Shown: positions 1 through 45,899 of the stretch, one piece after another
Layout: each line of letters opens with the position of its first letter
Position numbering within the stretch: position 1 is the first letter of the stretch
Source: an uncultured Rhodospirillales bacterium
GTDB taxonomy: Bacteria; Pseudomonadota; Alphaproteobacteria; Azospirillales; Azospirillaceae
NCBI GenBank assembly: GCA_903856295.1
Contig: CAIOBP010000127.1
Coordinates: forward strand, 1-45,899
Reading direction: 5' to 3'
Length of the DNA: 45,899 bases
Notes under the pieces: model-generated
Seen by the model: only the letters and a program-made list of their open reading frames with translations
The model's database searches: none
Told to the model about the DNA's origin: nothing
Translations under genes and position numbers: made by a program

Positions 1-111
1 CGCGGGATCGCCACCAAGTACCTGTCCAATTATCTCGGCTGGCGCCGGATGGTCGAGCGGCAGGGCGACGAGGTGTCTCCGTTTCAGGTCATGGCCGCAG
101 CGCTGGCCTGA
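1..111 (+). CDS. Transposase, C-terminal fragment (IS1595/ISXO2-like?)
   Basis: The frame is open from the first base and ends at a TGA at 109-111, giving 36 residues that include ATKYLSNYLGWRRMVERQ. From memory, this 'TKYL-NYLGWRRM' ending is typical of DDE transposases of the IS1595/ISXO2 type. The catalytic residues lie outside the window, so family and integrity cannot be confirmed. The 283 bases between its stop and rplM should contain the right end of the element and the rplM leader; I could not define a terminal inverted repeat. Other short DDE families remain possible. Confidence 0.5.
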   Translation, partial: RGIATKYLSNYLGWRRMVERQGDEVSPFQVMAAALA

Positions 112-266
112 CCGTCAACAACCAACGCCGTCAGAGCCTTTTTTAATGCTTCGGATGAACTGAACCCCCGACACCGGCAGGGGAAAAGCCCATGGAATCA
201 AGGCGCATGCCGATGCGGTACTGTGATACCGCGCACCAACGCGTTGTCAACCAATCATATTTCCGG

Positions 267-295
267 TTGACAGGGCGCGAGTCCGGCCGTACAAA
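267..295 (+). promoter_or_regulatory. Sigma-70-type promoter of rplM-rpsI
   Basis: A perfect -35 TTGACA (267-272) is followed after 17 bases by TACAAA (290-295). Transcription would start near 302 and give a leader of about 90 bases before rplM. It is the best promoter match upstream of the ribosomal operon. The rest of 112-394 shows no gene I can support. Confidence 0.65.
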
Positions 296-394
296 GCCTG
301 CCTCAAATCGGGTGTCCCGAGGCCAAGTCGCGCCCCAACGGCCAGCATCAACCTCGAACTCACACCGGCAAGAAACACACCGTCGAGAGCAACG

Positions 395-859
395 ATGAAA
401 ACCTTCAACCTCAAACCGTCGGAGATCGAGAAGAAGTGGCTTCTCGTCGATGCCGATGGCCTCGTCCTGGGGCGACTGGCCAGCATTCTGGCCACGATCC
501 TGCGGGGCAAGCACAAAGCGACCTACACGCCTTATCTTGATTGCGGCGACAACATCATCGTGATCAATGCCGAGAAGGTCCGCCTGACCGGCAACAAGCG
601 CAAGGACGATATGTTCTACTGGCACACCGGTTATCCCGGTGGCATCAAGGGGCGCTCGAAGGGCCAGATTCTCGACGGCCGCTACCCCGAGCGGGTGGTG
701 ATCAAGGCGGTCGAGCGCATGGTGCCGCGCGGGCCGCTCGGCCGGGAACAGATGAGCAATCTTCGGGTATACGCCGGGTCGGCTCACCCCCATGAAGCCC
801 AGCAACCCCAAGTGCTCGACATCGCGTCGCGCAATCCCAAGAACAAGAGGAGCGCGTAA
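395..859 (+). CDS. rplM: Large ribosomal subunit protein L13
   Basis: L13 is an early-assembling 50S protein that binds 23S rRNA. The 154-residue product has the normal family length and shows the expected blocks: [16 protein letters not shown] near the start, [18 protein letters not shown] in the middle, and [20 protein letters not shown] followed by [14 protein letters not shown] near the end. The ATG follows a purine-rich GAGAGCAACG. rpsI begins 5 bases after the stop; L13 and S9 form a conserved operon in bacteria. In E. coli this operon is controlled at its leader by L13; the roughly 90-base leader here would allow something similar, but that is inference. Confidence 0.98.
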
Positions 860-864
860 AGCCC

Positions 865-1365
865 ATGGCCGGCGCAACCCTGACATTGTCAAGCCTCAAG
901 GACCTCGGCGCTCCCGCCGCCCCGTCCGCGAGCGCCTCCCCCGCCAAGCCCGAGACCCCCGAGCCCAAGATCGACGCCCAGGGCCGGGCCTACGCCACCG
1001 GCAAGCGCAAGGACGCGGTCGCCCGCGTCTGGATCAAGCCCGGCAAGGGCACGGTAACCATCAACGGTCGTGACGGCGCGGTTTATTTCGCCCGTCCGGT
1101 GCTGCGGATGATCGTCAGCCAGCCCTTCGGCATCGTCGAGCGGGCCGGTCAGTATGATGTGGTGGCTACCGTCGTCGGCGGCGGTCTCTCCGGTCAGGCC
1201 GGTGCCGTCCGTCACGGCATCTCCAAGGCGCTGACCTACTTCGAGCCCGCCCTGCGCGGCCCGCTGAAGGCCGCCGGCTTCCTGACCCGCGACAGCCGCG
1301 TCGTCGAGCGCAAGAAGTACGGCCGGGCCAAAGCCCGCCGCAGCTTCCAGTTCTCGAAGCGCTGA
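865..1365 (+). CDS. rpsI: Small ribosomal subunit protein S9
   Basis: S9 sits in the 30S head, and its basic C-terminal tail reaches the P-site tRNA. The product has 166 residues. The first ~40 are an Ala/Pro-rich extension common in alphaproteobacterial S9. The S9 domain begins at [18 protein letters not shown], includes [15 protein letters not shown], and ends with the [17 protein letters not shown] tail. The ATG lies 5 bases after rplM, and the two are co-transcribed. A long hairpin follows the stop. Confidence 0.98.
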
Positions 1366-1380
1366 GTTCGGTTCCGACAG

Positions 1381-1419
1381 CAACGGCCGGTCAACGGGCT
1401 CCCCGTTGGCCGGCCGTTG
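1381..1419 (+). terminator. Strong hairpin after rpsI
   Basis: Bases 1381-1398 pair with 1402-1419 in an 18-bp stem with one G-T pair and a 3-base loop. It starts 15 bases past the rpsI stop. There is no T-run behind it, so it is either a non-classical terminator or an mRNA 3' stabiliser. It lies between convergent genes and could serve both strands. Confidence 0.6.
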
Positions 1420-1420
1420 G

Positions 1421-1460
1421 CGTTTGCGCGCGAAACACGACGTTTGCGCGCGAAACACTG
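1421..1460. repeat. Two tandem 20-bp units, CGTTTGCGCGCGAAACAC core
   Basis: The 18-base core CGTTTGCGCGCGAAACAC occurs at 1421-1438 and again at 1441-1458, identical and exactly 20 bases apart, about two helical turns. Each unit has GTTT/AAAC arms around a GC core. It lies directly after the rpsI hairpin and ends 3 bases from the 3' end of the convergent gene at 1464. Function unknown. Confidence 0.8.
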
Positions 1461-1463
1461 CGC

Positions 1464-2099
1464 TCAGCGCCCCAACACAACGCTGGCGATATCACTGCCG
1501 GTGTGGACCGCCCAGCCCACGCCCTCCAAGGCCACGCTCTTGGCCGCGCCCAGGCTGCACCCCAGGCCGGCGCCCAGAATCACCAGCGGCGGACTGGCCA
1601 GCATCAATTCACCCGCGGCCACGATCTCGGCGACCGGAACCGCCGAGGAGAAGGCGCCTTCGGCGGCCCCCTTGAGGCAGCCGATGAAGGTTTCGTCCTC
1701 CCGGTGCTCGAGTCCGACCGCCAGCCTGAACGCCCTGGCCGCGCGGGAGACCCCGCTATCGTAGCCCAGGTGCTCGGCCACCAGACCACCGGTCATGATC
1801 ACCAGCAGCGCCAGGGCGCCCAGCGTCAGCCGCCGCCCGAGCGGCGACAGTCCCGACCAACCGCCGCTCCGAAGCCATGGAAAGCGCACGCTCCCCCAGG
1901 CGGCCCTGAGTCGGGCGACCAGACCGCCGGAGGAACGCCGCGGCTTGCCGCGCCGCTTCGCCGGGGCGCCTTCCTTGAGCCAGGCCTCAAGCCGGGGATT
2001 GCCCCCGCCCCCCTGCATCGGCCGGGGCTTCTTCCCGGCCGCGCGCGGCCGAGGCTTGGACGGGGCTTTCGCCCTTGGTGGAGTGGGTTTCTTGCTCAT
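1464..2099 (-). CDS. Hypothetical single-pass membrane protein
   Basis: The frame is open further upstream, but the ATG at 2099 (MSKKPTPPRAKAPSK) is preferred because the upstream residues look like non-coding translation. The product has 211 residues. The first ~80 are very basic and Pro/Arg/Lys-rich. One transmembrane segment follows (LTLGALALLVIMTGGLVAE). The C-terminal part includes a Gly/Ala-rich hydrophobic run (PPLVILGAGLGCSLGAAKSV) that could enter the membrane. I do not recognise the family. It converges with rpsI and diverges from the TMEM43-like gene across a 137-base spacer. Confidence 0.65.
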   Translation of the reverse strand: MSKKPTPPRAKAPSKPRPRAAGKKPRPMQGGGGNPRLEAWLKEGAPAKRRGKPRRSSGGLVARLRAAWGSVRFPWLRSGGWSGLSPLGRRLTLGALALLVIMTGGLVAEHLGYDSGVSRAARAFRLAVGLEHREDETFIGCLKGAAEGAFSSAVPVAEIVAAGELMLASPPLVILGAGLGCSLGAAKSVALEGVGWAVHTGSDIASVVLGR

Positions 2100-2236
2100 C
2101 GCCAAACCGTGGTTCGCGGAGAGTATAGGGGGTTCCGCAAAGTTTTGGGAACCGCCAGAACCGGATAAGAGACGCCGCTTTCCGGACCCCGCCGGTTGAG
2201 CTATCATGCCCACCCGCAAGTGAGGAGGGATGGCGC

Positions 2237-3394
2237 ATGTCCGACGATAATTCAAATTTCAGCACCGACAGTTTCACCGAGGTGACATCCACCGGTTGGG
2301 TATCGCGGATCGGCCAGTCGCTGGCCGGCGTCGTATTCGGCTTCATCGGCATTCTGGTGGCCATCGGAGTGCTGTACTGGAATGAGGGGCGCGCCGTCGA
2401 GGCTCACACCGCCCTGAGCGAGGGCGCGGGTGCCGTGGTCACCGTGCCGGCCCAGCCGGTCAATCCGGCGATGGAAGGCCGGCTGGTCCATGTGGTCGGG
2501 CTCGCCGAGACCCAGAACCCCGCGCGCGACCCGATCCTCGGGGTGAGCGCGCCGGGGCTGCTCCGGTTGCACCGCATCGCCGAGACCTACCAGTGGAAGG
2601 AAACCCAGCGCTCCCAGACCAACACCGAACTCGGGGGCAGCGAGCAGACCCGGACCACCTACGAATACAGCAAGGTTTGGTCCGAATCGGCGATCTCCTC
2701 AAGCGAGTTCCGCATTCCCAACGGTCACGGCAATCCCGCGCTCACCCTGAAAAGCCAGCACATGACCGCCAGCACCATCCGGCTCGGCGATTTCCGCGTC
2801 GCGCCGGCGCTGCTGGAGGAACTCGACGCCTATGAGCCGCTGGTGCCCGACGAGGCGGTCATGGGCGCCAAGGGCTTCCGTCCGCTCGACGGCATGTTCT
2901 TTCGCGGCAATGACCCCGGCAATCCCCGGGTCGGCGACGTCCGCGTCCGCTTCGAGGCGGTGGCCAGCCAGCCGGTGACCGTGGTCGCCGGTCAGGTCGC
3001 CGGGGAACTGGGCTCGTTCATCGCCAGCAACGGTTACAAGATCGACCTGATCGCCACCGGCAACCGCGCCGCCTCCGCCATGTTCAAGATGGCCCAGCAG
3101 GACGAGGCGATCCTGACCTGGGTGATTCGCGTCTGCGGCTTCTTCGGTATGATGATCTGTATCGCCATGCTGTTCCAACCGCTGGTGGTGCTGGTCTCGG
3201 TGCTGCCGTTCCTGGAAGTGCTGGCCGGCGGCGGCGCCCTGCTGGCGTCCTTCCTGCTCGCGGTCCCGCTGACCCTGATCACCATCGCCATCGCCTGGTT
3301 CGCCCACCGGCCGCTGCTCTCCGCGATCCTGATCGTGGCCGGCATCGGCGGCTCGCTGCTGGTGTCGCGGCTGGTCAAGCGCAAGCCGGCCTGA
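2237..3394 (+). CDS. TMEM43 (LUMA) family membrane protein
   Basis: The product has 385 residues. One N-terminal transmembrane helix (SLAGVVFGFIGILVAIGVLY) is followed by the WNEGRAV block typical of this family, a large soluble domain of about 260 residues, and a cluster of helices near the C-terminus (from about residue 295) ending in a basic tail. This matches the TMEM43/DUF1625 layout, best known from a eukaryotic ER and inner-nuclear-membrane protein. The bacterial function is not established. The ATG follows a good GGAGGG Shine-Dalgarno at 8-base spacing, and a Rho-independent terminator follows the gene, so it is probably transcribed alone. Confidence 0.85.
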   Translation: MSDDNSNFSTDSFTEVTSTGWVSRIGQSLAGVVFGFIGILVAIGVLYWNEGRAVEAHTALSEGAGAVVTVPAQPVNPAMEGRLVHVVGLAETQNPARDPILGVSAPGLLRLHRIAETYQWKETQRSQTNTELGGSEQTRTTYEYSKVWSESAISSSEFRIPNGHGNPALTLKSQHMTASTIRLGDFRVAPALLEELDAYEPLVPDEAVMGAKGFRPLDGMFFRGNDPGNPRVGDVRVRFEAVASQPVTVVAGQVAGELGSFIASNGYKIDLIATGNRAASAMFKMAQQDEAILTWVIRVCGFFGMMICIAMLFQPLVVLVSVLPFLEVLAGGGALLASFLLAVPLTLITIAIAWFAHRPLLSAILIVAGIGGSLLVSRLVKRKPA

Positions 3395-3411
3395 CCTGAC
3401 CTGACCTGACC
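3390..3411. repeat. CCTGA pentanucleotide x4
   Basis: Four perfect tandem CCTGA units begin inside the last codons of the TMEM43-like gene, and the stop codon is part of the first unit. Unit-number changes would alter only the 3' UTR. It is a minor slippage-prone tract. Confidence 0.8.
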
Positions 3412-3427
3412 GGCGGCAGGGAAAACC

Positions 3428-3468
3428 AGCGGGGCGGTTGCTGATAAAGCGACCGCCCCGCTTTTTTT
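3428..3468 (+). terminator. Rho-independent terminator after the TMEM43-like gene
   Basis: AGCGGGGCGGT (3428-3438) pairs perfectly with ACCGCCCCGCT (3452-3462), and a run of T follows to 3468. It is the clearest intrinsic terminator in the window. Confidence 0.93.
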
Positions 3469-3525
3469 CATCAAGTACAGGCACTTATTTAGATATCCTA
3501 CAACAATTATAAAAGCTAATCGCGC

Positions 3526-3555
3526 TTGACAAACCTTGCGCGCGATGACTAACCT
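3526..3555 (+). promoter_or_regulatory. Likely promoter of the lipoprotein gene
   Basis: TTGACA at 3526-3531 is followed after 18 bases by TAACCT (3550-3555). The -35 box is perfect and the -10 box weak. It lies about 50 bases before the start codon, in a locally AT-rich spacer. Confidence 0.45.
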
Positions 3556-3606
3556 CTGGAGAATTCTGGAACAGTTCGCGTGCAAATCTCATAATTGGAG
3601 ACTTTG

Positions 3607-4074
3607 ATGAAGAAGTCCTACTCGCTTTTGGTCATGATGGTTGCGTTGCTCGGCGCCTGCCAAACATCCGCTCCCCCTCCTCCCGCGCTCACGCTGACGG
3701 AGAAGGTTGACGAGGTTGAGCTGGGCGACAACAAGCTCTCCTGCAAAGCCATGATGGATGAAATCAATCGGCTGAAAGAGCTGGCCGCACTCTCCGAGCA
3801 GAACAAACGCTCGATTCAGCTCTCGCGCGCCAACGGGCTGGGCAACCAGTCGTCCGGCCTCGGCTCGTCGGTGCTGACCTCGGCGTTGAGCATGATTCCC
3901 GGGGTTGGGGCCGCCGCCTCGAGCCTCAGCGGTGCTCAGGCTGGCGCGGGCGCAAGCGCGGCGATGACCCAGTCCATGAACTCCATGGCCCAGGAAACCT
4001 ATGAGACTGAGAACGGCGCCAGGATCGAGAAGCGCAAGACGACCCTGACCGAGCGCTATAATCACAAGTGCTAG
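3607..4074 (+). CDS. Small outer-membrane-type lipoprotein, unknown function
   Basis: The ATG at 3607 is chosen because TTGGAGA lies just upstream at proper spacing; a TTG at 3595 is in frame but less likely. The 155-residue product starts with a lipoprotein signal (MKKSYSLLVMMVALLGAC). The lipobox is LGAC, with the lipidated Cys at position 18 and QTS following. The mature part has a short helical stretch (about 45-70), a Gly/Ser/Ala-rich middle (about 75-125) and a charged end finishing in Cys. A Gly-rich segment flanked by helices could be membrane-active, as in Gly-zipper lipoproteins. I do not recognise a family. Confidence 0.75.
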   Translation: MKKSYSLLVMMVALLGACQTSAPPPPALTLTEKVDEVELGDNKLSCKAMMDEINRLKELAALSEQNKRSIQLSRANGLGNQSSGLGSSVLTSALSMIPGVGAAASSLSGAQAGAGASAAMTQSMNSMAQETYETENGARIEKRKTTLTERYNHKC

Positions 4075-4220
4075 TGTGGTTACCGATAGAGTTGCATCCT
4101 ACCAGATCTATTCGTTATGGGCCGGGCATGACGACGGCGGCAGCGAATCAACTTGGTCGGATACCGCTCTGACGCAGAACACGAAGGAGGGGCTGTGAAT
4201 CCCCTCCAACACCACAAGAC

Positions 4221-4258
4221 AGGGCGTGATGCGGTCCCCCATGACCGCATCACGCCCT
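4221..4258. terminator. 16-bp perfect hairpin between convergent genes
   Basis: AGGGCGTGATGCGGTC (4221-4236) pairs with GACCGCATCACGCCCT (4243-4258) around a 6-base loop. It lies 12 bases past the stop of the minus-strand gene and about 150 past the lipoprotein stop. No T-run follows on either strand. The spacer 4075-4270 contains no gene I can support. Confidence 0.6.
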
Positions 4259-4270
4259 GACGCGTTTGGG

Positions 4271-5557
4271 TCAAATAAATTTCCTCGAGACGTAGACGCC
4301 GTTGCTGATGCCCATCAACAGCAGGAAACCCTCGGGAATATCGGGAATGGTGTAGCTGGTGACGATCTTGATCGCGACGAACAAGGCCGTGATCATGGTG
4401 AAGAACAGCATCTGCACCTTGGTCACGTCGATTTCCGGACTGCCGGGATTGGTGACGACGTCGGAGAAGTGAGGCACACCGAGTGTGACCGGGACCGACG
4501 CGACAGCCGGGGCATTGACTTCGGCAGCGGGGACTTCGGCAGCGGGGACTTCAGCGGCCGGGGCTTGCTCGGGTACGGACGCCGCAGCAAGTGCAGCGGC
4601 GGCGGCAACACTGCGGTTGCGCAATTCGGCGCTGATATTGGCGCTGCCCGAGATGCCGAGCATGATCAACGTACCGCTTTTGATGTCGATCAGGGTTCCG
4701 GTCAGGGTGATGACGTAAATGGCGCCGCCGCCGATCACCAGCGACCACACCAGAATTTGCAATTGCGACAGACTGGCCCGTCCCCTGCGGTCGGCGATGA
4801 TGCGCAAGATGAACGACGCACCGCCGAACGGCCCGATCTTGGGCGGACTGCACAGCCAGAGCAGAAACAGCATGGCCCCGACCAGCAGCGCGCAAATGAC
4901 CGCCGCCGCCGCCCGGCTGGTGACCCCGATTTCAAGGATGGTATCGGCAAACTGCCCGTCGCCATTGCCGATCCGGATCAGGACTTCGGCCAGGGGCACG
5001 CCGTTGAAAGCCGTGAAATTGCCGTAATGGGGCAGAATGTTCGGGTTGATGGCGTCGTCGAGGTCCTGGGTCAGCCCCCAGAAGCGCTGCGGCGCGGTCG
5101 GCATGCTGGGCACGGTGGCGGCGGCGACGATTTCGCCATCGGCGGTGGGCTTGTTGCTGATGATCCGCACCGGCAGCGGCGCCGTCCGGAACCGCTCATT
5201 GTAACCGTCGAGATAGCGCCAGCGGAAGCAGACCGTGAACGAGGTCTGGTTGACCGCCCACGGCCAATTGCGGACGATGAAGCGGATGTCGCCCCCGCGC
5301 GGCTGCCACAAGGTGGAGGGATCAAGCTCCACCTGGACCTTGCTGCCGGGAATCGGCTTGTCGCTCGGGGTGAAGGATTGGGCGGGGCAGGTTTGAAACG
5401 CGAACAGGTCGCGCCCTTTTATGGTGACTTCGGAGCCGGGAGCGTTGACCGCCACCGGAGCCGAAACCGGCTCCACCGCCTGCTGGGCATGGGAAGCGAT
5501 CGGACCCGATACGGTTGTCAGCAAAACCGTCACGAGAAACAGCCATCCGAATTTCAT
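4271..5557 (-). CDS. Secreted/membrane protein with three C-terminal membrane segments
   Basis: The start is the ATG at 5557, preceded by GAGTGAGGATGAT. The 428-residue product begins with a signal peptide (MKFGWLFLVTVLLTTVSG, cleavage near SHAQQ). An exported domain of about 200 residues follows, with several Trp and Cys. Next come two transmembrane helices (VICALLVGAMLFLLWL and LQILVWSLVIGGGAIYVITL), an Ala/Pro linker with three AAEVP-type repeats, and a last hydrophobic part ending GFLLLMGISNGVYVSRKF. The 'SQLQILVWSLV ... LMGISNGVYVSRK' module recurs in many unannotated bacterial membrane proteins as I remember it; its role is unknown. A palindrome about 100 bases upstream may be its operator. 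Confidence 0.72.
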   Translation of the reverse strand: MKFGWLFLVTVLLTTVSGPIASHAQQAVEPVSAPVAVNAPGSEVTIKGRDLFAFQTCPAQSFTPSDKPIPGSKVQVELDPSTLWQPRGGDIRFIVRNWPWAVNQTSFTVCFRWRYLDGYNERFRTAPLPVRIISNKPTADGEIVAAATVPSMPTAPQRFWGLTQDLDDAINPNILPHYGNFTAFNGVPLAEVLIRIGNGDGQFADTILEIGVTSRAAAAVICALLVGAMLFLLWLCSPPKIGPFGGASFILRIIADRRGRASLSQLQILVWSLVIGGGAIYVITLTGTLIDIKSGTLIMLGISGSANISAELRNRSVAAAAALAAASVPEQAPAAEVPAAEVPAAEVNAPAVASVPVTLGVPHFSDVVTNPGSPEIDVTKVQMLFFTMITALFVAIKIVTSYTIPDIPEGFLLLMGISNGVYVSRKFI

Positions 5558-5649
5558 ATCATCCTCACTCTCCGGAAACACCTTTGGTTGTACGCTCGCT
5601 ATGGCGTTCGATGAAGAGCTATGGCTTAAAGTCGGCTTATGTCCACAAC

Positions 5650-5679
5650 AGGTTTGTGTGTCATTTTGACACGCAACCT
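5650..5679. promoter_or_regulatory. Palindrome GTGTCA-TTT-TGACAC, candidate operator
   Basis: GTGTCA (5658-5663) and TGACAC (5667-5672) form a perfect 6+6 inverted repeat around TTT. Further matching flanks (TTTG.../...CAAC) extend the symmetry to about 28 bases with mismatches. It lies 93-122 bases upstream of the start of the gene at 4271-5557. The size and symmetry suit a dimeric regulator, but the regulator is unknown. Confidence 0.45.
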
Positions 5680-5732
5680 TTGTCATGCGTAAGGAGGGCG
5701 CCCCGGGCAAAAAGCAGGTGTTCGACCGGCCC

Positions 5733-5766
5733 AAAACAAAGCCGGCCCGCGCAAGGGCGGGCCGGC
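5733..5766 (-). terminator. Terminator of the argC-carbonic anhydrase operon
   Basis: GCCGGCCCGC (5741-5750) pairs with GCGGGCCGGC (5757-5766). On the minus strand the stem is followed by TTTGTTTT. It lies 27 bases past the stop of the gene at 5793. Confidence 0.85.
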
Positions 5767-5792
5767 GAAGCGAAAACGGTGGGAGGGGAGGC

Positions 5793-6311
5793 TCAGGCCA
5801 GCCGGTAATTCCGCGCCAACTGGGCGTAATGGCGCGCCGATTCGGGGAAGAAGGCGATTTCCGCCGCCGTGAGATCGCGCTGGTGCTTGGCCGGGCTGCC
5901 GGTCCAGAGCTGGCCGGCTTTCACCCGTTTGCCCGGCGTCACCAGGGCGCCGGCCCCAACCATGGCGCCGCTTTCCACATAGGCGCCATCCATCACGCAG
6001 GCCTTCATGCCGATGAAGCTGCCGCTTTCGATGGTGCAGGCGTGCAGCACCGCCATATGGCCGACCGTGACGTCATCGCCGATGAAGGTGCCCTGGCCCT
6101 TGGACGCCACATGGATGATCGTGCCGTCCTGGATGTTGGTGCGCTTGCCGATGCGGATGACGTTGACGTCGCCGCGCAGAATGCAGCCGAACCAAATACC
6201 GGTGTCCTCATCGATCTCGGTATCGCCGGTAATCACCGCCGTCGGGGCGACGAACACGCTGTCGTGGAGGGTCGGGACAATGCCCTTGTAGGGCAGGATC
6301 AGGCCGCTCAT
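5793..6311 (-). CDS. Gamma-class carbonic anhydrase family protein
   Basis: The product has 172 residues and folds as a left-handed beta helix of hexapeptide repeats (for example GDTEIDEDTGIWFGCILRGD). Family members hydrate CO2 or act as structural homologues (CaiE/PaaY/YrdA type). The metal-ligand histidines can be placed at IIHVAS and TVGHMAVLHA. The ATG at 6311 is chosen because GGAGG lies 8 bases upstream; a GTG at 6329 overlapping the argC stop is possible. It is transcribed with argC. Whether it has anhydrase activity cannot be told from sequence alone. Confidence 0.9.
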   Translation of the reverse strand: MSGLILPYKGIVPTLHDSVFVAPTAVITGDTEIDEDTGIWFGCILRGDVNVIRIGKRTNIQDGTIIHVASKGQGTFIGDDVTVGHMAVLHACTIESGSFIGMKACVMDGAYVESGAMVGAGALVTPGKRVKAGQLWTGSPAKHQRDLTAAEIAFFPESARHYAQLARNYRLA

Positions 6312-6325
6312 GGGGTTCGCCTCCG

Positions 6326-7372
6326 TCACGGGAACAGCGCCACCTGCTCGAGACCCATGGTCTCGGGCAGGCCGAGCATGACATTCATGTTCTGCACCGC
6401 CTGCCCCGAGGCGCCCTTGACCAGATTGTCGAGCACCGAGATCACGATGGCGTGGCCGGGCCGGTGGTCGGGGAAAACGCCCATGTGCAGATGATTGGAG
6501 CCCCGGACATGGCGGGTCGCCGGCGCCACCCCGGCCGGCACCACCTTGAGAAACGGCTCGGACTGGTAAGCCGAGACCAGGGTCTGGCGCAGGTCGTCCA
6601 CCGTGGCGCCGTTCACCAGCCGGACATAGGTGGTGATCAACTCGCCCCGGTTCATCGGGATCAGGTGCGGCGTGAAGGACAGCGACACCGGGCCGCCGGC
6701 GGCCAGTGCCAGTTCCTGCTCCATCTCGGGCATGTGGCGGTGGCGGCCAACGCCGTAAGCGCTCATGCCCTCGCTGATTTCACAAAACAAATTGGCCTGC
6801 TTGGCGTCGCGCCCGGCGCCCGAGACCCCCGACTTGGCGTCGATGATCAGGCTGCCGGGGTCGATCTGTCCGGCCTTGAGCAGCGGGATCAGCGGCAGCA
6901 TCGCCGCCGTCGGATAGCAGCCGGGGTTGGCCACCAGCCGCGCCACCCGAACCGCCGGCCGCGCGTGCTCGGTCAGGCCATAGACCGCCTCCTTCTGAAG
7001 CTCGACCGCCCGGTGCGCCTGACCATACCATTCGGCGTAGGTGGCGGGATCGAACAGCCGGAAGTCGGCCGACAAATCGACCACCCGCAACCGCTCGGGC
7101 AAACCGGCGATCACCTCCTGGGTGGTGCCGTGAGGCAGGGCGCAGAACACGAAATCCACGTCGTCCCAGGTCACCTCCGCGATCTTGATGGTGGCCGGCA
7201 GGTCGAACGGCGCCAGATGCGGGAAAATCTCGGCCATCGGCTTGCCGGCCTGACGCTCGGCGGTCAAAACCCGGATGTCGGCGGCGGGATGGCAGAGCAG
7301 CAAACGCAACAACTCGGCCCCGGTATACCCAGAGGCTCCGAGAATGGCGATGCGGGTGGGATGGATATGCAT
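6326..7372 (-). CDS. argC: N-acetyl-gamma-glutamyl-phosphate reductase
   Basis: ArgC catalyses the third step of arginine synthesis, the NADPH-dependent reduction of N-acetylglutamyl phosphate to its semialdehyde. The 348-residue product has the N-terminal nucleotide-binding loop (IAILGASGYTGAELLRLL), the catalytic Cys in LVANPGCYPTAAMLPL, and the conserved SGVSGAGRDAK segment. It is full length. No other arg gene is nearby. The distance to the rpsI end is about 5 kb, with unrelated genes between them. A carbonic anhydrase-like gene follows in the same transcript. Confidence 0.96.
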   Translation of the reverse strand: MHIHPTRIAILGASGYTGAELLRLLLCHPAADIRVLTAERQAGKPMAEIFPHLAPFDLPATIKIAEVTWDDVDFVFCALPHGTTQEVIAGLPERLRVVDLSADFRLFDPATYAEWYGQAHRAVELQKEAVYGLTEHARPAVRVARLVANPGCYPTAAMLPLIPLLKAGQIDPGSLIIDAKSGVSGAGRDAKQANLFCEISEGMSAYGVGRHRHMPEMEQELALAAGGPVSLSFTPHLIPMNRGELITTYVRLVNGATVDDLRQTLVSAYQSEPFLKVVPAGVAPATRHVRGSNHLHMGVFPDHRPGHAIVISVLDNLVKGASGQAVQNMNVMLGLPETMGLEQVALFP

Positions 7373-7484
7373 GGAAGACTCACGAAGTCAGGACGACACG
7401 GCAACAGCCCCCGGAGACTACCGCAACCCGCGAATTCCGCAAGTGAAGGAAATTGGTCCGGGGAAGCGGTAGCGGCGAATGCCT

Positions 7485-7874
7485 TCAGGCGCCGTCGGGG
7501 GTTTCGAACTCCTGCGGCGCGGTTCCGGCGTCGCTGGCTTCGATCCAGGGATACACCCGGTTGGCCACCGCCAGACAAATTTCGCCGCCGATCAGGCGCA
7601 GCGACTTCCCGGCATGGTGGGGCAGCGGAATGCCTTGCTGCCGGCAGAGCAGGATCAGCATCGCCGCGCTCTCGGCGGCGGTGAACTCGAGGGTGTCGGT
7701 GGCATCGGAGCCGTCGCCGCAGACCTCGGCCACCACCACCGGCGGTTGCCCCGGTTGCACGAACGCCTGCCGCACTTCGCGGAAATAACGGTCGCGGTTG
7801 GACACGCCGAATAAACGCACCGCCTCGGCCAACGCCTCGGACGAAAAGCTGATCAGGCGAATTTCAGTGATCAT
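7485..7874 (-). CDS. Conserved hypothetical protein, 129 aa
   Basis: The ATG follows a GAGGTGCCGAG ribosome binding site. The protein is soluble with no signal peptide. It has a beta-alpha start (MITEIRLISFSSEALAEAVR), a middle with PPVVVAEVCGDGSDA, a helical stretch (ESAAMLILLCRQQGIPLP) and GGEICLAVANR near the end. I do not recognise a characterised family. The coding pattern (reading-frame GC bias, plausible start) supports a real gene. It precedes argC on the same strand, with a 112-base gap. Confidence 0.65.
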   Translation of the reverse strand: MITEIRLISFSSEALAEAVRLFGVSNRDRYFREVRQAFVQPGQPPVVVAEVCGDGSDATDTLEFTAAESAAMLILLCRQQGIPLPHHAGKSLRLIGGEICLAVANRVYPWIEASDAGTAPQEFETPDGA

Positions 7875-8069
7875 CTCGGCACCTCAGGCTCCCACCCCGC
7901 TTCGACCCCCGCGCGATCGCGCAAGGGGGGCTGGTTTCATCCGGCCCGGCCCGCCATCGTAGTCCGAACCGGCGCCCGACACCATGAGAGAGTTCCGTCA
8001 TCCCAAGGTAACGGGCTCAGGGCACAGGGCAATCGGGTGAAGGGCCTTTATCCTATAAACGCCGTCATG

Positions 8070-8086
8070 CGCGGGCTTAACCCGCG
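8070..8086. repeat. Short perfect hairpin CGCGGG-CTTAA-CCCGCG
   Basis: A 6-bp GC stem with a 5-base loop lies in the 299-base spacer 7875-8173, which contains no gene I can support. Together with the element at 8161 it suggests a small accumulation of REP-like sequences here. Confidence 0.5.
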
Positions 8087-8160
8087 TATCAACGGGGCGA
8101 TGCTGCCGCAAAGGTCGTAAATTCGCGCAAATTTCAGGATCATCGAAGCGGCTCCACCCC

Positions 8161-8193
8161 GTGGATGGCCGGATCAAGCCCGGTCATGACGAC
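8161..8193. repeat. Dispersed alphaproteobacterial repeat ('DGRIKPGHDD' element)
   Basis: The 33 bases starting GTGGATGGCCGGATCAAGCC match a short imperfect palindrome found very often between genes of alphaproteobacteria. Its forward translation, MDGRIKPGHDD, is a frequent artefact in protein databases (recalled, not searched). The stop codon of the glycosyltransferase gene (8174-8176) lies inside it. Confidence 0.7.
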
Positions 8194-10381
8194 TTTCAGA
8201 TGCAGAAAAATCCTTCACTCGATTGTCCGGCGAGACCAATGCCAACTCTAAGTATCGCGCCTCGACCGCCCGGGCATAGCGCTGCGCATCGCCGACCGGG
8301 CTGGCCTGCATCCGCTGCCGCAAGGTCGCCCGGGCCGTGCGCAGCCCGCAGAGATCGGCGGCCAGCCGTGCCGCCAGCGCCAGATAATCCTCGGGGCTGG
8401 CCGCGATCCAATCGCCCAGCGCCAGCGCCGACAGCACCGCCGCCGCCAACCGCGATGACGGAGCCGCGCCGAGCAAAGTCACCACCGGCACCCCCATCCA
8501 CAGGGCGTCGAGGGTGGTCATGCCGCCGCCATGGGGCAGCGGGTCGAGCGCGAGGTCGATCTCCCGGTAGGCCTCGAAATGGGCCTGCCGCGACGAGCCG
8601 CCCCGCAACTCGAGCCGCCCGTTCTCCCCGCCCAGGGCGCTCCAGCGGCCGCGCAGCGCCGCCTGCTGCTCCGGCTCCGACAGAGTGCCATCCTTGAGCA
8701 ACAGCACCGAGCCGGGAACGGCGGCCAGGACCTGCGCCCACAGCGCCAGGGTGGCGTCGGTCAGTTTGGCGACGCGGTTGAAGGAGCCGAAGCGGACGCC
8801 CCCGCCCGCCAGCGCCGGCGGTTCTCCCGGTTCGGGCAGCGGCTCCGGCGTCCAGTAGCTCAGAAAACAGGGCAGATCGATCACGGTTTCGGCGAACAGC
8901 GGCCGCTCGGCCGCCGGCACCAGCACCGGGTCGGCGAACAGGTAATCCATGGCGGCGAGCCCGGTTCCGGTCGGCTCGCCCCAGGCGGTGATCTGGACCG
9001 GTGCCGGCCGCCGCGCGAACATCAACAGCCGGTTGCCCTTCATATGGCCGACGCAATCGACCAGAATATCGATGCCGTCCTCGCGCACCAGCGCCGCCAG
9101 TTGGTCGTCGGTCAGGCGCGCGGTCGGGCGCCAGGTCTCCGCCGCCGCGCGCAGGCGCAGGGTCAGATCGTCCTCGCGCCCGCCATCGGCATAGCAAACC
9201 ACCTCGAAGCGCTCCCGGTCATGGTGCAGCACCAGCGGCGCAAAGGCATAGGTCGCCGCCTGATGGCGGAAATAGGGGCTGACATAGCCGATGCGCAGCC
9301 GCCGCCCGGCCGCGCACGCCCGAACCGGTGGCGGCTCACCCGCCAGCCCTTGGGTGTGGGCGGCGTTCCAGGCCGCGCGCTCCCGCTGCTGCTCCGCGGT
9401 GCTGGTCCCCGGCATGAAGTTCTGGGCGAACAGGATGTTGGAGTGGGCGACCGTGAAATCCGGCTTGAGCGCCAGCGCCCGCCGGAAGCACGCGGTGGCC
9501 TCGGCGGGGTCGCTTTGATCGAGCCGGGTGTTGCCGAGATTGTTGAGCGCGTCGGGATAGTCCGGCCGGACCCGCAACGCCTGCTGGTAACACGCGATCG
9601 CCTCGGTCAGCCCGCCCTGGCGCTGCAAGCTGTTGCCGAGATTGTAGAGCGCCTCCGGGTGATCCGGCCGCAACCGCAGCACCTGCCGGAAGCGCTCGAT
9701 CGCCTCGGCCGCTTTCTCCTGATCGGCCAGGGCCAGCCCGAGATTGTTCAGAACCTCCGGATCGTCGGGCCTCAGGCCCAAGGCTTGGCGATAGCGTTCG
9801 ATCGCCTCGGCCGGCTTGCCCTGCTCCTGGAGCGCCCGCCCGAGATTGGTCAGGGCTTCGGGCCAGTCGGGCCGGAGCGCCAGCGCCCGCCGGTATCCCG
9901 TCACCGCCTCGTCGAACCTGCCCAGGGTGTGCAGCACCACGCCCAGATTGTTATGGGCCTCGGCATAATCGAACTTGAGGGCCAGCGCCCGCTGGTAACA
10001 GCAGAGCGCCCGCTCGAGCTGGCCCTGGTCCTTGAGCACGACCTCGAGATTGTTGTGGGCTTCGGCGTCATCGGGCTTGAGGGCCAGCGCCCGTTCCAGC
10101 CGCGCCGCCGCCGCCTCGAGCCGGCCCAGGGCGTGGAGCACCACCCCGAGATGCATCTGGACATCGGCCCGCTCGCCCTGGAGCGCCAGCGCCCGGCCGA
10201 GCATCTCGGCGGCGGCCTCGTGGCGGCCAAGCTGGTAGGACAGCAGGCCGAGCAAATACAGGCTGTCGAAATGCTTGCGGTCGACCGCGATGACCTTGCG
10301 ATACAGCGCCTCGGCTTCGTCCAGACGGCCGGCCTTGTAAAACTCGCAGGCCTTGGCGAACAGCTTGTGGGCGGAGGCCAT
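8174..10381 (-). CDS. TPR / O-GlcNAc-transferase-like (GT41) glycosyltransferase
   Basis: The product has 735 residues. Residues 1-310 are about nine TPRs of the NPDDAEAHNNLGVVL type. Residues 360-715 form a SPINDLY/OGT-type catalytic region, seen as RLRIGYVSPYFRHQAA, GIDILVDCVGHMKGNRL, RRPAPVQITAWGEPTGTGL and REIDLALDPLPHGGGMTTLD. Eukaryotic homologues glycosylate Ser/Thr of proteins from a nucleotide sugar; the TPRs recognise the target. The last few residues (ESRHDRA) come from a dispersed DNA repeat, so the original C-terminus was probably shorter or different. It lies downstream of rfbF on the same strand with a 16-base gap, suggesting protein or flagellin glycosylation linked to CDP-sugars. 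The acceptor is unknown. Confidence 0.9.
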   Translation of the reverse strand: MASAHKLFAKACEFYKAGRLDEAEALYRKVIAVDRKHFDSLYLLGLLSYQLGRHEAAAEMLGRALALQGERADVQMHLGVVLHALGRLEAAAARLERALALKPDDAEAHNNLEVVLKDQGQLERALCCYQRALALKFDYAEAHNNLGVVLHTLGRFDEAVTGYRRALALRPDWPEALTNLGRALQEQGKPAEAIERYRQALGLRPDDPEVLNNLGLALADQEKAAEAIERFRQVLRLRPDHPEALYNLGNSLQRQGGLTEAIACYQQALRVRPDYPDALNNLGNTRLDQSDPAEATACFRRALALKPDFTVAHSNILFAQNFMPGTSTAEQQRERAAWNAAHTQGLAGEPPPVRACAAGRRLRIGYVSPYFRHQAATYAFAPLVLHHDRERFEVVCYADGGREDDLTLRLRAAAETWRPTARLTDDQLAALVREDGIDILVDCVGHMKGNRLLMFARRPAPVQITAWGEPTGTGLAAMDYLFADPVLVPAAERPLFAETVIDLPCFLSYWTPEPLPEPGEPPALAGGGVRFGSFNRVAKLTDATLALWAQVLAAVPGSVLLLKDGTLSEPEQQAALRGRWSALGGENGRLELRGGSSRQAHFEAYREIDLALDPLPHGGGMTTLDALWMGVPVVTLLGAAPSSRLAAAVLSALALGDWIAASPEDYLALAARLAADLCGLRTARATLRQRMQASPVGDAQRYARAVEARYLELALVSPDNRVKDFSASESRHDRA

Positions 10382-10397
10382 GGGCGATGCTTACCGG

Positions 10398-11177
10398 TCA
10401 GTCGCCATCCCACAAGCGCCATGGCGCCTTGCCGGTTTCCCACAATTTGGTCAGGGATTGCTTGTCGCGCAGGGTGTCCATCGGCTGCCAGAAGCCCTCA
10501 TGGGTCCAGGCGGCCAGCTGGCCGGCGGCCGATAGCCCCTCCAGCGGCTCGCGCTCCCAGACCGTACTGTCGCCCTCGATGGTGTCGATCACCGAAGGGT
10601 CGAGCACGAAGAAGCCGCCATTGATCAGCCCGCCCTCGGTCTGCGGCTTTTCCTCGAACGCCGTCACCTTGCCGCCCTCGAGGACGATGCGGCCGAAGCG
10701 GGCCGGCGGCCGCACGCAGGCCACCGTGGCTTTCAGGCCATGGCTGTTGTGAAAATCGATTTCGGCGCGGATGTCGATGTCGGAGAGACCGTCGCCATAG
10801 GTCATGCAAAACGGCTCGCCCGGCGTGAGATACTCCCGCACCCGGCGCAAACGGCCGCCGGTCATCGTGCCCTCGCCGGTATCGACCAGAGTAACCCGCC
10901 AGGGCTCGGTGCGGCAGAAATGGTATTCGACGCGATTTTCCTGCATATCAAAAGTAACATCCGAGCTGTGCAGGAAATAGTTTGCGAAGTATTCTTTGAT
11001 GATATAGCCTTTGTAGCCCAGACACAGAATGAAGTCATTGACCCCGAAATGGGTATACAGCTTCATGATGTGCCACAGGATCGGCTGACTGCCGATTTCC
11101 ACCATCGGCTTCGGGCGGACATTGGATTCTTCGGCGATGCGCGTGCCAAGACCGCCGGCCAGAACCACACACTTCAT
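10398..11177 (-). CDS. rfbF: Glucose-1-phosphate cytidylyltransferase
   Basis: RfbF makes CDP-glucose from CTP and glucose 1-phosphate, the entry to CDP-deoxy sugars. The ATG at 11177 is preferred because GGAGGG lies just upstream; an in-frame ATG four codons earlier lacks this. The 259-residue protein starts with the nucleotidyltransferase signature MKCVVLAGGLGTRIAEES, followed by RPKPMVEIG, and contains FCMTYGDGLSDID and WTHEGFWQPMDTLRDKQ, typical of RfbF. It diverges from rfbG, which uses its product. Confidence 0.95.
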   Translation of the reverse strand: MKCVVLAGGLGTRIAEESNVRPKPMVEIGSQPILWHIMKLYTHFGVNDFILCLGYKGYIIKEYFANYFLHSSDVTFDMQENRVEYHFCRTEPWRVTLVDTGEGTMTGGRLRRVREYLTPGEPFCMTYGDGLSDIDIRAEIDFHNSHGLKATVACVRPPARFGRIVLEGGKVTAFEEKPQTEGGLINGGFFVLDPSVIDTIEGDSTVWEREPLEGLSAAGQLAAWTHEGFWQPMDTLRDKQSLTKLWETGKAPWRLWDGD

Positions 11178-11278
11178 GATGCCCTCCACACAGCCTTGCG
11201 CCGGGACGATCGCGGCCCCGGGGCATCTCTAGCGCAAGCGTGGCGCCATTCCAAGCCCCCCATTCCAAGCCCAATGCC

Positions 11279-11307
11279 TTGACACCGGCGGGAAGCCCCT
11301 TTAACGA
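11279..11307 (+). promoter_or_regulatory. Likely promoter of rfbG
   Basis: TTGACA (11279-11284) is followed after exactly 17 bases by TAACGA (11302-11307), 33 bases ahead of the rfbG start. The 162-base divergent spacer also carries a CATTCCAAGCCC direct repeat just upstream. Confidence 0.55.
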
Positions 11308-11339
11308 TGGCGCGGGGGGCTTGAAACAGGGGGAACAGG

Positions 11340-12401
11340 GTGACGGATTTCTGGCGTGGCCGTCGGGTTCTGGTCACCGGCCACACGGGGTTCAAGGGCT
11401 CGTGGCTGTGCCTGTGGTTGCAGCGTCTGGGCGCCGAGGTTTCGGCTTTCGCCCTGCCGCCGCTGACCGAGCCCAGCCTTTATGCCCTGGCCGCGCCCTG
11501 GCCGGGTCAGGCGCACGAGACCGTCGAGCTGCGCGACGGCGAGGCGGTGCGGGCCGCGATCGGCCGCGCCCGGCCCGAAATCGTCTTTCATCTCGCAGCG
11601 CAGGCGCTGGTGCGCGCCTCCTACCGGGATCCGGTCGGCACCTACGCCGCGAACGTCATGGGCACGGTCCATGTCCTTGAGGCGGTGCGGACGACGCCCT
11701 CGGTCAAGGCGGCGGTGATCGTGACCACCGACAAGGTTTATGAGAATGACGGCGCCGGCCGGTCGTTCATCGAAAGCGACCGGTTGGGCGGCAAGGACCC
11801 CTACAGCAACTCCAAGGCCTGCGCCGAGCTGGCCACCGCCGCCTTCCGCGACACCCTGCTCGGCGGCGGCGCGACGGTGGCCACGGTGCGCGCCGGCAAT
11901 GTCGTCGGCGGCGGCGACTGGTCGGAAGACCGGCTGGTGCCCGATGTCGTGCGCGCCCTGCAGGCCGGGCGGCCGGTGGCCTTGCGCTATCCCGGCTCGA
12001 TCCGGCCCTGGCAGCATGTGCTGGAGCCGCTGCGCGGCTATCTCATGCTCGGCGAGCGCCTGCTGGCCCGGCCCGAGAGCGCGCCCCGGGCGCTGAATTT
12101 CGGCCCCGATCACCGCTCGACCCTGACCGTCGCCGAAGTGGTGGATATTCTGAGCGCGGCCTTCGACGGCGCCGTCGGCTGGGAGCAGGCGCCGGGCGAC
12201 CACCCGCCCGAGGCCGCGACCCTGACCCTCGACTCCGCCCTGGCCGAGCGCAGCATCGGCTGGTGTCCGCGGCTGACCATGGCCGAGACCATCGGCTGGA
12301 CCGCCGACTGGTACCGCGCCTGGAGGGCCGGCGGCGATCCCCGCCGCCTGACCCTCGAGCAGATCAGCCGCTACGAAACCCTCTGCAACCGGGAGACCTG
12401 A
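11340..12401 (+). CDS. rfbG: CDP-glucose 4,6-dehydratase
   Basis: RfbG converts CDP-glucose to CDP-4-keto-6-deoxyglucose with tightly bound NAD. The 353-residue SDR protein has the nucleotide-binding motif VTGHTGFKGSWLC, the IVFHLAAQALVR block, the catalytic TTDKVYEN and the YxxxK pair in DPYSNSKACAE. The start is GTG at 11340 behind a purine-rich GGGGGAACAG. A sugar C-methyltransferase follows after 4 bases, so the keto intermediate is probably methylated next. No rfbH dehydrase is present in the window. Confidence 0.95.
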   Translation: MTDFWRGRRVLVTGHTGFKGSWLCLWLQRLGAEVSAFALPPLTEPSLYALAAPWPGQAHETVELRDGEAVRAAIGRARPEIVFHLAAQALVRASYRDPVGTYAANVMGTVHVLEAVRTTPSVKAAVIVTTDKVYENDGAGRSFIESDRLGGKDPYSNSKACAELATAAFRDTLLGGGATVATVRAGNVVGGGDWSEDRLVPDVVRALQAGRPVALRYPGSIRPWQHVLEPLRGYLMLGERLLARPESAPRALNFGPDHRSTLTVAEVVDILSAAFDGAVGWEQAPGDHPPEAATLTLDSALAERSIGWCPRLTMAETIGWTADWYRAWRAGGDPRRLTLEQISRYETLCNRET

Positions 12402-12405
12402 CCCC

Positions 12406-13653
12406 GTGCCCTCCGTGACCCCGTCTCCCCGCTGCCAGTTCTGCGGCACCGCCCTGAGCCTGTCGCTGGTCGATCTCGGCGTGACGCCGCTGGCCAACAG
12501 CTATCTTTCGGCCGAACACCTGACCCAAACCGAGCCGCAATTTCCCCTGCATGCCCGGGTGTGCGGCGAGTGCCGGCTGGTGCAGGTCGAGCCCGCGGCC
12601 TCGCCTTCGGAAATTTTCGGCCATTACGCCTATTTCTCCTCCTACGCCACCTCGTGGGTCGAACATGCCCGCCGCTTCACCGAGATGGCCCGCGCCCGCT
12701 GGGGCCTGAACGCCGCCAGCAAGGTGGTCGAGGTGGCCAGCAATGACGGCTATCTGCTGCGCCATTTCGTCGCCGCCGGGGTGCCGGTGCTGGGCGTCGA
12801 GCCGGCGGCCAATGTCGCCGAGAGCGCCCGCGCCATCGGGGTAGACACCGACGTCGCCTTTTTCGGCCTGGAAACCGCGCAGCGGCTGAAGGCGGCCGGG
12901 CACGGCGCCGACCTGCTGGTCGGCAACAATGTCTTCGCCCATGTCCCCGATCTCAATGATTTCGTCGCCGGGCTAGCCTGCCTGCTGAAGGAAAACGGCG
13001 TCATCAGCCTGGAGTTTCCCCACCTGCTCAAGCTGATCGCTGAAATTCAGTTCGACACCATCTATCATGAGCACTTCTCCTACCTGTCGCTGCTGACCAC
13101 CGAGCGGATTCTCGGCGCCCATGGCCTGCGGGTGTTCGATGTCGCCGAATTGCCGACCCATGGCGGCAGTCTGCGCATCCTGGCCTGCCACGCCGCCGCC
13201 ACCGCCCATGCCGAGGGCGAGGGCCTGGCCAAGGTCCGGCGCGACGAAATCGCCGCCGGGCTCGATCGCGACGCCGGCTATCAGGGCTTCGCGCCCAAGG
13301 TCGAAGCGGTGCGCGACGGCCTGCTGGCGTTTTTGCGCGAGGCCCGCGGGCAGGGCAAGACGGTGGCCGCTTATGGTGCCGCCGCCAAGGGCAACACGCT
13401 GCTGAATTATTGCGGAGTCGGCGCCGATCTCATCACCTGCGTGGTCGATCGCAACCCGCACAAGCAGGGCTGCTTCATGCCCGGCAGCCACATCCCGATT
13501 CACGATCCGGCCAAGCTGGCCGAACTCAAGCCCGACTATGTGCTGATCCTGCCCTGGAACCTCAAGGACGAGATCACCGGCCAGATGGCCGGGGTGCGCG
13601 ACTGGGGCGGACGGTTCGTGATCGCGATTCCCAGCCTGACCATTCTGCCCTGA
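12406..13653 (+). CDS. NDP-hexose C-methyltransferase (TylCIII/TcaB9 type)
   Basis: This is a SAM-dependent enzyme expected to methylate the carbon next to the keto group of a nucleotide keto-deoxysugar, giving a branched sugar. The 415-residue protein has the three-part layout of this family. It has an N-terminal zinc site (Cys10, Cys13, Cys53, Cys56), a central SAM fold (KVVEVASNDGYLLRHF, about 106-121) and a C-terminal domain with AAYGAAAKGNTLLNY. Residues equivalent to the TcaB9 catalytic set can be placed: His179 in NNVFAHV, and Tyr220, Glu222, His223 in IYHEHFSYLS. The GTG start lies 4 bases after rfbG. The position methylated is inferred from the family. Confidence 0.9.
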   Translation: MPSVTPSPRCQFCGTALSLSLVDLGVTPLANSYLSAEHLTQTEPQFPLHARVCGECRLVQVEPAASPSEIFGHYAYFSSYATSWVEHARRFTEMARARWGLNAASKVVEVASNDGYLLRHFVAAGVPVLGVEPAANVAESARAIGVDTDVAFFGLETAQRLKAAGHGADLLVGNNVFAHVPDLNDFVAGLACLLKENGVISLEFPHLLKLIAEIQFDTIYHEHFSYLSLLTTERILGAHGLRVFDVAELPTHGGSLRILACHAAATAHAEGEGLAKVRRDEIAAGLDRDAGYQGFAPKVEAVRDGLLAFLREARGQGKTVAAYGAAAKGNTLLNYCGVGADLITCVVDRNPHKQGCFMPGSHIPIHDPAKLAELKPDYVLILPWNLKDEITGQMAGVRDWGGRFVIAIPSLTILP

Positions 13654-13686
13654 GCGGCGGGGCGCCTCACCCGGGGCTTGGAAACA

Positions 13687-14772
13687 TCAGCCCAGCCCCA
13701 TCAACGAACGGGCGAAAGCGGTGGGCTCGAAGGGGCGCAGATCGCCGGCACCCTCGCCGACGCCGATGGCATGCACCGGCAGGCCGTATTTCTGAGCGAG
13801 GCCGACCAGCACGCCGCCGCGCGCCGAGCCGTCGAGCTTGGTCAGGATCAGGCCGGTGACCCCGACCATCTCCTGGAAGACCTCGACCTGGGCGTGGGCG
13901 TTCTGGCCGGTGGTGGCGTCGAGGGTGAGCAGCACGGTGTGGGGGGCGTCGGGGTCGAGCTTGCGGATCACCCGCACCATCTTTTGCAGCTCGCCCATCA
14001 GGTCGGTTTTGTTCTGGAGCCGGCCAGCGGTGTCGATCATCAATATCTCGGTGCCCTCGCGCCGGGCGCGCTCCAGGGCATCGAAGGCCAGCCCGGCGGC
14101 ATCGGCGCCGGTCTCGCGCGCCACCACCGGACAGCCGGTGCGCTCGCCCCAGATTTTCAGCTGGCTGACCGCCGCCGCCCGGAAGGTGTCGCCCGCCGCC
14201 AGCATCACCGAACGGCCCTCGTCGCGCCATTGCCGGGCCAGCTTGCCGATGGTGGTGGTCTTGCCGGTGCCGTTGACCCCGACCACCAGAACTACATGGG
14301 GCTTGAGCGCCGGATCGGGCACCAGCGGCTCGGCCACCGGTTCGAGCAGGGCGGCGATGTCGTCGGCCAGAATCCTGCGCACCTCGTCCCCGGACATCAC
14401 CTTGCCGAAGCGGTTTTGCGCCAGCGCCTGGGTCAGGTGAGCGGCGGTGATCGGGCCGAGATCGGCGCCGATCAGCAAATCCTCCAGTTCCTCCAGCGTC
14501 GCGTCGTCGAGACGGCGGCTGACGAAGATGCCGGAGATGCCCTCGGTGAGCTTGCTCGAGGATTTCGCCAGCCCCTGGCGCAGCCGCGAGAGCCAGCCGC
14601 CGGATGGCGCGGGCGCTTCCGGAGCCGGCGCGGGCGGCGGCTCGGCGACCACGACCGGCGCCGGTTCGGGCGGTGGCACGGGCGCGGGCACGGGCGCGGG
14701 CGCCGGAGCCTCGGGGGCGGCTTCGGGTTTCGGTTCGGCGGCGCTTTTCCAGCCGCCCCACAGCTTGATCAT
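13687..14772 (-). CDS. ftsY: Signal recognition particle receptor FtsY
   Basis: FtsY docks SRP-ribosome complexes at the inner membrane. The 361-residue product starts with a Pro/Ala-rich acidic-type region (about 1-60) in place of a long A domain, then the N domain and the SRP GTPase G domain. G motifs visible are GVNGTGKTTTIGKLA, AAGDTFRAAAVSQL, LMIDTAGRLQNK and LTKLDGSARGG. The ATG overlaps the mtaB stop (ATGA). The stop is 33 bases from the convergent methyltransferase gene. Confidence 0.97.
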   Translation of the reverse strand: MIKLWGGWKSAAEPKPEAAPEAPAPAPVPAPVPPPEPAPVVVAEPPPAPAPEAPAPSGGWLSRLRQGLAKSSSKLTEGISGIFVSRRLDDATLEELEDLLIGADLGPITAAHLTQALAQNRFGKVMSGDEVRRILADDIAALLEPVAEPLVPDPALKPHVVLVVGVNGTGKTTTIGKLARQWRDEGRSVMLAAGDTFRAAAVSQLKIWGERTGCPVVARETGADAAGLAFDALERARREGTEILMIDTAGRLQNKTDLMGELQKMVRVIRKLDPDAPHTVLLTLDATTGQNAHAQVEVFQEMVGVTGLILTKLDGSARGGVLVGLAQKYGLPVHAIGVGEGAGDLRPFEPTAFARSLMGLG

Positions 14773-16028
14773 GCCGCCTCCCGTATTCTGGTGCCGATGA
14801 GATGCTGGTCGTTCGCGCCGGTGACGCGGGCGCGGGTGAGGGTGCCGGCCGGAGCCGGGGCGTCGAGTCTGATCTCGGCGAACTGCTCGGTGCGGCCCTG
14901 ATTGTCCTGTTCCACCAGCACCTCGGCGTCGCGGCCGACATGGCCGGCGAGGAAGCGGGCGGCCACGGCGTCTCCGGCGGCGCGCAGGCGGGCGGCGCGC
15001 TCCTTGCGCAGGGCGGTGGCCAGCTGGGGCATGCGCGCGGCCGGCGTCTCGGGGCGCGGTGAATAGGGGAAGACGTGGAGCCAGGTCAGCCCGGCCTCGC
15101 CGATCAGCGCCAGGGTGTTCTCGAACATCTCGTCGGTTTCGGTGGGAAAGCCGGCGATCAGATCGGCACCGAAGGCGATGTCGGGACGCAACTCGCGGGC
15201 GCGGGCGGCCAGAGCCACCACCTCGGCGCGGCTGTGGCGGCGCTTCATGCGCTTGAGGATCATGTCGTCGCCGGCCTGAAGGCTGAGATGGACATGGGGC
15301 ATCAGGCGCGGCTCGTCCGCGATCAGCCGCCACAATTCGTCGTCGAAGCCGGCGGGATCCAGCGACGACAGGCGCAGGCGCGGCAAGCCGGGGACCTGGG
15401 CGAGCAGACGGCGAATCATCGCGCCGAGCCGGGGCTGGCCGGGCAGGTCGGCGCCATAGGAGGCGATATCGACGCCGCTCAGCACCACCTCGCGATAGCC
15501 GGCCTCGACCAGCGCCCGCACCTGTTCGGCGATCACGCCGATCGGCACCGAGCGCGAGGGGCCGCGTCCGAACGGAATCACACAGAAGGTGCAGCGGTGG
15601 TCGCAGCCCTGCTGGACCTGGACGAAGGCCCGCGACCGGCCCTCGAAGCCGGAAATCAAATGCCCGGCGGTCTCGCGCACCGACATGATGTCGTTGACCC
15701 GCACCCGCGGGCCATCGCTCTCGGCGAAGGACGCGGCGGTGAGCTTTTCGGCGTTGCCCAGCACCTGATCGACCTCGGGCATGGCGGCGAAACGGCCGGG
15801 GTCGATTTGCGCGGCGCAACCGGTGACGATGATCCGCGCCTGGGGATGCTCGCGCCGGGCCTTGCGGATCGCCTGCCGGGCCTGACGCTCGGCCTCGGCG
15901 GTCACGGCACAGGTGTTGACCACCACGGTTTCCGGATGGTCCGCTGCCTCGGCGTGATCGCGCATGACCTCGGACTCATAGGCGTTGAGCCGGCAGCCGA
16001 AGGTGATGATGTCAACCTTGCCGCTCAT
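14769..16028 (-). CDS. mtaB: tRNA t6A37 methylthiotransferase MtaB
   Basis: MtaB adds a methylthio group to t6A at position 37 of ANN-decoding tRNAs. The 419-residue product shows the full family layout. The UPF0004 domain has Cys12 (TFGCRLN), Cys40 (VNTCAVT) and Cys71 (VTGCAAQ) for the auxiliary cluster. A radical-SAM domain carries Cys142, Cys146 and Cys149 (GCDHRCTFC), and a C-terminal TRAM-like end follows. FGCRLN and the length point to MtaB rather than MiaB or RimO. The start overlaps the dapF stop (ATGA), and its stop overlaps ftsY. Confidence 0.93.
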
Positions 16029-16864
16029 GGCGCGCGCAGCAGTTCGGGTGAGAGGATGCCCTCGGCGACCTTCGCCGCCGGACCAGTCATCAGGACGTGG
16101 CCGTTGTCCCACCAATCAATTCGGAGGGAGCCGCCGTCCAGACACACGTCGGCCCAGCGCGTTTGTATAAGGCCGCGCCGAACCGCCGCCACCAGCGATG
16201 CGCAAGCGCCGGTGCCGCAGGCGCTGGTGATGCCGGTGCCGCGCTCCCACACCCGCATGCGCAGGGTCACCGGTCCGAGCACCTGAACGACTTCAACGTT
16301 GGTGCGTTCGGGGAAGAGCGGGTGATGCTCGACCAGCGGCCCAAGCTCGGCCAGCGCGACCGCCTCGACATCGGGCACGAAAAACACCACGTGCGGATTG
16401 CCCATGCTCACCGCCACCGGGTTCGACAGCGGTCCGACACTGAGGTTCAGAGACAGGGTGTCGGCCGGTCCAGCCAGCGGAATCTCGCGCCAGTCCAACC
16501 GGGGGAGCCCCATGTCGACGAAGATCCAGTCGTTGTCGCCCCTGGTCGCGACAAGCAGCCCGGCGCGGGTCTCGATGACCGTTTCACTGCGCCCGCTTTC
16601 TTCCGTCAGCACCCTGGCCACGCAGCGGGTGGCGTTGCCGCAGGCCGAAACCTCGGAACCATCGGCGTTGAGAATGCGCATGAAGGCGTCGGCGTCGGGC
16701 GAGCGCGGCGGCTCGATGACGATCAGCTGATCGCAGCCGACGCCGGTCCGGCGATCGGAAATCGCGCGGATCTGGCCGGCCGACAGCGCGACGGGCTGCT
16801 TCCGGGCGTCGATCACCACGAAATCGTTGCCGAGTCCGTGCATTTTGGTGAAGGGAATCGTCAT
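16025..16864 (-). CDS. dapF: Diaminopimelate epimerase
   Basis: DapF interconverts LL- and meso-diaminopimelate for lysine and peptidoglycan. The 279-residue form starting [15 protein letters not shown] is preferred; the frame extends 12 codons upstream without a convincing start. The two catalytic cysteines are Cys75 (SACGNATRC) and Cys216 (TSACGTGAC). It is the first gene of the dapF-mtaB-ftsY operon, whose junctions are both 4-base overlaps, an arrangement typical of alphaproteobacteria. Confidence 0.97.
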
Positions 16865-16941
16865 GCCGACTTTATAGGCGGCCCGGCGATCCGAGTCCAT
16901 GGGCTGAACGAAGGTACGCGGGGAAGGCCCCGCCCCCCGCC

Positions 16942-17367
16942 CTATGCGCCGGCCTCGGCCAGCCCGTCCGTGCCCGCCATCGAGTTGCGAACGAACGCCA
17001 TCAACCTGCGGTCGGCGCTGTCGTGGTGGGAAACGAAGGTTTCGAGGATCTGGCGCAGGTCCTCGCTGATGTCCTGCCCGTGATTGCTCCGCTCGGCGAC
17101 ATCGCTTACCCTTTCCAGCAGCGCCGCATGGAACGCCCGCTGCGCGTCGGCGTCCGGATAGCCGGAGCGCTTCATCAGATTCTCTTCGATGTCGAGATGC
17201 AACCGCAGGAAATTGGTCAACGCCCGCACGATGCCGACATCGACCAGCGCGTCCCCCTTCCGGGCGGATCCGTTCAGGAAGCGCTCGGCCAAAGAGAAAA
17301 ACTCTTCATGCCTGGAGTCGACAAGCTCGAGGCTGCCGACGACGGACGCCCGCCATTCCGAGTCCAT
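16942..17367 (-). CDS. Hemerythrin-like protein lacking one usual ligand
   Basis: The 141-residue product resembles bacteriohemerythrins: small four-helix proteins with a di-iron site that binds O2 or senses oxygen or iron. Ligand positions can be placed at His20 (DSRHEEFF), His57 and Glu61 (HLDIE), His80 (AFHAALL), and His114 with Asp119 (HHDSAD). The usual second His of helix C, four residues after His80, is Leu84. The site may therefore be altered or use His115. The ATG at 17367 is chosen over an upstream in-frame start because the MDSEW opening matches the family. It diverges from hemW. Confidence 0.75.
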
Positions 17368-17457
17368 GATGCTACAGTCCCTATCCAATCCAAGCCCCGC
17401 GTTCAACACCAATTTTATAGTGAAACACTTAAGCTCCAGTTACCAGGATTCCCTTTC

Positions 17458-18618
17458 ATGCTGCCTGATGCCCATATCGCACTTTATATTCACTGGCCTT
17501 TTTGCCGGTCCAAATGTCCGTACTGCGACTTCAACAGCCACGTCGCGACGGGGATCGAGCAGCAACGCTGGCGCGCCGCCCTGCTCACCGAGCTGAATGC
17601 CCAAAAAGCCGGCACCGAGGGCCGCACCGTCACCTCGGTATTTTTCGGCGGCGGCACGCCCTCGCTGATGGCGCCGGCAACCGTGGCGGCGCTGCTGGAC
17701 GCCATCGCGGAATGCTGGACGCTGGCCCCCGATCTTGAGGTGACCCTGGAGGCCAACCCGACCTCGGCCGAGGCGGCGGGGTTCGCGGCGCTGCGGGCGG
17801 CGGGGGTCAACCGGCTGTCGCTGGGCGTGCAGGCGCTGAACGATGCCGACCTGCGCGCCCTCGGCCGAAACCACGACTCGGCCGAAGCCCTGGCGGCGCT
17901 GGGCTTGGCGGCGCGGACCTTTCCCCGGGTCTCCTTCGATCTGATTTACGCCCGCCCCGGCCAGACCGTGGCCGCCTGGACGGCGGAGCTGAGACAGGCG
18001 GCGGCGCTGGCGGCCGGGCACCTCTCGGTCTATCAGCTGACCCTCGAACCCGGCACCGCCTTTCACCGGCTGTCCGAACAAGGCGCCTTCGCCCTGCCCG
18101 AGGAAACCATCGCCGCCGATCTCTACGAAACCACCCAGGCGGTGCTGGAAGACGCCGGGCTGCCGGCCTACGAGATTTCCAATCACGCCCGCCCGGGCGA
18201 GGAATCGCGCCACAACCTGACCTACTGGCGCGGCGGCGACTGGCTGGGCATCGGCCCCGGCGCCCATGGCCGGCTGACCCGGCCCGGCGGCACCCGGTTA
18301 GCCCTCGCCAGCCTGCGCGCGCCGGCCGAATGGCTGGCGGCGGTCGAGGGCCGGGGCTGCGGCACCCTGCCGCCCGAAGCGCTCACCCCCGAGGAGCGGC
18401 TGACCGAGCGTCTGCTGATGGGGCTGCGCCTGAGCGAGGGCATCGCGCGCGCCGGCATCCGCGCCGAGTTCGGCCGCGACCTGCCCGAACTGCTGCCCGC
18501 CCGCGCCCTCGAACGGCTGCTGGCCGGCGGCTTCCTCAAGCTCGACGAGCGCGCCCTCGCCGCCACCCCGGCCGGACTTCAGCGTCTCGACGCCGTGCTG
18601 GCCGCCCTGACTATTTAG
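17458..18618 (+). CDS. hemW: Radical SAM heme chaperone HemW
   Basis: The product is a 386-residue HemN-family protein. The radical-SAM cysteines are Cys16, Cys20 and Cys23 (FCRSKCPYCDF). It has VFFGGGTPSLM, VTLEANPTS, NRLSLGVQALND and the C-terminal GIGPGAHGR motif. The length, and a Phe-containing CDF after the third Cys instead of the extra Cys of HemN, favour HemW, a heme-binding chaperone rather than coproporphyrinogen dehydrogenase. The ATG at 17458 has AGGA upstream. A composite palindrome follows the stop. Confidence 0.93.
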   Translation: MLPDAHIALYIHWPFCRSKCPYCDFNSHVATGIEQQRWRAALLTELNAQKAGTEGRTVTSVFFGGGTPSLMAPATVAALLDAIAECWTLAPDLEVTLEANPTSAEAAGFAALRAAGVNRLSLGVQALNDADLRALGRNHDSAEALAALGLAARTFPRVSFDLIYARPGQTVAAWTAELRQAAALAAGHLSVYQLTLEPGTAFHRLSEQGAFALPEETIAADLYETTQAVLEDAGLPAYEISNHARPGEESRHNLTYWRGGDWLGIGPGAHGRLTRPGGTRLALASLRAPAEWLAAVEGRGCGTLPPEALTPEERLTERLLMGLRLSEGIARAGIRAEFGRDLPELLPARALERLLAGGFLKLDERALAATPAGLQRLDAVLAALTI

Positions 18619-18622
18619 TTTT

Positions 18623-18671
18623 AGAGCGTGATTCACACATTGACTGATCGCAGTCAAAGTGATCACGCTCT
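18623..18671. repeat. Composite 49-bp palindrome after hemW
   Basis: The outer arms AGAGCGTGAT (18623-18632) and ATCACGCTCT (18662-18671) are perfect complements. The inner arms TTGACT (18640-18645) and AGTCAA (18652-18657) are also perfect, and CAC/GTG lies between them. This cruciform-like shape resembles dispersed palindromic or MITE-like elements of alphaproteobacteria. It may also end hemW transcription, although no T-run follows. Confidence 0.75.
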
Positions 18672-18752
18672 GACTAAGGGCTTGGTGCGCCGGGGCGGGA
18701 TCGGCTATGGTGGGCGCCCTTCCCCGGAACAGCCACGGCGACACCTCATCCC

Positions 18753-19727
18753 ATGGGCCAAATGGAACCCCGGCCGGCATCCGCGCCGCCGCGCACCGAC
18801 TGGACGGTCGACGAATTGCTGGCGATCTACGAGACGCCGCTGCTCGACCTGATCGACCACGCCAGCCGCGTGCATCGCGAGCATCACGATCCGCGCGCCA
18901 TCCAGCGCGCCAGCCTGTTTTCGATCAAGACCGGCGGCTGTCCCGAGGATTGCGGCTACTGCCCGCAATCGGCCCACCATGCCGAGGTCAAGCTGACCCG
19001 CGACAAGATCATGGACCCGGCCCAGGTGGTCGGTGCGGCGCGGGAGGCCAAGGCGGCCGGCGCCTCGCGCTTCTGCATGGGCGCGGCATGGCGGGAAGTG
19101 CGCGATGGCGCCGAGTTCGACGCCGTGGTCGAGATGGTGCGCGGCGTCAACGCCATGGGCATGGAGTCCTGCGTCACCCTCGGCATGCTCAAGCCCCACC
19201 AAGCCGAGCGGCTGGCCGAGGCCGGGCTCACCGCCTACAACCATAACCTCGACACCAGCCCCGAGTTTTATGGCCGGATCATCGGCACCCGCTCCTACCA
19301 GGACCGGCTCGACACCCTCGCCGTGGTGCGCGGCGCCGGGATCAAGCTGTGCTGCGGCGGCATCATCGGCATGGGCGAGAGCAACCGCGACCGCGCGGCG
19401 CTGCTCCAGATGCTGGCGGCCCAGACCCCCCACCCGGACAGCGTGCCGATCAACACCCTGGTGCCGGTGCCGGGCACGCCGATGGCCGAACGGCCGCCGG
19501 TCGAGCCGCTGGAACTGGTGCGCATGGTGGCCACCGCCCGCATCGCCATGCCCAACGCCCAGGTCCGGCTCTCCGCCGGCCGGCGCGATCTCTCGCCCGA
19601 GGCCCAGGTGCTGTGCTTCCTGGTCGGGGCCAACTCGATCTTCGCCGGCGACCACCTGCTGACCACGCCCAATTGCGAGGAAGATGCCGACACCGCGCTG
19701 TTGCGGGCGATCGGCGCCCACCCCTGA
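18753..19727 (+). CDS. bioB: Biotin synthase
   Basis: BioB inserts sulfur into dethiobiotin. The 324-residue product has the radical-SAM cysteines Cys63, Cys67 and Cys70 ([13 protein letters not shown]), followed by AHHAEV. It has [13 protein letters not shown], the auxiliary-cluster Arg region [14 protein letters not shown], and the conserved [13 protein letters not shown]. An ATG three codons downstream is an alternative start. No other bio genes are in the window, and no BioR-type palindrome was found upstream. rlmB follows after 24 bases. Confidence 0.97.
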
Positions 19728-19751
19728 GAGCCGCCCGGAAAGGCCCCACCC

Positions 19752-20540
19752 GTGAGCCATAAAATCAAAGGCCCGCCCCGGGGTCCGAAGGGACCGCGCA
19801 CGCTCTGGCTGTTCGGCCTGCACGCGGTGGCGGCGGCGCTGCTCAACCCCAACCGCGAGGTCCGGCGGTTGCTGCTGACCCCGGCCGGGCTGGAGGCGCT
19901 GCAAGGCATCCTCGCCCAGGCCAAGGCCGAGGGGCTGAACCGCCCGCAACCCAACTCGGTCGGCCGCAACGAGCTGGAAAAGCAGCTGCCCCCCGGCGCC
20001 GTCCATCAGGGTGCGGCGGTGGAGGTCGACCCGCTGGAGGAGGTCGATCTCGAAGACATCACCGGCCTGCCCGAAGAGGAGCGTCCGGGCGCGGTGGTGG
20101 TGCTCGATCAGGTCACCGATCCTCACAATGTCGGCGCCATCCTGCGCTCGGCGGCGGCCTTCGGCGCCGGCGCGGTGATCGTCACCGAGCGCAATGCCCC
20201 CGAAACCACCGGCACCCTGGCCAAGAGCGCCTCGGGCGCCGCCGATGTCGTGCCGCTGATCCGGGTGACCAATCTGGCGCGGGCGCTCGGCGATCTGCAA
20301 CAGGCCGGCTATTGGTGCGTCGGGCTCGACGAGGCCGGCAAGCGCACCTTGGCCGAACTCGACCTGACCGGGCGTGTGGCCATCGTGCTCGGGGCCGAAG
20401 GCGCCGGGCTGCGCCGGCTGACCCAGGAACGCTGCGACGATCTCGCCCGCCTGCCCACCGGCGGACCGGTCGGAACCCTCAATGTCTCCAATGCCGCCGC
20501 CGTGGCGCTTTATGAGTGGGCGCGGGTGCGCAAGCGGTGA
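19752..20540 (+). CDS. rlmB: TrmH-family rRNA 2'-O-methyltransferase (RlmB-like)
   Basis: This SpoU-class enzyme uses SAM to methylate a ribose 2'-OH; the closest family methylates G2251 of 23S rRNA. The 262-residue product has an N-terminal substrate-binding part (LFGLHAVAAALLNPNREV) and a C-terminal trefoil-knot domain. The three motifs are LDQVTDPHNVGAILRSAAAF, VLGAEGAGLRRLTQE and VGTLNVSNAAAVALYE. The start is GTG with GGAAAGG upstream. The gene overlaps or abuts the protease gene. The exact RNA target is inferred from the family. Confidence 0.93.
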   Translation: MSHKIKGPPRGPKGPRTLWLFGLHAVAAALLNPNREVRRLLLTPAGLEALQGILAQAKAEGLNRPQPNSVGRNELEKQLPPGAVHQGAAVEVDPLEEVDLEDITGLPEEERPGAVVVLDQVTDPHNVGAILRSAAAFGAGAVIVTERNAPETTGTLAKSASGAADVVPLIRVTNLARALGDLQQAGYWCVGLDEAGKRTLAELDLTGRVAIVLGAEGAGLRRLTQERCDDLARLPTGGPVGTLNVSNAAAVALYEWARVRKR

Positions 20541-21577
20541 CCAAAGCGGTGACCACCGCACGACCGCAAAGGAAGGCCAGGGCGCTGCCCTGGACCCGCC
20601 AAAGGCCGGGGGCCTTTGGAAACCTTTTTTACGCTCTTGCGCTGGTGCTGCTTCTGGGAAGTGGGGGGGCGGGGGCGGGGACGCCGTTCGAGGTCAATGC
20701 CCTTGAGTATCCCTGGAGCGCCATCGGCCGGCTCAACATGGCCGGGCGCGGTCATTGCAGCGGCACCCTGGTCAGCGAACGCCACGTTCTGACCGCCGCG
20801 CACTGCCTCTACGACGCGAAACGCAAGCGCAGGTACCAACTGGATGAACTGCACTTCGTCGCCGGCTACCAGCGCGGCGAATTCCCGTTCCACGCCCGCG
20901 TGAAGGCCGCCGCCCAGGCCGATAATTTCGGCGATGACAGCCGGGTCGTCTACGACAGCGACTGGGCGCTGCTGGAACTGAGCGAACCGCTCGGCCGCCA
21001 AACCGGCTGGCTGGGCATCCTGCCGCTGTCCCCCCAGACCCTGGAGCGCGTCCGCCAATCCGGCGCCGCGGTAGTGCTGGCCGGCTACCGCTCCGACCGC
21101 TCCCAGGTCCTGACCATCGACAAGGGCTGCGCGATTCGCGGCTTTGTCGAAACCAGCCGAATGTTCGTCCACTACTGCGAGCCGGTCCACGGCGACTCGG
21201 GCGGACCGGTGCTGGCCTTCCTCAACGGCGAGGCGCGGGTGATCGGGGTGACCACCATCTCGCTCTCCGGCCCCGGCGAGCACTACGGCGGCGCCATCGC
21301 CACCTCGATTCTGACCGAAGGCCGGGACTGGCCCAAGGCGACGGCGGCGATCAAAGCCGAGGGCTTCGTGCCGGCCTTCAGCGGCCATCCGCCGCCGCCG
21401 GGCAGCGCCGCCGCCGCGACTCCGGCGGCAACCGTGGCCCGCCTGCTGAATCTGAGCGCTCCGGAGAGCGAGCGCGGCCTTGCGACCGCGATCGCGGTCG
21501 TCGAACGCACACGTGGCCTGCCGGTAACCGGAGCGCCCTCGGTCGGCGTGCTGGGAACATTACTGGAAAGCCGCTGA
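20537..21577 (+). CDS. Secreted trypsin-like serine protease
   Basis: This is a chymotrypsin-fold (S1) protease. The triad can be seen as His in VLTAAHCLYD, Asp in YDSDWALLEL and Ser in VHGDSGGPVL. A hydrophobic segment (NLFYALALVLLLGSGGAGAG) is a plausible signal peptide, so the enzyme is probably periplasmic or secreted. A ~90-residue Pro/Ala-rich tail follows the protease domain. The start is uncertain: GTG at 20537 overlaps the rlmB stop, and GTGs at 20516 and 20549 are possible. All candidate starts place a palindromic repeat (20577-20619) inside the N-terminal coding sequence, so the n-region is built from repeat DNA. Confidence 0.85.
   Translation: MTKAVTTARPQRKARALPWTRQRPGAFGNLFYALALVLLLGSGGAGAGTPFEVNALEYPWSAIGRLNMAGRGHCSGTLVSERHVLTAAHCLYDAKRKRRYQLDELHFVAGYQRGEFPFHARVKAAAQADNFGDDSRVVYDSDWALLELSEPLGRQTGWLGILPLSPQTLERVRQSGAAVVLAGYRSDRSQVLTIDKGCAIRGFVETSRMFVHYCEPVHGDSGGPVLAFLNGEARVIGVTTISLSGPGEHYGGAIATSILTEGRDWPKATAAIKAEGFVPAFSGHPPPPGSAAAATPAATVARLLNLSAPESERGLATAIAVVERTRGLPVTGAPSVGVLGTLLESR
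20577..20630 (+). repeat. Paired palindromes with terminator-like tail
   Basis: CCAGGGC (20577-20583) pairs with GCCCTGG (20587-20593). CCAAAGGCC (20599-20607) pairs with GGCCTTTGG (20611-20619) around GGG, and AAACC plus six T follow. The sequence resembles a repeat seen between genes of Rhodospirillales (recalled). It could terminate rlmB transcription while also being translated as the start of the protease. Confidence 0.7.
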
Positions 21578-21851
21578 TCCACAACCCGCTCCCCGCCGGA
21601 TTCCCAGCCCCGAGCGCAAAAGTAGTGGACTCCACCCCGGCTGTATGATATGTATTCAGTATATCGGTGTCAGAAGGCACCGTCATCATGGAGAAGTCCA
21701 ATGCTCGCAGACTTTGCGTCCGGCATGCCGTTCGGCGTTGTCTCTGGCAGGATGCTCTCCCCGGCTCGGGGGGGCGTCGGCAGGTTCGCGTCCCCGCTGG
21801 AACCCCGCTCCTGGCGAGCGGTAGTCTCCTTTAGAAGCAGAGGGACGTCAC

Positions 21852-22256
21852 ATGACTGACCTGAAATCGAACATCGGGGTCGGCCCGCCCGGTGCGGGCT
21901 ATGCTGCTCCGCCACCACCGCCGCCGCCCCCACAGGCGCCTGCCCGTGCCACGACCGCGTCGCCCCCGGCGACTCCGGCAGCCCCGAATGGCCCCCAGGC
22001 CAACGGGCAGGCTGGAGCCACCCAGGACAGCACGGCTCCGCCGGCCGGCGCCACCCGTCCCGGTCATGGCACCGCCGCCAAGCCGAAGGGCGACGAGATT
22101 ACGGCCGGCTTTAACCCTTCGGTCACGATCGATCCGGATACTCACATTCTGGTGATGACCATTCGTTCGCCCGAGGGAGATACGCTCCGCCAGATGCCCA
22201 ACCCGCACGCGCTGGCAGCCTACAAGGCCAGCGAAAAGAAGCGCGGCGGGGCCTGA
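21852..22256 (+). CDS. FlaG-like protein with Pro/Ala-rich N-terminus
   Basis: The 134-residue product has a disordered first part with eight consecutive prolines (about 21-28) and then Ala/Pro/Gly-rich sequence. The folded C-terminal part (SVTIDPDTHILVMTIRSPEG followed by DTLRQMPNPHALAAYKASE) has the pattern of FlaG domains: a beta hairpin and then 'RQ-P' and a helix. FlaG affects flagellar filament length in other bacteria; its role here is inference. The ATG has AGAGGGA upstream. No flagellar genes adjoin it. The 274-base spacer before it is partly AT-rich (GATAT...ATATC at 21648-21666) but I see no gene there. Confidence 0.5.
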   Translation: MTDLKSNIGVGPPGAGYAAPPPPPPPPQAPARATTASPPATPAAPNGPQANGQAGATQDSTAPPAGATRPGHGTAAKPKGDEITAGFNPSVTIDPDTHILVMTIRSPEGDTLRQMPNPHALAAYKASEKKRGGA

Positions 22257-22498
22257 GAGCGGATCGTGTCGGCCGTGTCCCAGCGGCAGCGGTGGCTGTT
22301 CCGAGAGTCCTGCCCGCGACGCGTCTATTTGCAGGCGCGGGCGTTGCGCCTTCCACGTGCGGACCATGTGCGGAGGCAGGTCAGGGCGGATCGCGACAGG
22401 ACGGTATCGTTCAGCCGTGTGAATCCGCTCTGAGCACGAACAGGAAGAGCATTGCGCCGGTCATCCAGGATCGGGGAGTGCTCGAGGAGCCGAGGTCG

Positions 22499-23437
22499 AT
22501 GGGAGATGCGCCGCGCATCTCTGGTGTTGGTGAGCCAGCCGAGCGACAGCACGCTCCGGCTGCCGTTTGCGCGCCTCTCTGGAAGACCAGCAAACGATGG
22601 AGCGACGAGGACCTGTCGAGCCTCCACACGCTCCTCGAGCAAGAGCGTCCGGATCAAGACATCGCCAAGGCGCTGAACCGCACCAAGCGAGCGGTCCGCA
22701 CCATGATTTTGCGCCTGGGCGGCAAACATATCCGAACCGCCACCTGCGCCTGGAGCGCCGAGGAATGCCGACTCGCCCTGGACATGCACGCCCAGGGTGC
22801 GAGCTGCGCGGCGATCGCCGCCGCCCTGCCGGAACGCTCCGAACTCGCGGTGTTCCGCAAGCTGAGAGTGCTGGTCGGCGCCGCTCCCTTCGCCGACTCG
22901 CGCCGGGCCGCCAGACAGGCCGCCGCACCGCCGGAGTCGGTCACCGAGGCGCCCGCAGATCTGCCGCCGCCGGAGGAACCGCCGACCGTCGCCGCGTCGG
23001 TTCTGCCGGTCGCTGCCGCCCCGGTTCTGCCGGTTGCTGCTGCGCCGGTTCTGCCGGTCGCTGCCGCCCCGGTTCTGCCGGTTGCTGCCGCCCCGGTTCT
23101 GCCGGTTGCTGCCGCCCCGGCCCTGCCGGTCGCTGCCGCCCCGGCCCTGCCGGTTGCTGCCAACGAGCCCGGCCTGCCGCCCTGGTTTCCCCAGCCCCGC
23201 GCCGCCCCCTGCATGGAGCCGGTCACGGCCTCGGTCGATACCATGGTGCGCTGGCTGCGCTCGCGGGACTTCATGGTCCTGAGAAAGAAAAACAGCTGGC
23301 AGGTGGACCAGCACGAGTTGCACAGCGACCTAGCGCTGGTCGACTTCGTCAATGTCCGCCGCGCCCGACTCCGCATGCCCGCCTTCATCCTGCCTCCTTC
23401 CGAGCGGGAAGACCGGGCGTTCGGCATCGCCGGCTGA
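22499..23437 (+). CDS. Two SANT/GcrA-like domains plus conserved C-terminal domain (paralogue A)
   Basis: The ATG at 22499 is chosen because GAGGAG lies 9 bases upstream; the frame stays open earlier without a good start. The 312-residue product has two tandem tri-helical domains. The first begins RWSDEDLSSLHTLLEQ and includes NRTKRAVRTMILRLGG. The second begins WSAEECRLALDMHAQ and includes AIAAALPERSELAVFRKL. Such domains usually bind DNA, as in GcrA and SANT/Myb proteins. A linker of seven VLPVAAAP-like octapeptides follows. The C-terminal domain (about 240-300) contains VRWLRSRDFMVL and WQVDQHELHSD. The same three-part design occurs in the gene at 30869. Function unknown; a nucleic-acid-binding regulator is the best guess. 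Confidence 0.8.
   Translation: MGDAPRISGVGEPAERQHAPAAVCAPLWKTSKRWSDEDLSSLHTLLEQERPDQDIAKALNRTKRAVRTMILRLGGKHIRTATCAWSAEECRLALDMHAQGASCAAIAAALPERSELAVFRKLRVLVGAAPFADSRRAARQAAAPPESVTEAPADLPPPEEPPTVAASVLPVAAAPVLPVAAAPVLPVAAAPVLPVAAAPVLPVAAAPALPVAAAPALPVAANEPGLPPWFPQPRAAPCMEPVTASVDTMVRWLRSRDFMVLRKKNSWQVDQHELHSDLALVDFVNVRRARLRMPAFILPPSEREDRAFGIAG
23000..23161 (+). repeat. 24-bp tandem repeat, ~7 units, coding for VLPVAAAP
   Basis: Units of the form GTTCTGCCGGTCGCTGCCGC plus CCCG start at 23000, 23024, 23048, 23072, 23096, 23120 and 23144 (the last one partial). Only two silent or conservative positions vary (GTC/GTT, GTT/GCC). The period is a multiple of three, so copy-number change keeps the frame and only alters linker length. 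Confidence 0.92.
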
Positions 23438-23469
23438 CCCGGCCCCCGGACGCGCCCAAGACCATCTCT

Positions 23470-23515
23470 GGCGGACACGCCGGGGGCGCGGGGGCGGACA
23501 CGCCGGAAGCGCGGG
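23470..23515. repeat. Two 23-bp direct repeats between convergent genes
   Basis: The unit GGCGGACACGCCGG plus GGGCGCGGG (23470-23492) is repeated at 23493-23515 with two changes. Each copy contains a GGCG-GACA-CGCC mini-hairpin. It fills much of the 86-base gap between the stops of paralogue A and the collagen-like gene. Confidence 0.7.
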
Positions 23516-23523
23516 GCCGCTGG

Positions 23524-25689
23524 TCAGTAGCCGTTGGTGGCAAACGCCGCCGTTGGCGGCGTGAACGTCGCACCGTAGCGGCAAACGCCCTTGGTGATGC
23601 GGAAATGGGCGAGTTGTCCGGTGAAATAACTGACGCCATTGAAGCGGGAGCCGATGTGCAGACCGCCATCGCTCAGGTTGGCCGTGTTGACCGTCGCCGA
23701 CGTGCCGAGCGTGCCGTCGATGAAGACCATCTGCTTGGTGCCAAGACGGGATATCGCCAGATGATGAAAAGTATTCAGGCTCACCGCCACACCCGTCATG
23801 TCACCCGGCAAGTTGCCGACCACGATTTGTGACGACGTGTTGAGGTAGGCATAAATCCCGGTATTGTCCTCGCCCGTCCTGGTATCGAAGATAAAGGCGG
23901 TCGAGGCGGCGCTGGTTGGCCTGATCCACATTTCAATGGTAAAGTCTCCGGCGAATTTTATCGCATCGCCGGGAGACGCCACGTTCAGAGTGCTGCTTGA
24001 CCCGTTGAACTGTATCGAATAGGGCGTGTATTTGGCATAGGTATTGCTGTACGTGATCGCGTTGCTGGTGACGCTCAGCCCGCTCCAACTGGTGTCGTTG
24101 GCACTGTTGTTGCCGGCGATCAGGCCGCTGACCAGATACCAGAACTGGTCGCCCGCGCCGCCCGCGCCGCCCGAGGGGCCGGTGAGGTTGCCGATCGCGC
24201 TGCCCCAGGCGCCCGCCGCCTTGGCATAGACATCGCCGTTGGCGGTGTTCAGATAGTAATCGCCGTTGACCCCACTCCCTGCGGATGGCACACCCGAACC
24301 GCTGTACCACGCCGAACCGGCGGCACCCGCCGCGCCGGCGGCTCCGGTGGCGCCCGTGGAACCGGTGGCGCCGGTCGCCCCTTTGATGCTGCCGACCGCA
24401 CTGCCCCAGGCGCCCGCCGCCTTGGTATAGACATCTCCGGTTGCGGTGTTCAGATAGGAGTCGCCGTTGAGTCCGGTCCCGGCCGAGGGCGCGCCCGAAC
24501 CGCTGTACCACGCCGAACCGGCGGCACCGGCCGAACCGGCGGCGCCCGTGGCGCCGGTTGCCCCCTTGATGCTGCCGACCGAACCGCCCCAGGCGCCCGC
24601 GACCTTGGTGTAGACATCGCCGGTCGCGGTGTTCAGATAGGAATCGCCATTGACCCCGGTCCCGGCCGAGGGCGCGCCCGAACCGCTGTACCACACCGAG
24701 CCGGCGGCACCGGCCGAACCGGTGGCGCCCGTGGCTCCGGTGGCGCCGGCCGCCCCTTTGATGCTGCCGACCGCGCTGCCCCAGGCGCCGGCGGCCTTGG
24801 CGTAGACATCGCCGGTCGCGGTGTTCAGATAGTAGTCGCCATTGACCCCGGTCCCGGCCGAGGGCGCGCCCGCGCCGTTGTACCAGGTCGCTCCGGGAGA
24901 CCCGCTGCCGGATGGCCCCTGGGGACCGCGAATGTTGCCAACCGCCGCACCCCAGGACCCGGAAGCCTTGGTGTAGACGTCGCCGGTCGCGGTGTTCAGA
25001 TAGAAATCACCATTGGCGCCCAGCCCCGAGGACGGCGCGCCGCTGCCCTCCAGCCACTGGGACCCGGCGGACCCGGCGCTGCCGGCAGCCCCGGTGGCCC
25101 CCGTCGCACCCGTGGCCCCGGCCGCGCCCTTGAGATTGGCGATCGCGCTGCCCCAGCCTCCGGCGGTTTTGACGAAAACGTCGCCGCTGGTCAGGTTGAG
25201 AGAGTAGTCGCCGCTGACCCCGGTTCCGGAAGCGGGCGCGCCGGCACCGCTGTACCAGACCGAACCCGGCGTGCCGGCCGGACCGCGCGGCCCGACGCCA
25301 CCACCGCCGCCACCGCCGCCGGACCCCGGAGCGTAAGCGGCCAGGGTATAGGCGACGCAGCGCCACGCCCCCGCGCCCTCGCTGACAAAGATCGCGAGAT
25401 CGTCGGCCGCGGTCGTGATGTCGGAGCCGCCGGGCAAAATCAGCGTCGCGGCGTTGTGAACCAGCGTCACCGCCCCGGCGAAGCGCACGACCCGCTCGGC
25501 CCCCGCCGGAGCCGTGCCCAACGCCGAGACCGAAACGCCGTTCCCCGTCAGCGTCAGATAATTGCCGGTGGCACCGCCGAGATCGCTGGTCGGAGCCGCC
25601 GCGAGATCCGCGCCCTTGACCAGATTGAGCGCGCCCGCGACGCCGCCGACGAACGGTGTCAGGCCGTGACCAATAGTGATGATCGTCAT
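23524..25689 (-). CDS. Collagen-like modular tail-fibre-type protein with LamG-like end
   Basis: The product has 721 residues. Residues 1-120 resemble a phage or particle attachment domain (GHGLTPFVGGVAGALNLVKG; LILPGGSDITTAADDLAIFV). Residues 143-513 are six modules of 55-67 residues. Each has a WYSGSGAPSAGTGVNGD-type core, then YLNTATGDVYTKAAGAWG, and then Gly-x-y collagen-like triplets (GATGATGAAG). Residues 530-721 look like a LamG/concanavalin-type jelly roll (FTIEMWIRPTSAASTAFIFD; GGLHIGSRF). There is no signal peptide. A small phage-type gene lies 6 bases upstream. It may be a tail fibre or a surface adhesin carried by a domesticated phage cassette. Confidence 0.8.
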   Translation of the reverse strand: MTIITIGHGLTPFVGGVAGALNLVKGADLAAAPTSDLGGATGNYLTLTGNGVSVSALGTAPAGAERVVRFAGAVTLVHNAATLILPGGSDITTAADDLAIFVSEGAGAWRCVAYTLAAYAPGSGGGGGGGGVGPRGPAGTPGSVWYSGAGAPASGTGVSGDYSLNLTSGDVFVKTAGGWGSAIANLKGAAGATGATGATGAAGSAGSAGSQWLEGSGAPSSGLGANGDFYLNTATGDVYTKASGSWGAAVGNIRGPQGPSGSGSPGATWYNGAGAPSAGTGVNGDYYLNTATGDVYAKAAGAWGSAVGSIKGAAGATGATGATGSAGAAGSVWYSGSGAPSAGTGVNGDSYLNTATGDVYTKVAGAWGGSVGSIKGATGATGAAGSAGAAGSAWYSGSGAPSAGTGLNGDSYLNTATGDVYTKAAGAWGSAVGSIKGATGATGSTGATGAAGAAGAAGSAWYSGSGVPSAGSGVNGDYYLNTANGDVYAKAAGAWGSAIGNLTGPSGGAGGAGDQFWYLVSGLIAGNNSANDTSWSGLSVTSNAITYSNTYAKYTPYSIQFNGSSSTLNVASPGDAIKFAGDFTIEMWIRPTSAASTAFIFDTRTGEDNTGIYAYLNTSSQIVVGNLPGDMTGVAVSLNTFHHLAISRLGTKQMVFIDGTLGTSATVNTANLSDGGLHIGSRFNGVSYFTGQLAHFRITKGVCRYGATFTPPTAAFATNGY
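24151..25263 (-). repeat. Six ~180-bp repeat modules in the collagen-like gene
   Basis: The modules encode 67, 57, 64, 61, 67 and 55 residues. Modules 3 to 6 are nearly identical at the protein level in their cores, while the number of GAT/GAA collagen triplets differs. This pattern suggests recent duplication or recombination between modules. Confidence 0.85.
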
Positions 25690-25695
25690 GGCCGT

Positions 25696-26034
25696 TTACT
25701 CCTTCTCGGAAATGTAGAGGGTGCAATCGCTATCGGCCCGCAACGCCGCCAGATAGCCATGACGGTCGCGCCCCTGAAGATCACCGCCCAGCGAAGCGTG
25801 GTAATAGGTGCCAGCCGGAAAGAAATGATCGGAGCTGGCGGCAACAACCGTCGCGTCGCCGCTGGAGAGAAAGACCGGACCGGTCGCGAAAATGCTGATC
25901 ACGCGGGTTTTGGCGTTGAACGGACCGACGCGGGTGCTGGTGGCTCCCACCGTCAAGACATGGGCGCCCGCAGGCATGAAGCGCAAAGCCGGAATGGGGT
26001 GGCCATTCTCGTCGGTCGGAAGCTGGGTGGACAT
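25696..26034 (-). CDS. Small phage-structural-type protein
   Basis: The ATG at 26034 gives a 112-residue product starting MSTQLPTDENGHPIPALRFM and ending ADSDCTLYISEKE. The pattern 'LP-DENG-PIP-LR ... VLTVGATSTRVGPF ... TLYISE' is familiar from short proteins encoded before tail fibres in phages and from phage-derived islands (recalled, family name uncertain). It has no signal peptide. It is 6 bases upstream of the collagen-like gene on the same strand, so the two are almost certainly co-translated and may form one particle or fibre. Confidence 0.6.
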   Translation of the reverse strand: MSTQLPTDENGHPIPALRFMPAGAHVLTVGATSTRVGPFNAKTRVISIFATGPVFLSSGDATVVAASSDHFFPAGTYYHASLGGDLQGRDRHGYLAALRADSDCTLYISEKE

Positions 26035-26321
26035 GATGAGCGACGCTCCTCTGGCGAAATGAACGGAAACAACCGGCAAGTCTGAGTCCCATAGGACCGC
26101 CGACCGGCCTGCCTAGGAACTTATGCTGGCAATAGGCCGAGTGTCAAGTGTTGATCGGTCTTTATTCCTATGACCGGCCGCCGCCTCAAAAAGCACCAGG
26201 AAGATTACGCTTCGTGACCGAATTAAGATTGCCCCCGGGCCTGGGCTCCTGTATGTCTGGTTGTGTGGCGTGAGGATTGGCGAGCACTATTTCTTTTTCA
26301 CTCACCTGAAAAGGGTGACAG

Positions 26322-27188
26322 ATGCGCGCGTTCCATATTCTGATCGTCGATGACGACAGTTTCATCCGCAAGACCCTGGAGGCCCTGCTAAGGCGGCTGA
26401 GCTTCAACAATATCGATCAGGCGGCCAACGGTTTCGAGGCGCTGAAACTGCTGGTCACCCGGCAGTACGACCTGATCTTTCTCGACAATCTGATGCCGGC
26501 GATGACCGGCATGGAGTTCCTGCGCCGCTGCCGCAACAGCACGATCCTCGACTGGACCACCGTGTTCATGGTCACCACCACCGCCGACCGCGAAACCCTG
26601 CGGGCGATCCGCGACGAGGGGCTGAAGGTCGACGAATTCGTGATCAAGCCGATCGACTTCGCCCTGATGTCGAGCAAGATCGACCGCTTGCTGCGCAGCG
26701 ACCGCGCCAACCCGACCCAGCGGCTGCTCCAGATCGCCAGACTGCCCGCCGACGTGCAGAAAGGCCTGTTCCTCTCGATCAACATCGAGAAGCACGGCCC
26801 GGGCGCCACGCTCCGGCTGTTCGGCTTTCTGCTCTACGACGACCGGAATTTCGTCAAGGACCTGCCCGACTCCGTCGCCATCATGCCGGAAAAGCTGATC
26901 ACCCTCGACCTGAGCAACCTGCTGACCATCGATGAATTCGGACTCGGCATGGTGCTACTGATCAACGGCATCGCCACCATGGCCGGCAAGCAGTTCAGCA
27001 TGGTGCTCGACGAGAAGACCATCGGCAAACGGCTGGTCCAACTCGGCCTGCCCCGGATCGTTCCGGTGGTCGCGCCGCCCAAGGCGTCGCCGCCGCCCGC
27101 CGCCGCTTCGCCCTGTAGCCCGCTGCCCGGCCACTTCGACCAGCCCGCACTCCCGCCCAGGCCGAAGCCGCCGCGTGACAAATGTTGA
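26322..27188 (+). CDS. Response regulator with REC and STAS-like domains
   Basis: The product has 288 residues. The receiver domain (1-125) has the acidic pair Asp10/Asp11, phospho-acceptor Asp55 (LIFLDNLMP) and Lys109 (FVIKPID), with 'NLMPAMTGMEF' as in CheY-type proteins. Residues 155-245 resemble a STAS (anti-anti-sigma) domain, seen as ATLRLFGFLLYDD, KLITLDLSNLLTIDEFGLGM and GKRLVQLGLPRIVPV. A Pro/Ala-rich tail follows. The output is therefore probably protein binding, such as an anti-sigma or partner switch, rather than DNA binding. In the 287 bases upstream I see no clear promoter. Confidence 0.85.
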   Translation: MRAFHILIVDDDSFIRKTLEALLRRLSFNNIDQAANGFEALKLLVTRQYDLIFLDNLMPAMTGMEFLRRCRNSTILDWTTVFMVTTTADRETLRAIRDEGLKVDEFVIKPIDFALMSSKIDRLLRSDRANPTQRLLQIARLPADVQKGLFLSINIEKHGPGATLRLFGFLLYDDRNFVKDLPDSVAIMPEKLITLDLSNLLTIDEFGLGMVLLINGIATMAGKQFSMVLDEKTIGKRLVQLGLPRIVPVVAPPKASPPPAAASPCSPLPGHFDQPALPPRPKPPRDKC

Positions 27189-27213
27189 ACCCGGCTCAAT
27201 TCCGGCCTATTGA
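27185..27213 (+). promoter_or_regulatory. Likely promoter of the clpP-like gene
   Basis: TTGAAC (27185-27190) is followed after 17 bases by TATTGA (27208-27213), starting at the stop codon of the REC-STAS gene. The clpP-like gene begins 36 bases further on. The match is moderate. Confidence 0.4.
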
Positions 27214-27249
27214 CTAGCCGACGCCGAGGAACCGGGAGACGATCAGACC

Positions 27250-27891
27250 ATGGCCGACGCCAGCTACATCCGTGCCGACGACGACGACGACGAGGGCGAC
27301 GAGCAACCGGCGGCGACCCAGCGCGAAAAACCAGCCAGGGAAGCGCCGTTCAAGACCGTGCAGCAGAACCTGTTCAAGGCGCGCACGGTTCTGATCTTCG
27401 GCGAGATCACCATGAAGCTGGCCCGCGAGGTCTCGGCCGAGTTGCTCGCGCTCTCCACCGAGAACGACGAGCCGATTCGCATCGTGATCAACTCGCCGGG
27501 CGGCCATGTCGAGGCCGGCGACACCATCCACGACATGATCCGCTTCATCAAGCCCGAGGTCAGGGTGCTCGGAACCGGCTGGGTGGCCAGCGCCGGGGCG
27601 CACATCTTCCTCGGCGTCAAGCGCGAGCATCGCTACTGCCTGCCCAATACCCGCTTCATGATCCACCAGCCGATGGGCGGCGCCGGCGGCAAGGCCACCG
27701 ACATCGCGATCGAGGCCAAGGAGATCATCCGGGTCCGCCAGCGGCTCAACCGGATCATCGCCAGCGAGACCGGCCAACCCCTGGAAAAGGTCGAGCGCGA
27801 CACCGACCGCAACTACTGGATGACCGCCGAGGAAGCCAAGGCCTACGGCCTGGTCACCCACGTCATCGAGACTCAAGACCAGCTGCTCTGA
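27250..27891 (+). CDS. ClpP-family protease subunit, alphaproteobacterial variant
   Basis: The product has 213 residues. The first ~25 are acidic and poorly ordered (IRADDDDDEGDE). The ClpP fold follows. The catalytic Ser is in GWVASAGAHIFLG, where the common form is AASMGA; His is in RFMIHQPMGG; Asp is in VERDTDRNYWM. INSPGGHVEAGDTIHDMI is the oxyanion region. It differs from canonical ClpP and belongs to a second ClpP-like group seen in alphaproteobacteria (recalled). There is no clpX neighbour. It is probably a tetradecameric serine peptidase subunit; whether it pairs with ClpX, ClpA or another ClpP is unknown. Confidence 0.9.
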   Translation: MADASYIRADDDDDEGDEQPAATQREKPAREAPFKTVQQNLFKARTVLIFGEITMKLAREVSAELLALSTENDEPIRIVINSPGGHVEAGDTIHDMIRFIKPEVRVLGTGWVASAGAHIFLGVKREHRYCLPNTRFMIHQPMGGAGGKATDIAIEAKEIIRVRQRLNRIIASETGQPLEKVERDTDRNYWMTAEEAKAYGLVTHVIETQDQLL

Positions 27892-27955
27892 GGGACCGCC
27901 CCGAGTGCCGAAGGCCGCCCGGTCTTTGGCAATCGCGGCCCGTTGCCCGGCGCCC

Positions 27956-28579
27956 TCACCCCGAGTCGCGGGGCGAGAGGATGTCGATGGTGGTGACCAT
28001 CCGGATCAAGTCGGACAGGGACTCCGCCTCCATCTTCTCCATCATGTGGGCGCGATGGATTTCGACGGTGCGGGTGCTGACCCCGAGCCGTCCGGCGATC
28101 ACCTTGTTGGAAATGCCGGCCGCGACCAGATCCAGCACCTCGCGCTCGCGGCGACTCAACTGCTCGATCCGCTCGCGGATGCCGCGCACGACCTCCGAAG
28201 ACACCCCGCCCTGGTCGCGCAGGGAAACGATCTGCCGGATGCGCGAGACCAGCAGCGCGTTGTCGTAGGGCTTTTCGATGAAGTCGGCCGCCCCGGCCTT
28301 CATGGCCGCCACCGCGGTCGGCACGTCGCCGTGGGCGGTGATGATGATCACCGGCATGCTGGCGTGGCGCTCGCGCAGCCGCTCCAGCATTTCGAGCCCC
28401 GACATGCCGCGCATGCACACGTCGGCGATCACACAGCAGCAGCCCTCCGGATCGAAACCGTCCAGAAACGCCTCGGCCGACGCGAAGGCCTGGGGCTTGA
28501 AGCCCTTGACCGACAGCAGCATGCGCAGGGAATCGCGCACCGCGTCGTCGTCATCGACTATGCAAATGCCGTCGGTCAT
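27956..28579 (-). CDS. FixJ-type response regulator
   Basis: The product has 207 residues. The REC domain (1-120) has Asp9-Asp11, the phospho-acceptor Asp53 and Lys103 (IEKPYDN). The LuxR-type helix-turn-helix (about 138-190) contains LSRREREVLDLVAAGISNKV and VSTRTVEIHRAHMMEKM, as in FixJ and TodT. Just before Asp53 there are three Cys (47-49), and after it the usual 'DVRMPGMSG' reads DVCMRGMSG. The start overlaps the kinase stop (ATGA), so the two proteins are a cognate pair. Target genes are unknown. Confidence 0.95.
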   Translation of the reverse strand: MTDGICIVDDDDAVRDSLRMLLSVKGFKPQAFASAEAFLDGFDPEGCCCVIADVCMRGMSGLEMLERLRERHASMPVIIITAHGDVPTAVAAMKAGAADFIEKPYDNALLVSRIRQIVSLRDQGGVSSEVVRGIRERIEQLSRREREVLDLVAAGISNKVIAGRLGVSTRTVEIHRAHMMEKMEAESLSDLIRMVTTIDILSPRDSG

Positions 28580-30591
28580 TGGGCATCCTTCTCTCTTGAC
28601 GCTATCGGCAAGGTGAAGCGGAACTGCGCGCCCTCGCCCTGACTGGCCTCAAGCCACAACCGGCCACCGTGCGCTTCCACGATCGAGCGGCTGATCGACA
28701 GGCCCAGGCCCATGCCGTTGGTTTTCACGGTTTGGAAGGGCGTGAACAAGGAGCGCCGCGCCTCGGCGGACAATCCCGGGCCGGCATCGGCGACCGTCAC
28801 CGTGACCTCGCCCGAGTCGCCATCGGCGATGTGGGCCTGGAGGCTGATGGCCGGCGAGGACACGCCGGCCTCGGCCATGGCCTCGATGGCGTTGCGGATC
28901 AGGTTGTGCAGCACCTGCTGAATCTGCACGCAATCGACCAGCACCGGCGGCAGGTCCTCGGGGACCATGACCCGGATCGCGACGCCGGACTTGCGGATGT
29001 CGGCGGCGATCAGCATCAGCGCCTCGTCGACCACCTTGTCCAGGGCGTTGGCGGTGGGCATGCCGTCGCCCTGGCTGAGAAAGCGCCGCAAATGGCGGAT
29101 GATCTCGCCCGAACGATTGGCCTGGCGCGCCACCTTGCCCAAGGTTTCGGTCAGCAACTCGCGATTGTCGCCATCGGCCGCCAACTGCTGGCAGACCCCG
29201 ATGTAATTGACGATGGCGGTCAGCGGCTGATTGATTTCATGGGCCATCACCGCCGCCAGTTCACCGGTGATGGACCGGCGCGAGACCAAGGTCAGTTCCG
29301 CCTGCTTGCTTGCCAACTCCGCCTCCAGGGTCTTGCGGTCGCTGATATCGCGGGCCATCAGCGCCATTATTGGCCCACCCTCCTGTTGTGTCCAGTCCAG
29401 CGCCAATTCCACCGGCACCATCCGGCCGTCGCGGCGCTGGGCGTGGGTTTCGACGACGCTGCGCGGCCGCACCCGGACCAGATCCAAATCCGGCAGCAGC
29501 GAGTCGAGCCGCAGCCCGGCGCCGGTTTCCCGCTCCAGGCCGAACAGCCAGGCGGCGGCAGGGTTGTAGGAGCGCACCCGGCCGTCGCCATGGACGGTGA
29601 CCATGGCGTCGGGCACCGAGTCGAACTCAGTCATCAGCGGCGGTGCGGTGTCGCGCGGCGCGGCCCGCTGCCGCTGGCTCTCCCCGACCGCGGCGCCGAG
29701 CAGCAATCCGGTCAGCGCCTGGGTAATGACCATGAGATGGGTCGGCGAATAATCGCTGGGCGAGACATGTCCGAGCAGGTTGATGGTGCTGAACAGCGCG
29801 ATGCCGGTGATGAAGATCACCAGCGCCACCCCGAGCAACCCGTCGGTGAGCGACACCCAGACCATCGGCACGAAAAGCAGATAGAAGGTCTTGGACTCAT
29901 TGACCTCCGGCCAGCCGAACAGCACCGCCGCGATGCCCGCCACCAGCAGGCCCTGGACGACGGTGACCGTGGACAGCCCGTTGGACAGGTCATGCCGGCG
30001 GTGCCAGCCCTCGATGATCGTCAGGCCGGGCAGCAGCGTGAGAATGCCGATGATGTCGCCGACGAAGCGGCGCTGCCACAACGGCGCGAAGTCGCCCCAG
30101 GCGAGACCGCCAATGACCCCGATGGCGGCGACATAGGACAGGGAGATCAGCAGCGCCGACACCGTCGCCGCGCCGATGAAAATCAGGATGCGCCGCGAAG
30201 ACGGCTCCGCGACCTCGAAGGTCAGGAAGCGCCCGAAGGCCTGCGATGCCAGCAGAAACACCACCATGAGCACCGAATTGGCCCACAGCACGCCGGCCGG
30301 CGTGGCGCCGCCATGGCGCAGCAGCAGGTCGCAGCAGGCCCGGGCGGCGAAGAGCAACGGAAAGGCCGCGCCCCCCCAGCGGGTCAGCACGAAGAGACTG
30401 AGGCCCGAGAGCGGATTCCAGGCGGAAATGCCGGTGTCTTGATGGGGAAAGGGAAAGCTGACCCAATCCAGCAGCAGGTAAGCCGGGAAAAGCAGTATTA
30501 AAAACACATGCTTCCCGGTTGCGCGAACCAGCGTTCGCACCAGGGAGACAGCGTCACGGACCATGCGGCGATGATGCATCGATTGGTTCAC
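28576..30591 (-). CDS. MASE1-PAS sensor histidine kinase (FixL-like kinase core)
   Basis: The product has 671 residues. About 20-300 is a multi-helix integral-membrane sensor of MASE1 type, with NPLSGLSLFVLTRWGGA and WQRRFVGDIIGILTLLPG. A PAS domain (about 320-420) follows (FDSVPDAMVTVHGDGRVRSY). The kinase core has His451 (AVMAHEINQPLTAIVNY), the N box HNLIRNAIEAM (about 562-572), DAGPGL and MGLGLSI. No heme-binding His like that of FixL is evident in the PAS domain. In-frame ATGs at 30579 and 30564 are alternative starts. It is operonic with the FixJ-type regulator. The signal is unknown. Confidence 0.93.
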   Translation of the reverse strand: MNQSMHHRRMVRDAVSLVRTLVRATGKHVFLILLFPAYLLLDWVSFPFPHQDTGISAWNPLSGLSLFVLTRWGGAAFPLLFAARACCDLLLRHGGATPAGVLWANSVLMVVFLLASQAFGRFLTFEVAEPSSRRILIFIGAATVSALLISLSYVAAIGVIGGLAWGDFAPLWQRRFVGDIIGILTLLPGLTIIEGWHRRHDLSNGLSTVTVVQGLLVAGIAAVLFGWPEVNESKTFYLLFVPMVWVSLTDGLLGVALVIFITGIALFSTINLLGHVSPSDYSPTHLMVITQALTGLLLGAAVGESQRQRAAPRDTAPPLMTEFDSVPDAMVTVHGDGRVRSYNPAAAWLFGLERETGAGLRLDSLLPDLDLVRVRPRSVVETHAQRRDGRMVPVELALDWTQQEGGPIMALMARDISDRKTLEAELASKQAELTLVSRRSITGELAAVMAHEINQPLTAIVNYIGVCQQLAADGDNRELLTETLGKVARQANRSGEIIRHLRRFLSQGDGMPTANALDKVVDEALMLIAADIRKSGVAIRVMVPEDLPPVLVDCVQIQQVLHNLIRNAIEAMAEAGVSSPAISLQAHIADGDSGEVTVTVADAGPGLSAEARRSLFTPFQTVKTNGMGLGLSISRSIVEAHGGRLWLEASQGEGAQFRFTLPIASREKDAQ

Positions 30592-30868
30592 CCGTCATCC
30601 CAGGGAACTCCCTATAGCATCGGTGTCTACCTATGTCACCGGCCAGGAGTCCCGCGCCGTTCTCCGCATTTTTAGGTATCGCCCACGAATTTCCATTACC
30701 GGGCGGTTTGCCTAAGCTGAACCCAATCGCAGTCCTGCTCCCGACGGTCGCGGCGTTTCCGATCAGCCGCCGTCCATGGCGGGACAGGCCGACCAAATAC
30801 GCGATGCCAAGAACCGCATTCGCCGATCAACGCTACTCAGTTGTCAAACACTGAGGTGGAAGAATCCA

Positions 30869-31657
30869 ATGGCCCAAACCGCATCTCTGCCCCGCGCCCT
30901 CCAGCGCTCCGACCAGCCGGCTCCCGCAGGCCCCAGACAGCCGCGCCCCAGCTGGTCGTCACAAGACTTAGCCCAACTGCACCAGTTTTGCGATCAGGGG
31001 CTGAGCGACGATGACATCGCCCAGTACCTGGGCCGGACCAGACGCGCGGTCAGAACCATGATCTTGCGCGTTGGCGGCCGGCGGTTGCGCGAGGCGCCGC
31101 GTCCCTGGAGCGATGCCGAGCTGGAAACCATTCTGCGGCTCAATGCCGCCAAGATGAGTTGCGGCGCCATCGCCGCGCTGCTGCCCGGCAGAACCTCGCT
31201 TGCGGTGTTCCGCAAGCTGTGCCGGCTGGTCGGCCCGGCGCCCTCGGCCGCGGCGAAACGCGTCAGGAAAGCCCGGACGCAGACCGGCGCGCCGGTGCGT
31301 GCCCCGCTTCCCACGGTCACCCCCCCCACAGTCACCAACGAGGGGGTGATTCCGATCCGGATCCACCATCCCGCTCCGCCGCCCGAGCCGCCGCCCTCGC
31401 CGGTTCCGGCGACCATCGAGGCCATCGTGCGCTGGCTGCGCTCGCGTGACTTCGTCGTCCTGCACAAGGACGATGGCTGGCGGGTCGACCAGCACCATCT
31501 CAGCGATGACGACGCCTTCCTCATGTTCGTCAACACCCGGCGGTTGCGGCTGCGCCTGCCGCTCTTTGCCCTGGAGGAGACCAAACTCGCGCCGGCCATC
31601 GCCTATCAGGCGAGCCGGTACCGTCATCAGTGGGGCCGGCGCCAAGCCCATGGCTGA
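30869..31657 (+). CDS. Two SANT/GcrA-like domains plus conserved C-terminal domain (paralogue B)
   Basis: The 262-residue product starts at the ATG preceded by GAGGTGGAAG. It has the same three-part design as the gene at 22499. The first tri-helical domain is SWSSQDLAQLHQFCDQ with GRTRRAVRTMILRVGG. The second is WSDAELETILRLNAAKMSCG with LAVFRKLCRLVG. A Pro-rich linker follows, then a C-terminal domain (about 195-245) with VRWLRSRDFVVLHKDD and WRVDQHHLSDDDA. RAVRTMILR and VRWLRSRDF are identical in both. The linker here is not repetitive. A nucleic-acid-binding role is inferred. An imperfect inverted repeat (TTAGG...CCTAA, 30671-30717) lies in the 277-base spacer upstream. Confidence 0.8.
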   Translation: MAQTASLPRALQRSDQPAPAGPRQPRPSWSSQDLAQLHQFCDQGLSDDDIAQYLGRTRRAVRTMILRVGGRRLREAPRPWSDAELETILRLNAAKMSCGAIAALLPGRTSLAVFRKLCRLVGPAPSAAAKRVRKARTQTGAPVRAPLPTVTPPTVTNEGVIPIRIHHPAPPPEPPPSPVPATIEAIVRWLRSRDFVVLHKDDGWRVDQHHLSDDDAFLMFVNTRRLRLRLPLFALEETKLAPAIAYQASRYRHQWGRRQAHG

Positions 31658-31679
31658 GCCCGCTCGCCCCGGATCGCGG

Positions 31680-33278
31680 TCATTTGTTCAGTTCGGCCAG
31701 CCCCTGCATGGCCAGGACGGAGCCGGGATCCAGCGTGAGCGCCTGTTCGAACCATCGTCGCGCCCGCGCCGTGTCGCCGCGCCGGAGCAGCGACCAGCCC
31801 AGCCCGACCTTCGGGGCGGCGAAGTCCCGGCCCGAAACATAATGATCGAGCGCGGAGAAGGTGTCTTCCGCCTCCCGGAACTGTCCGGAGAAGTAATAGG
31901 CCCAGCCCAGCCGGTCGATCGCCTCGGCGCCCCAGCCCCAGAACGGTTCGCTCGCCGGCAGCACGGCGCGGTATGCCCGGTGGGTTCTGATCGTGCCCGC
32001 GTAATCCTTGCGGAAATAGCTGACCGCCGCGCGCGCGAAGCGGACCCGGTCGTAGTCCGGCTTGATCGAGACTGCCTTGGTGAAGACCTGGTCGGCGCTC
32101 TTGTCGTGACCCAGCGCAAGCTCCGCCATGCCCTGCCCGAGCAACGCCTCTTCGGGTGGAGAACAGTGCGCGAGCGTGGCGCCCTTGAACCAGTCCAGGG
32201 CGAAGACCGGGTAGCCCAGGTAATAGTTGCTCCAGCCCATCTTGAGCTTGGCGGCGCAATCGCCGGCCACCGCCGCCCGATACAGCAAAAGCCGCGCCGC
32301 CGCGAAGTTCGCCCGGCCGTAAAAGCGCTCGCCGGCGCTCGCCAGCCAGTCCCGGACCGCCGGGTGCCGGCCCGCGACCAGATCGAGCACCTCCGCCGCC
32401 GGCAGGATTTCCGGCGACAGTGCCAGCGACTTGGCCAGCGCCGCGTCCGCTTCGGCGCTTTGCTCATCGGCGGCCAGACTCAAGGCCAGGATCATCGGAT
32501 AATAGGCGTTGGCCGGCAGCCTTTCCGCCAGCGGCGCCACCAGCTCTCCGGCGCGGCCGGGCTCGGACGACAGCAGATAGTACTTGGCCAGGGTCGGCGC
32601 CACGGTTTCGGCGCCGAATTCATCCGCCGCCTTTTGCAGCGTCGCGGCGGCGCTTTCGACATCGCCCAACCGGAACTGGAGGTCCGCCAGCATCGGCAGG
32701 ACATCGCGGCGGCCCAGATAGGCGGCGGAGGCGCCGGCCAGTTCCAGGTGCCGCAAGGCCTCCCGGCTTTCCTCGCGTTGCAGCGCCAACTGGCCCAGGC
32801 CATAATGGGCGTCGGCGGCGATACCACCGATGAAGGTGTAATCGGCGCGCTTGTAGCGCCCGCGCTTGAACGCGTCCTTCTGCCGGTGCCCATCGACCCA
32901 GTCCAGTTCCTGTTGAAAGCCGGCCTGAGCCGTCTCGGCATCCCGGCGGAAAAAAGCCAGCCAGGCACCGAACTGAATGGTCTCGATGTAATACGGGTCA
33001 AGCGCCAGCACCTGCCGGTGAACCGCCAGCGCCTCGTCGAACCGCCCCAGTTTCAGCAGCGTCCAGCCGTACAGGGTACCGAACTTCTTGGTGGTCGGGG
33101 CGAGCTTGAAGGCCTGTTCGGCAAAGAGATGCGCACGCGGATAATCCGCGAGCTTGTAGGCCTCCAGCGCGGTTGCAAAGGCAGAATCGGCATTGTCCGG
33201 GACAGAGCCCAGCGCCCAGCCCGGCAACACTGGGCATATCCATAAAACCAACAGCATTATCGCGGCAACAATCCTCAT
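31680..33278 (-). CDS. Exported TPR protein, last gene of the UT-M23 cluster
   Basis: The start at 33278 (MRIVAAIMLLVLWICPVLPG) gives a 532-residue protein with a signal peptide; a start six codons upstream is less likely because GGAAAGCG precedes the chosen ATG. Several TPRs can be seen, for example YPRAHLFAEQAFKLAP, GRFDEALAVHRQVLALDP, HDKSADQVFTKAVSIKPDYD and DTARARRWFEQALTLDPGSV. The middle is more divergent. It probably acts as a periplasmic scaffold for the other products. It lies 43 bases after the smaller TPR gene and converges with paralogue B. Confidence 0.82.
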   Translation of the reverse strand: MRIVAAIMLLVLWICPVLPGWALGSVPDNADSAFATALEAYKLADYPRAHLFAEQAFKLAPTTKKFGTLYGWTLLKLGRFDEALAVHRQVLALDPYYIETIQFGAWLAFFRRDAETAQAGFQQELDWVDGHRQKDAFKRGRYKRADYTFIGGIAADAHYGLGQLALQREESREALRHLELAGASAAYLGRRDVLPMLADLQFRLGDVESAAATLQKAADEFGAETVAPTLAKYYLLSSEPGRAGELVAPLAERLPANAYYPMILALSLAADEQSAEADAALAKSLALSPEILPAAEVLDLVAGRHPAVRDWLASAGERFYGRANFAAARLLLYRAAVAGDCAAKLKMGWSNYYLGYPVFALDWFKGATLAHCSPPEEALLGQGMAELALGHDKSADQVFTKAVSIKPDYDRVRFARAAVSYFRKDYAGTIRTHRAYRAVLPASEPFWGWGAEAIDRLGWAYYFSGQFREAEDTFSALDHYVSGRDFAAPKVGLGWSLLRRGDTARARRWFEQALTLDPGSVLAMQGLAELNK

Positions 33279-33321
33279 CGTCGCTTTCCATGCCATGGCT
33301 GCATCGGGTTTTCCCTGTCCA

Positions 33322-33954
33322 TTACCGGGGGCTTACTTTCAGAAACCGTCTGGCCGCCACGTTTTCCGGGTCGAGAATCAGGGCGTCCTTGAACAGCCCG
33401 GTCGCCTCGGCGAGATCGCCCAGTTCGCTTCTGACCGTCGCGAGTTCGACCAGAAAGAAAACATCGGTGGGAAACAGCGCCAGCATGTCGCGGGCCACCC
33501 GCTCGGCCTGATCCAGCTTGCCCTGAAGATGCAACAGGCTGACCAGCCGCTGATTGCCGTAGTAGTTGAAGCGGTCGACGGCCAGTATCTGCTGAACCAC
33601 GAGAAACGCCTCATCGGCCCGGCCGAGCGCCAGCAACGGGTAAAGCAGGCCCAACCGGGCCTCCAGCGAGGCCGGCACGGCGTCGAGCGCCTTGCGGTAA
33701 TAGGTGATGGCGTTGGCATAGCCGGCGCGAAGATAGTAGAGCCAGCCCAACCTCAGATTGACCGTGTAGCCGTTCGGATAGGCGTCGGCGACCGGAACCA
33801 GGGCCTTGATGGCGTCGTCATAGGCCTGAGTCCGCTCATAGCCATAGGAGCGATAATAGGCCGACTGGATTTCGTCGGGAGTCAGGGCCTGGGCCGCGGG
33901 CACGGCGGCAAAAAAAGCAATGATCAGACCGGCCGTCGCCAGAAAGCGCATCAT
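33322..33954 (-). CDS. Small exported TPR protein in the UT-M23 cluster
   Basis: The 210-residue product has a signal peptide (MMRFLATAGLIIAFFAAVPA, cleavage near AQALTP). At least four TPR-like helical pairs follow: AYDDAIKALVPVADAYPNG, GYANAITYYRKALDAVPAS, KLDQAERVARDMLALFPTD and DLAEATGLFKDALILDPE. The start overlaps the stop of the urea-channel/M23 gene (ATGA), so it is translationally coupled to it. It likely works with that protein or the larger TPR protein in the envelope. Confidence 0.82.
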   Translation of the reverse strand: MMRFLATAGLIIAFFAAVPAAQALTPDEIQSAYYRSYGYERTQAYDDAIKALVPVADAYPNGYTVNLRLGWLYYLRAGYANAITYYRKALDAVPASLEARLGLLYPLLALGRADEAFLVVQQILAVDRFNYYGNQRLVSLLHLQGKLDQAERVARDMLALFPTDVFFLVELATVRSELGDLAEATGLFKDALILDPENVAARRFLKVSPR

Positions 33955-36125
33955 GACATCCCCTCACTGCCCGGCCCGCCGAGATGCGCGCCGAAATCCT
34001 TGCCGCGAACCGAACCGCTGACCCGCCGCAACGCCAAATCATCAACGCGGATGGTCTTGAAGCCCAAGCCCTCCTCCAGTTCGACCGACACCGACCGCTG
34101 GAAGCGCAGCAGCGGATACGAGACGACGCCGCTGATTTCCCGCCGCCCGATCCGCCGCAAATCGACCCGGATGTCGGCGATGTTGGGCACCACCGAGGCC
34201 ACCAGCAGCAGGAAATCCTTGATCATCCCGGAAAACAGAATGCCGATCGGCAGATGATCGCTCCAGCGCAAGCCGTCGCGGGCCGATAGCGGCAACCGGG
34301 GCAGCGCCATGAACAGCGCCCGCAAATACGGGTCATCACCGACCAAACTGTAGACATAAAACGTGCCCTGCTGGGTGCCGACATACAGTTTGCCCCGGCC
34401 CGAGTCCAGATAGGTCGAGCCATCGGGGGCGCAGCGCACGACAAAGGTCAACTCCCCGACCCGGCGCATGCCCCGGAAGACTTCATACTGATGGCAGTCA
34501 TCGAGCAGGAAGGTCACCATCGCCTCTTGCTCCTTGTCGGGGAAGCAGGGCTCGACCTCCTCGCCTTCGACCACCGGTTCATTGGCGCGATACTTGCCGC
34601 CCGACAGATAACTGACGAAGCCGAAGGGCAGCGTCGCCGCGCCAACCCGGTCGCTGATCTGAACCTGAATGTGCAAATGCGGCTGCGGCGAATAGCCGGA
34701 ATTGCCGCAGCGTCCGAGCAGGGTGCCGCATTCCACCCAATCGCCCTCGGCCACCCGGATCGAGCCCTGGGCGAAATGGGCGAGGCAGATGTAGCTGCCC
34801 CACACATCCTGCATGATAATCACGTTGCCCCAGCGATGAACGGTTTCGACCTGCCCGATCGGATTGTCGGGGATGCCCTTCTCGACCTTGAGCACCCGTC
34901 CGCGCGCCGGCGAGAGCACCGGCTTGTTGTAGGCATGATAGTCGGTCACCACCCGCCCCTCGCCGCTGAAGGTCAGGCCGTCGGGGCCGCGGATCACGAA
35001 GTCATAGGCGTGGCGCAAGGCGCCCTGGTGGGTCCAGCGGGCGTCGCAGCCCTGCCAGACCACCCAGCGGCCGGAAAAAGGCAAGGTCAACGCCACCGCG
35101 GTGCCCCGGTAGCGCCGGACATCCGATAGATAATAATCGAGAGTCTCCTCCGGGGTCTCGCGAATGAAACGGGCCATCCGGGGAAATCCCGTGGAACCCA
35201 GGACGTACAAGAACAGCAGTGTGGTCAAGATATAGGTCGGCGTATTCAGCGGCAGGACGAAGCCTGACACGCCGAAACCAGACCAGAACACCTTGAAAGC
35301 TTCCAGCACGATCGCCGAGACCAGAACCCCGAGCAGCGCCACCGCGTAAGACCAGCGCGAGGGCACCAGAAACACCCCGCCCAGCGCCATCGCGATCAGA
35401 ATGAAATTGAAATGGCTGACATCCCGGAACGCGACATCGAACGACCCGGCCAGCAGGGCGACAAAGGCGGTTCCGGCATAATATCCAATAATACTGAGAA
35501 ACAGCAGTATGCGCGATGACACCGCCAGCACCAGGGTGAACAGCAGCCCGGGCAAGACATCCGGCAGAAATAAAATCGTACCCATGCTCTTCAGAAAGCC
35601 GGAAATCTCCAGCGGCAGGTAGGTCTCCAGCCCGGAATGCGGGCGGTTATAGAGCGCCGAGACATACAAATTGGGAAAACGCGCCGCCGCCAGATAGGTT
35701 GTCCAGGTTACCAGCGTGAACGGCACACCGAATACCGGCAGCTTCAGATAAATCGTGAACAGACTGTGCAGAGTCAGGGTGGCGACAAAGGCCAGAATTC
35801 CGGCCGCCATCACAAACAGCAAGGTCAGCAGCGTGACCTTGAAAAGATAGCCAATGGCCAGCCCAACCAGCAACGCATTGTATGTATAAAATCCCGAGGC
35901 CAGGAAACCGCGATCAATGGCAATGAAGCGGGCGAACACATAGGCCGCGATCACCGCCACCAAGCCGGCAATCGCGGCGTTCGGATTGAGGAAGGTGATC
36001 GCCATCACCATGGCGCCGAAATTGCGCCCGCGCAGGAAGAATACCTCGGAATAGCTGCACAGGATCGCATCGCCGTAACTGCGCATCCGCTCCTGCCAGC
36101 TTTCCCAGGATACCTGGATCATCAC
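33951..36125 (-). CDS. Urea-channel (UT) domain fused to an M23 peptidase domain
   Basis: The product has 724 residues. About 10-330 is a multi-helix membrane region of the urea transporter family, with the two internal-repeat motifs LPVFGVPF (129-136) and VLPLNTPTYILTT (about 290-302) and GFYTYNALLVGLAIG. About 340-490 is an M23/LytM-type domain: HAYD (372-375), KPVLSPARGRVLKVEKGIPD, His450 (CLAHF), GTLLGRCGNSGYS and HLH (483-485). The His/Asp metal ligands are present, but the first motif is HxxD, one residue shorter than the usual form. A further ~230 residues follow. M23 enzymes cut peptidoglycan peptides. Which side of the membrane the domain faces is not clear, because UT channels normally have an even number of helices. 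Substrate unknown. Confidence 0.85.
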   Translation of the reverse strand: MMIQVSWESWQERMRSYGDAILCSYSEVFFLRGRNFGAMVMAITFLNPNAAIAGLVAVIAAYVFARFIAIDRGFLASGFYTYNALLVGLAIGYLFKVTLLTLLFVMAAGILAFVATLTLHSLFTIYLKLPVFGVPFTLVTWTTYLAAARFPNLYVSALYNRPHSGLETYLPLEISGFLKSMGTILFLPDVLPGLLFTLVLAVSSRILLFLSIIGYYAGTAFVALLAGSFDVAFRDVSHFNFILIAMALGGVFLVPSRWSYAVALLGVLVSAIVLEAFKVFWSGFGVSGFVLPLNTPTYILTTLLFLYVLGSTGFPRMARFIRETPEETLDYYLSDVRRYRGTAVALTLPFSGRWVVWQGCDARWTHQGALRHAYDFVIRGPDGLTFSGEGRVVTDYHAYNKPVLSPARGRVLKVEKGIPDNPIGQVETVHRWGNVIIMQDVWGSYICLAHFAQGSIRVAEGDWVECGTLLGRCGNSGYSPQPHLHIQVQISDRVGAATLPFGFVSYLSGGKYRANEPVVEGEEVEPCFPDKEQEAMVTFLLDDCHQYEVFRGMRRVGELTFVVRCAPDGSTYLDSGRGKLYVGTQQGTFYVYSLVGDDPYLRALFMALPRLPLSARDGLRWSDHLPIGILFSGMIKDFLLLVASVVPNIADIRVDLRRIGRREISGVVSYPLLRFQRSVSVELEEGLGFKTIRVDDLALRRVSGSVRGKDFGAHLGGPGSEGMS

Positions 36126-36133
36126 AGCAATCC

Positions 36134-37489
36134 CTAGTAATTCAGCTTAAGTCTTGTCGGCAACCGCTCGCGCCGCTGAATGTCGCTGATGTCCTCCGCC
36201 TCGCGAATGACTTCCACCCCTTTATTTTCATCGATCAGTACAACGGCCGGACGGTATTCGATGAATTGCATCCACTGGGTGACGCTATACGCCCCAACAG
36301 GGGACAAGATCAGTCGGGTGCCGCGCGCCAGCGGCGGCAACAACACCCCCTCGTCGACCACATCGATATTCATGCAGAGCGGGCCATAAAGCACCGTCGG
36401 CTCATTGATACCGCGAACTTCCTTTTCAATCTCGATAGTGAACTTGTACCACGCCGTCGTGTACAGCAGATTGATTCCGGCATCCATGACATAGGCCCGC
36501 CGGCCGTCGGGCAGACGCTTGGTTGCCGAGATGGTGGCGATCAGGTACCCGGCCTCATCGACGATCGCGCGCCCGGATTCCAGGATCAGGCGCGGAAAAT
36601 CGCCCGGGCGCAGGGTGTTGAACAGGGCTTCGGAAATCTTCTCGGCATAGACGTCGATCGGCTCCAGCGCCATCTCGGCCGGCAAATAACTGCTCTTGAG
36701 CCGGCTGGTCGACGGAAAACCACCGCCGAGATCAAGATATTCGATGTCATATCCCAGTTCATCCCTGAGCTTGTAGCCAAGCTTGACCAGCTTTTCGACC
36801 GCGACACCATAGGCATCCGGCTTCATGATATAGGTGCCGATGTGGCAATGCAGGCCATTGATGATCAGCTTCTTCTCGCGATGAATGCGCTTGGCCACAT
36901 CGAACGCCTGACCGGTATCGAGATTGAGGCCGAAGCGCGACCATTGGGGCTGAATGCCCGTATCGAGATTGAGGCGCAGCCCGACCCGAATTTCGCGCCC
37001 GAGCTTTACCGCCAGCGCTTCCAGGTCTGAAATCTCATCAAGGTGATCAACGTGGATCTGTGCGCCTTCAAGAACCGCCCGCTCCAGGGATGCCAGGCTC
37101 TTGTGAGGACCGTTATAGATGATGTTCGAGCCAGGAACGCCCAAACGGCGCGCCATATCATATTCCATTTCGGACACAACCTCGGCCAGCGCGCCCTCCT
37201 GGTGGCAGATGGCGCAAATCGCCGCCAAATAGTTGGTCTTGTAGGACCAGCCGAAGACAACGTTGGGATAGCGGGTGGTAAAGGCGTCCCTGACCTCACG
37301 GAACCGGCGGCGCAAGGTCGCTTCCGAGAAGACGAATAGCGGAGAGCCGAAGCGTTCGACCAGCTCGGCGATCGGAATCGCATCGATGGTATCCCGAACC
37401 TTCCGCGCGAAGTTCGGACTGCTGGCGAATTTGTTCATCAAACCCGAGTGAAGCTTTTGAATAACCGGGCGTTCATAGGGGGTACGCAT
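36134..37489 (-). CDS. LysA-like PLP-dependent decarboxylase with altered motif
   Basis: This is a 451-residue fold-type III (alanine racemase/ornithine decarboxylase) enzyme. PLP Lys84 is in WSYKTNYL, the HCHIGT motif is at 214-219, DLGGGFP at 253-259, ESGRAIVDEAGY near 304, and GAYS at 399-402. In diaminopimelate decarboxylase the active-site loop reads C-E-S-x-D; here it is GPLCMNIDVV, so Cys372 is kept but the Glu is lost. The substrate is therefore probably not meso-DAP. The start shares a base with the stop of the ATP-grasp gene (TGATG), which implies coupling. Confidence 0.88.
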   Translation of the reverse strand: MRTPYERPVIQKLHSGLMNKFASSPNFARKVRDTIDAIPIAELVERFGSPLFVFSEATLRRRFREVRDAFTTRYPNVVFGWSYKTNYLAAICAICHQEGALAEVVSEMEYDMARRLGVPGSNIIYNGPHKSLASLERAVLEGAQIHVDHLDEISDLEALAVKLGREIRVGLRLNLDTGIQPQWSRFGLNLDTGQAFDVAKRIHREKKLIINGLHCHIGTYIMKPDAYGVAVEKLVKLGYKLRDELGYDIEYLDLGGGFPSTSRLKSSYLPAEMALEPIDVYAEKISEALFNTLRPGDFPRLILESGRAIVDEAGYLIATISATKRLPDGRRAYVMDAGINLLYTTAWYKFTIEIEKEVRGINEPTVLYGPLCMNIDVVDEGVLLPPLARGTRLILSPVGAYSVTQWMQFIEYRPAVVLIDENKGVEVIREAEDISDIQRRERLPTRLKLNY

Positions 37490-38526
37490 CAGTTTTCTCC
37501 CCTGGTGACCATTTTCTGAAACGTGGTCAGGTCGGTGATCAGCTCTTCGGTGTGGCGCACGTAAAGCCGCCCGGTCTCGTAAGTCTCGGGCGCAACCGGC
37601 GGCAAGCCGAGCGCGGTGCGGACGATCGCGGCGGGCAGATTGACCCCAACCGCGGTCGCAAAGTAAACCCAGGCCGGAAAGCGGGGGTTTATCTCGATTA
37701 GATAGACTTTTTCACCGTCGGCGATGCATTCCAACTCGAACGCGCCACGCCAGCGGTAGACTTCCATGAAACGATAGGCGGCGTCGATCATCGGTTGATT
37801 GCGCACGGTCACGCCGGTCCAGATTTTTCCGATCGACGTCGTGCTGATTTTCTTCATGCCGACCTGACCGAGACAGCCGCCCTCGCCATCGCCCAGCGCG
37901 ATCATGTTGAGTTCTTCGCCCTTGACGATCTCCTGAAGAATGATCGGATAGCCGGACTGGGCGAGCATGGAGTGAAAACAGTCGAAGGCCTCTTGCGTGG
38001 TATAGGCGCGCAACGCATTATAGTGCGTGCCCTTGACCACCAGAGGAAAGGTCAATTCCTTCATGGCCGCGTTCAGATCATCGACCGAGGAGACAACCCG
38101 CGTCTTGGGCAGGCTCAATTCAATGGCCGGCGCGACTTCAACCAGCCTATCCTTACCGCGCAACTTGAATTGCTTGGGCGTGGGCAGAAAAGTCGCAATC
38201 CCCTCCTGGGCCAGCGCCTGTTCGATCCGGGTGAACAGCGGCAATTCGATATCAAGACAGGGAATGACGAAATCGAGCCCGGCCACCGATTTGATATAGC
38301 GCAACCGCTCGAGCAGCGCCCCCGGACCGGCGGAAGCATAGGGAATGATGAAGGAGCGATCGATCACCCAGTCCAAGTAAATGCCGGTTTCCATCGCGTC
38401 ATAGGCCAGACCGATCACCCGGACGTCGAGATCCCGAGCCTCCTTGAGAGAGCGCGCCACCCCCACCCCTGGACCAGGATTGTCCGAGGAATTGATCCCG
38501 GTCACCCCGACGACGATTTCCGGCAT
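37489..38526 (-). CDS. ATP-grasp ligase
   Basis: The 345-residue form from the ATG at 38526 (GAGGGG upstream) is preferred over a GTG at 38541 that overlaps the preceding stop. The N-terminal Rossmann-like part starts MPEIVVGVTGINSSDNPGPG. The ATP-grasp part includes LPKTRVVSS, FPLVVKGTHYNALRAY, IILQEIVKGEELNMIALGD and the Mg-binding FELECIADGEKVYLIEINPR. Such enzymes join a carboxylate to an amine or thiol through an acyl phosphate. The carbamoyl-phosphate-synthetase-like type is common in amino-acid ligases. The substrate is unknown; the PqqD-like and decarboxylase neighbours suggest a peptide or amino-acid-derived product. Confidence 0.88.
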   Translation of the reverse strand: MPEIVVGVTGINSSDNPGPGVGVARSLKEARDLDVRVIGLAYDAMETGIYLDWVIDRSFIIPYASAGPGALLERLRYIKSVAGLDFVIPCLDIELPLFTRIEQALAQEGIATFLPTPKQFKLRGKDRLVEVAPAIELSLPKTRVVSSVDDLNAAMKELTFPLVVKGTHYNALRAYTTQEAFDCFHSMLAQSGYPIILQEIVKGEELNMIALGDGEGGCLGQVGMKKISTTSIGKIWTGVTVRNQPMIDAAYRFMEVYRWRGAFELECIADGEKVYLIEINPRFPAWVYFATAVGVNLPAAIVRTALGLPPVAPETYETGRLYVRHTEELITDLTTFQKMVTRGEN

Positions 38527-38537
38527 CGACTGGCCCC

Positions 38538-38777
38538 TCACTCGATAATATTCAGAATTCGGAGATGATAAATGAAATCAAATACATCATGATCGGCATC
38601 CTGACCTGTGACGTCAAACGCATCGGCAAGCTCGAGCGAGACCTCTTGCGGGCTCTTTTCAGACTTCAAAAGATTAATTATAAATGCCGCTGTGCTGTTG
38701 CAGGTAAACGACTCACCGGTGGTCGGATCAAAGGCAAATCCGTCATTATGAACCAGTATCTGCCTCAGTCGCGACAT
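38538..38777 (-). CDS. PqqD-family protein (peptide-binding RRE-like)
   Basis: The ATG at 38777 has GAGGGCG upstream and gives 79 residues; upstream in-frame sequence is probably not translated. The PqqD pattern is clear: GFAFDPTTGESFTCNSTAAF, then a Leu-rich helix (IINLLKSEKSPQEVSLELAD), Asp-rich FDVTGQDADHDV, and FIYHLRILNII. In peptide-modifying pathways this winged-helix fold recognises a leader peptide; in others it binds partner proteins. I see no small precursor gene in the flanking 57 to 97 bases. It sits between the porin and ATP-grasp genes on the same strand. Confidence 0.82.
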   Translation of the reverse strand: MSRLRQILVHNDGFAFDPTTGESFTCNSTAAFIINLLKSEKSPQEVSLELADAFDVTGQDADHDVFDFIYHLRILNIIE

Positions 38778-38873
38778 CGCCCTCGCCTTTTCCCCGACAG
38801 CTTGGCCCCGCCTCATTGTTTACCAGCCCGCTGGGTTTCGTTCAATCGAATCCACCGGCGCGCCCCCGGCCGT

Positions 38874-40169
38874 TCAGAATGAGATGACACTCTTCCATAA
38901 AATCGCCGTGGCATTGCCACTGCCGAAGCCCGTGAAGGCCGACGACCCCTGAGCATCATTGCCAAACCCATCGGTCACGAATCCCGCCTCGTTGCGCGTG
39001 ATGCTGCGCAAATATTCAATGCCGGTGACGAAGCCCGGCGAAAGAACATAGCTGGCACCGGTCGCGTAGAGATTGGCCGTGCGCTTACCCGGCACCGTCG
39101 GATCCCCGGCATCCTGGCCATAGGCATAGTTGAACCCGATCACCAGCGGCCCCATTTCATAGGTTATACCGGCCGTAACTGTTGATTGGTCATCGAGAAA
39201 CAGGTCGGTTCCCCGTGAATAGGCCGATCGCCCGGCATTGAGATAACTGCCGCCGATCAAAACCCCGGCATAGCCAAGCTGAAAGCCGGCCTGATAGGCC
39301 GACAGATTATAATAACCGCCCGGATTGGCGCCGTTGCTGGTCGGCGCCTCCCCCCGTTCGTAAGCGGCGCCTGCAACCAGACTGACCTTTTTGAACGAAC
39401 CGTCGTACCGGAACCCCGCCTCGGCGATGTTTTTATAGTGGCACCCCAAGGTCGGCGCCGTTCCCTGCTGGCTGCAAAAGTCATTGCCTGACGACGCTCC
39501 CGGCACCACGGTGGTCAAGCGATAGCCCCGGTTGGCATTGGTATTGACGCTGAGGTTCCGGGGGGCATACGACACATAGCCCATCAGCCCGGTGTATTCG
39601 TCTTCCTGAGTCAGGACCCGCGGCGAGAAGTAGCTCAGTCTGGTCGCCCAGTAACTCTTGGTGATGTTGTTGTAGCCTCCGCCGAAGACCGGTTCAAGAA
39701 ACGTCGTCTGGTTATTAATGACGGTATTTCTTCCCTGACCCTCGGCCCAGTCGCCGATCACGCCGCCGGTCCCGAAGCCGCCGGGCGCGGTGACGCCGAA
39801 CTGATGGTTCGGGCTGGCATTGACCCCCGCCTCGAGCCGGCCGAAGGCACCATCGGCGAAGAGATAGGCCTGATCGGCGTCGATCAACCCATCGGTGCCC
39901 TTGGCGCGCAGGCGCAGGCTCGCGCCATATTCCAAGCCATTGTCGGCGATCGCCCTGGGCACGATTTGCAAGCGGAATTGATTGGCGAAATCGAGGCTGC
40001 CCGAGACGCTGTTGGCGGCATCGTAGCTCTGACTGACATAAACCGAGGAGAAGGTGGCGTCGCCGGCAATGCGGATGGCGAACTTGCCCGGAGACGTCTC
40101 GGCGACGGCGGCGCCACACCCTGTGGCGAGCCAGACCACGGCGCATCCCCTGAGACTCACGCCCTTCAT
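38874..40169 (-). CDS. Outer membrane porin
   Basis: The product has 431 residues. The start at 40169 (MKGVSLRG) is preferred to a TTG two codons earlier. The signal peptide ends near AAVAETS. The mature sequence shows alternating beta-strand patterns (FRLQIVPRAIADNGLEYGAS; LVIGFNYAYG; YVLSPGFVTGIEYL) and ends in Phe (WKSVISF), as outer-membrane beta-barrels do. It matches the general porin type common in Rhodospirillales (Porin_4-like). It is the first gene of the UT-M23 cluster strand. The distance from its stop to the PqqD start is 96 bases, so co-transcription is possible but not proved. Confidence 0.88.
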   Translation of the reverse strand: MKGVSLRGCAVVWLATGCGAAVAETSPGKFAIRIAGDATFSSVYVSQSYDAANSVSGSLDFANQFRLQIVPRAIADNGLEYGASLRLRAKGTDGLIDADQAYLFADGAFGRLEAGVNASPNHQFGVTAPGGFGTGGVIGDWAEGQGRNTVINNQTTFLEPVFGGGYNNITKSYWATRLSYFSPRVLTQEDEYTGLMGYVSYAPRNLSVNTNANRGYRLTTVVPGASSGNDFCSQQGTAPTLGCHYKNIAEAGFRYDGSFKKVSLVAGAAYERGEAPTSNGANPGGYYNLSAYQAGFQLGYAGVLIGGSYLNAGRSAYSRGTDLFLDDQSTVTAGITYEMGPLVIGFNYAYGQDAGDPTVPGKRTANLYATGASYVLSPGFVTGIEYLRSITRNEAGFVTDGFGNDAQGSSAFTGFGSGNATAILWKSVISF

Positions 40170-40198
40170 ACCCAAACCCGCCCGTCTCCAGAAGGCGG

Positions 40199-40228
40199 TA
40201 TTGAGCCCGGTTACACCACACCTGTCAA
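40199..40228 (-). promoter_or_regulatory. Likely promoter of the porin gene
   Basis: On the minus strand TTGACA (40228-40223) is followed after 18 bases by TCAATA (40204-40199), about 30 bases before the porin start. The -35 is perfect and the -10 weak. Confidence 0.4.
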
Positions 40229-40354
40229 TCGGATCAAACGAGTTTCACGCTTCGCCTGCAGACTTGATCCAGATTTGACACAGGCCGGACAGCGGCGCGC
40301 CGATTCCGGCCACCCCAGCACGCGTGCGCCACGCCACCGTACACGCGCAAGGAG

Positions 40355-40414
40355 CCGGCGCCAGCGCCCCTGGCGCCGGGGGCAGCGGTCCCCTGCGCCG
40401 GGGGCGGCGCAGGG
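40355..40414. terminator. Two tandem GC hairpins before the porin promoter
   Basis: CCGGCGCCAG (40355-40364) pairs with CTGGCGCCGG (40370-40379). CCCTGCGCC (40391-40399) pairs with GGCGCAGGG (40406-40414). They lie 20 to 80 bases past the stop of the DUF882 gene (40437) and probably end its transcript before the porin region. No T-run is present. Confidence 0.55.
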
Positions 40415-40436
40415 CATCCTGGCCCACGCTGTCGCC

Positions 40437-41030
40437 TCAGGCGCCCCAATGCCGCAGCGGGCCGACATCGACATGAATGAAACCGCTGTCGGGATAATAG
40501 CCAACGCCACCGGCCCGCAGCGACAGCGCCGCACGGTGCAGGCGGGACAGGCTGTAACCCGGCAGGTAGATGTCCGCCGCCATGCCCTTGATGTGGTAGC
40601 TGTGCTGGGCGACACCGCCGCCCCGGTCGCTTTCCATCAGCCAGCTGTTGGTCTGCTGCGAGCGATAGCCGGACACGATGTGGAACGGCTCCTGCGCCCC
40701 GACCTTGCGCTTGAGCGCGTAGAGGGCGTCGATCAGGTGCGGATCGATCCGGTGAACGGCGCCGGTGCGGTGATCGCGAAACAGCTTGTTGATCGCGCGC
40801 AGGGCGTCAGGCAGATAGCGGCCCTTGACCCAATATTCGGCGGTCAAACGCTCGCCGGTGTGCTGGTTGAGGAAAGCCAGCTTCCGATGAACTCTGGCCG
40901 GGTGAGGAACCGCCCAAGCATCGGCCGGCGCCAACACGGAAGCGGCTAGTGCAGCCGCAGTCCCAAGTCGGAGAAAATCGCGGCGCCCGACCTGCTCGGC
41001 CGATTCAAACCGATAATCCTCGATCGACAT
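40437..41030 (-). CDS. Tat-exported YcbK/DUF882 (M15-like) protein 1
   Basis: The 197-residue product starts with a twin-arginine signal (Arg16-Arg17 in GRRDFLRLG, then AAALAASVLAPADAWA). The mature domain is DUF882, related to M15 carboxypeptidases of peptidoglycan. The likely zinc ligands are His146 and Asp153 (HIKGMAAD) and His186 (FIHVD). E. coli YcbK sits beside the L,D-transpeptidase gene ycbB, and the same pairing occurs here. Its role is probably cell-wall peptide trimming, but activity is not shown for the family in general. Confidence 0.9.
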   Translation of the reverse strand: MSIEDYRFESAEQVGRRDFLRLGTAAALAASVLAPADAWAVPHPARVHRKLAFLNQHTGERLTAEYWVKGRYLPDALRAINKLFRDHRTGAVHRIDPHLIDALYALKRKVGAQEPFHIVSGYRSQQTNSWLMESDRGGGVAQHSYHIKGMAADIYLPGYSLSRLHRAALSLRAGGVGYYPDSGFIHVDVGPLRHWGA

Positions 41031-41490
41031 GAAACCTCCCCTCAATCATCAGACAACAAACCAAAGCAATTGTCAGGTGTTTACCCGACATCCCTTTTGA
41101 ATCGCTTCCACCCTGTTGTGTCAAGTCAGTATTTTCACAAATACCCAAAACAAGGCATGTCAACATCAAATACAGGCCTATAAAGACCGAAAACTGCGAC
41201 ATGCTGTCGCAGTTTTCGGATAAGATTTTAAAATGATCGTCTTAAATATCGATAAATTTGCGGCGCGTTGACAATTCGGCAACTCGAGCCGCAGCCTCTT
41301 GGGCTTAAAGTGGTATCCGGCCAAGTTAAGCCGGCACCACCGTTATCATGGCCAAACTCGACCCCGGCATCCACGCGACTTCACAAGCGCCGGAGCTGGC
41401 GGAAAGACGCGGATGACCACATCAAGCCCAGCTGCAACGGATCGACACAACGGATAGATGTGGAGTGATGCAACCCGACCGGTAACCGCC
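41031..41490. other. 460-base spacer between the two DUF882 genes
   Basis: I see no gene I can support here. Short open frames have poor codon pattern and no ribosome binding site. The region is AT-richer than its neighbours at 41150-41270 and contains a perfect 14-bp hairpin (41187-41219, listed separately). It must hold the promoter of the gene at 40437-41030. Confidence 0.6.
41187..41219. promoter_or_regulatory. Perfect 14-bp hairpin upstream of DUF882 protein 1
   Basis: CCGAAAACTGCGAC (41187-41200) pairs exactly with GTCGCAGTTTTCGG (41206-41219) around a 5-base loop. It lies 157 bases before the start of DUF882 gene 1. On the minus strand the stem is followed by TCTTTATA. It could be a terminator of the upstream gene (stop at 41491), an attenuator, or a protein-binding palindrome. 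Confidence 0.6.
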
Positions 41491-42480
41491 TCAGCGCCCG
41501 CCAGCCAAATGCGGCTTGCGGCGCAGAACGAAGCTGTCGGCATGGGTCGGCGACACATCGCGCATGGCGACCCGCATCGGCTTATGCCCGGGCTTCGGCG
41601 CCATCGCGACATCTCCGCCACTCGGGGCGAAGATACGGCGGCGCGGCACCACGGCCTCGGCGGCCGGCGGGGGCGGTTCGGCGGCGGCCATGGCCGGCTC
41701 GGATGCAGGCGCAGGCGCGGCCGAAACCGGCTCGGCCGAAGCGAATGCGGGTTCGGGCTCGGCGGGATGCTGGATCATGCCAGGGTCCCCACCCTGCCCG
41801 ACTTCCGGGGTCTCGGAGAGCAGAGCATCGCGCCACGCCGGGATTTCGCCGATATCGTCGTCGGAGAAATGATGGCGACCGCCGCCCCAGGTCCGAACCG
41901 GGCCGGTATCGACATGAACGAAGTTGCTGCTCGGATAGTAGCCGACGCCGCCAGCGCGCAGCGACAGCGCCGCCGAATGCAGCGAACTCAGGCCACAGCC
42001 GCTCATGCGAATATCGACCGCCTTGCCCTGCATGTGCAGGCTGTGGCTGGCGACACCGCGATGGTGAATGCGCAGGCGGGCATTGGTGCGCGGCGAGCGA
42101 TAGCCGCAAACGATCTGCACCGGGCTGCACGCCCCGGTCATGCGAAAAATGCCATACATCACATCGACCAGACGGGGATCGATGATATGGACGCTGCCGT
42201 CGTGGCGATCCCGCAGCAGGTGGCTGATCGAGCGCAGGGCGTCGGTGATGTAGCGGCCCTTGACCCAGTAATCGACGGTCTGGTGTTCCTGGGTGGCGCT
42301 GTTGACCAGGGTCAATCGACGGACCGGACCGCCAAGACCAAACTGGTCGCCGCCAATAGAGGCCAGCGCCTGGATAGGATCAAAAATCGCCGCCGAGGCG
42401 AGCGCAGCGGCACCGAACCGAAAAAGTCTACGGCGGCTAAAGGGTGAACCCTCCCTGGACGCGGTACTATCATCCGTCAT
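41491..42480 (-). CDS. Tat-exported YcbK/DUF882 protein 2, with long C-terminal tail
   Basis: The ATG at 42480 follows a strong GGGGAGG. The 329-residue product has a twin-arginine signal (SRRRLFRFGAAALASAA) and a DUF882 domain similar to protein 1: YWVKGRYITDALRSI, His149 with Asp156 (HMQGKAVD), and His189 (FVHVD). GLSSLHSAALSLRAGGVGYY matches a block in protein 1 almost exactly. Residues 200-329 are a Pro/Ala-rich tail with basic segments (VVPRRRIFAPSG; FVLRRKPH) that could bind the cell wall. It looks like a tandem duplicate with an added tail. Confidence 0.9.
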   Translation of the reverse strand: MTDDSTASREGSPFSRRRLFRFGAAALASAAIFDPIQALASIGGDQFGLGGPVRRLTLVNSATQEHQTVDYWVKGRYITDALRSISHLLRDRHDGSVHIIDPRLVDVMYGIFRMTGACSPVQIVCGYRSPRTNARLRIHHRGVASHSLHMQGKAVDIRMSGCGLSSLHSAALSLRAGGVGYYPSSNFVHVDTGPVRTWGGGRHHFSDDDIGEIPAWRDALLSETPEVGQGGDPGMIQHPAEPEPAFASAEPVSAAPAPASEPAMAAAEPPPPAAEAVVPRRRIFAPSGGDVAMAPKPGHKPMRVAMRDVSPTHADSFVLRRKPHLAGGR

Positions 42481-42879
42481 GGAGCCTCCCCTTTCGTCTG
42501 CGCAGGCTGTTTCAACCATCCCGTGGCCGATCGAAAATCAGTCTTTTCGTATCGCCTGCAGACGTTTGGACCCGACCAGCTTGCCACTGTCAAGCAAAAA
42601 ACTGGGGAAAATTTCAGTGCTTTGATTTCAGGGGGGTTTCTCTTCCAAGCCCGGCAGCACATCCTCCCGCACTGCGTCAATGCGTCGCACCATACGAGAG
42701 AATCAGGCGCCGGGCCGGTCTCCGATTCTCTCCCCCGCAACGCAACACCGGCCAGCTCCCAGATGATGACGGGCGCGCCCGCCCGACCCCTAAGGGTGGC
42801 CTTGGAGAGAAAGTCGAGAGAGGCCGGCGCCGTTGATCTGGCCAGCTTGGTCGGATCAACGGCGCCGGGGTCTCCACCA
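42481..42879. other. 399-base spacer with no gene
   Basis: There is no supported gene between DUF882 protein 2 and the L,D-transpeptidase. A TTGACA on the minus strand (42603-42598) may belong to the promoter of DUF882 protein 2, but no matching -10 is clear. The transpeptidase terminator hairpin lies at 42824-42868. Confidence 0.5.
42824..42868 (-). terminator. 15-bp perfect hairpin after the L,D-transpeptidase gene
   Basis: CCGGCGCCGTTGATC (42824-42838) pairs exactly with GATCAACGGCGCCGG (42854-42868) around a 15-base loop, 12 bases past the gene's stop on the minus strand. No T-run follows. Confidence 0.6.
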
Positions 42880-44850
42880 TCACGGCTTGGGCGCGGGGGC
42901 GAGCGCGGGAACGGCGGCGACGCCCGGCGCTGGCGCGGTGGCGGACACGGGCGTAGCGACGGCGCCGGGCGCCGTCACAGGCGCCGGCCGATGCCGCCGG
43001 TGCACCACCGGCTTGGCCGCCGCCGCGGCGGTGATTTCACGCGCCGCCGCCTCCTCGAGGCGATGCAGCGCCCGCAGCATCTGGGTATCGCGCCCATAGA
43101 CGTCGTCCCGGAAGTTCAGTCCGCCCTGCGCATCGACCCACGCGGTCTGATAGAGCAGGAAAACCGGTATCGGCGAACGCAGGTCGACCAAACGGGTGGC
43201 ACCCTTCTCCAGCACTTGCGCCCGCCGTTCGGGGGTCCACTCGGCCATGTCCCCGAGCAGCAGCGCCGCCAGCCCCAGCGGATTGCCGACGCGCACGCAG
43301 CCGGAACTGAAGGCGCGGACGCTCTGCGCGAACTTCTCCCGGTGAGGCGTATCGTGGAGATAAACGTCGAAGTCGTTCGGAATGTTGAACTTGACCTTGC
43401 CCAGGGCATTGTGGGTGCCCGGCCGCTGCCGCACGCGATAACGGCTGATGTCGTTCACGGCCATCCAGTCGATGCCGGTCGGATCGACCCTGGCGCCCCC
43501 GAAGGAGCCGCTGTAGAGCACCATGTTGTGCTCGTTGAGATAGCCGGGGTTGGCGCGCAGCTTGGGCAGAATGTCCTCGCGCGCCAGCTTGCGCGGCACC
43601 GACCAGGTGGGATTCCAGATCAGCGACACGATCTGACTGGCGAGAATCGGCGTCCGCCGCGCCCTGGTGCCGACGATCACCGGCATCTCCAGCGTCACCT
43701 TGCCGTCTTCCATCACCGCGAGGGTGAAGTCGGGAATATTGACCAGAACATAGCGCCGGCCCAGATCCTCGGGCATCCAGCGCTCGCGCTCCATGTTGGC
43801 GAGAATGGCGGCCACCCGCATGGAAACGCCGGCATTGAGCGCGGCGTAGGTCGCAGAATTGAGCACGCCATCGGCCTTGATGCCGTGATGCTGCTGGAAC
43901 AGCTGCACCGCCTGACGCAACGGCCGGTCATAGTCGGTGCCGCCGTCCAGGTATTTCTTGCTCAGCTCACCGGTCGCCACCAGCCGCTGACGCAGCGCCT
44001 TGTAGGGCGTGCCCTTCTTTCCGCCCTCCGACTTGCCCCTCTCGGAAACCTTGGGCCAGCCGCCGGTCCGTTCGAAGCCGCGCGCGACACGCAGCGCCTC
44101 GCGCAGCCGGACGTAGCGTTCGCCGGCCGGCGCGAGCTTGGCCAGAAACGCCGGCAGATCGGGAGCGGCCAGCGCCGCGGTGACCGTGGCCGCCAGATCC
44201 AACGGCGCCGGAACCAGGGCGAACTCGCTGGCGATGACATGGGGCGGCAACCGGCCCCGGCGCAGATCATTGGCGTAGGCCATCAGCGTGTCGGTCAGCA
44301 ACAGGTCGAACTCGGCCCGGTGCGCGGCGTCCATCGTCCCGGCCGTGGCCAGCCGGGCATCGAGGGCGGCGGGATGGTAGTCGGCGGGCACCAGCCCCTC
44401 GACATCGGCCTCGCCCACGACCTGCCGCAACGGCGCCGCCTGCGGACTGAGCGTCGCGCCGTCGCCGCCGAACCAGACCGAGGCGAAATGCCGCAACTCG
44501 TAGAACTGCTTGAGACGCGCGGCGTCGAGCGGATGGTGGGCATCCACCCCGGCCAGCCCGGCGGCCAGACGGGCGGAAATCTCCACCGACAGCGGCCCCT
44601 CGGGCTGCACCACCGGCACCGGAGCCGGCGCGGGAGCGACAATGGCCACGGGATCGGGCACCGGCAGCACCGCCGGCTGCGCCTGCGGCGGCCGCGGTTC
44701 GGGCACCGAGGTCTCGGCCGTGACCACCGGCACCCCCGGCACCGGCACCTCGGCCAACTGAACCTGCGCCATGGCCCCCGGCACCACCCCAAACACCAAG
44801 GCCAGCCCGATCGCCAGCGCCCCGACTGCCTGTCCCACTACGTCCCTCAT
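42880..44850 (-). CDS. YcbB/LdtD-type L,D-transpeptidase
   Basis: This enzyme makes 3-3 crosslinks in peptidoglycan from tetrapeptide donors. The 656-residue product has a signal peptide (ALAIGLALVFGVVPGAMAQ), a Pro/Val-rich segment (30-85), and a scaffold domain. A PG-binding-type helical part (about 305-340, QAVQLFQQHHGIKADGVLNS) precedes the YkuD catalytic domain. The catalytic motif has His499 (YLHDTPHREKF) and Cys518 (SSGCVRVGNP). A Pro/Ala-rich tail ends the protein. Its neighbours are two YcbK-type proteins, like the E. coli ycbB-ycbK pair. GAGG lies 9 bases before the ATG. Confidence 0.93.
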   Translation of the reverse strand: MRDVVGQAVGALAIGLALVFGVVPGAMAQVQLAEVPVPGVPVVTAETSVPEPRPPQAQPAVLPVPDPVAIVAPAPAPVPVVQPEGPLSVEISARLAAGLAGVDAHHPLDAARLKQFYELRHFASVWFGGDGATLSPQAAPLRQVVGEADVEGLVPADYHPAALDARLATAGTMDAAHRAEFDLLLTDTLMAYANDLRRGRLPPHVIASEFALVPAPLDLAATVTAALAAPDLPAFLAKLAPAGERYVRLREALRVARGFERTGGWPKVSERGKSEGGKKGTPYKALRQRLVATGELSKKYLDGGTDYDRPLRQAVQLFQQHHGIKADGVLNSATYAALNAGVSMRVAAILANMERERWMPEDLGRRYVLVNIPDFTLAVMEDGKVTLEMPVIVGTRARRTPILASQIVSLIWNPTWSVPRKLAREDILPKLRANPGYLNEHNMVLYSGSFGGARVDPTGIDWMAVNDISRYRVRQRPGTHNALGKVKFNIPNDFDVYLHDTPHREKFAQSVRAFSSGCVRVGNPLGLAALLLGDMAEWTPERRAQVLEKGATRLVDLRSPIPVFLLYQTAWVDAQGGLNFRDDVYGRDTQMLRALHRLEEAAAREITAAAAAKPVVHRRHRPAPVTAPGAVATPVSATAPAPGVAAVPALAPAPKP

Positions 44851-45152
44851 CGCATCACGCCTCGTAAATCAGCCTTCAGCATACAAGGGACGGCCGCCTC
44901 CCGGGGAAGCGCAGATTGCCCGCGCATGAAGTTTGACCGGCGCCGTGTCCGCCCGGCAACGCGCCGGCCGAACCAGCCCGATTTCCGGCCCTCCTCACAT
45001 CCGCGTTCAGCCTTCGGTAACTTTTCCACCCGTAAGATCGCAGGGCGCGGCAGAGACACGTTCGGGACACGCGGTTGGGCCGTCGCGTGTCCATGCCGCT
45101 GCCCGGAGCGCCAGCCACCCATCCGTCACCATCGTTCGAAAGAGCGCGCCTC
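44851..45152. other. Divergent spacer, no gene
   Basis: About 300 bases separate the transpeptidase start from the pentapeptide-repeat gene. It should hold both promoters. I did not find a convincing -35/-10 pair, an RNA gene or a reading frame with a good start. Confidence 0.5.
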
Positions 45153-45818
45153 ATGACCCCCGATCAGTTGGGCGAAAGTCTTGAAAGGCACCGATGGTGG
45201 ACCCTGGGGCGTGCCGACGGCAAGCGCGCCAATTTCACCTTCGCCAACCTCGAAAACACCGATCTCGCCCGGCGCGATCTGCGCGGCGCCCAGTTGACCG
45301 GCGCGCGCATGCGCGGCTGCCGGCTCGCCGGCTCCAATCTCGCCGGCGCCGAACTGTTCGTCGCCGATCTCGCCCAGGCCGATGTCCGGGGCGCCAATCT
45401 CACCGGCTGCCGGCTGACCGGCGCCCGGCTGCGCGGCGCCAATTTCAGCGACACCGACCTCAGCGGCGCCGATCTGCGCGAGGGCGCGCTGGGACCCGAC
45501 GAGCTGGGAGCGCGGGTCAGGCGCGCCGACCTCACCGGCGCCGTGCTGCATCGCGCCGTGCTGACCAACGCCAATCTCAGCCACGCCATTCTGCGCAACG
45601 CCGACCTGAGCGGCGCGGTGCTGCTCAACACCGTTTTCACCCACGCCCGCCTCAACGGCGCCAATCTGACCAAGGCCCGGGTCGCCGGGGCCTCCTTCCG
45701 CCACGCCGACCTGATCGGCGCCACCCTCGGCGAGTGCGACATGACCGTCGCCGATCTCACCGACAGCCGGGTCAGCAAGCTGGCCCGAACTAACGAACGG
45801 TTCGGATTTGTGGCATAA
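45153..45818 (+). CDS. Pentapeptide-repeat protein
   Basis: The start is taken as the ATG at 45153 (MTPDQLGESLERHRWWTLG); the frame is open further upstream without a better start. The 221-residue product is built mainly of A(D/N)LXX pentapeptide repeats, for example FANLENTDLARRDLRGAQL, GANLTGCRLTGARLRGANF and NADLSGAVLLNTVFTHARL. Such repeats form a right-handed square beta helix. A break without the motif (about 122-135, GALGPDELGAR) interrupts it. Some family members mimic DNA (Qnr type), but most have no known role. There is no signal peptide. The short N-terminal helix with a Trp pair (HRWWTLGRADGKRANF) is typical of alphaproteobacterial members. Confidence 0.88.
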   Translation: MTPDQLGESLERHRWWTLGRADGKRANFTFANLENTDLARRDLRGAQLTGARMRGCRLAGSNLAGAELFVADLAQADVRGANLTGCRLTGARLRGANFSDTDLSGADLREGALGPDELGARVRRADLTGAVLHRAVLTNANLSHAILRNADLSGAVLLNTVFTHARLNGANLTKARVAGASFRHADLIGATLGECDMTVADLTDSRVSKLARTNERFGFVA

Positions 45819-45835
45819 GCGGACAAATAGGGAAC

Positions 45836-45899
45836 TCACGCCGCTTTGCGAATGACCTCCGGGATGTCACGAAGCAATCGCATTCCGTCATGGTATTCC
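45836..45899 (-). CDS. C-terminal end of an unidentified gene
   Basis: A minus-strand frame enters from the right edge and ends at a TGA (45838-45836), giving EYHDGMRLLRDIPEVIRKAA. The pattern is helical and charged. Nothing can be said about family from 20 residues. It converges with the pentapeptide-repeat gene, 17 bases away. Confidence 0.4.
   Translation of the reverse strand, partial: EYHDGMRLLRDIPEVIRKAA

Follow-up and report, generated by a model that had tools for sequence, protein, structure and literature searches.

A conserved gene set with an ATP-grasp ligase, a FigC-like decarboxylase and a urea-channel/M23 fusion as a candidate biosynthesis-and-export system

Seven open reading frames (ORFs) lie at 31680-40169 of the window, i.e. 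the whole 45,899-nucleotide stretch of DNA analysed, from an uncultured Rhodospirillales bacterium. Their products (a porin, a PqqD-like protein, an ATP-grasp enzyme, a decarboxylase, a urea-channel (UT)/M23 fusion and two TPR proteins) raise the question of whether they form an undescribed pathway, as was originally predicted, and what it might do. The prediction is largely upheld: on sequence grounds the run from PqqD through the first TPR gene is a real unit, kept together in many phyla, and no published description of the gene set was found in the open-licence literature. Gene conservation, predicted folds and retained catalytic residues make it quite possible, if just short of an even chance, that this unit is devoted to making and exporting a small molecule derived from an amino acid.

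The gene set and its conservation

All seven ORFs are on the minus strand and every domain name first given to them is backed by Pfam: Porin_4 (E-value 6.7e-29), PqqD (Table 1), ATPgrasp_Ter (1.0e-9), Orn_Arg_deC_N (9.2e-33), UT (2.5e-54) and Peptidase_M23 (9.9e-11) within a single ORF, and TPRs in the final two. The close junctions were also read correctly. The ATP-grasp and decarboxylase ORFs meet in TGATG with base 37489 common to both, the fusion and first TPR ORFs meet in ATGA (33951-33954), and 8 bases separate the decarboxylase from the fusion. The predicted gaps of 11 bases (PqqD to ATP-grasp) and 43 bases (TPR to TPR) hold with internal ATG starts at 38526 and 33278, but not with the longest ORFs, in which ATP-grasp and PqqD share 4 bases at start and stop and the TPR-TPR gap is 25 bases. 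The family alignment suggests the internal ATG at 38777 as the probable start of PqqD, which puts the porin stop 96 bases upstream of it. Neither promoter-like matches (2, against 2.5 +/- 1.8 in shuffles) nor terminator-like matches (10, against 8.4 +/- 3.6) exceeded chance in 31400-40600.

Table 1. Features of the gene set and of the fusion protein, with window coordinates
Feature	Position	Strand	Basis or remark
PqqD-family small protein	38538..38816	-	Pfam PqqD 4.3e-9; adjoins ATP-grasp in relatives; family alignment
ATP-grasp ligase, CPS-like (PRK12767) group	37489..38541	-	Start GTG 38541 or ATG 38526
PLP decarboxylase, alanine-racemase-fold, FigC/FslC-like	36134..37489	-	Profile comparison; residue census
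Fusion: urea-channel domain, M23 metallopeptidase domain and beta-rich C-terminal domain	33951..36125	-	
UT domain, fusion residues 10-335	35121..36098	-	Structure comparison to 3k3f/3m6e
M23 domain, fusion residues 340-515	34581..35108	-	Structure comparison to LytM-type domains
C-terminal domain, fusion residues 516-710, weakly YmcC/LolA-like fold	33996..34580	-	Model pLDDT 94
First TPR protein, signal-peptide-like N-terminus (by eye), conserved system part	33322..33954	-	
Second, longer TPR protein	31680..33296	-	Counterpart only in L060

Co-occurrence across genomes, proposed as a check at the outset, was counted across the phylum in a set of 398 genomes. A match to UT-M23 that takes in the channel part was obtained in 35 and one to the cluster's ATP-grasp in 37, while 32 have both, against about 3 expected. 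PqqD through the first TPR gene are conserved together. Records whose names span many phyla repeat the order PqqD, ATP-grasp, decarboxylase, UT-M23, outer-membrane barrel, TPR; with the same gene order and content found again in other families and phyla, the arrangement is not chance. The full fusion is found in 79/80 named loci. Among the 55 of these 79 with at least 3.5 kb upstream, PqqD, ATP-grasp and decarboxylase are all in the locus in 44, the decarboxylase occurs without both others in one, six have another decarboxylase and four have neither. Downstream, a TPR gene follows the fusion in 57, a barrel in 50 and neither in 10 of the 67 named loci with at least 2.5 kb of sequence. Pairwise distances between the parts correlate (r 0.75-0.96 over 80 loci, species kinship being ignored), and the maximum in 300 permutations per pair was 0.18.

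Twelve named loci have neither decarboxylase, and nine of them were followed into their genomes. The ATP-grasp is on a separate stretch in seven, and these short loci have PqqD beside it in 7/7 and the decarboxylase in 5/7. Only in L101 and L111 does sufficient upstream sequence show the enzyme part and UT-M23 to be apart; separation in the remaining followed loci may reflect contig breaks. Two groups count against the export reading developed below: L165 and L167 carry UT-M23 with no enzymes nearby, in genomes without any ATP-grasp of the cluster family, and the genomes G118, G181 and G221 combine PqqD, ATP-grasp and decarboxylase while lacking a UT match anywhere at E <= 1e-6. An empty site could not be shown within the genus, as the flanks, where both match in a relative, lie on separate contigs. 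Beyond the core, no gene family exceeds 11/81 loci. The recurring neighbours scanned are mostly two-component regulators.

The outer members of the predicted set fared less well. The porin was ruled out as a part of the system because paralogues exist in all four cluster-free genomes of the genus: the best copies are 56-57% identical in 4/4, these genomes have neither the UT-M23 protein nor the cluster's ATP-grasp, and no porin counterpart was found in the cluster loci examined. Of the two TPR proteins, the first is the one conserved downstream of the fusion, whereas the second has a clear counterpart in a single locus. The genome of the window gave no match to the barrel profile, in a search that included no genome known to match.

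Ligase, decarboxylase and candidate substrates

The decarboxylase was initially labelled LysA-like, which is better replaced by FigC/FslC-like. Its profile E-value is 1.3e-86 to 7kh2 and 3.6e-61 to the best diaminopimelate (DAP) decarboxylase, while its scores to the NCBIfam models FslC (226.3 bits) and lysA (217.6 bits) are below the respective cut-offs of 500 (curated) and 297.9 bits. By sequence, it is nearest to N-citrylornithine decarboxylase. In FigC, a Met stands next to the catalytic Cys in place of the Asp that binds the side chain, while Arg290 and Tyr331 face the amide and His357 and Arg387 are the citrate residues (PMC7857480). Alignment pairs FigC R290, Y331 and M355 with R307 (80/80), Y348 (77/80, the other 3 being F) and M373 (79/80), whereas H357 and R387 are replaced by I375 (79/80) and Q405 (80/80). 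As the amide-side residues are kept and the citrate residues are not, the enzyme probably takes an amide-conjugated amino acid.

Kinship with FigC/FslC would also suit a product that carries metal, a siderophore or otherwise, of the same type as rhizoferrin or staphyloferrin B. This is very unlikely given the I and Q at the citrate-binding positions and the lack of any NIS synthetase or TonB receptor among the recurring neighbours scanned. Rhizoferrin biosynthesis shares with the present set the alanine-racemase-fold decarboxylase group, the R290, Y331 and M355 equivalents and, as the likely order, ligation followed by decarboxylation; it differs in using an NIS synthetase instead of an ATP-grasp and an MFS transporter instead of a UT channel, as well as in the citrate residues.

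The ATP-grasp enzyme has five invariant residues in 18 sequences (K130, K170, E271, E283 and N285), which are presumably its ATP/metal residues. The PqqD-like protein scores 18.7 bits against TIGR03859 (PqqD of PQQ synthesis), below the 46-bit cut-off, and its family has no invariant Ser, Cys or Lys, S36 being retained in at least 90%. PqqD-type proteins are described as binding precursor peptides and ATP-grasp enzymes as making graspetides (PMC8939145), so that the PqqD-like protein might present an unrecognised precursor to the ATP-grasp in a RiPP pathway. This is highly improbable. No precursor gene had been seen at the outset, and BLAST of 18-75-codon ORFs within 2 kb of the cluster, run without a positive control, likewise found no conserved precursor family; the small ORFs common to at least three loci resemble antisense shadows of other genes in the 15 largest groups inspected. 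A replacement variant also argues against a RiPP. In eight loci (six named, two from the phylum set) the decarboxylase and ATP-grasp are exchanged for an OKR decarboxylase, i.e. one of another family, and a different ATP-grasp, with a TPR gene in 8/8, a C45 hydrolase and barrel in 7/8 and no PqqD match in 8/8. No locus carries both ligase/decarboxylase pairs, and the two ATP-grasp families are weakly related (hhalign probability 52%).

Parallels exist for chemistry on a conjugate. In LysW amino-carrier lysine synthesis, ATP-grasp ligation is followed by modification while conjugated and by release through a zinc peptidase, an order of events like that envisaged here, although here the peptidase would be an M23 domain fused to a channel. 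In butirosin side-chain synthesis, BtrJ is an ATP-grasp ligase and BtrG an amide-splitting enzyme for later cap removal. BtrK decarboxylates the conjugate on BtrI (PMC7857480). The likeness extends to a small protein, an ATP-grasp ligase, a conjugate decarboxylase and cap removal; here, by contrast, the small protein is PqqD-like, and a channel and envelope parts are added. The fungal E-64 pathway likewise has an ATP-grasp amide ligase alongside a PLP decarboxylase, which supplies a diamine, but in that case the diamine is produced in free form and an ANL-type synthetase attaches it, and the available text of the source notes no channel or PqqD (PMC12568646).

The channel-peptidase fusion and its orientation

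The fusion has a whole-length UT domain and fold, with Z 35.8-35.9 to 3k3f/3m6e across 314 residues and a Pfam score of 184.9 bits against a cut-off of 25. It shares with dvUT (3k3f; Z 35.8) the whole fold and the positions F30 (63/65) and F186 (64/65), which we take to be the Phe ladder of the urea channel. It differs from dvUT in its added M23 and third domains and in what are presumably polar pore residues, which vary among UTs: Q24 corresponds to E27 in 44/65, E187 to A/S/T183 in 61/65 and Thr130 to S133 in 60/65, while T290, at the position of T294, is kept in 48/65 and not in the window. Small neutral amides go through channels of the UT fold; the pore is narrow and may be unable to pass a diamine. 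At its second pore motif, the channel of the window carries an insertion of 5 residues, unique among 65 sequences; this insertion and the missing barrel match in the genome of the window count against the export reading developed below.

The M23 domain matches LytM-type domains with Z 14.4 and below, and its presumed zinc/catalytic residues by the M23 motif (H366, D375, H450, H483 and H485) are retained in 79-80/80, the remainder being gaps. The C-terminal domain gives its best Z of 9.9 and 9.7 to YmcC-like lipoproteins; with no Foldseek match at E <= 0.001 and middling VIA-align Z, it is left as weakly LolA/YmcC-like.

Several observations bear on the side of the membrane on which the peptidase lies. 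The UT fold aligns through residue 334 of 3k3f and UTs have 10 helices, both flanks of the UT domain are K/R-rich, L089 has a UT-sirtuin fusion with the sirtuin at the place of M23, and TPRs are inserted between the UT halves, most clearly in L087. Topology, charge bias, sirtuin variant and TPR insertion would place the C-terminus in the cytosol, so the M23 domain is probably cytosolic. The sirtuin fusion is known from one genome (93% complete, 7% contamination), whose order holds one genome only. The weak likeness of the C-terminal domain to LolA/YmcC-type proteins, which are periplasmic, speaks against a cytosolic M23. It would suit a periplasmic M23 that cuts cell wall or an exported peptide, the enzymes modifying wall peptides, as would the retained catalytic residues and the nearest solved M23 structures, largely wall hydrolases. 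The probable cytosolic placement argues against wall cutting, and related M23 proteins are found in haloarchaea, which are not known to have murein; a periplasmic role is unlikely, and the original suggestion that the set modifies the wall is disfavoured.

A candidate route across the envelope

In the export reading, for which we infer substrate, direction and product alike, the ATP-grasp and its PqqD-like adaptor would join a carboxylate to the amine on the side chain of a diamino acid as an amide, or form a similar conjugate. The FigC-like decarboxylase, to judge from its subfamily and residues, would then strip the alpha-carboxyl from the conjugated form rather than from the free amino acid. 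On the cytosol-facing side of the modified urea channel, a position that the topology supports, the M23 domain would cut the conjugate, and the freed small product would exit via the channel; its passage over the outer membrane would fall to the periplasmic TPR protein, joined in most relatives by the outer-membrane barrel. Gene conservation, correlated divergence and replacement of the ligase/decarboxylase pair support this reading, together with the predicted channel and peptidase folds and the retained catalytic residues. Known M23 enzymes cut peptides, which counts against cleavage of an amide conjugate. The sirtuin found at the M23 place in one relative is likewise a type of enzyme that takes acyl groups off amines. 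More tentatively still, the set may represent an export route of an undescribed kind: a urea-type channel would have an amide-splitting enzyme at its cytosolic mouth, and the molecule would be held captive as a conjugate, freed only there and passed on to the periplasmic TPR protein and outer-membrane barrel.

The same parts could instead serve an osmolyte, a small neutral peptide-amide stored in the cytosol, with UT, TPR and barrel as release valve and M23 for breakdown. The model is the N-acetylglutaminylglutamine amide genes, in which a ligase goes together with an amidotransferase and a peptidase, and passage of small neutral amides through the UT fold would fit. Three loci (L085, L087 and L088) have an added asparagine-synthase-like gene, but it is confined to these three, and in L088, the sole locus scanned, its product scores 197.8 bits with the N-acetylglutaminylglutamine amidotransferase model (cut-off 570.1) and 343.9 with TIGR01536, a model for plain asparagine synthase, above the cut-off of 267.1. 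A decarboxylase leaving a free amine also fits a neutral osmolyte poorly, and this explanation is rather unlikely. Channels work both ways, and TPR and barrel are envelope parts, so barrel and UT could import external amides for M23 to cleave and the cell to use; as ATP-dependent ligation and decarboxylation suggest synthesis, uptake is most unlikely.

If the export reading is true, the product of these many named bacteria is a metabolite new to science, a passive urea-type channel with an attached hydrolase acts as a product-releasing gate, a new transport principle, and bacterial 'urea transporter' annotations are less safely read as urea uptake. Carriers by record name include Persephonella, Verrucomicrobia, Gemmatimonadetes, Calditrichota, Shewanella, Thiomargarita and others, with the isolates Shewanella surugensis DSM 17177, a carrier of the replacement variant, and Thermodesulfatator autotrophicus S606 among them, which makes the system testable.

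Conservation of the cluster

The original observation of seven genes on one strand was correct: seven minus-strand ORFs with the stated junctions are present, Pfam and NCBIfam back the domain names, and the system proved larger and better conserved than the window alone could tell. The cluster is an uncharacterised system, most likely one for biosynthesis and transport, the chemistry of which can now be narrowed; relative to the open-licence literature, what is new is the assembly and not its parts.

When 398 genomes of the phylum were searched with the fusion of urea channel (UT) and M23 peptidase (E <= 1e-20), 37 matched. Leaving out G387 and G449, where the M23 part alone matched, reduces these to 35; the 35 include G322, with the UT part alone at a contig end, and G274, with the fusion divided between two contigs. 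The ATP-grasp profile matched 37 of 398, and both genes occur in 32 genomes from 10 families, against about 3 expected by chance (kinship uncorrected). Three genomes carry UT-M23 without ATP-grasp: G102 and G129 have the replacement enzymes described below, and the G229 contig begins within the decarboxylase. Five carry ATP-grasp without UT-M23: contig ends truncate G254 and also G233, which retains a UT fragment, and G118, G181 and G221 gave no UT match genome-wide (E <= 1e-6). None of four same-genus genomes matched the fusion, and in other members of the family matches span M23 alone or UT alone. In other phyla, best-segment identity to the window's UT-M23 is as high as 52% (among the best 80 of 295 stretches), versus 44% within the sampled phylum, a distribution that suggests horizontal transfer or repeated loss.

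A scan of named genomes with the UT-M23 alignment gave 295 encoding stretches; the best 80 were retained, with records named, for example, Persephonella, Calditrichota, Gemmatimonadetes, Verrucomicrobia, Ignavibacteria, Nitrospinia, Thermotogota, Desulfobacterales, Shewanella, Thiomargarita, Planctomycetota and one cyanobacterium. Many of these contigs are short, and profiles matched UT and M23 in 80 loci, the C-terminal domain of the fusion in 79, decarboxylase in 62, TPR in 59, ATP-grasp in 57, an outer-membrane barrel in 56, PqqD in 53 and an Orn/Lys/Arg (OKR) decarboxylase in 6. At least 3.5 kb of 5' flank was available for 55 of the 79 full-fusion loci, and 44 of these 55 hold PqqD, ATP-grasp and decarboxylase together; the other 11 comprise six with the replacement set, four with neither and one with the decarboxylase but not both of the other two. 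Of the 33 phylum-set loci, 29 carry the complete fusion; the upstream flank was long enough in 25 of these, which divide into 23 with the triple and two with the replacement set.

Neither decarboxylase was present in 12 of the best 80 named loci. Nine were traced genome-wide, and in seven the ATP-grasp lies on another stretch, adjoined by PqqD in 7/7 and by the decarboxylase in 5/7 (short loci); upstream sequence demonstrates true separation for L101 and L111 only. L165 and L167 have sufficient flank, yet no ATP-grasp of the cluster family was found anywhere in their genomes. Two loci (L136 and L152) come from MAGs whose titles read Akkermansia muciniphila and Klebsiella pneumoniae; their extended gene order matches Verrucomicrobia loci and these titles are probably wrong. 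A gene 3' of TPR in Verrucomicrobia-type loci forms a family of 11 loci, and the one protein scanned has an endosialidase-chaperone (S74) domain at its end.

The window's own copy has no barrel gene, and its second TPR gene has a counterpart in L060 only. Within the cluster set, G+C is lowest in PqqD (48.7%, versus 65.8% for the window). A GcrA-type protein is also encoded in the window (29.1 bits against a cut-off of 26.9), which points to an alphaproteobacterium, and two DUF882 (M15-type) peptidase genes lie just past the porin. Two-component regulators are found close to the cluster here and in several relatives; these are common genes and their proximity may be chance.

Coordinates of the cluster and of features in related loci
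Feature	Locus	Position	Strand
Seven-gene cluster	window	31680-40169	minus
DUF882 peptidase	window	40437-41045	
DUF882 peptidase	window	41491-42519	
Two-component regulators	window	28576-30591	
Two-component regulators	window	27956-28579	
Two-component regulators	L072	53-2775	
Two-component regulators	L097	2720-4793	
PqqD-ending longer protein	L072	5413-6231	
UT-sirtuin fusion	L089	12882-14600	
UT with TPRs in loop	L085	1894-3459	minus
UT with TPRs in loop	L087	4897-6819	minus
UT with TPRs in loop	L088	4072-5643	minus
Gene 3' of TPR	L116	14242-15723	
M23 relative	L173	3815-4774	
M23 relative	L174	3743-4669	

Two enzyme sets beside one channel

In eight loci (Shewanella L128, L134, L139 and L147; L130; L150; phylum-set L081 and L083) the same UT-M23 is accompanied by an OKR decarboxylase, a different ATP-grasp and TPR (8/8), with a C45-type hydrolase and barrel in seven; L150 stops at a contig edge. 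PqqD was matched in none of the eight. Profile comparison found no relation between the two decarboxylases, which occur together in none of the 33 phylum-set and best 80 of 295 named loci. The strongest sign that the system would serve to ligate and decarboxylate an amine-bearing amino acid is that one kind of channel is accompanied by two unrelated decarboxylases and two ligases.

The cluster decarboxylase profile matched N-citrylornithine decarboxylase (7kh2) at 1.3e-86 versus 3.6e-61 for the best diaminopimelate decarboxylase. According to PMC7857480, FigC, SbnH, AcsE, MccE and BtrK form a single clade with diaminopimelate decarboxylase and act on conjugated amino acids. Across 80 decarboxylases, the positions that face PLP and the amide are retained (K84 in 78, with two gaps; R307 in 80; Y348 in 77, with three F; M373 in 79), and the citrate residues are not (I375 in 79, Q405 in 80), so the acyl partner is probably other than citrate. 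Probable ATP- and metal-site residues of the ATP-grasp are invariant in 18/18 sequences; its nearest solved relative, 2pn1, bears a general name only.

Sixteen phylum loci, the majority of them from family f61, encode PqqD as the end part of a longer protein, and a TetR-type start in the one scanned suggests a regulatory link. In L072 and 15 similar loci the longer protein heads the operon.

Fold and orientation of the channel fusion

AlphaFold2 modelled the whole UT-M23 protein with a pLDDT of 91. In the predicted structure the UT domain matches the bacterial urea channel dvUT (3k3f) and human UTs (Z 35-36), and the M23 domain LytM-type domains (Z ~12-14); the C-terminal domain, modelled alone, reached a pLDDT of 94 with middling fold matches. 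Pore residues differ from those of dvUT, so plain urea would not be the obvious substrate. The window's UT has a five-residue insertion at the second pore motif, where the alignment is uncertain and model confidence is ~70.

In known UTs both ends lie on the cytosolic side. Lys and Arg are abundant before residue 20 and after residue 310 and scarce in the loop joining the UT halves, and the 10 helices per UT given in PMC10541013 place both termini on one side. In L089 a sirtuin (SIR2 deacylase) takes the place of M23, in an operon that also encodes PqqD, two ATP-grasp domains and a FigC-like decarboxylase. A second UT protein, adjoined by an asparagine-synthase-like gene, carries TPRs in the loop between its halves; both halves were detected in L087, the second weakly in L085 and by alignment only in L088. 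Both free TPR proteins of the window have signal-peptide-like starts (by eye). Together, these features indicate that the M23 domain is probably cytosolic; the C-terminal domain, LolA-like in appearance in the model, counts against this placement. Elsewhere, M23 relatives in L173 and L174 (Thermus, haloarchaeon) have N-terminal hydrophobic segments with Arg/Lys just after them (by eye), which suggests membrane-anchored, cytosol-facing proteins.
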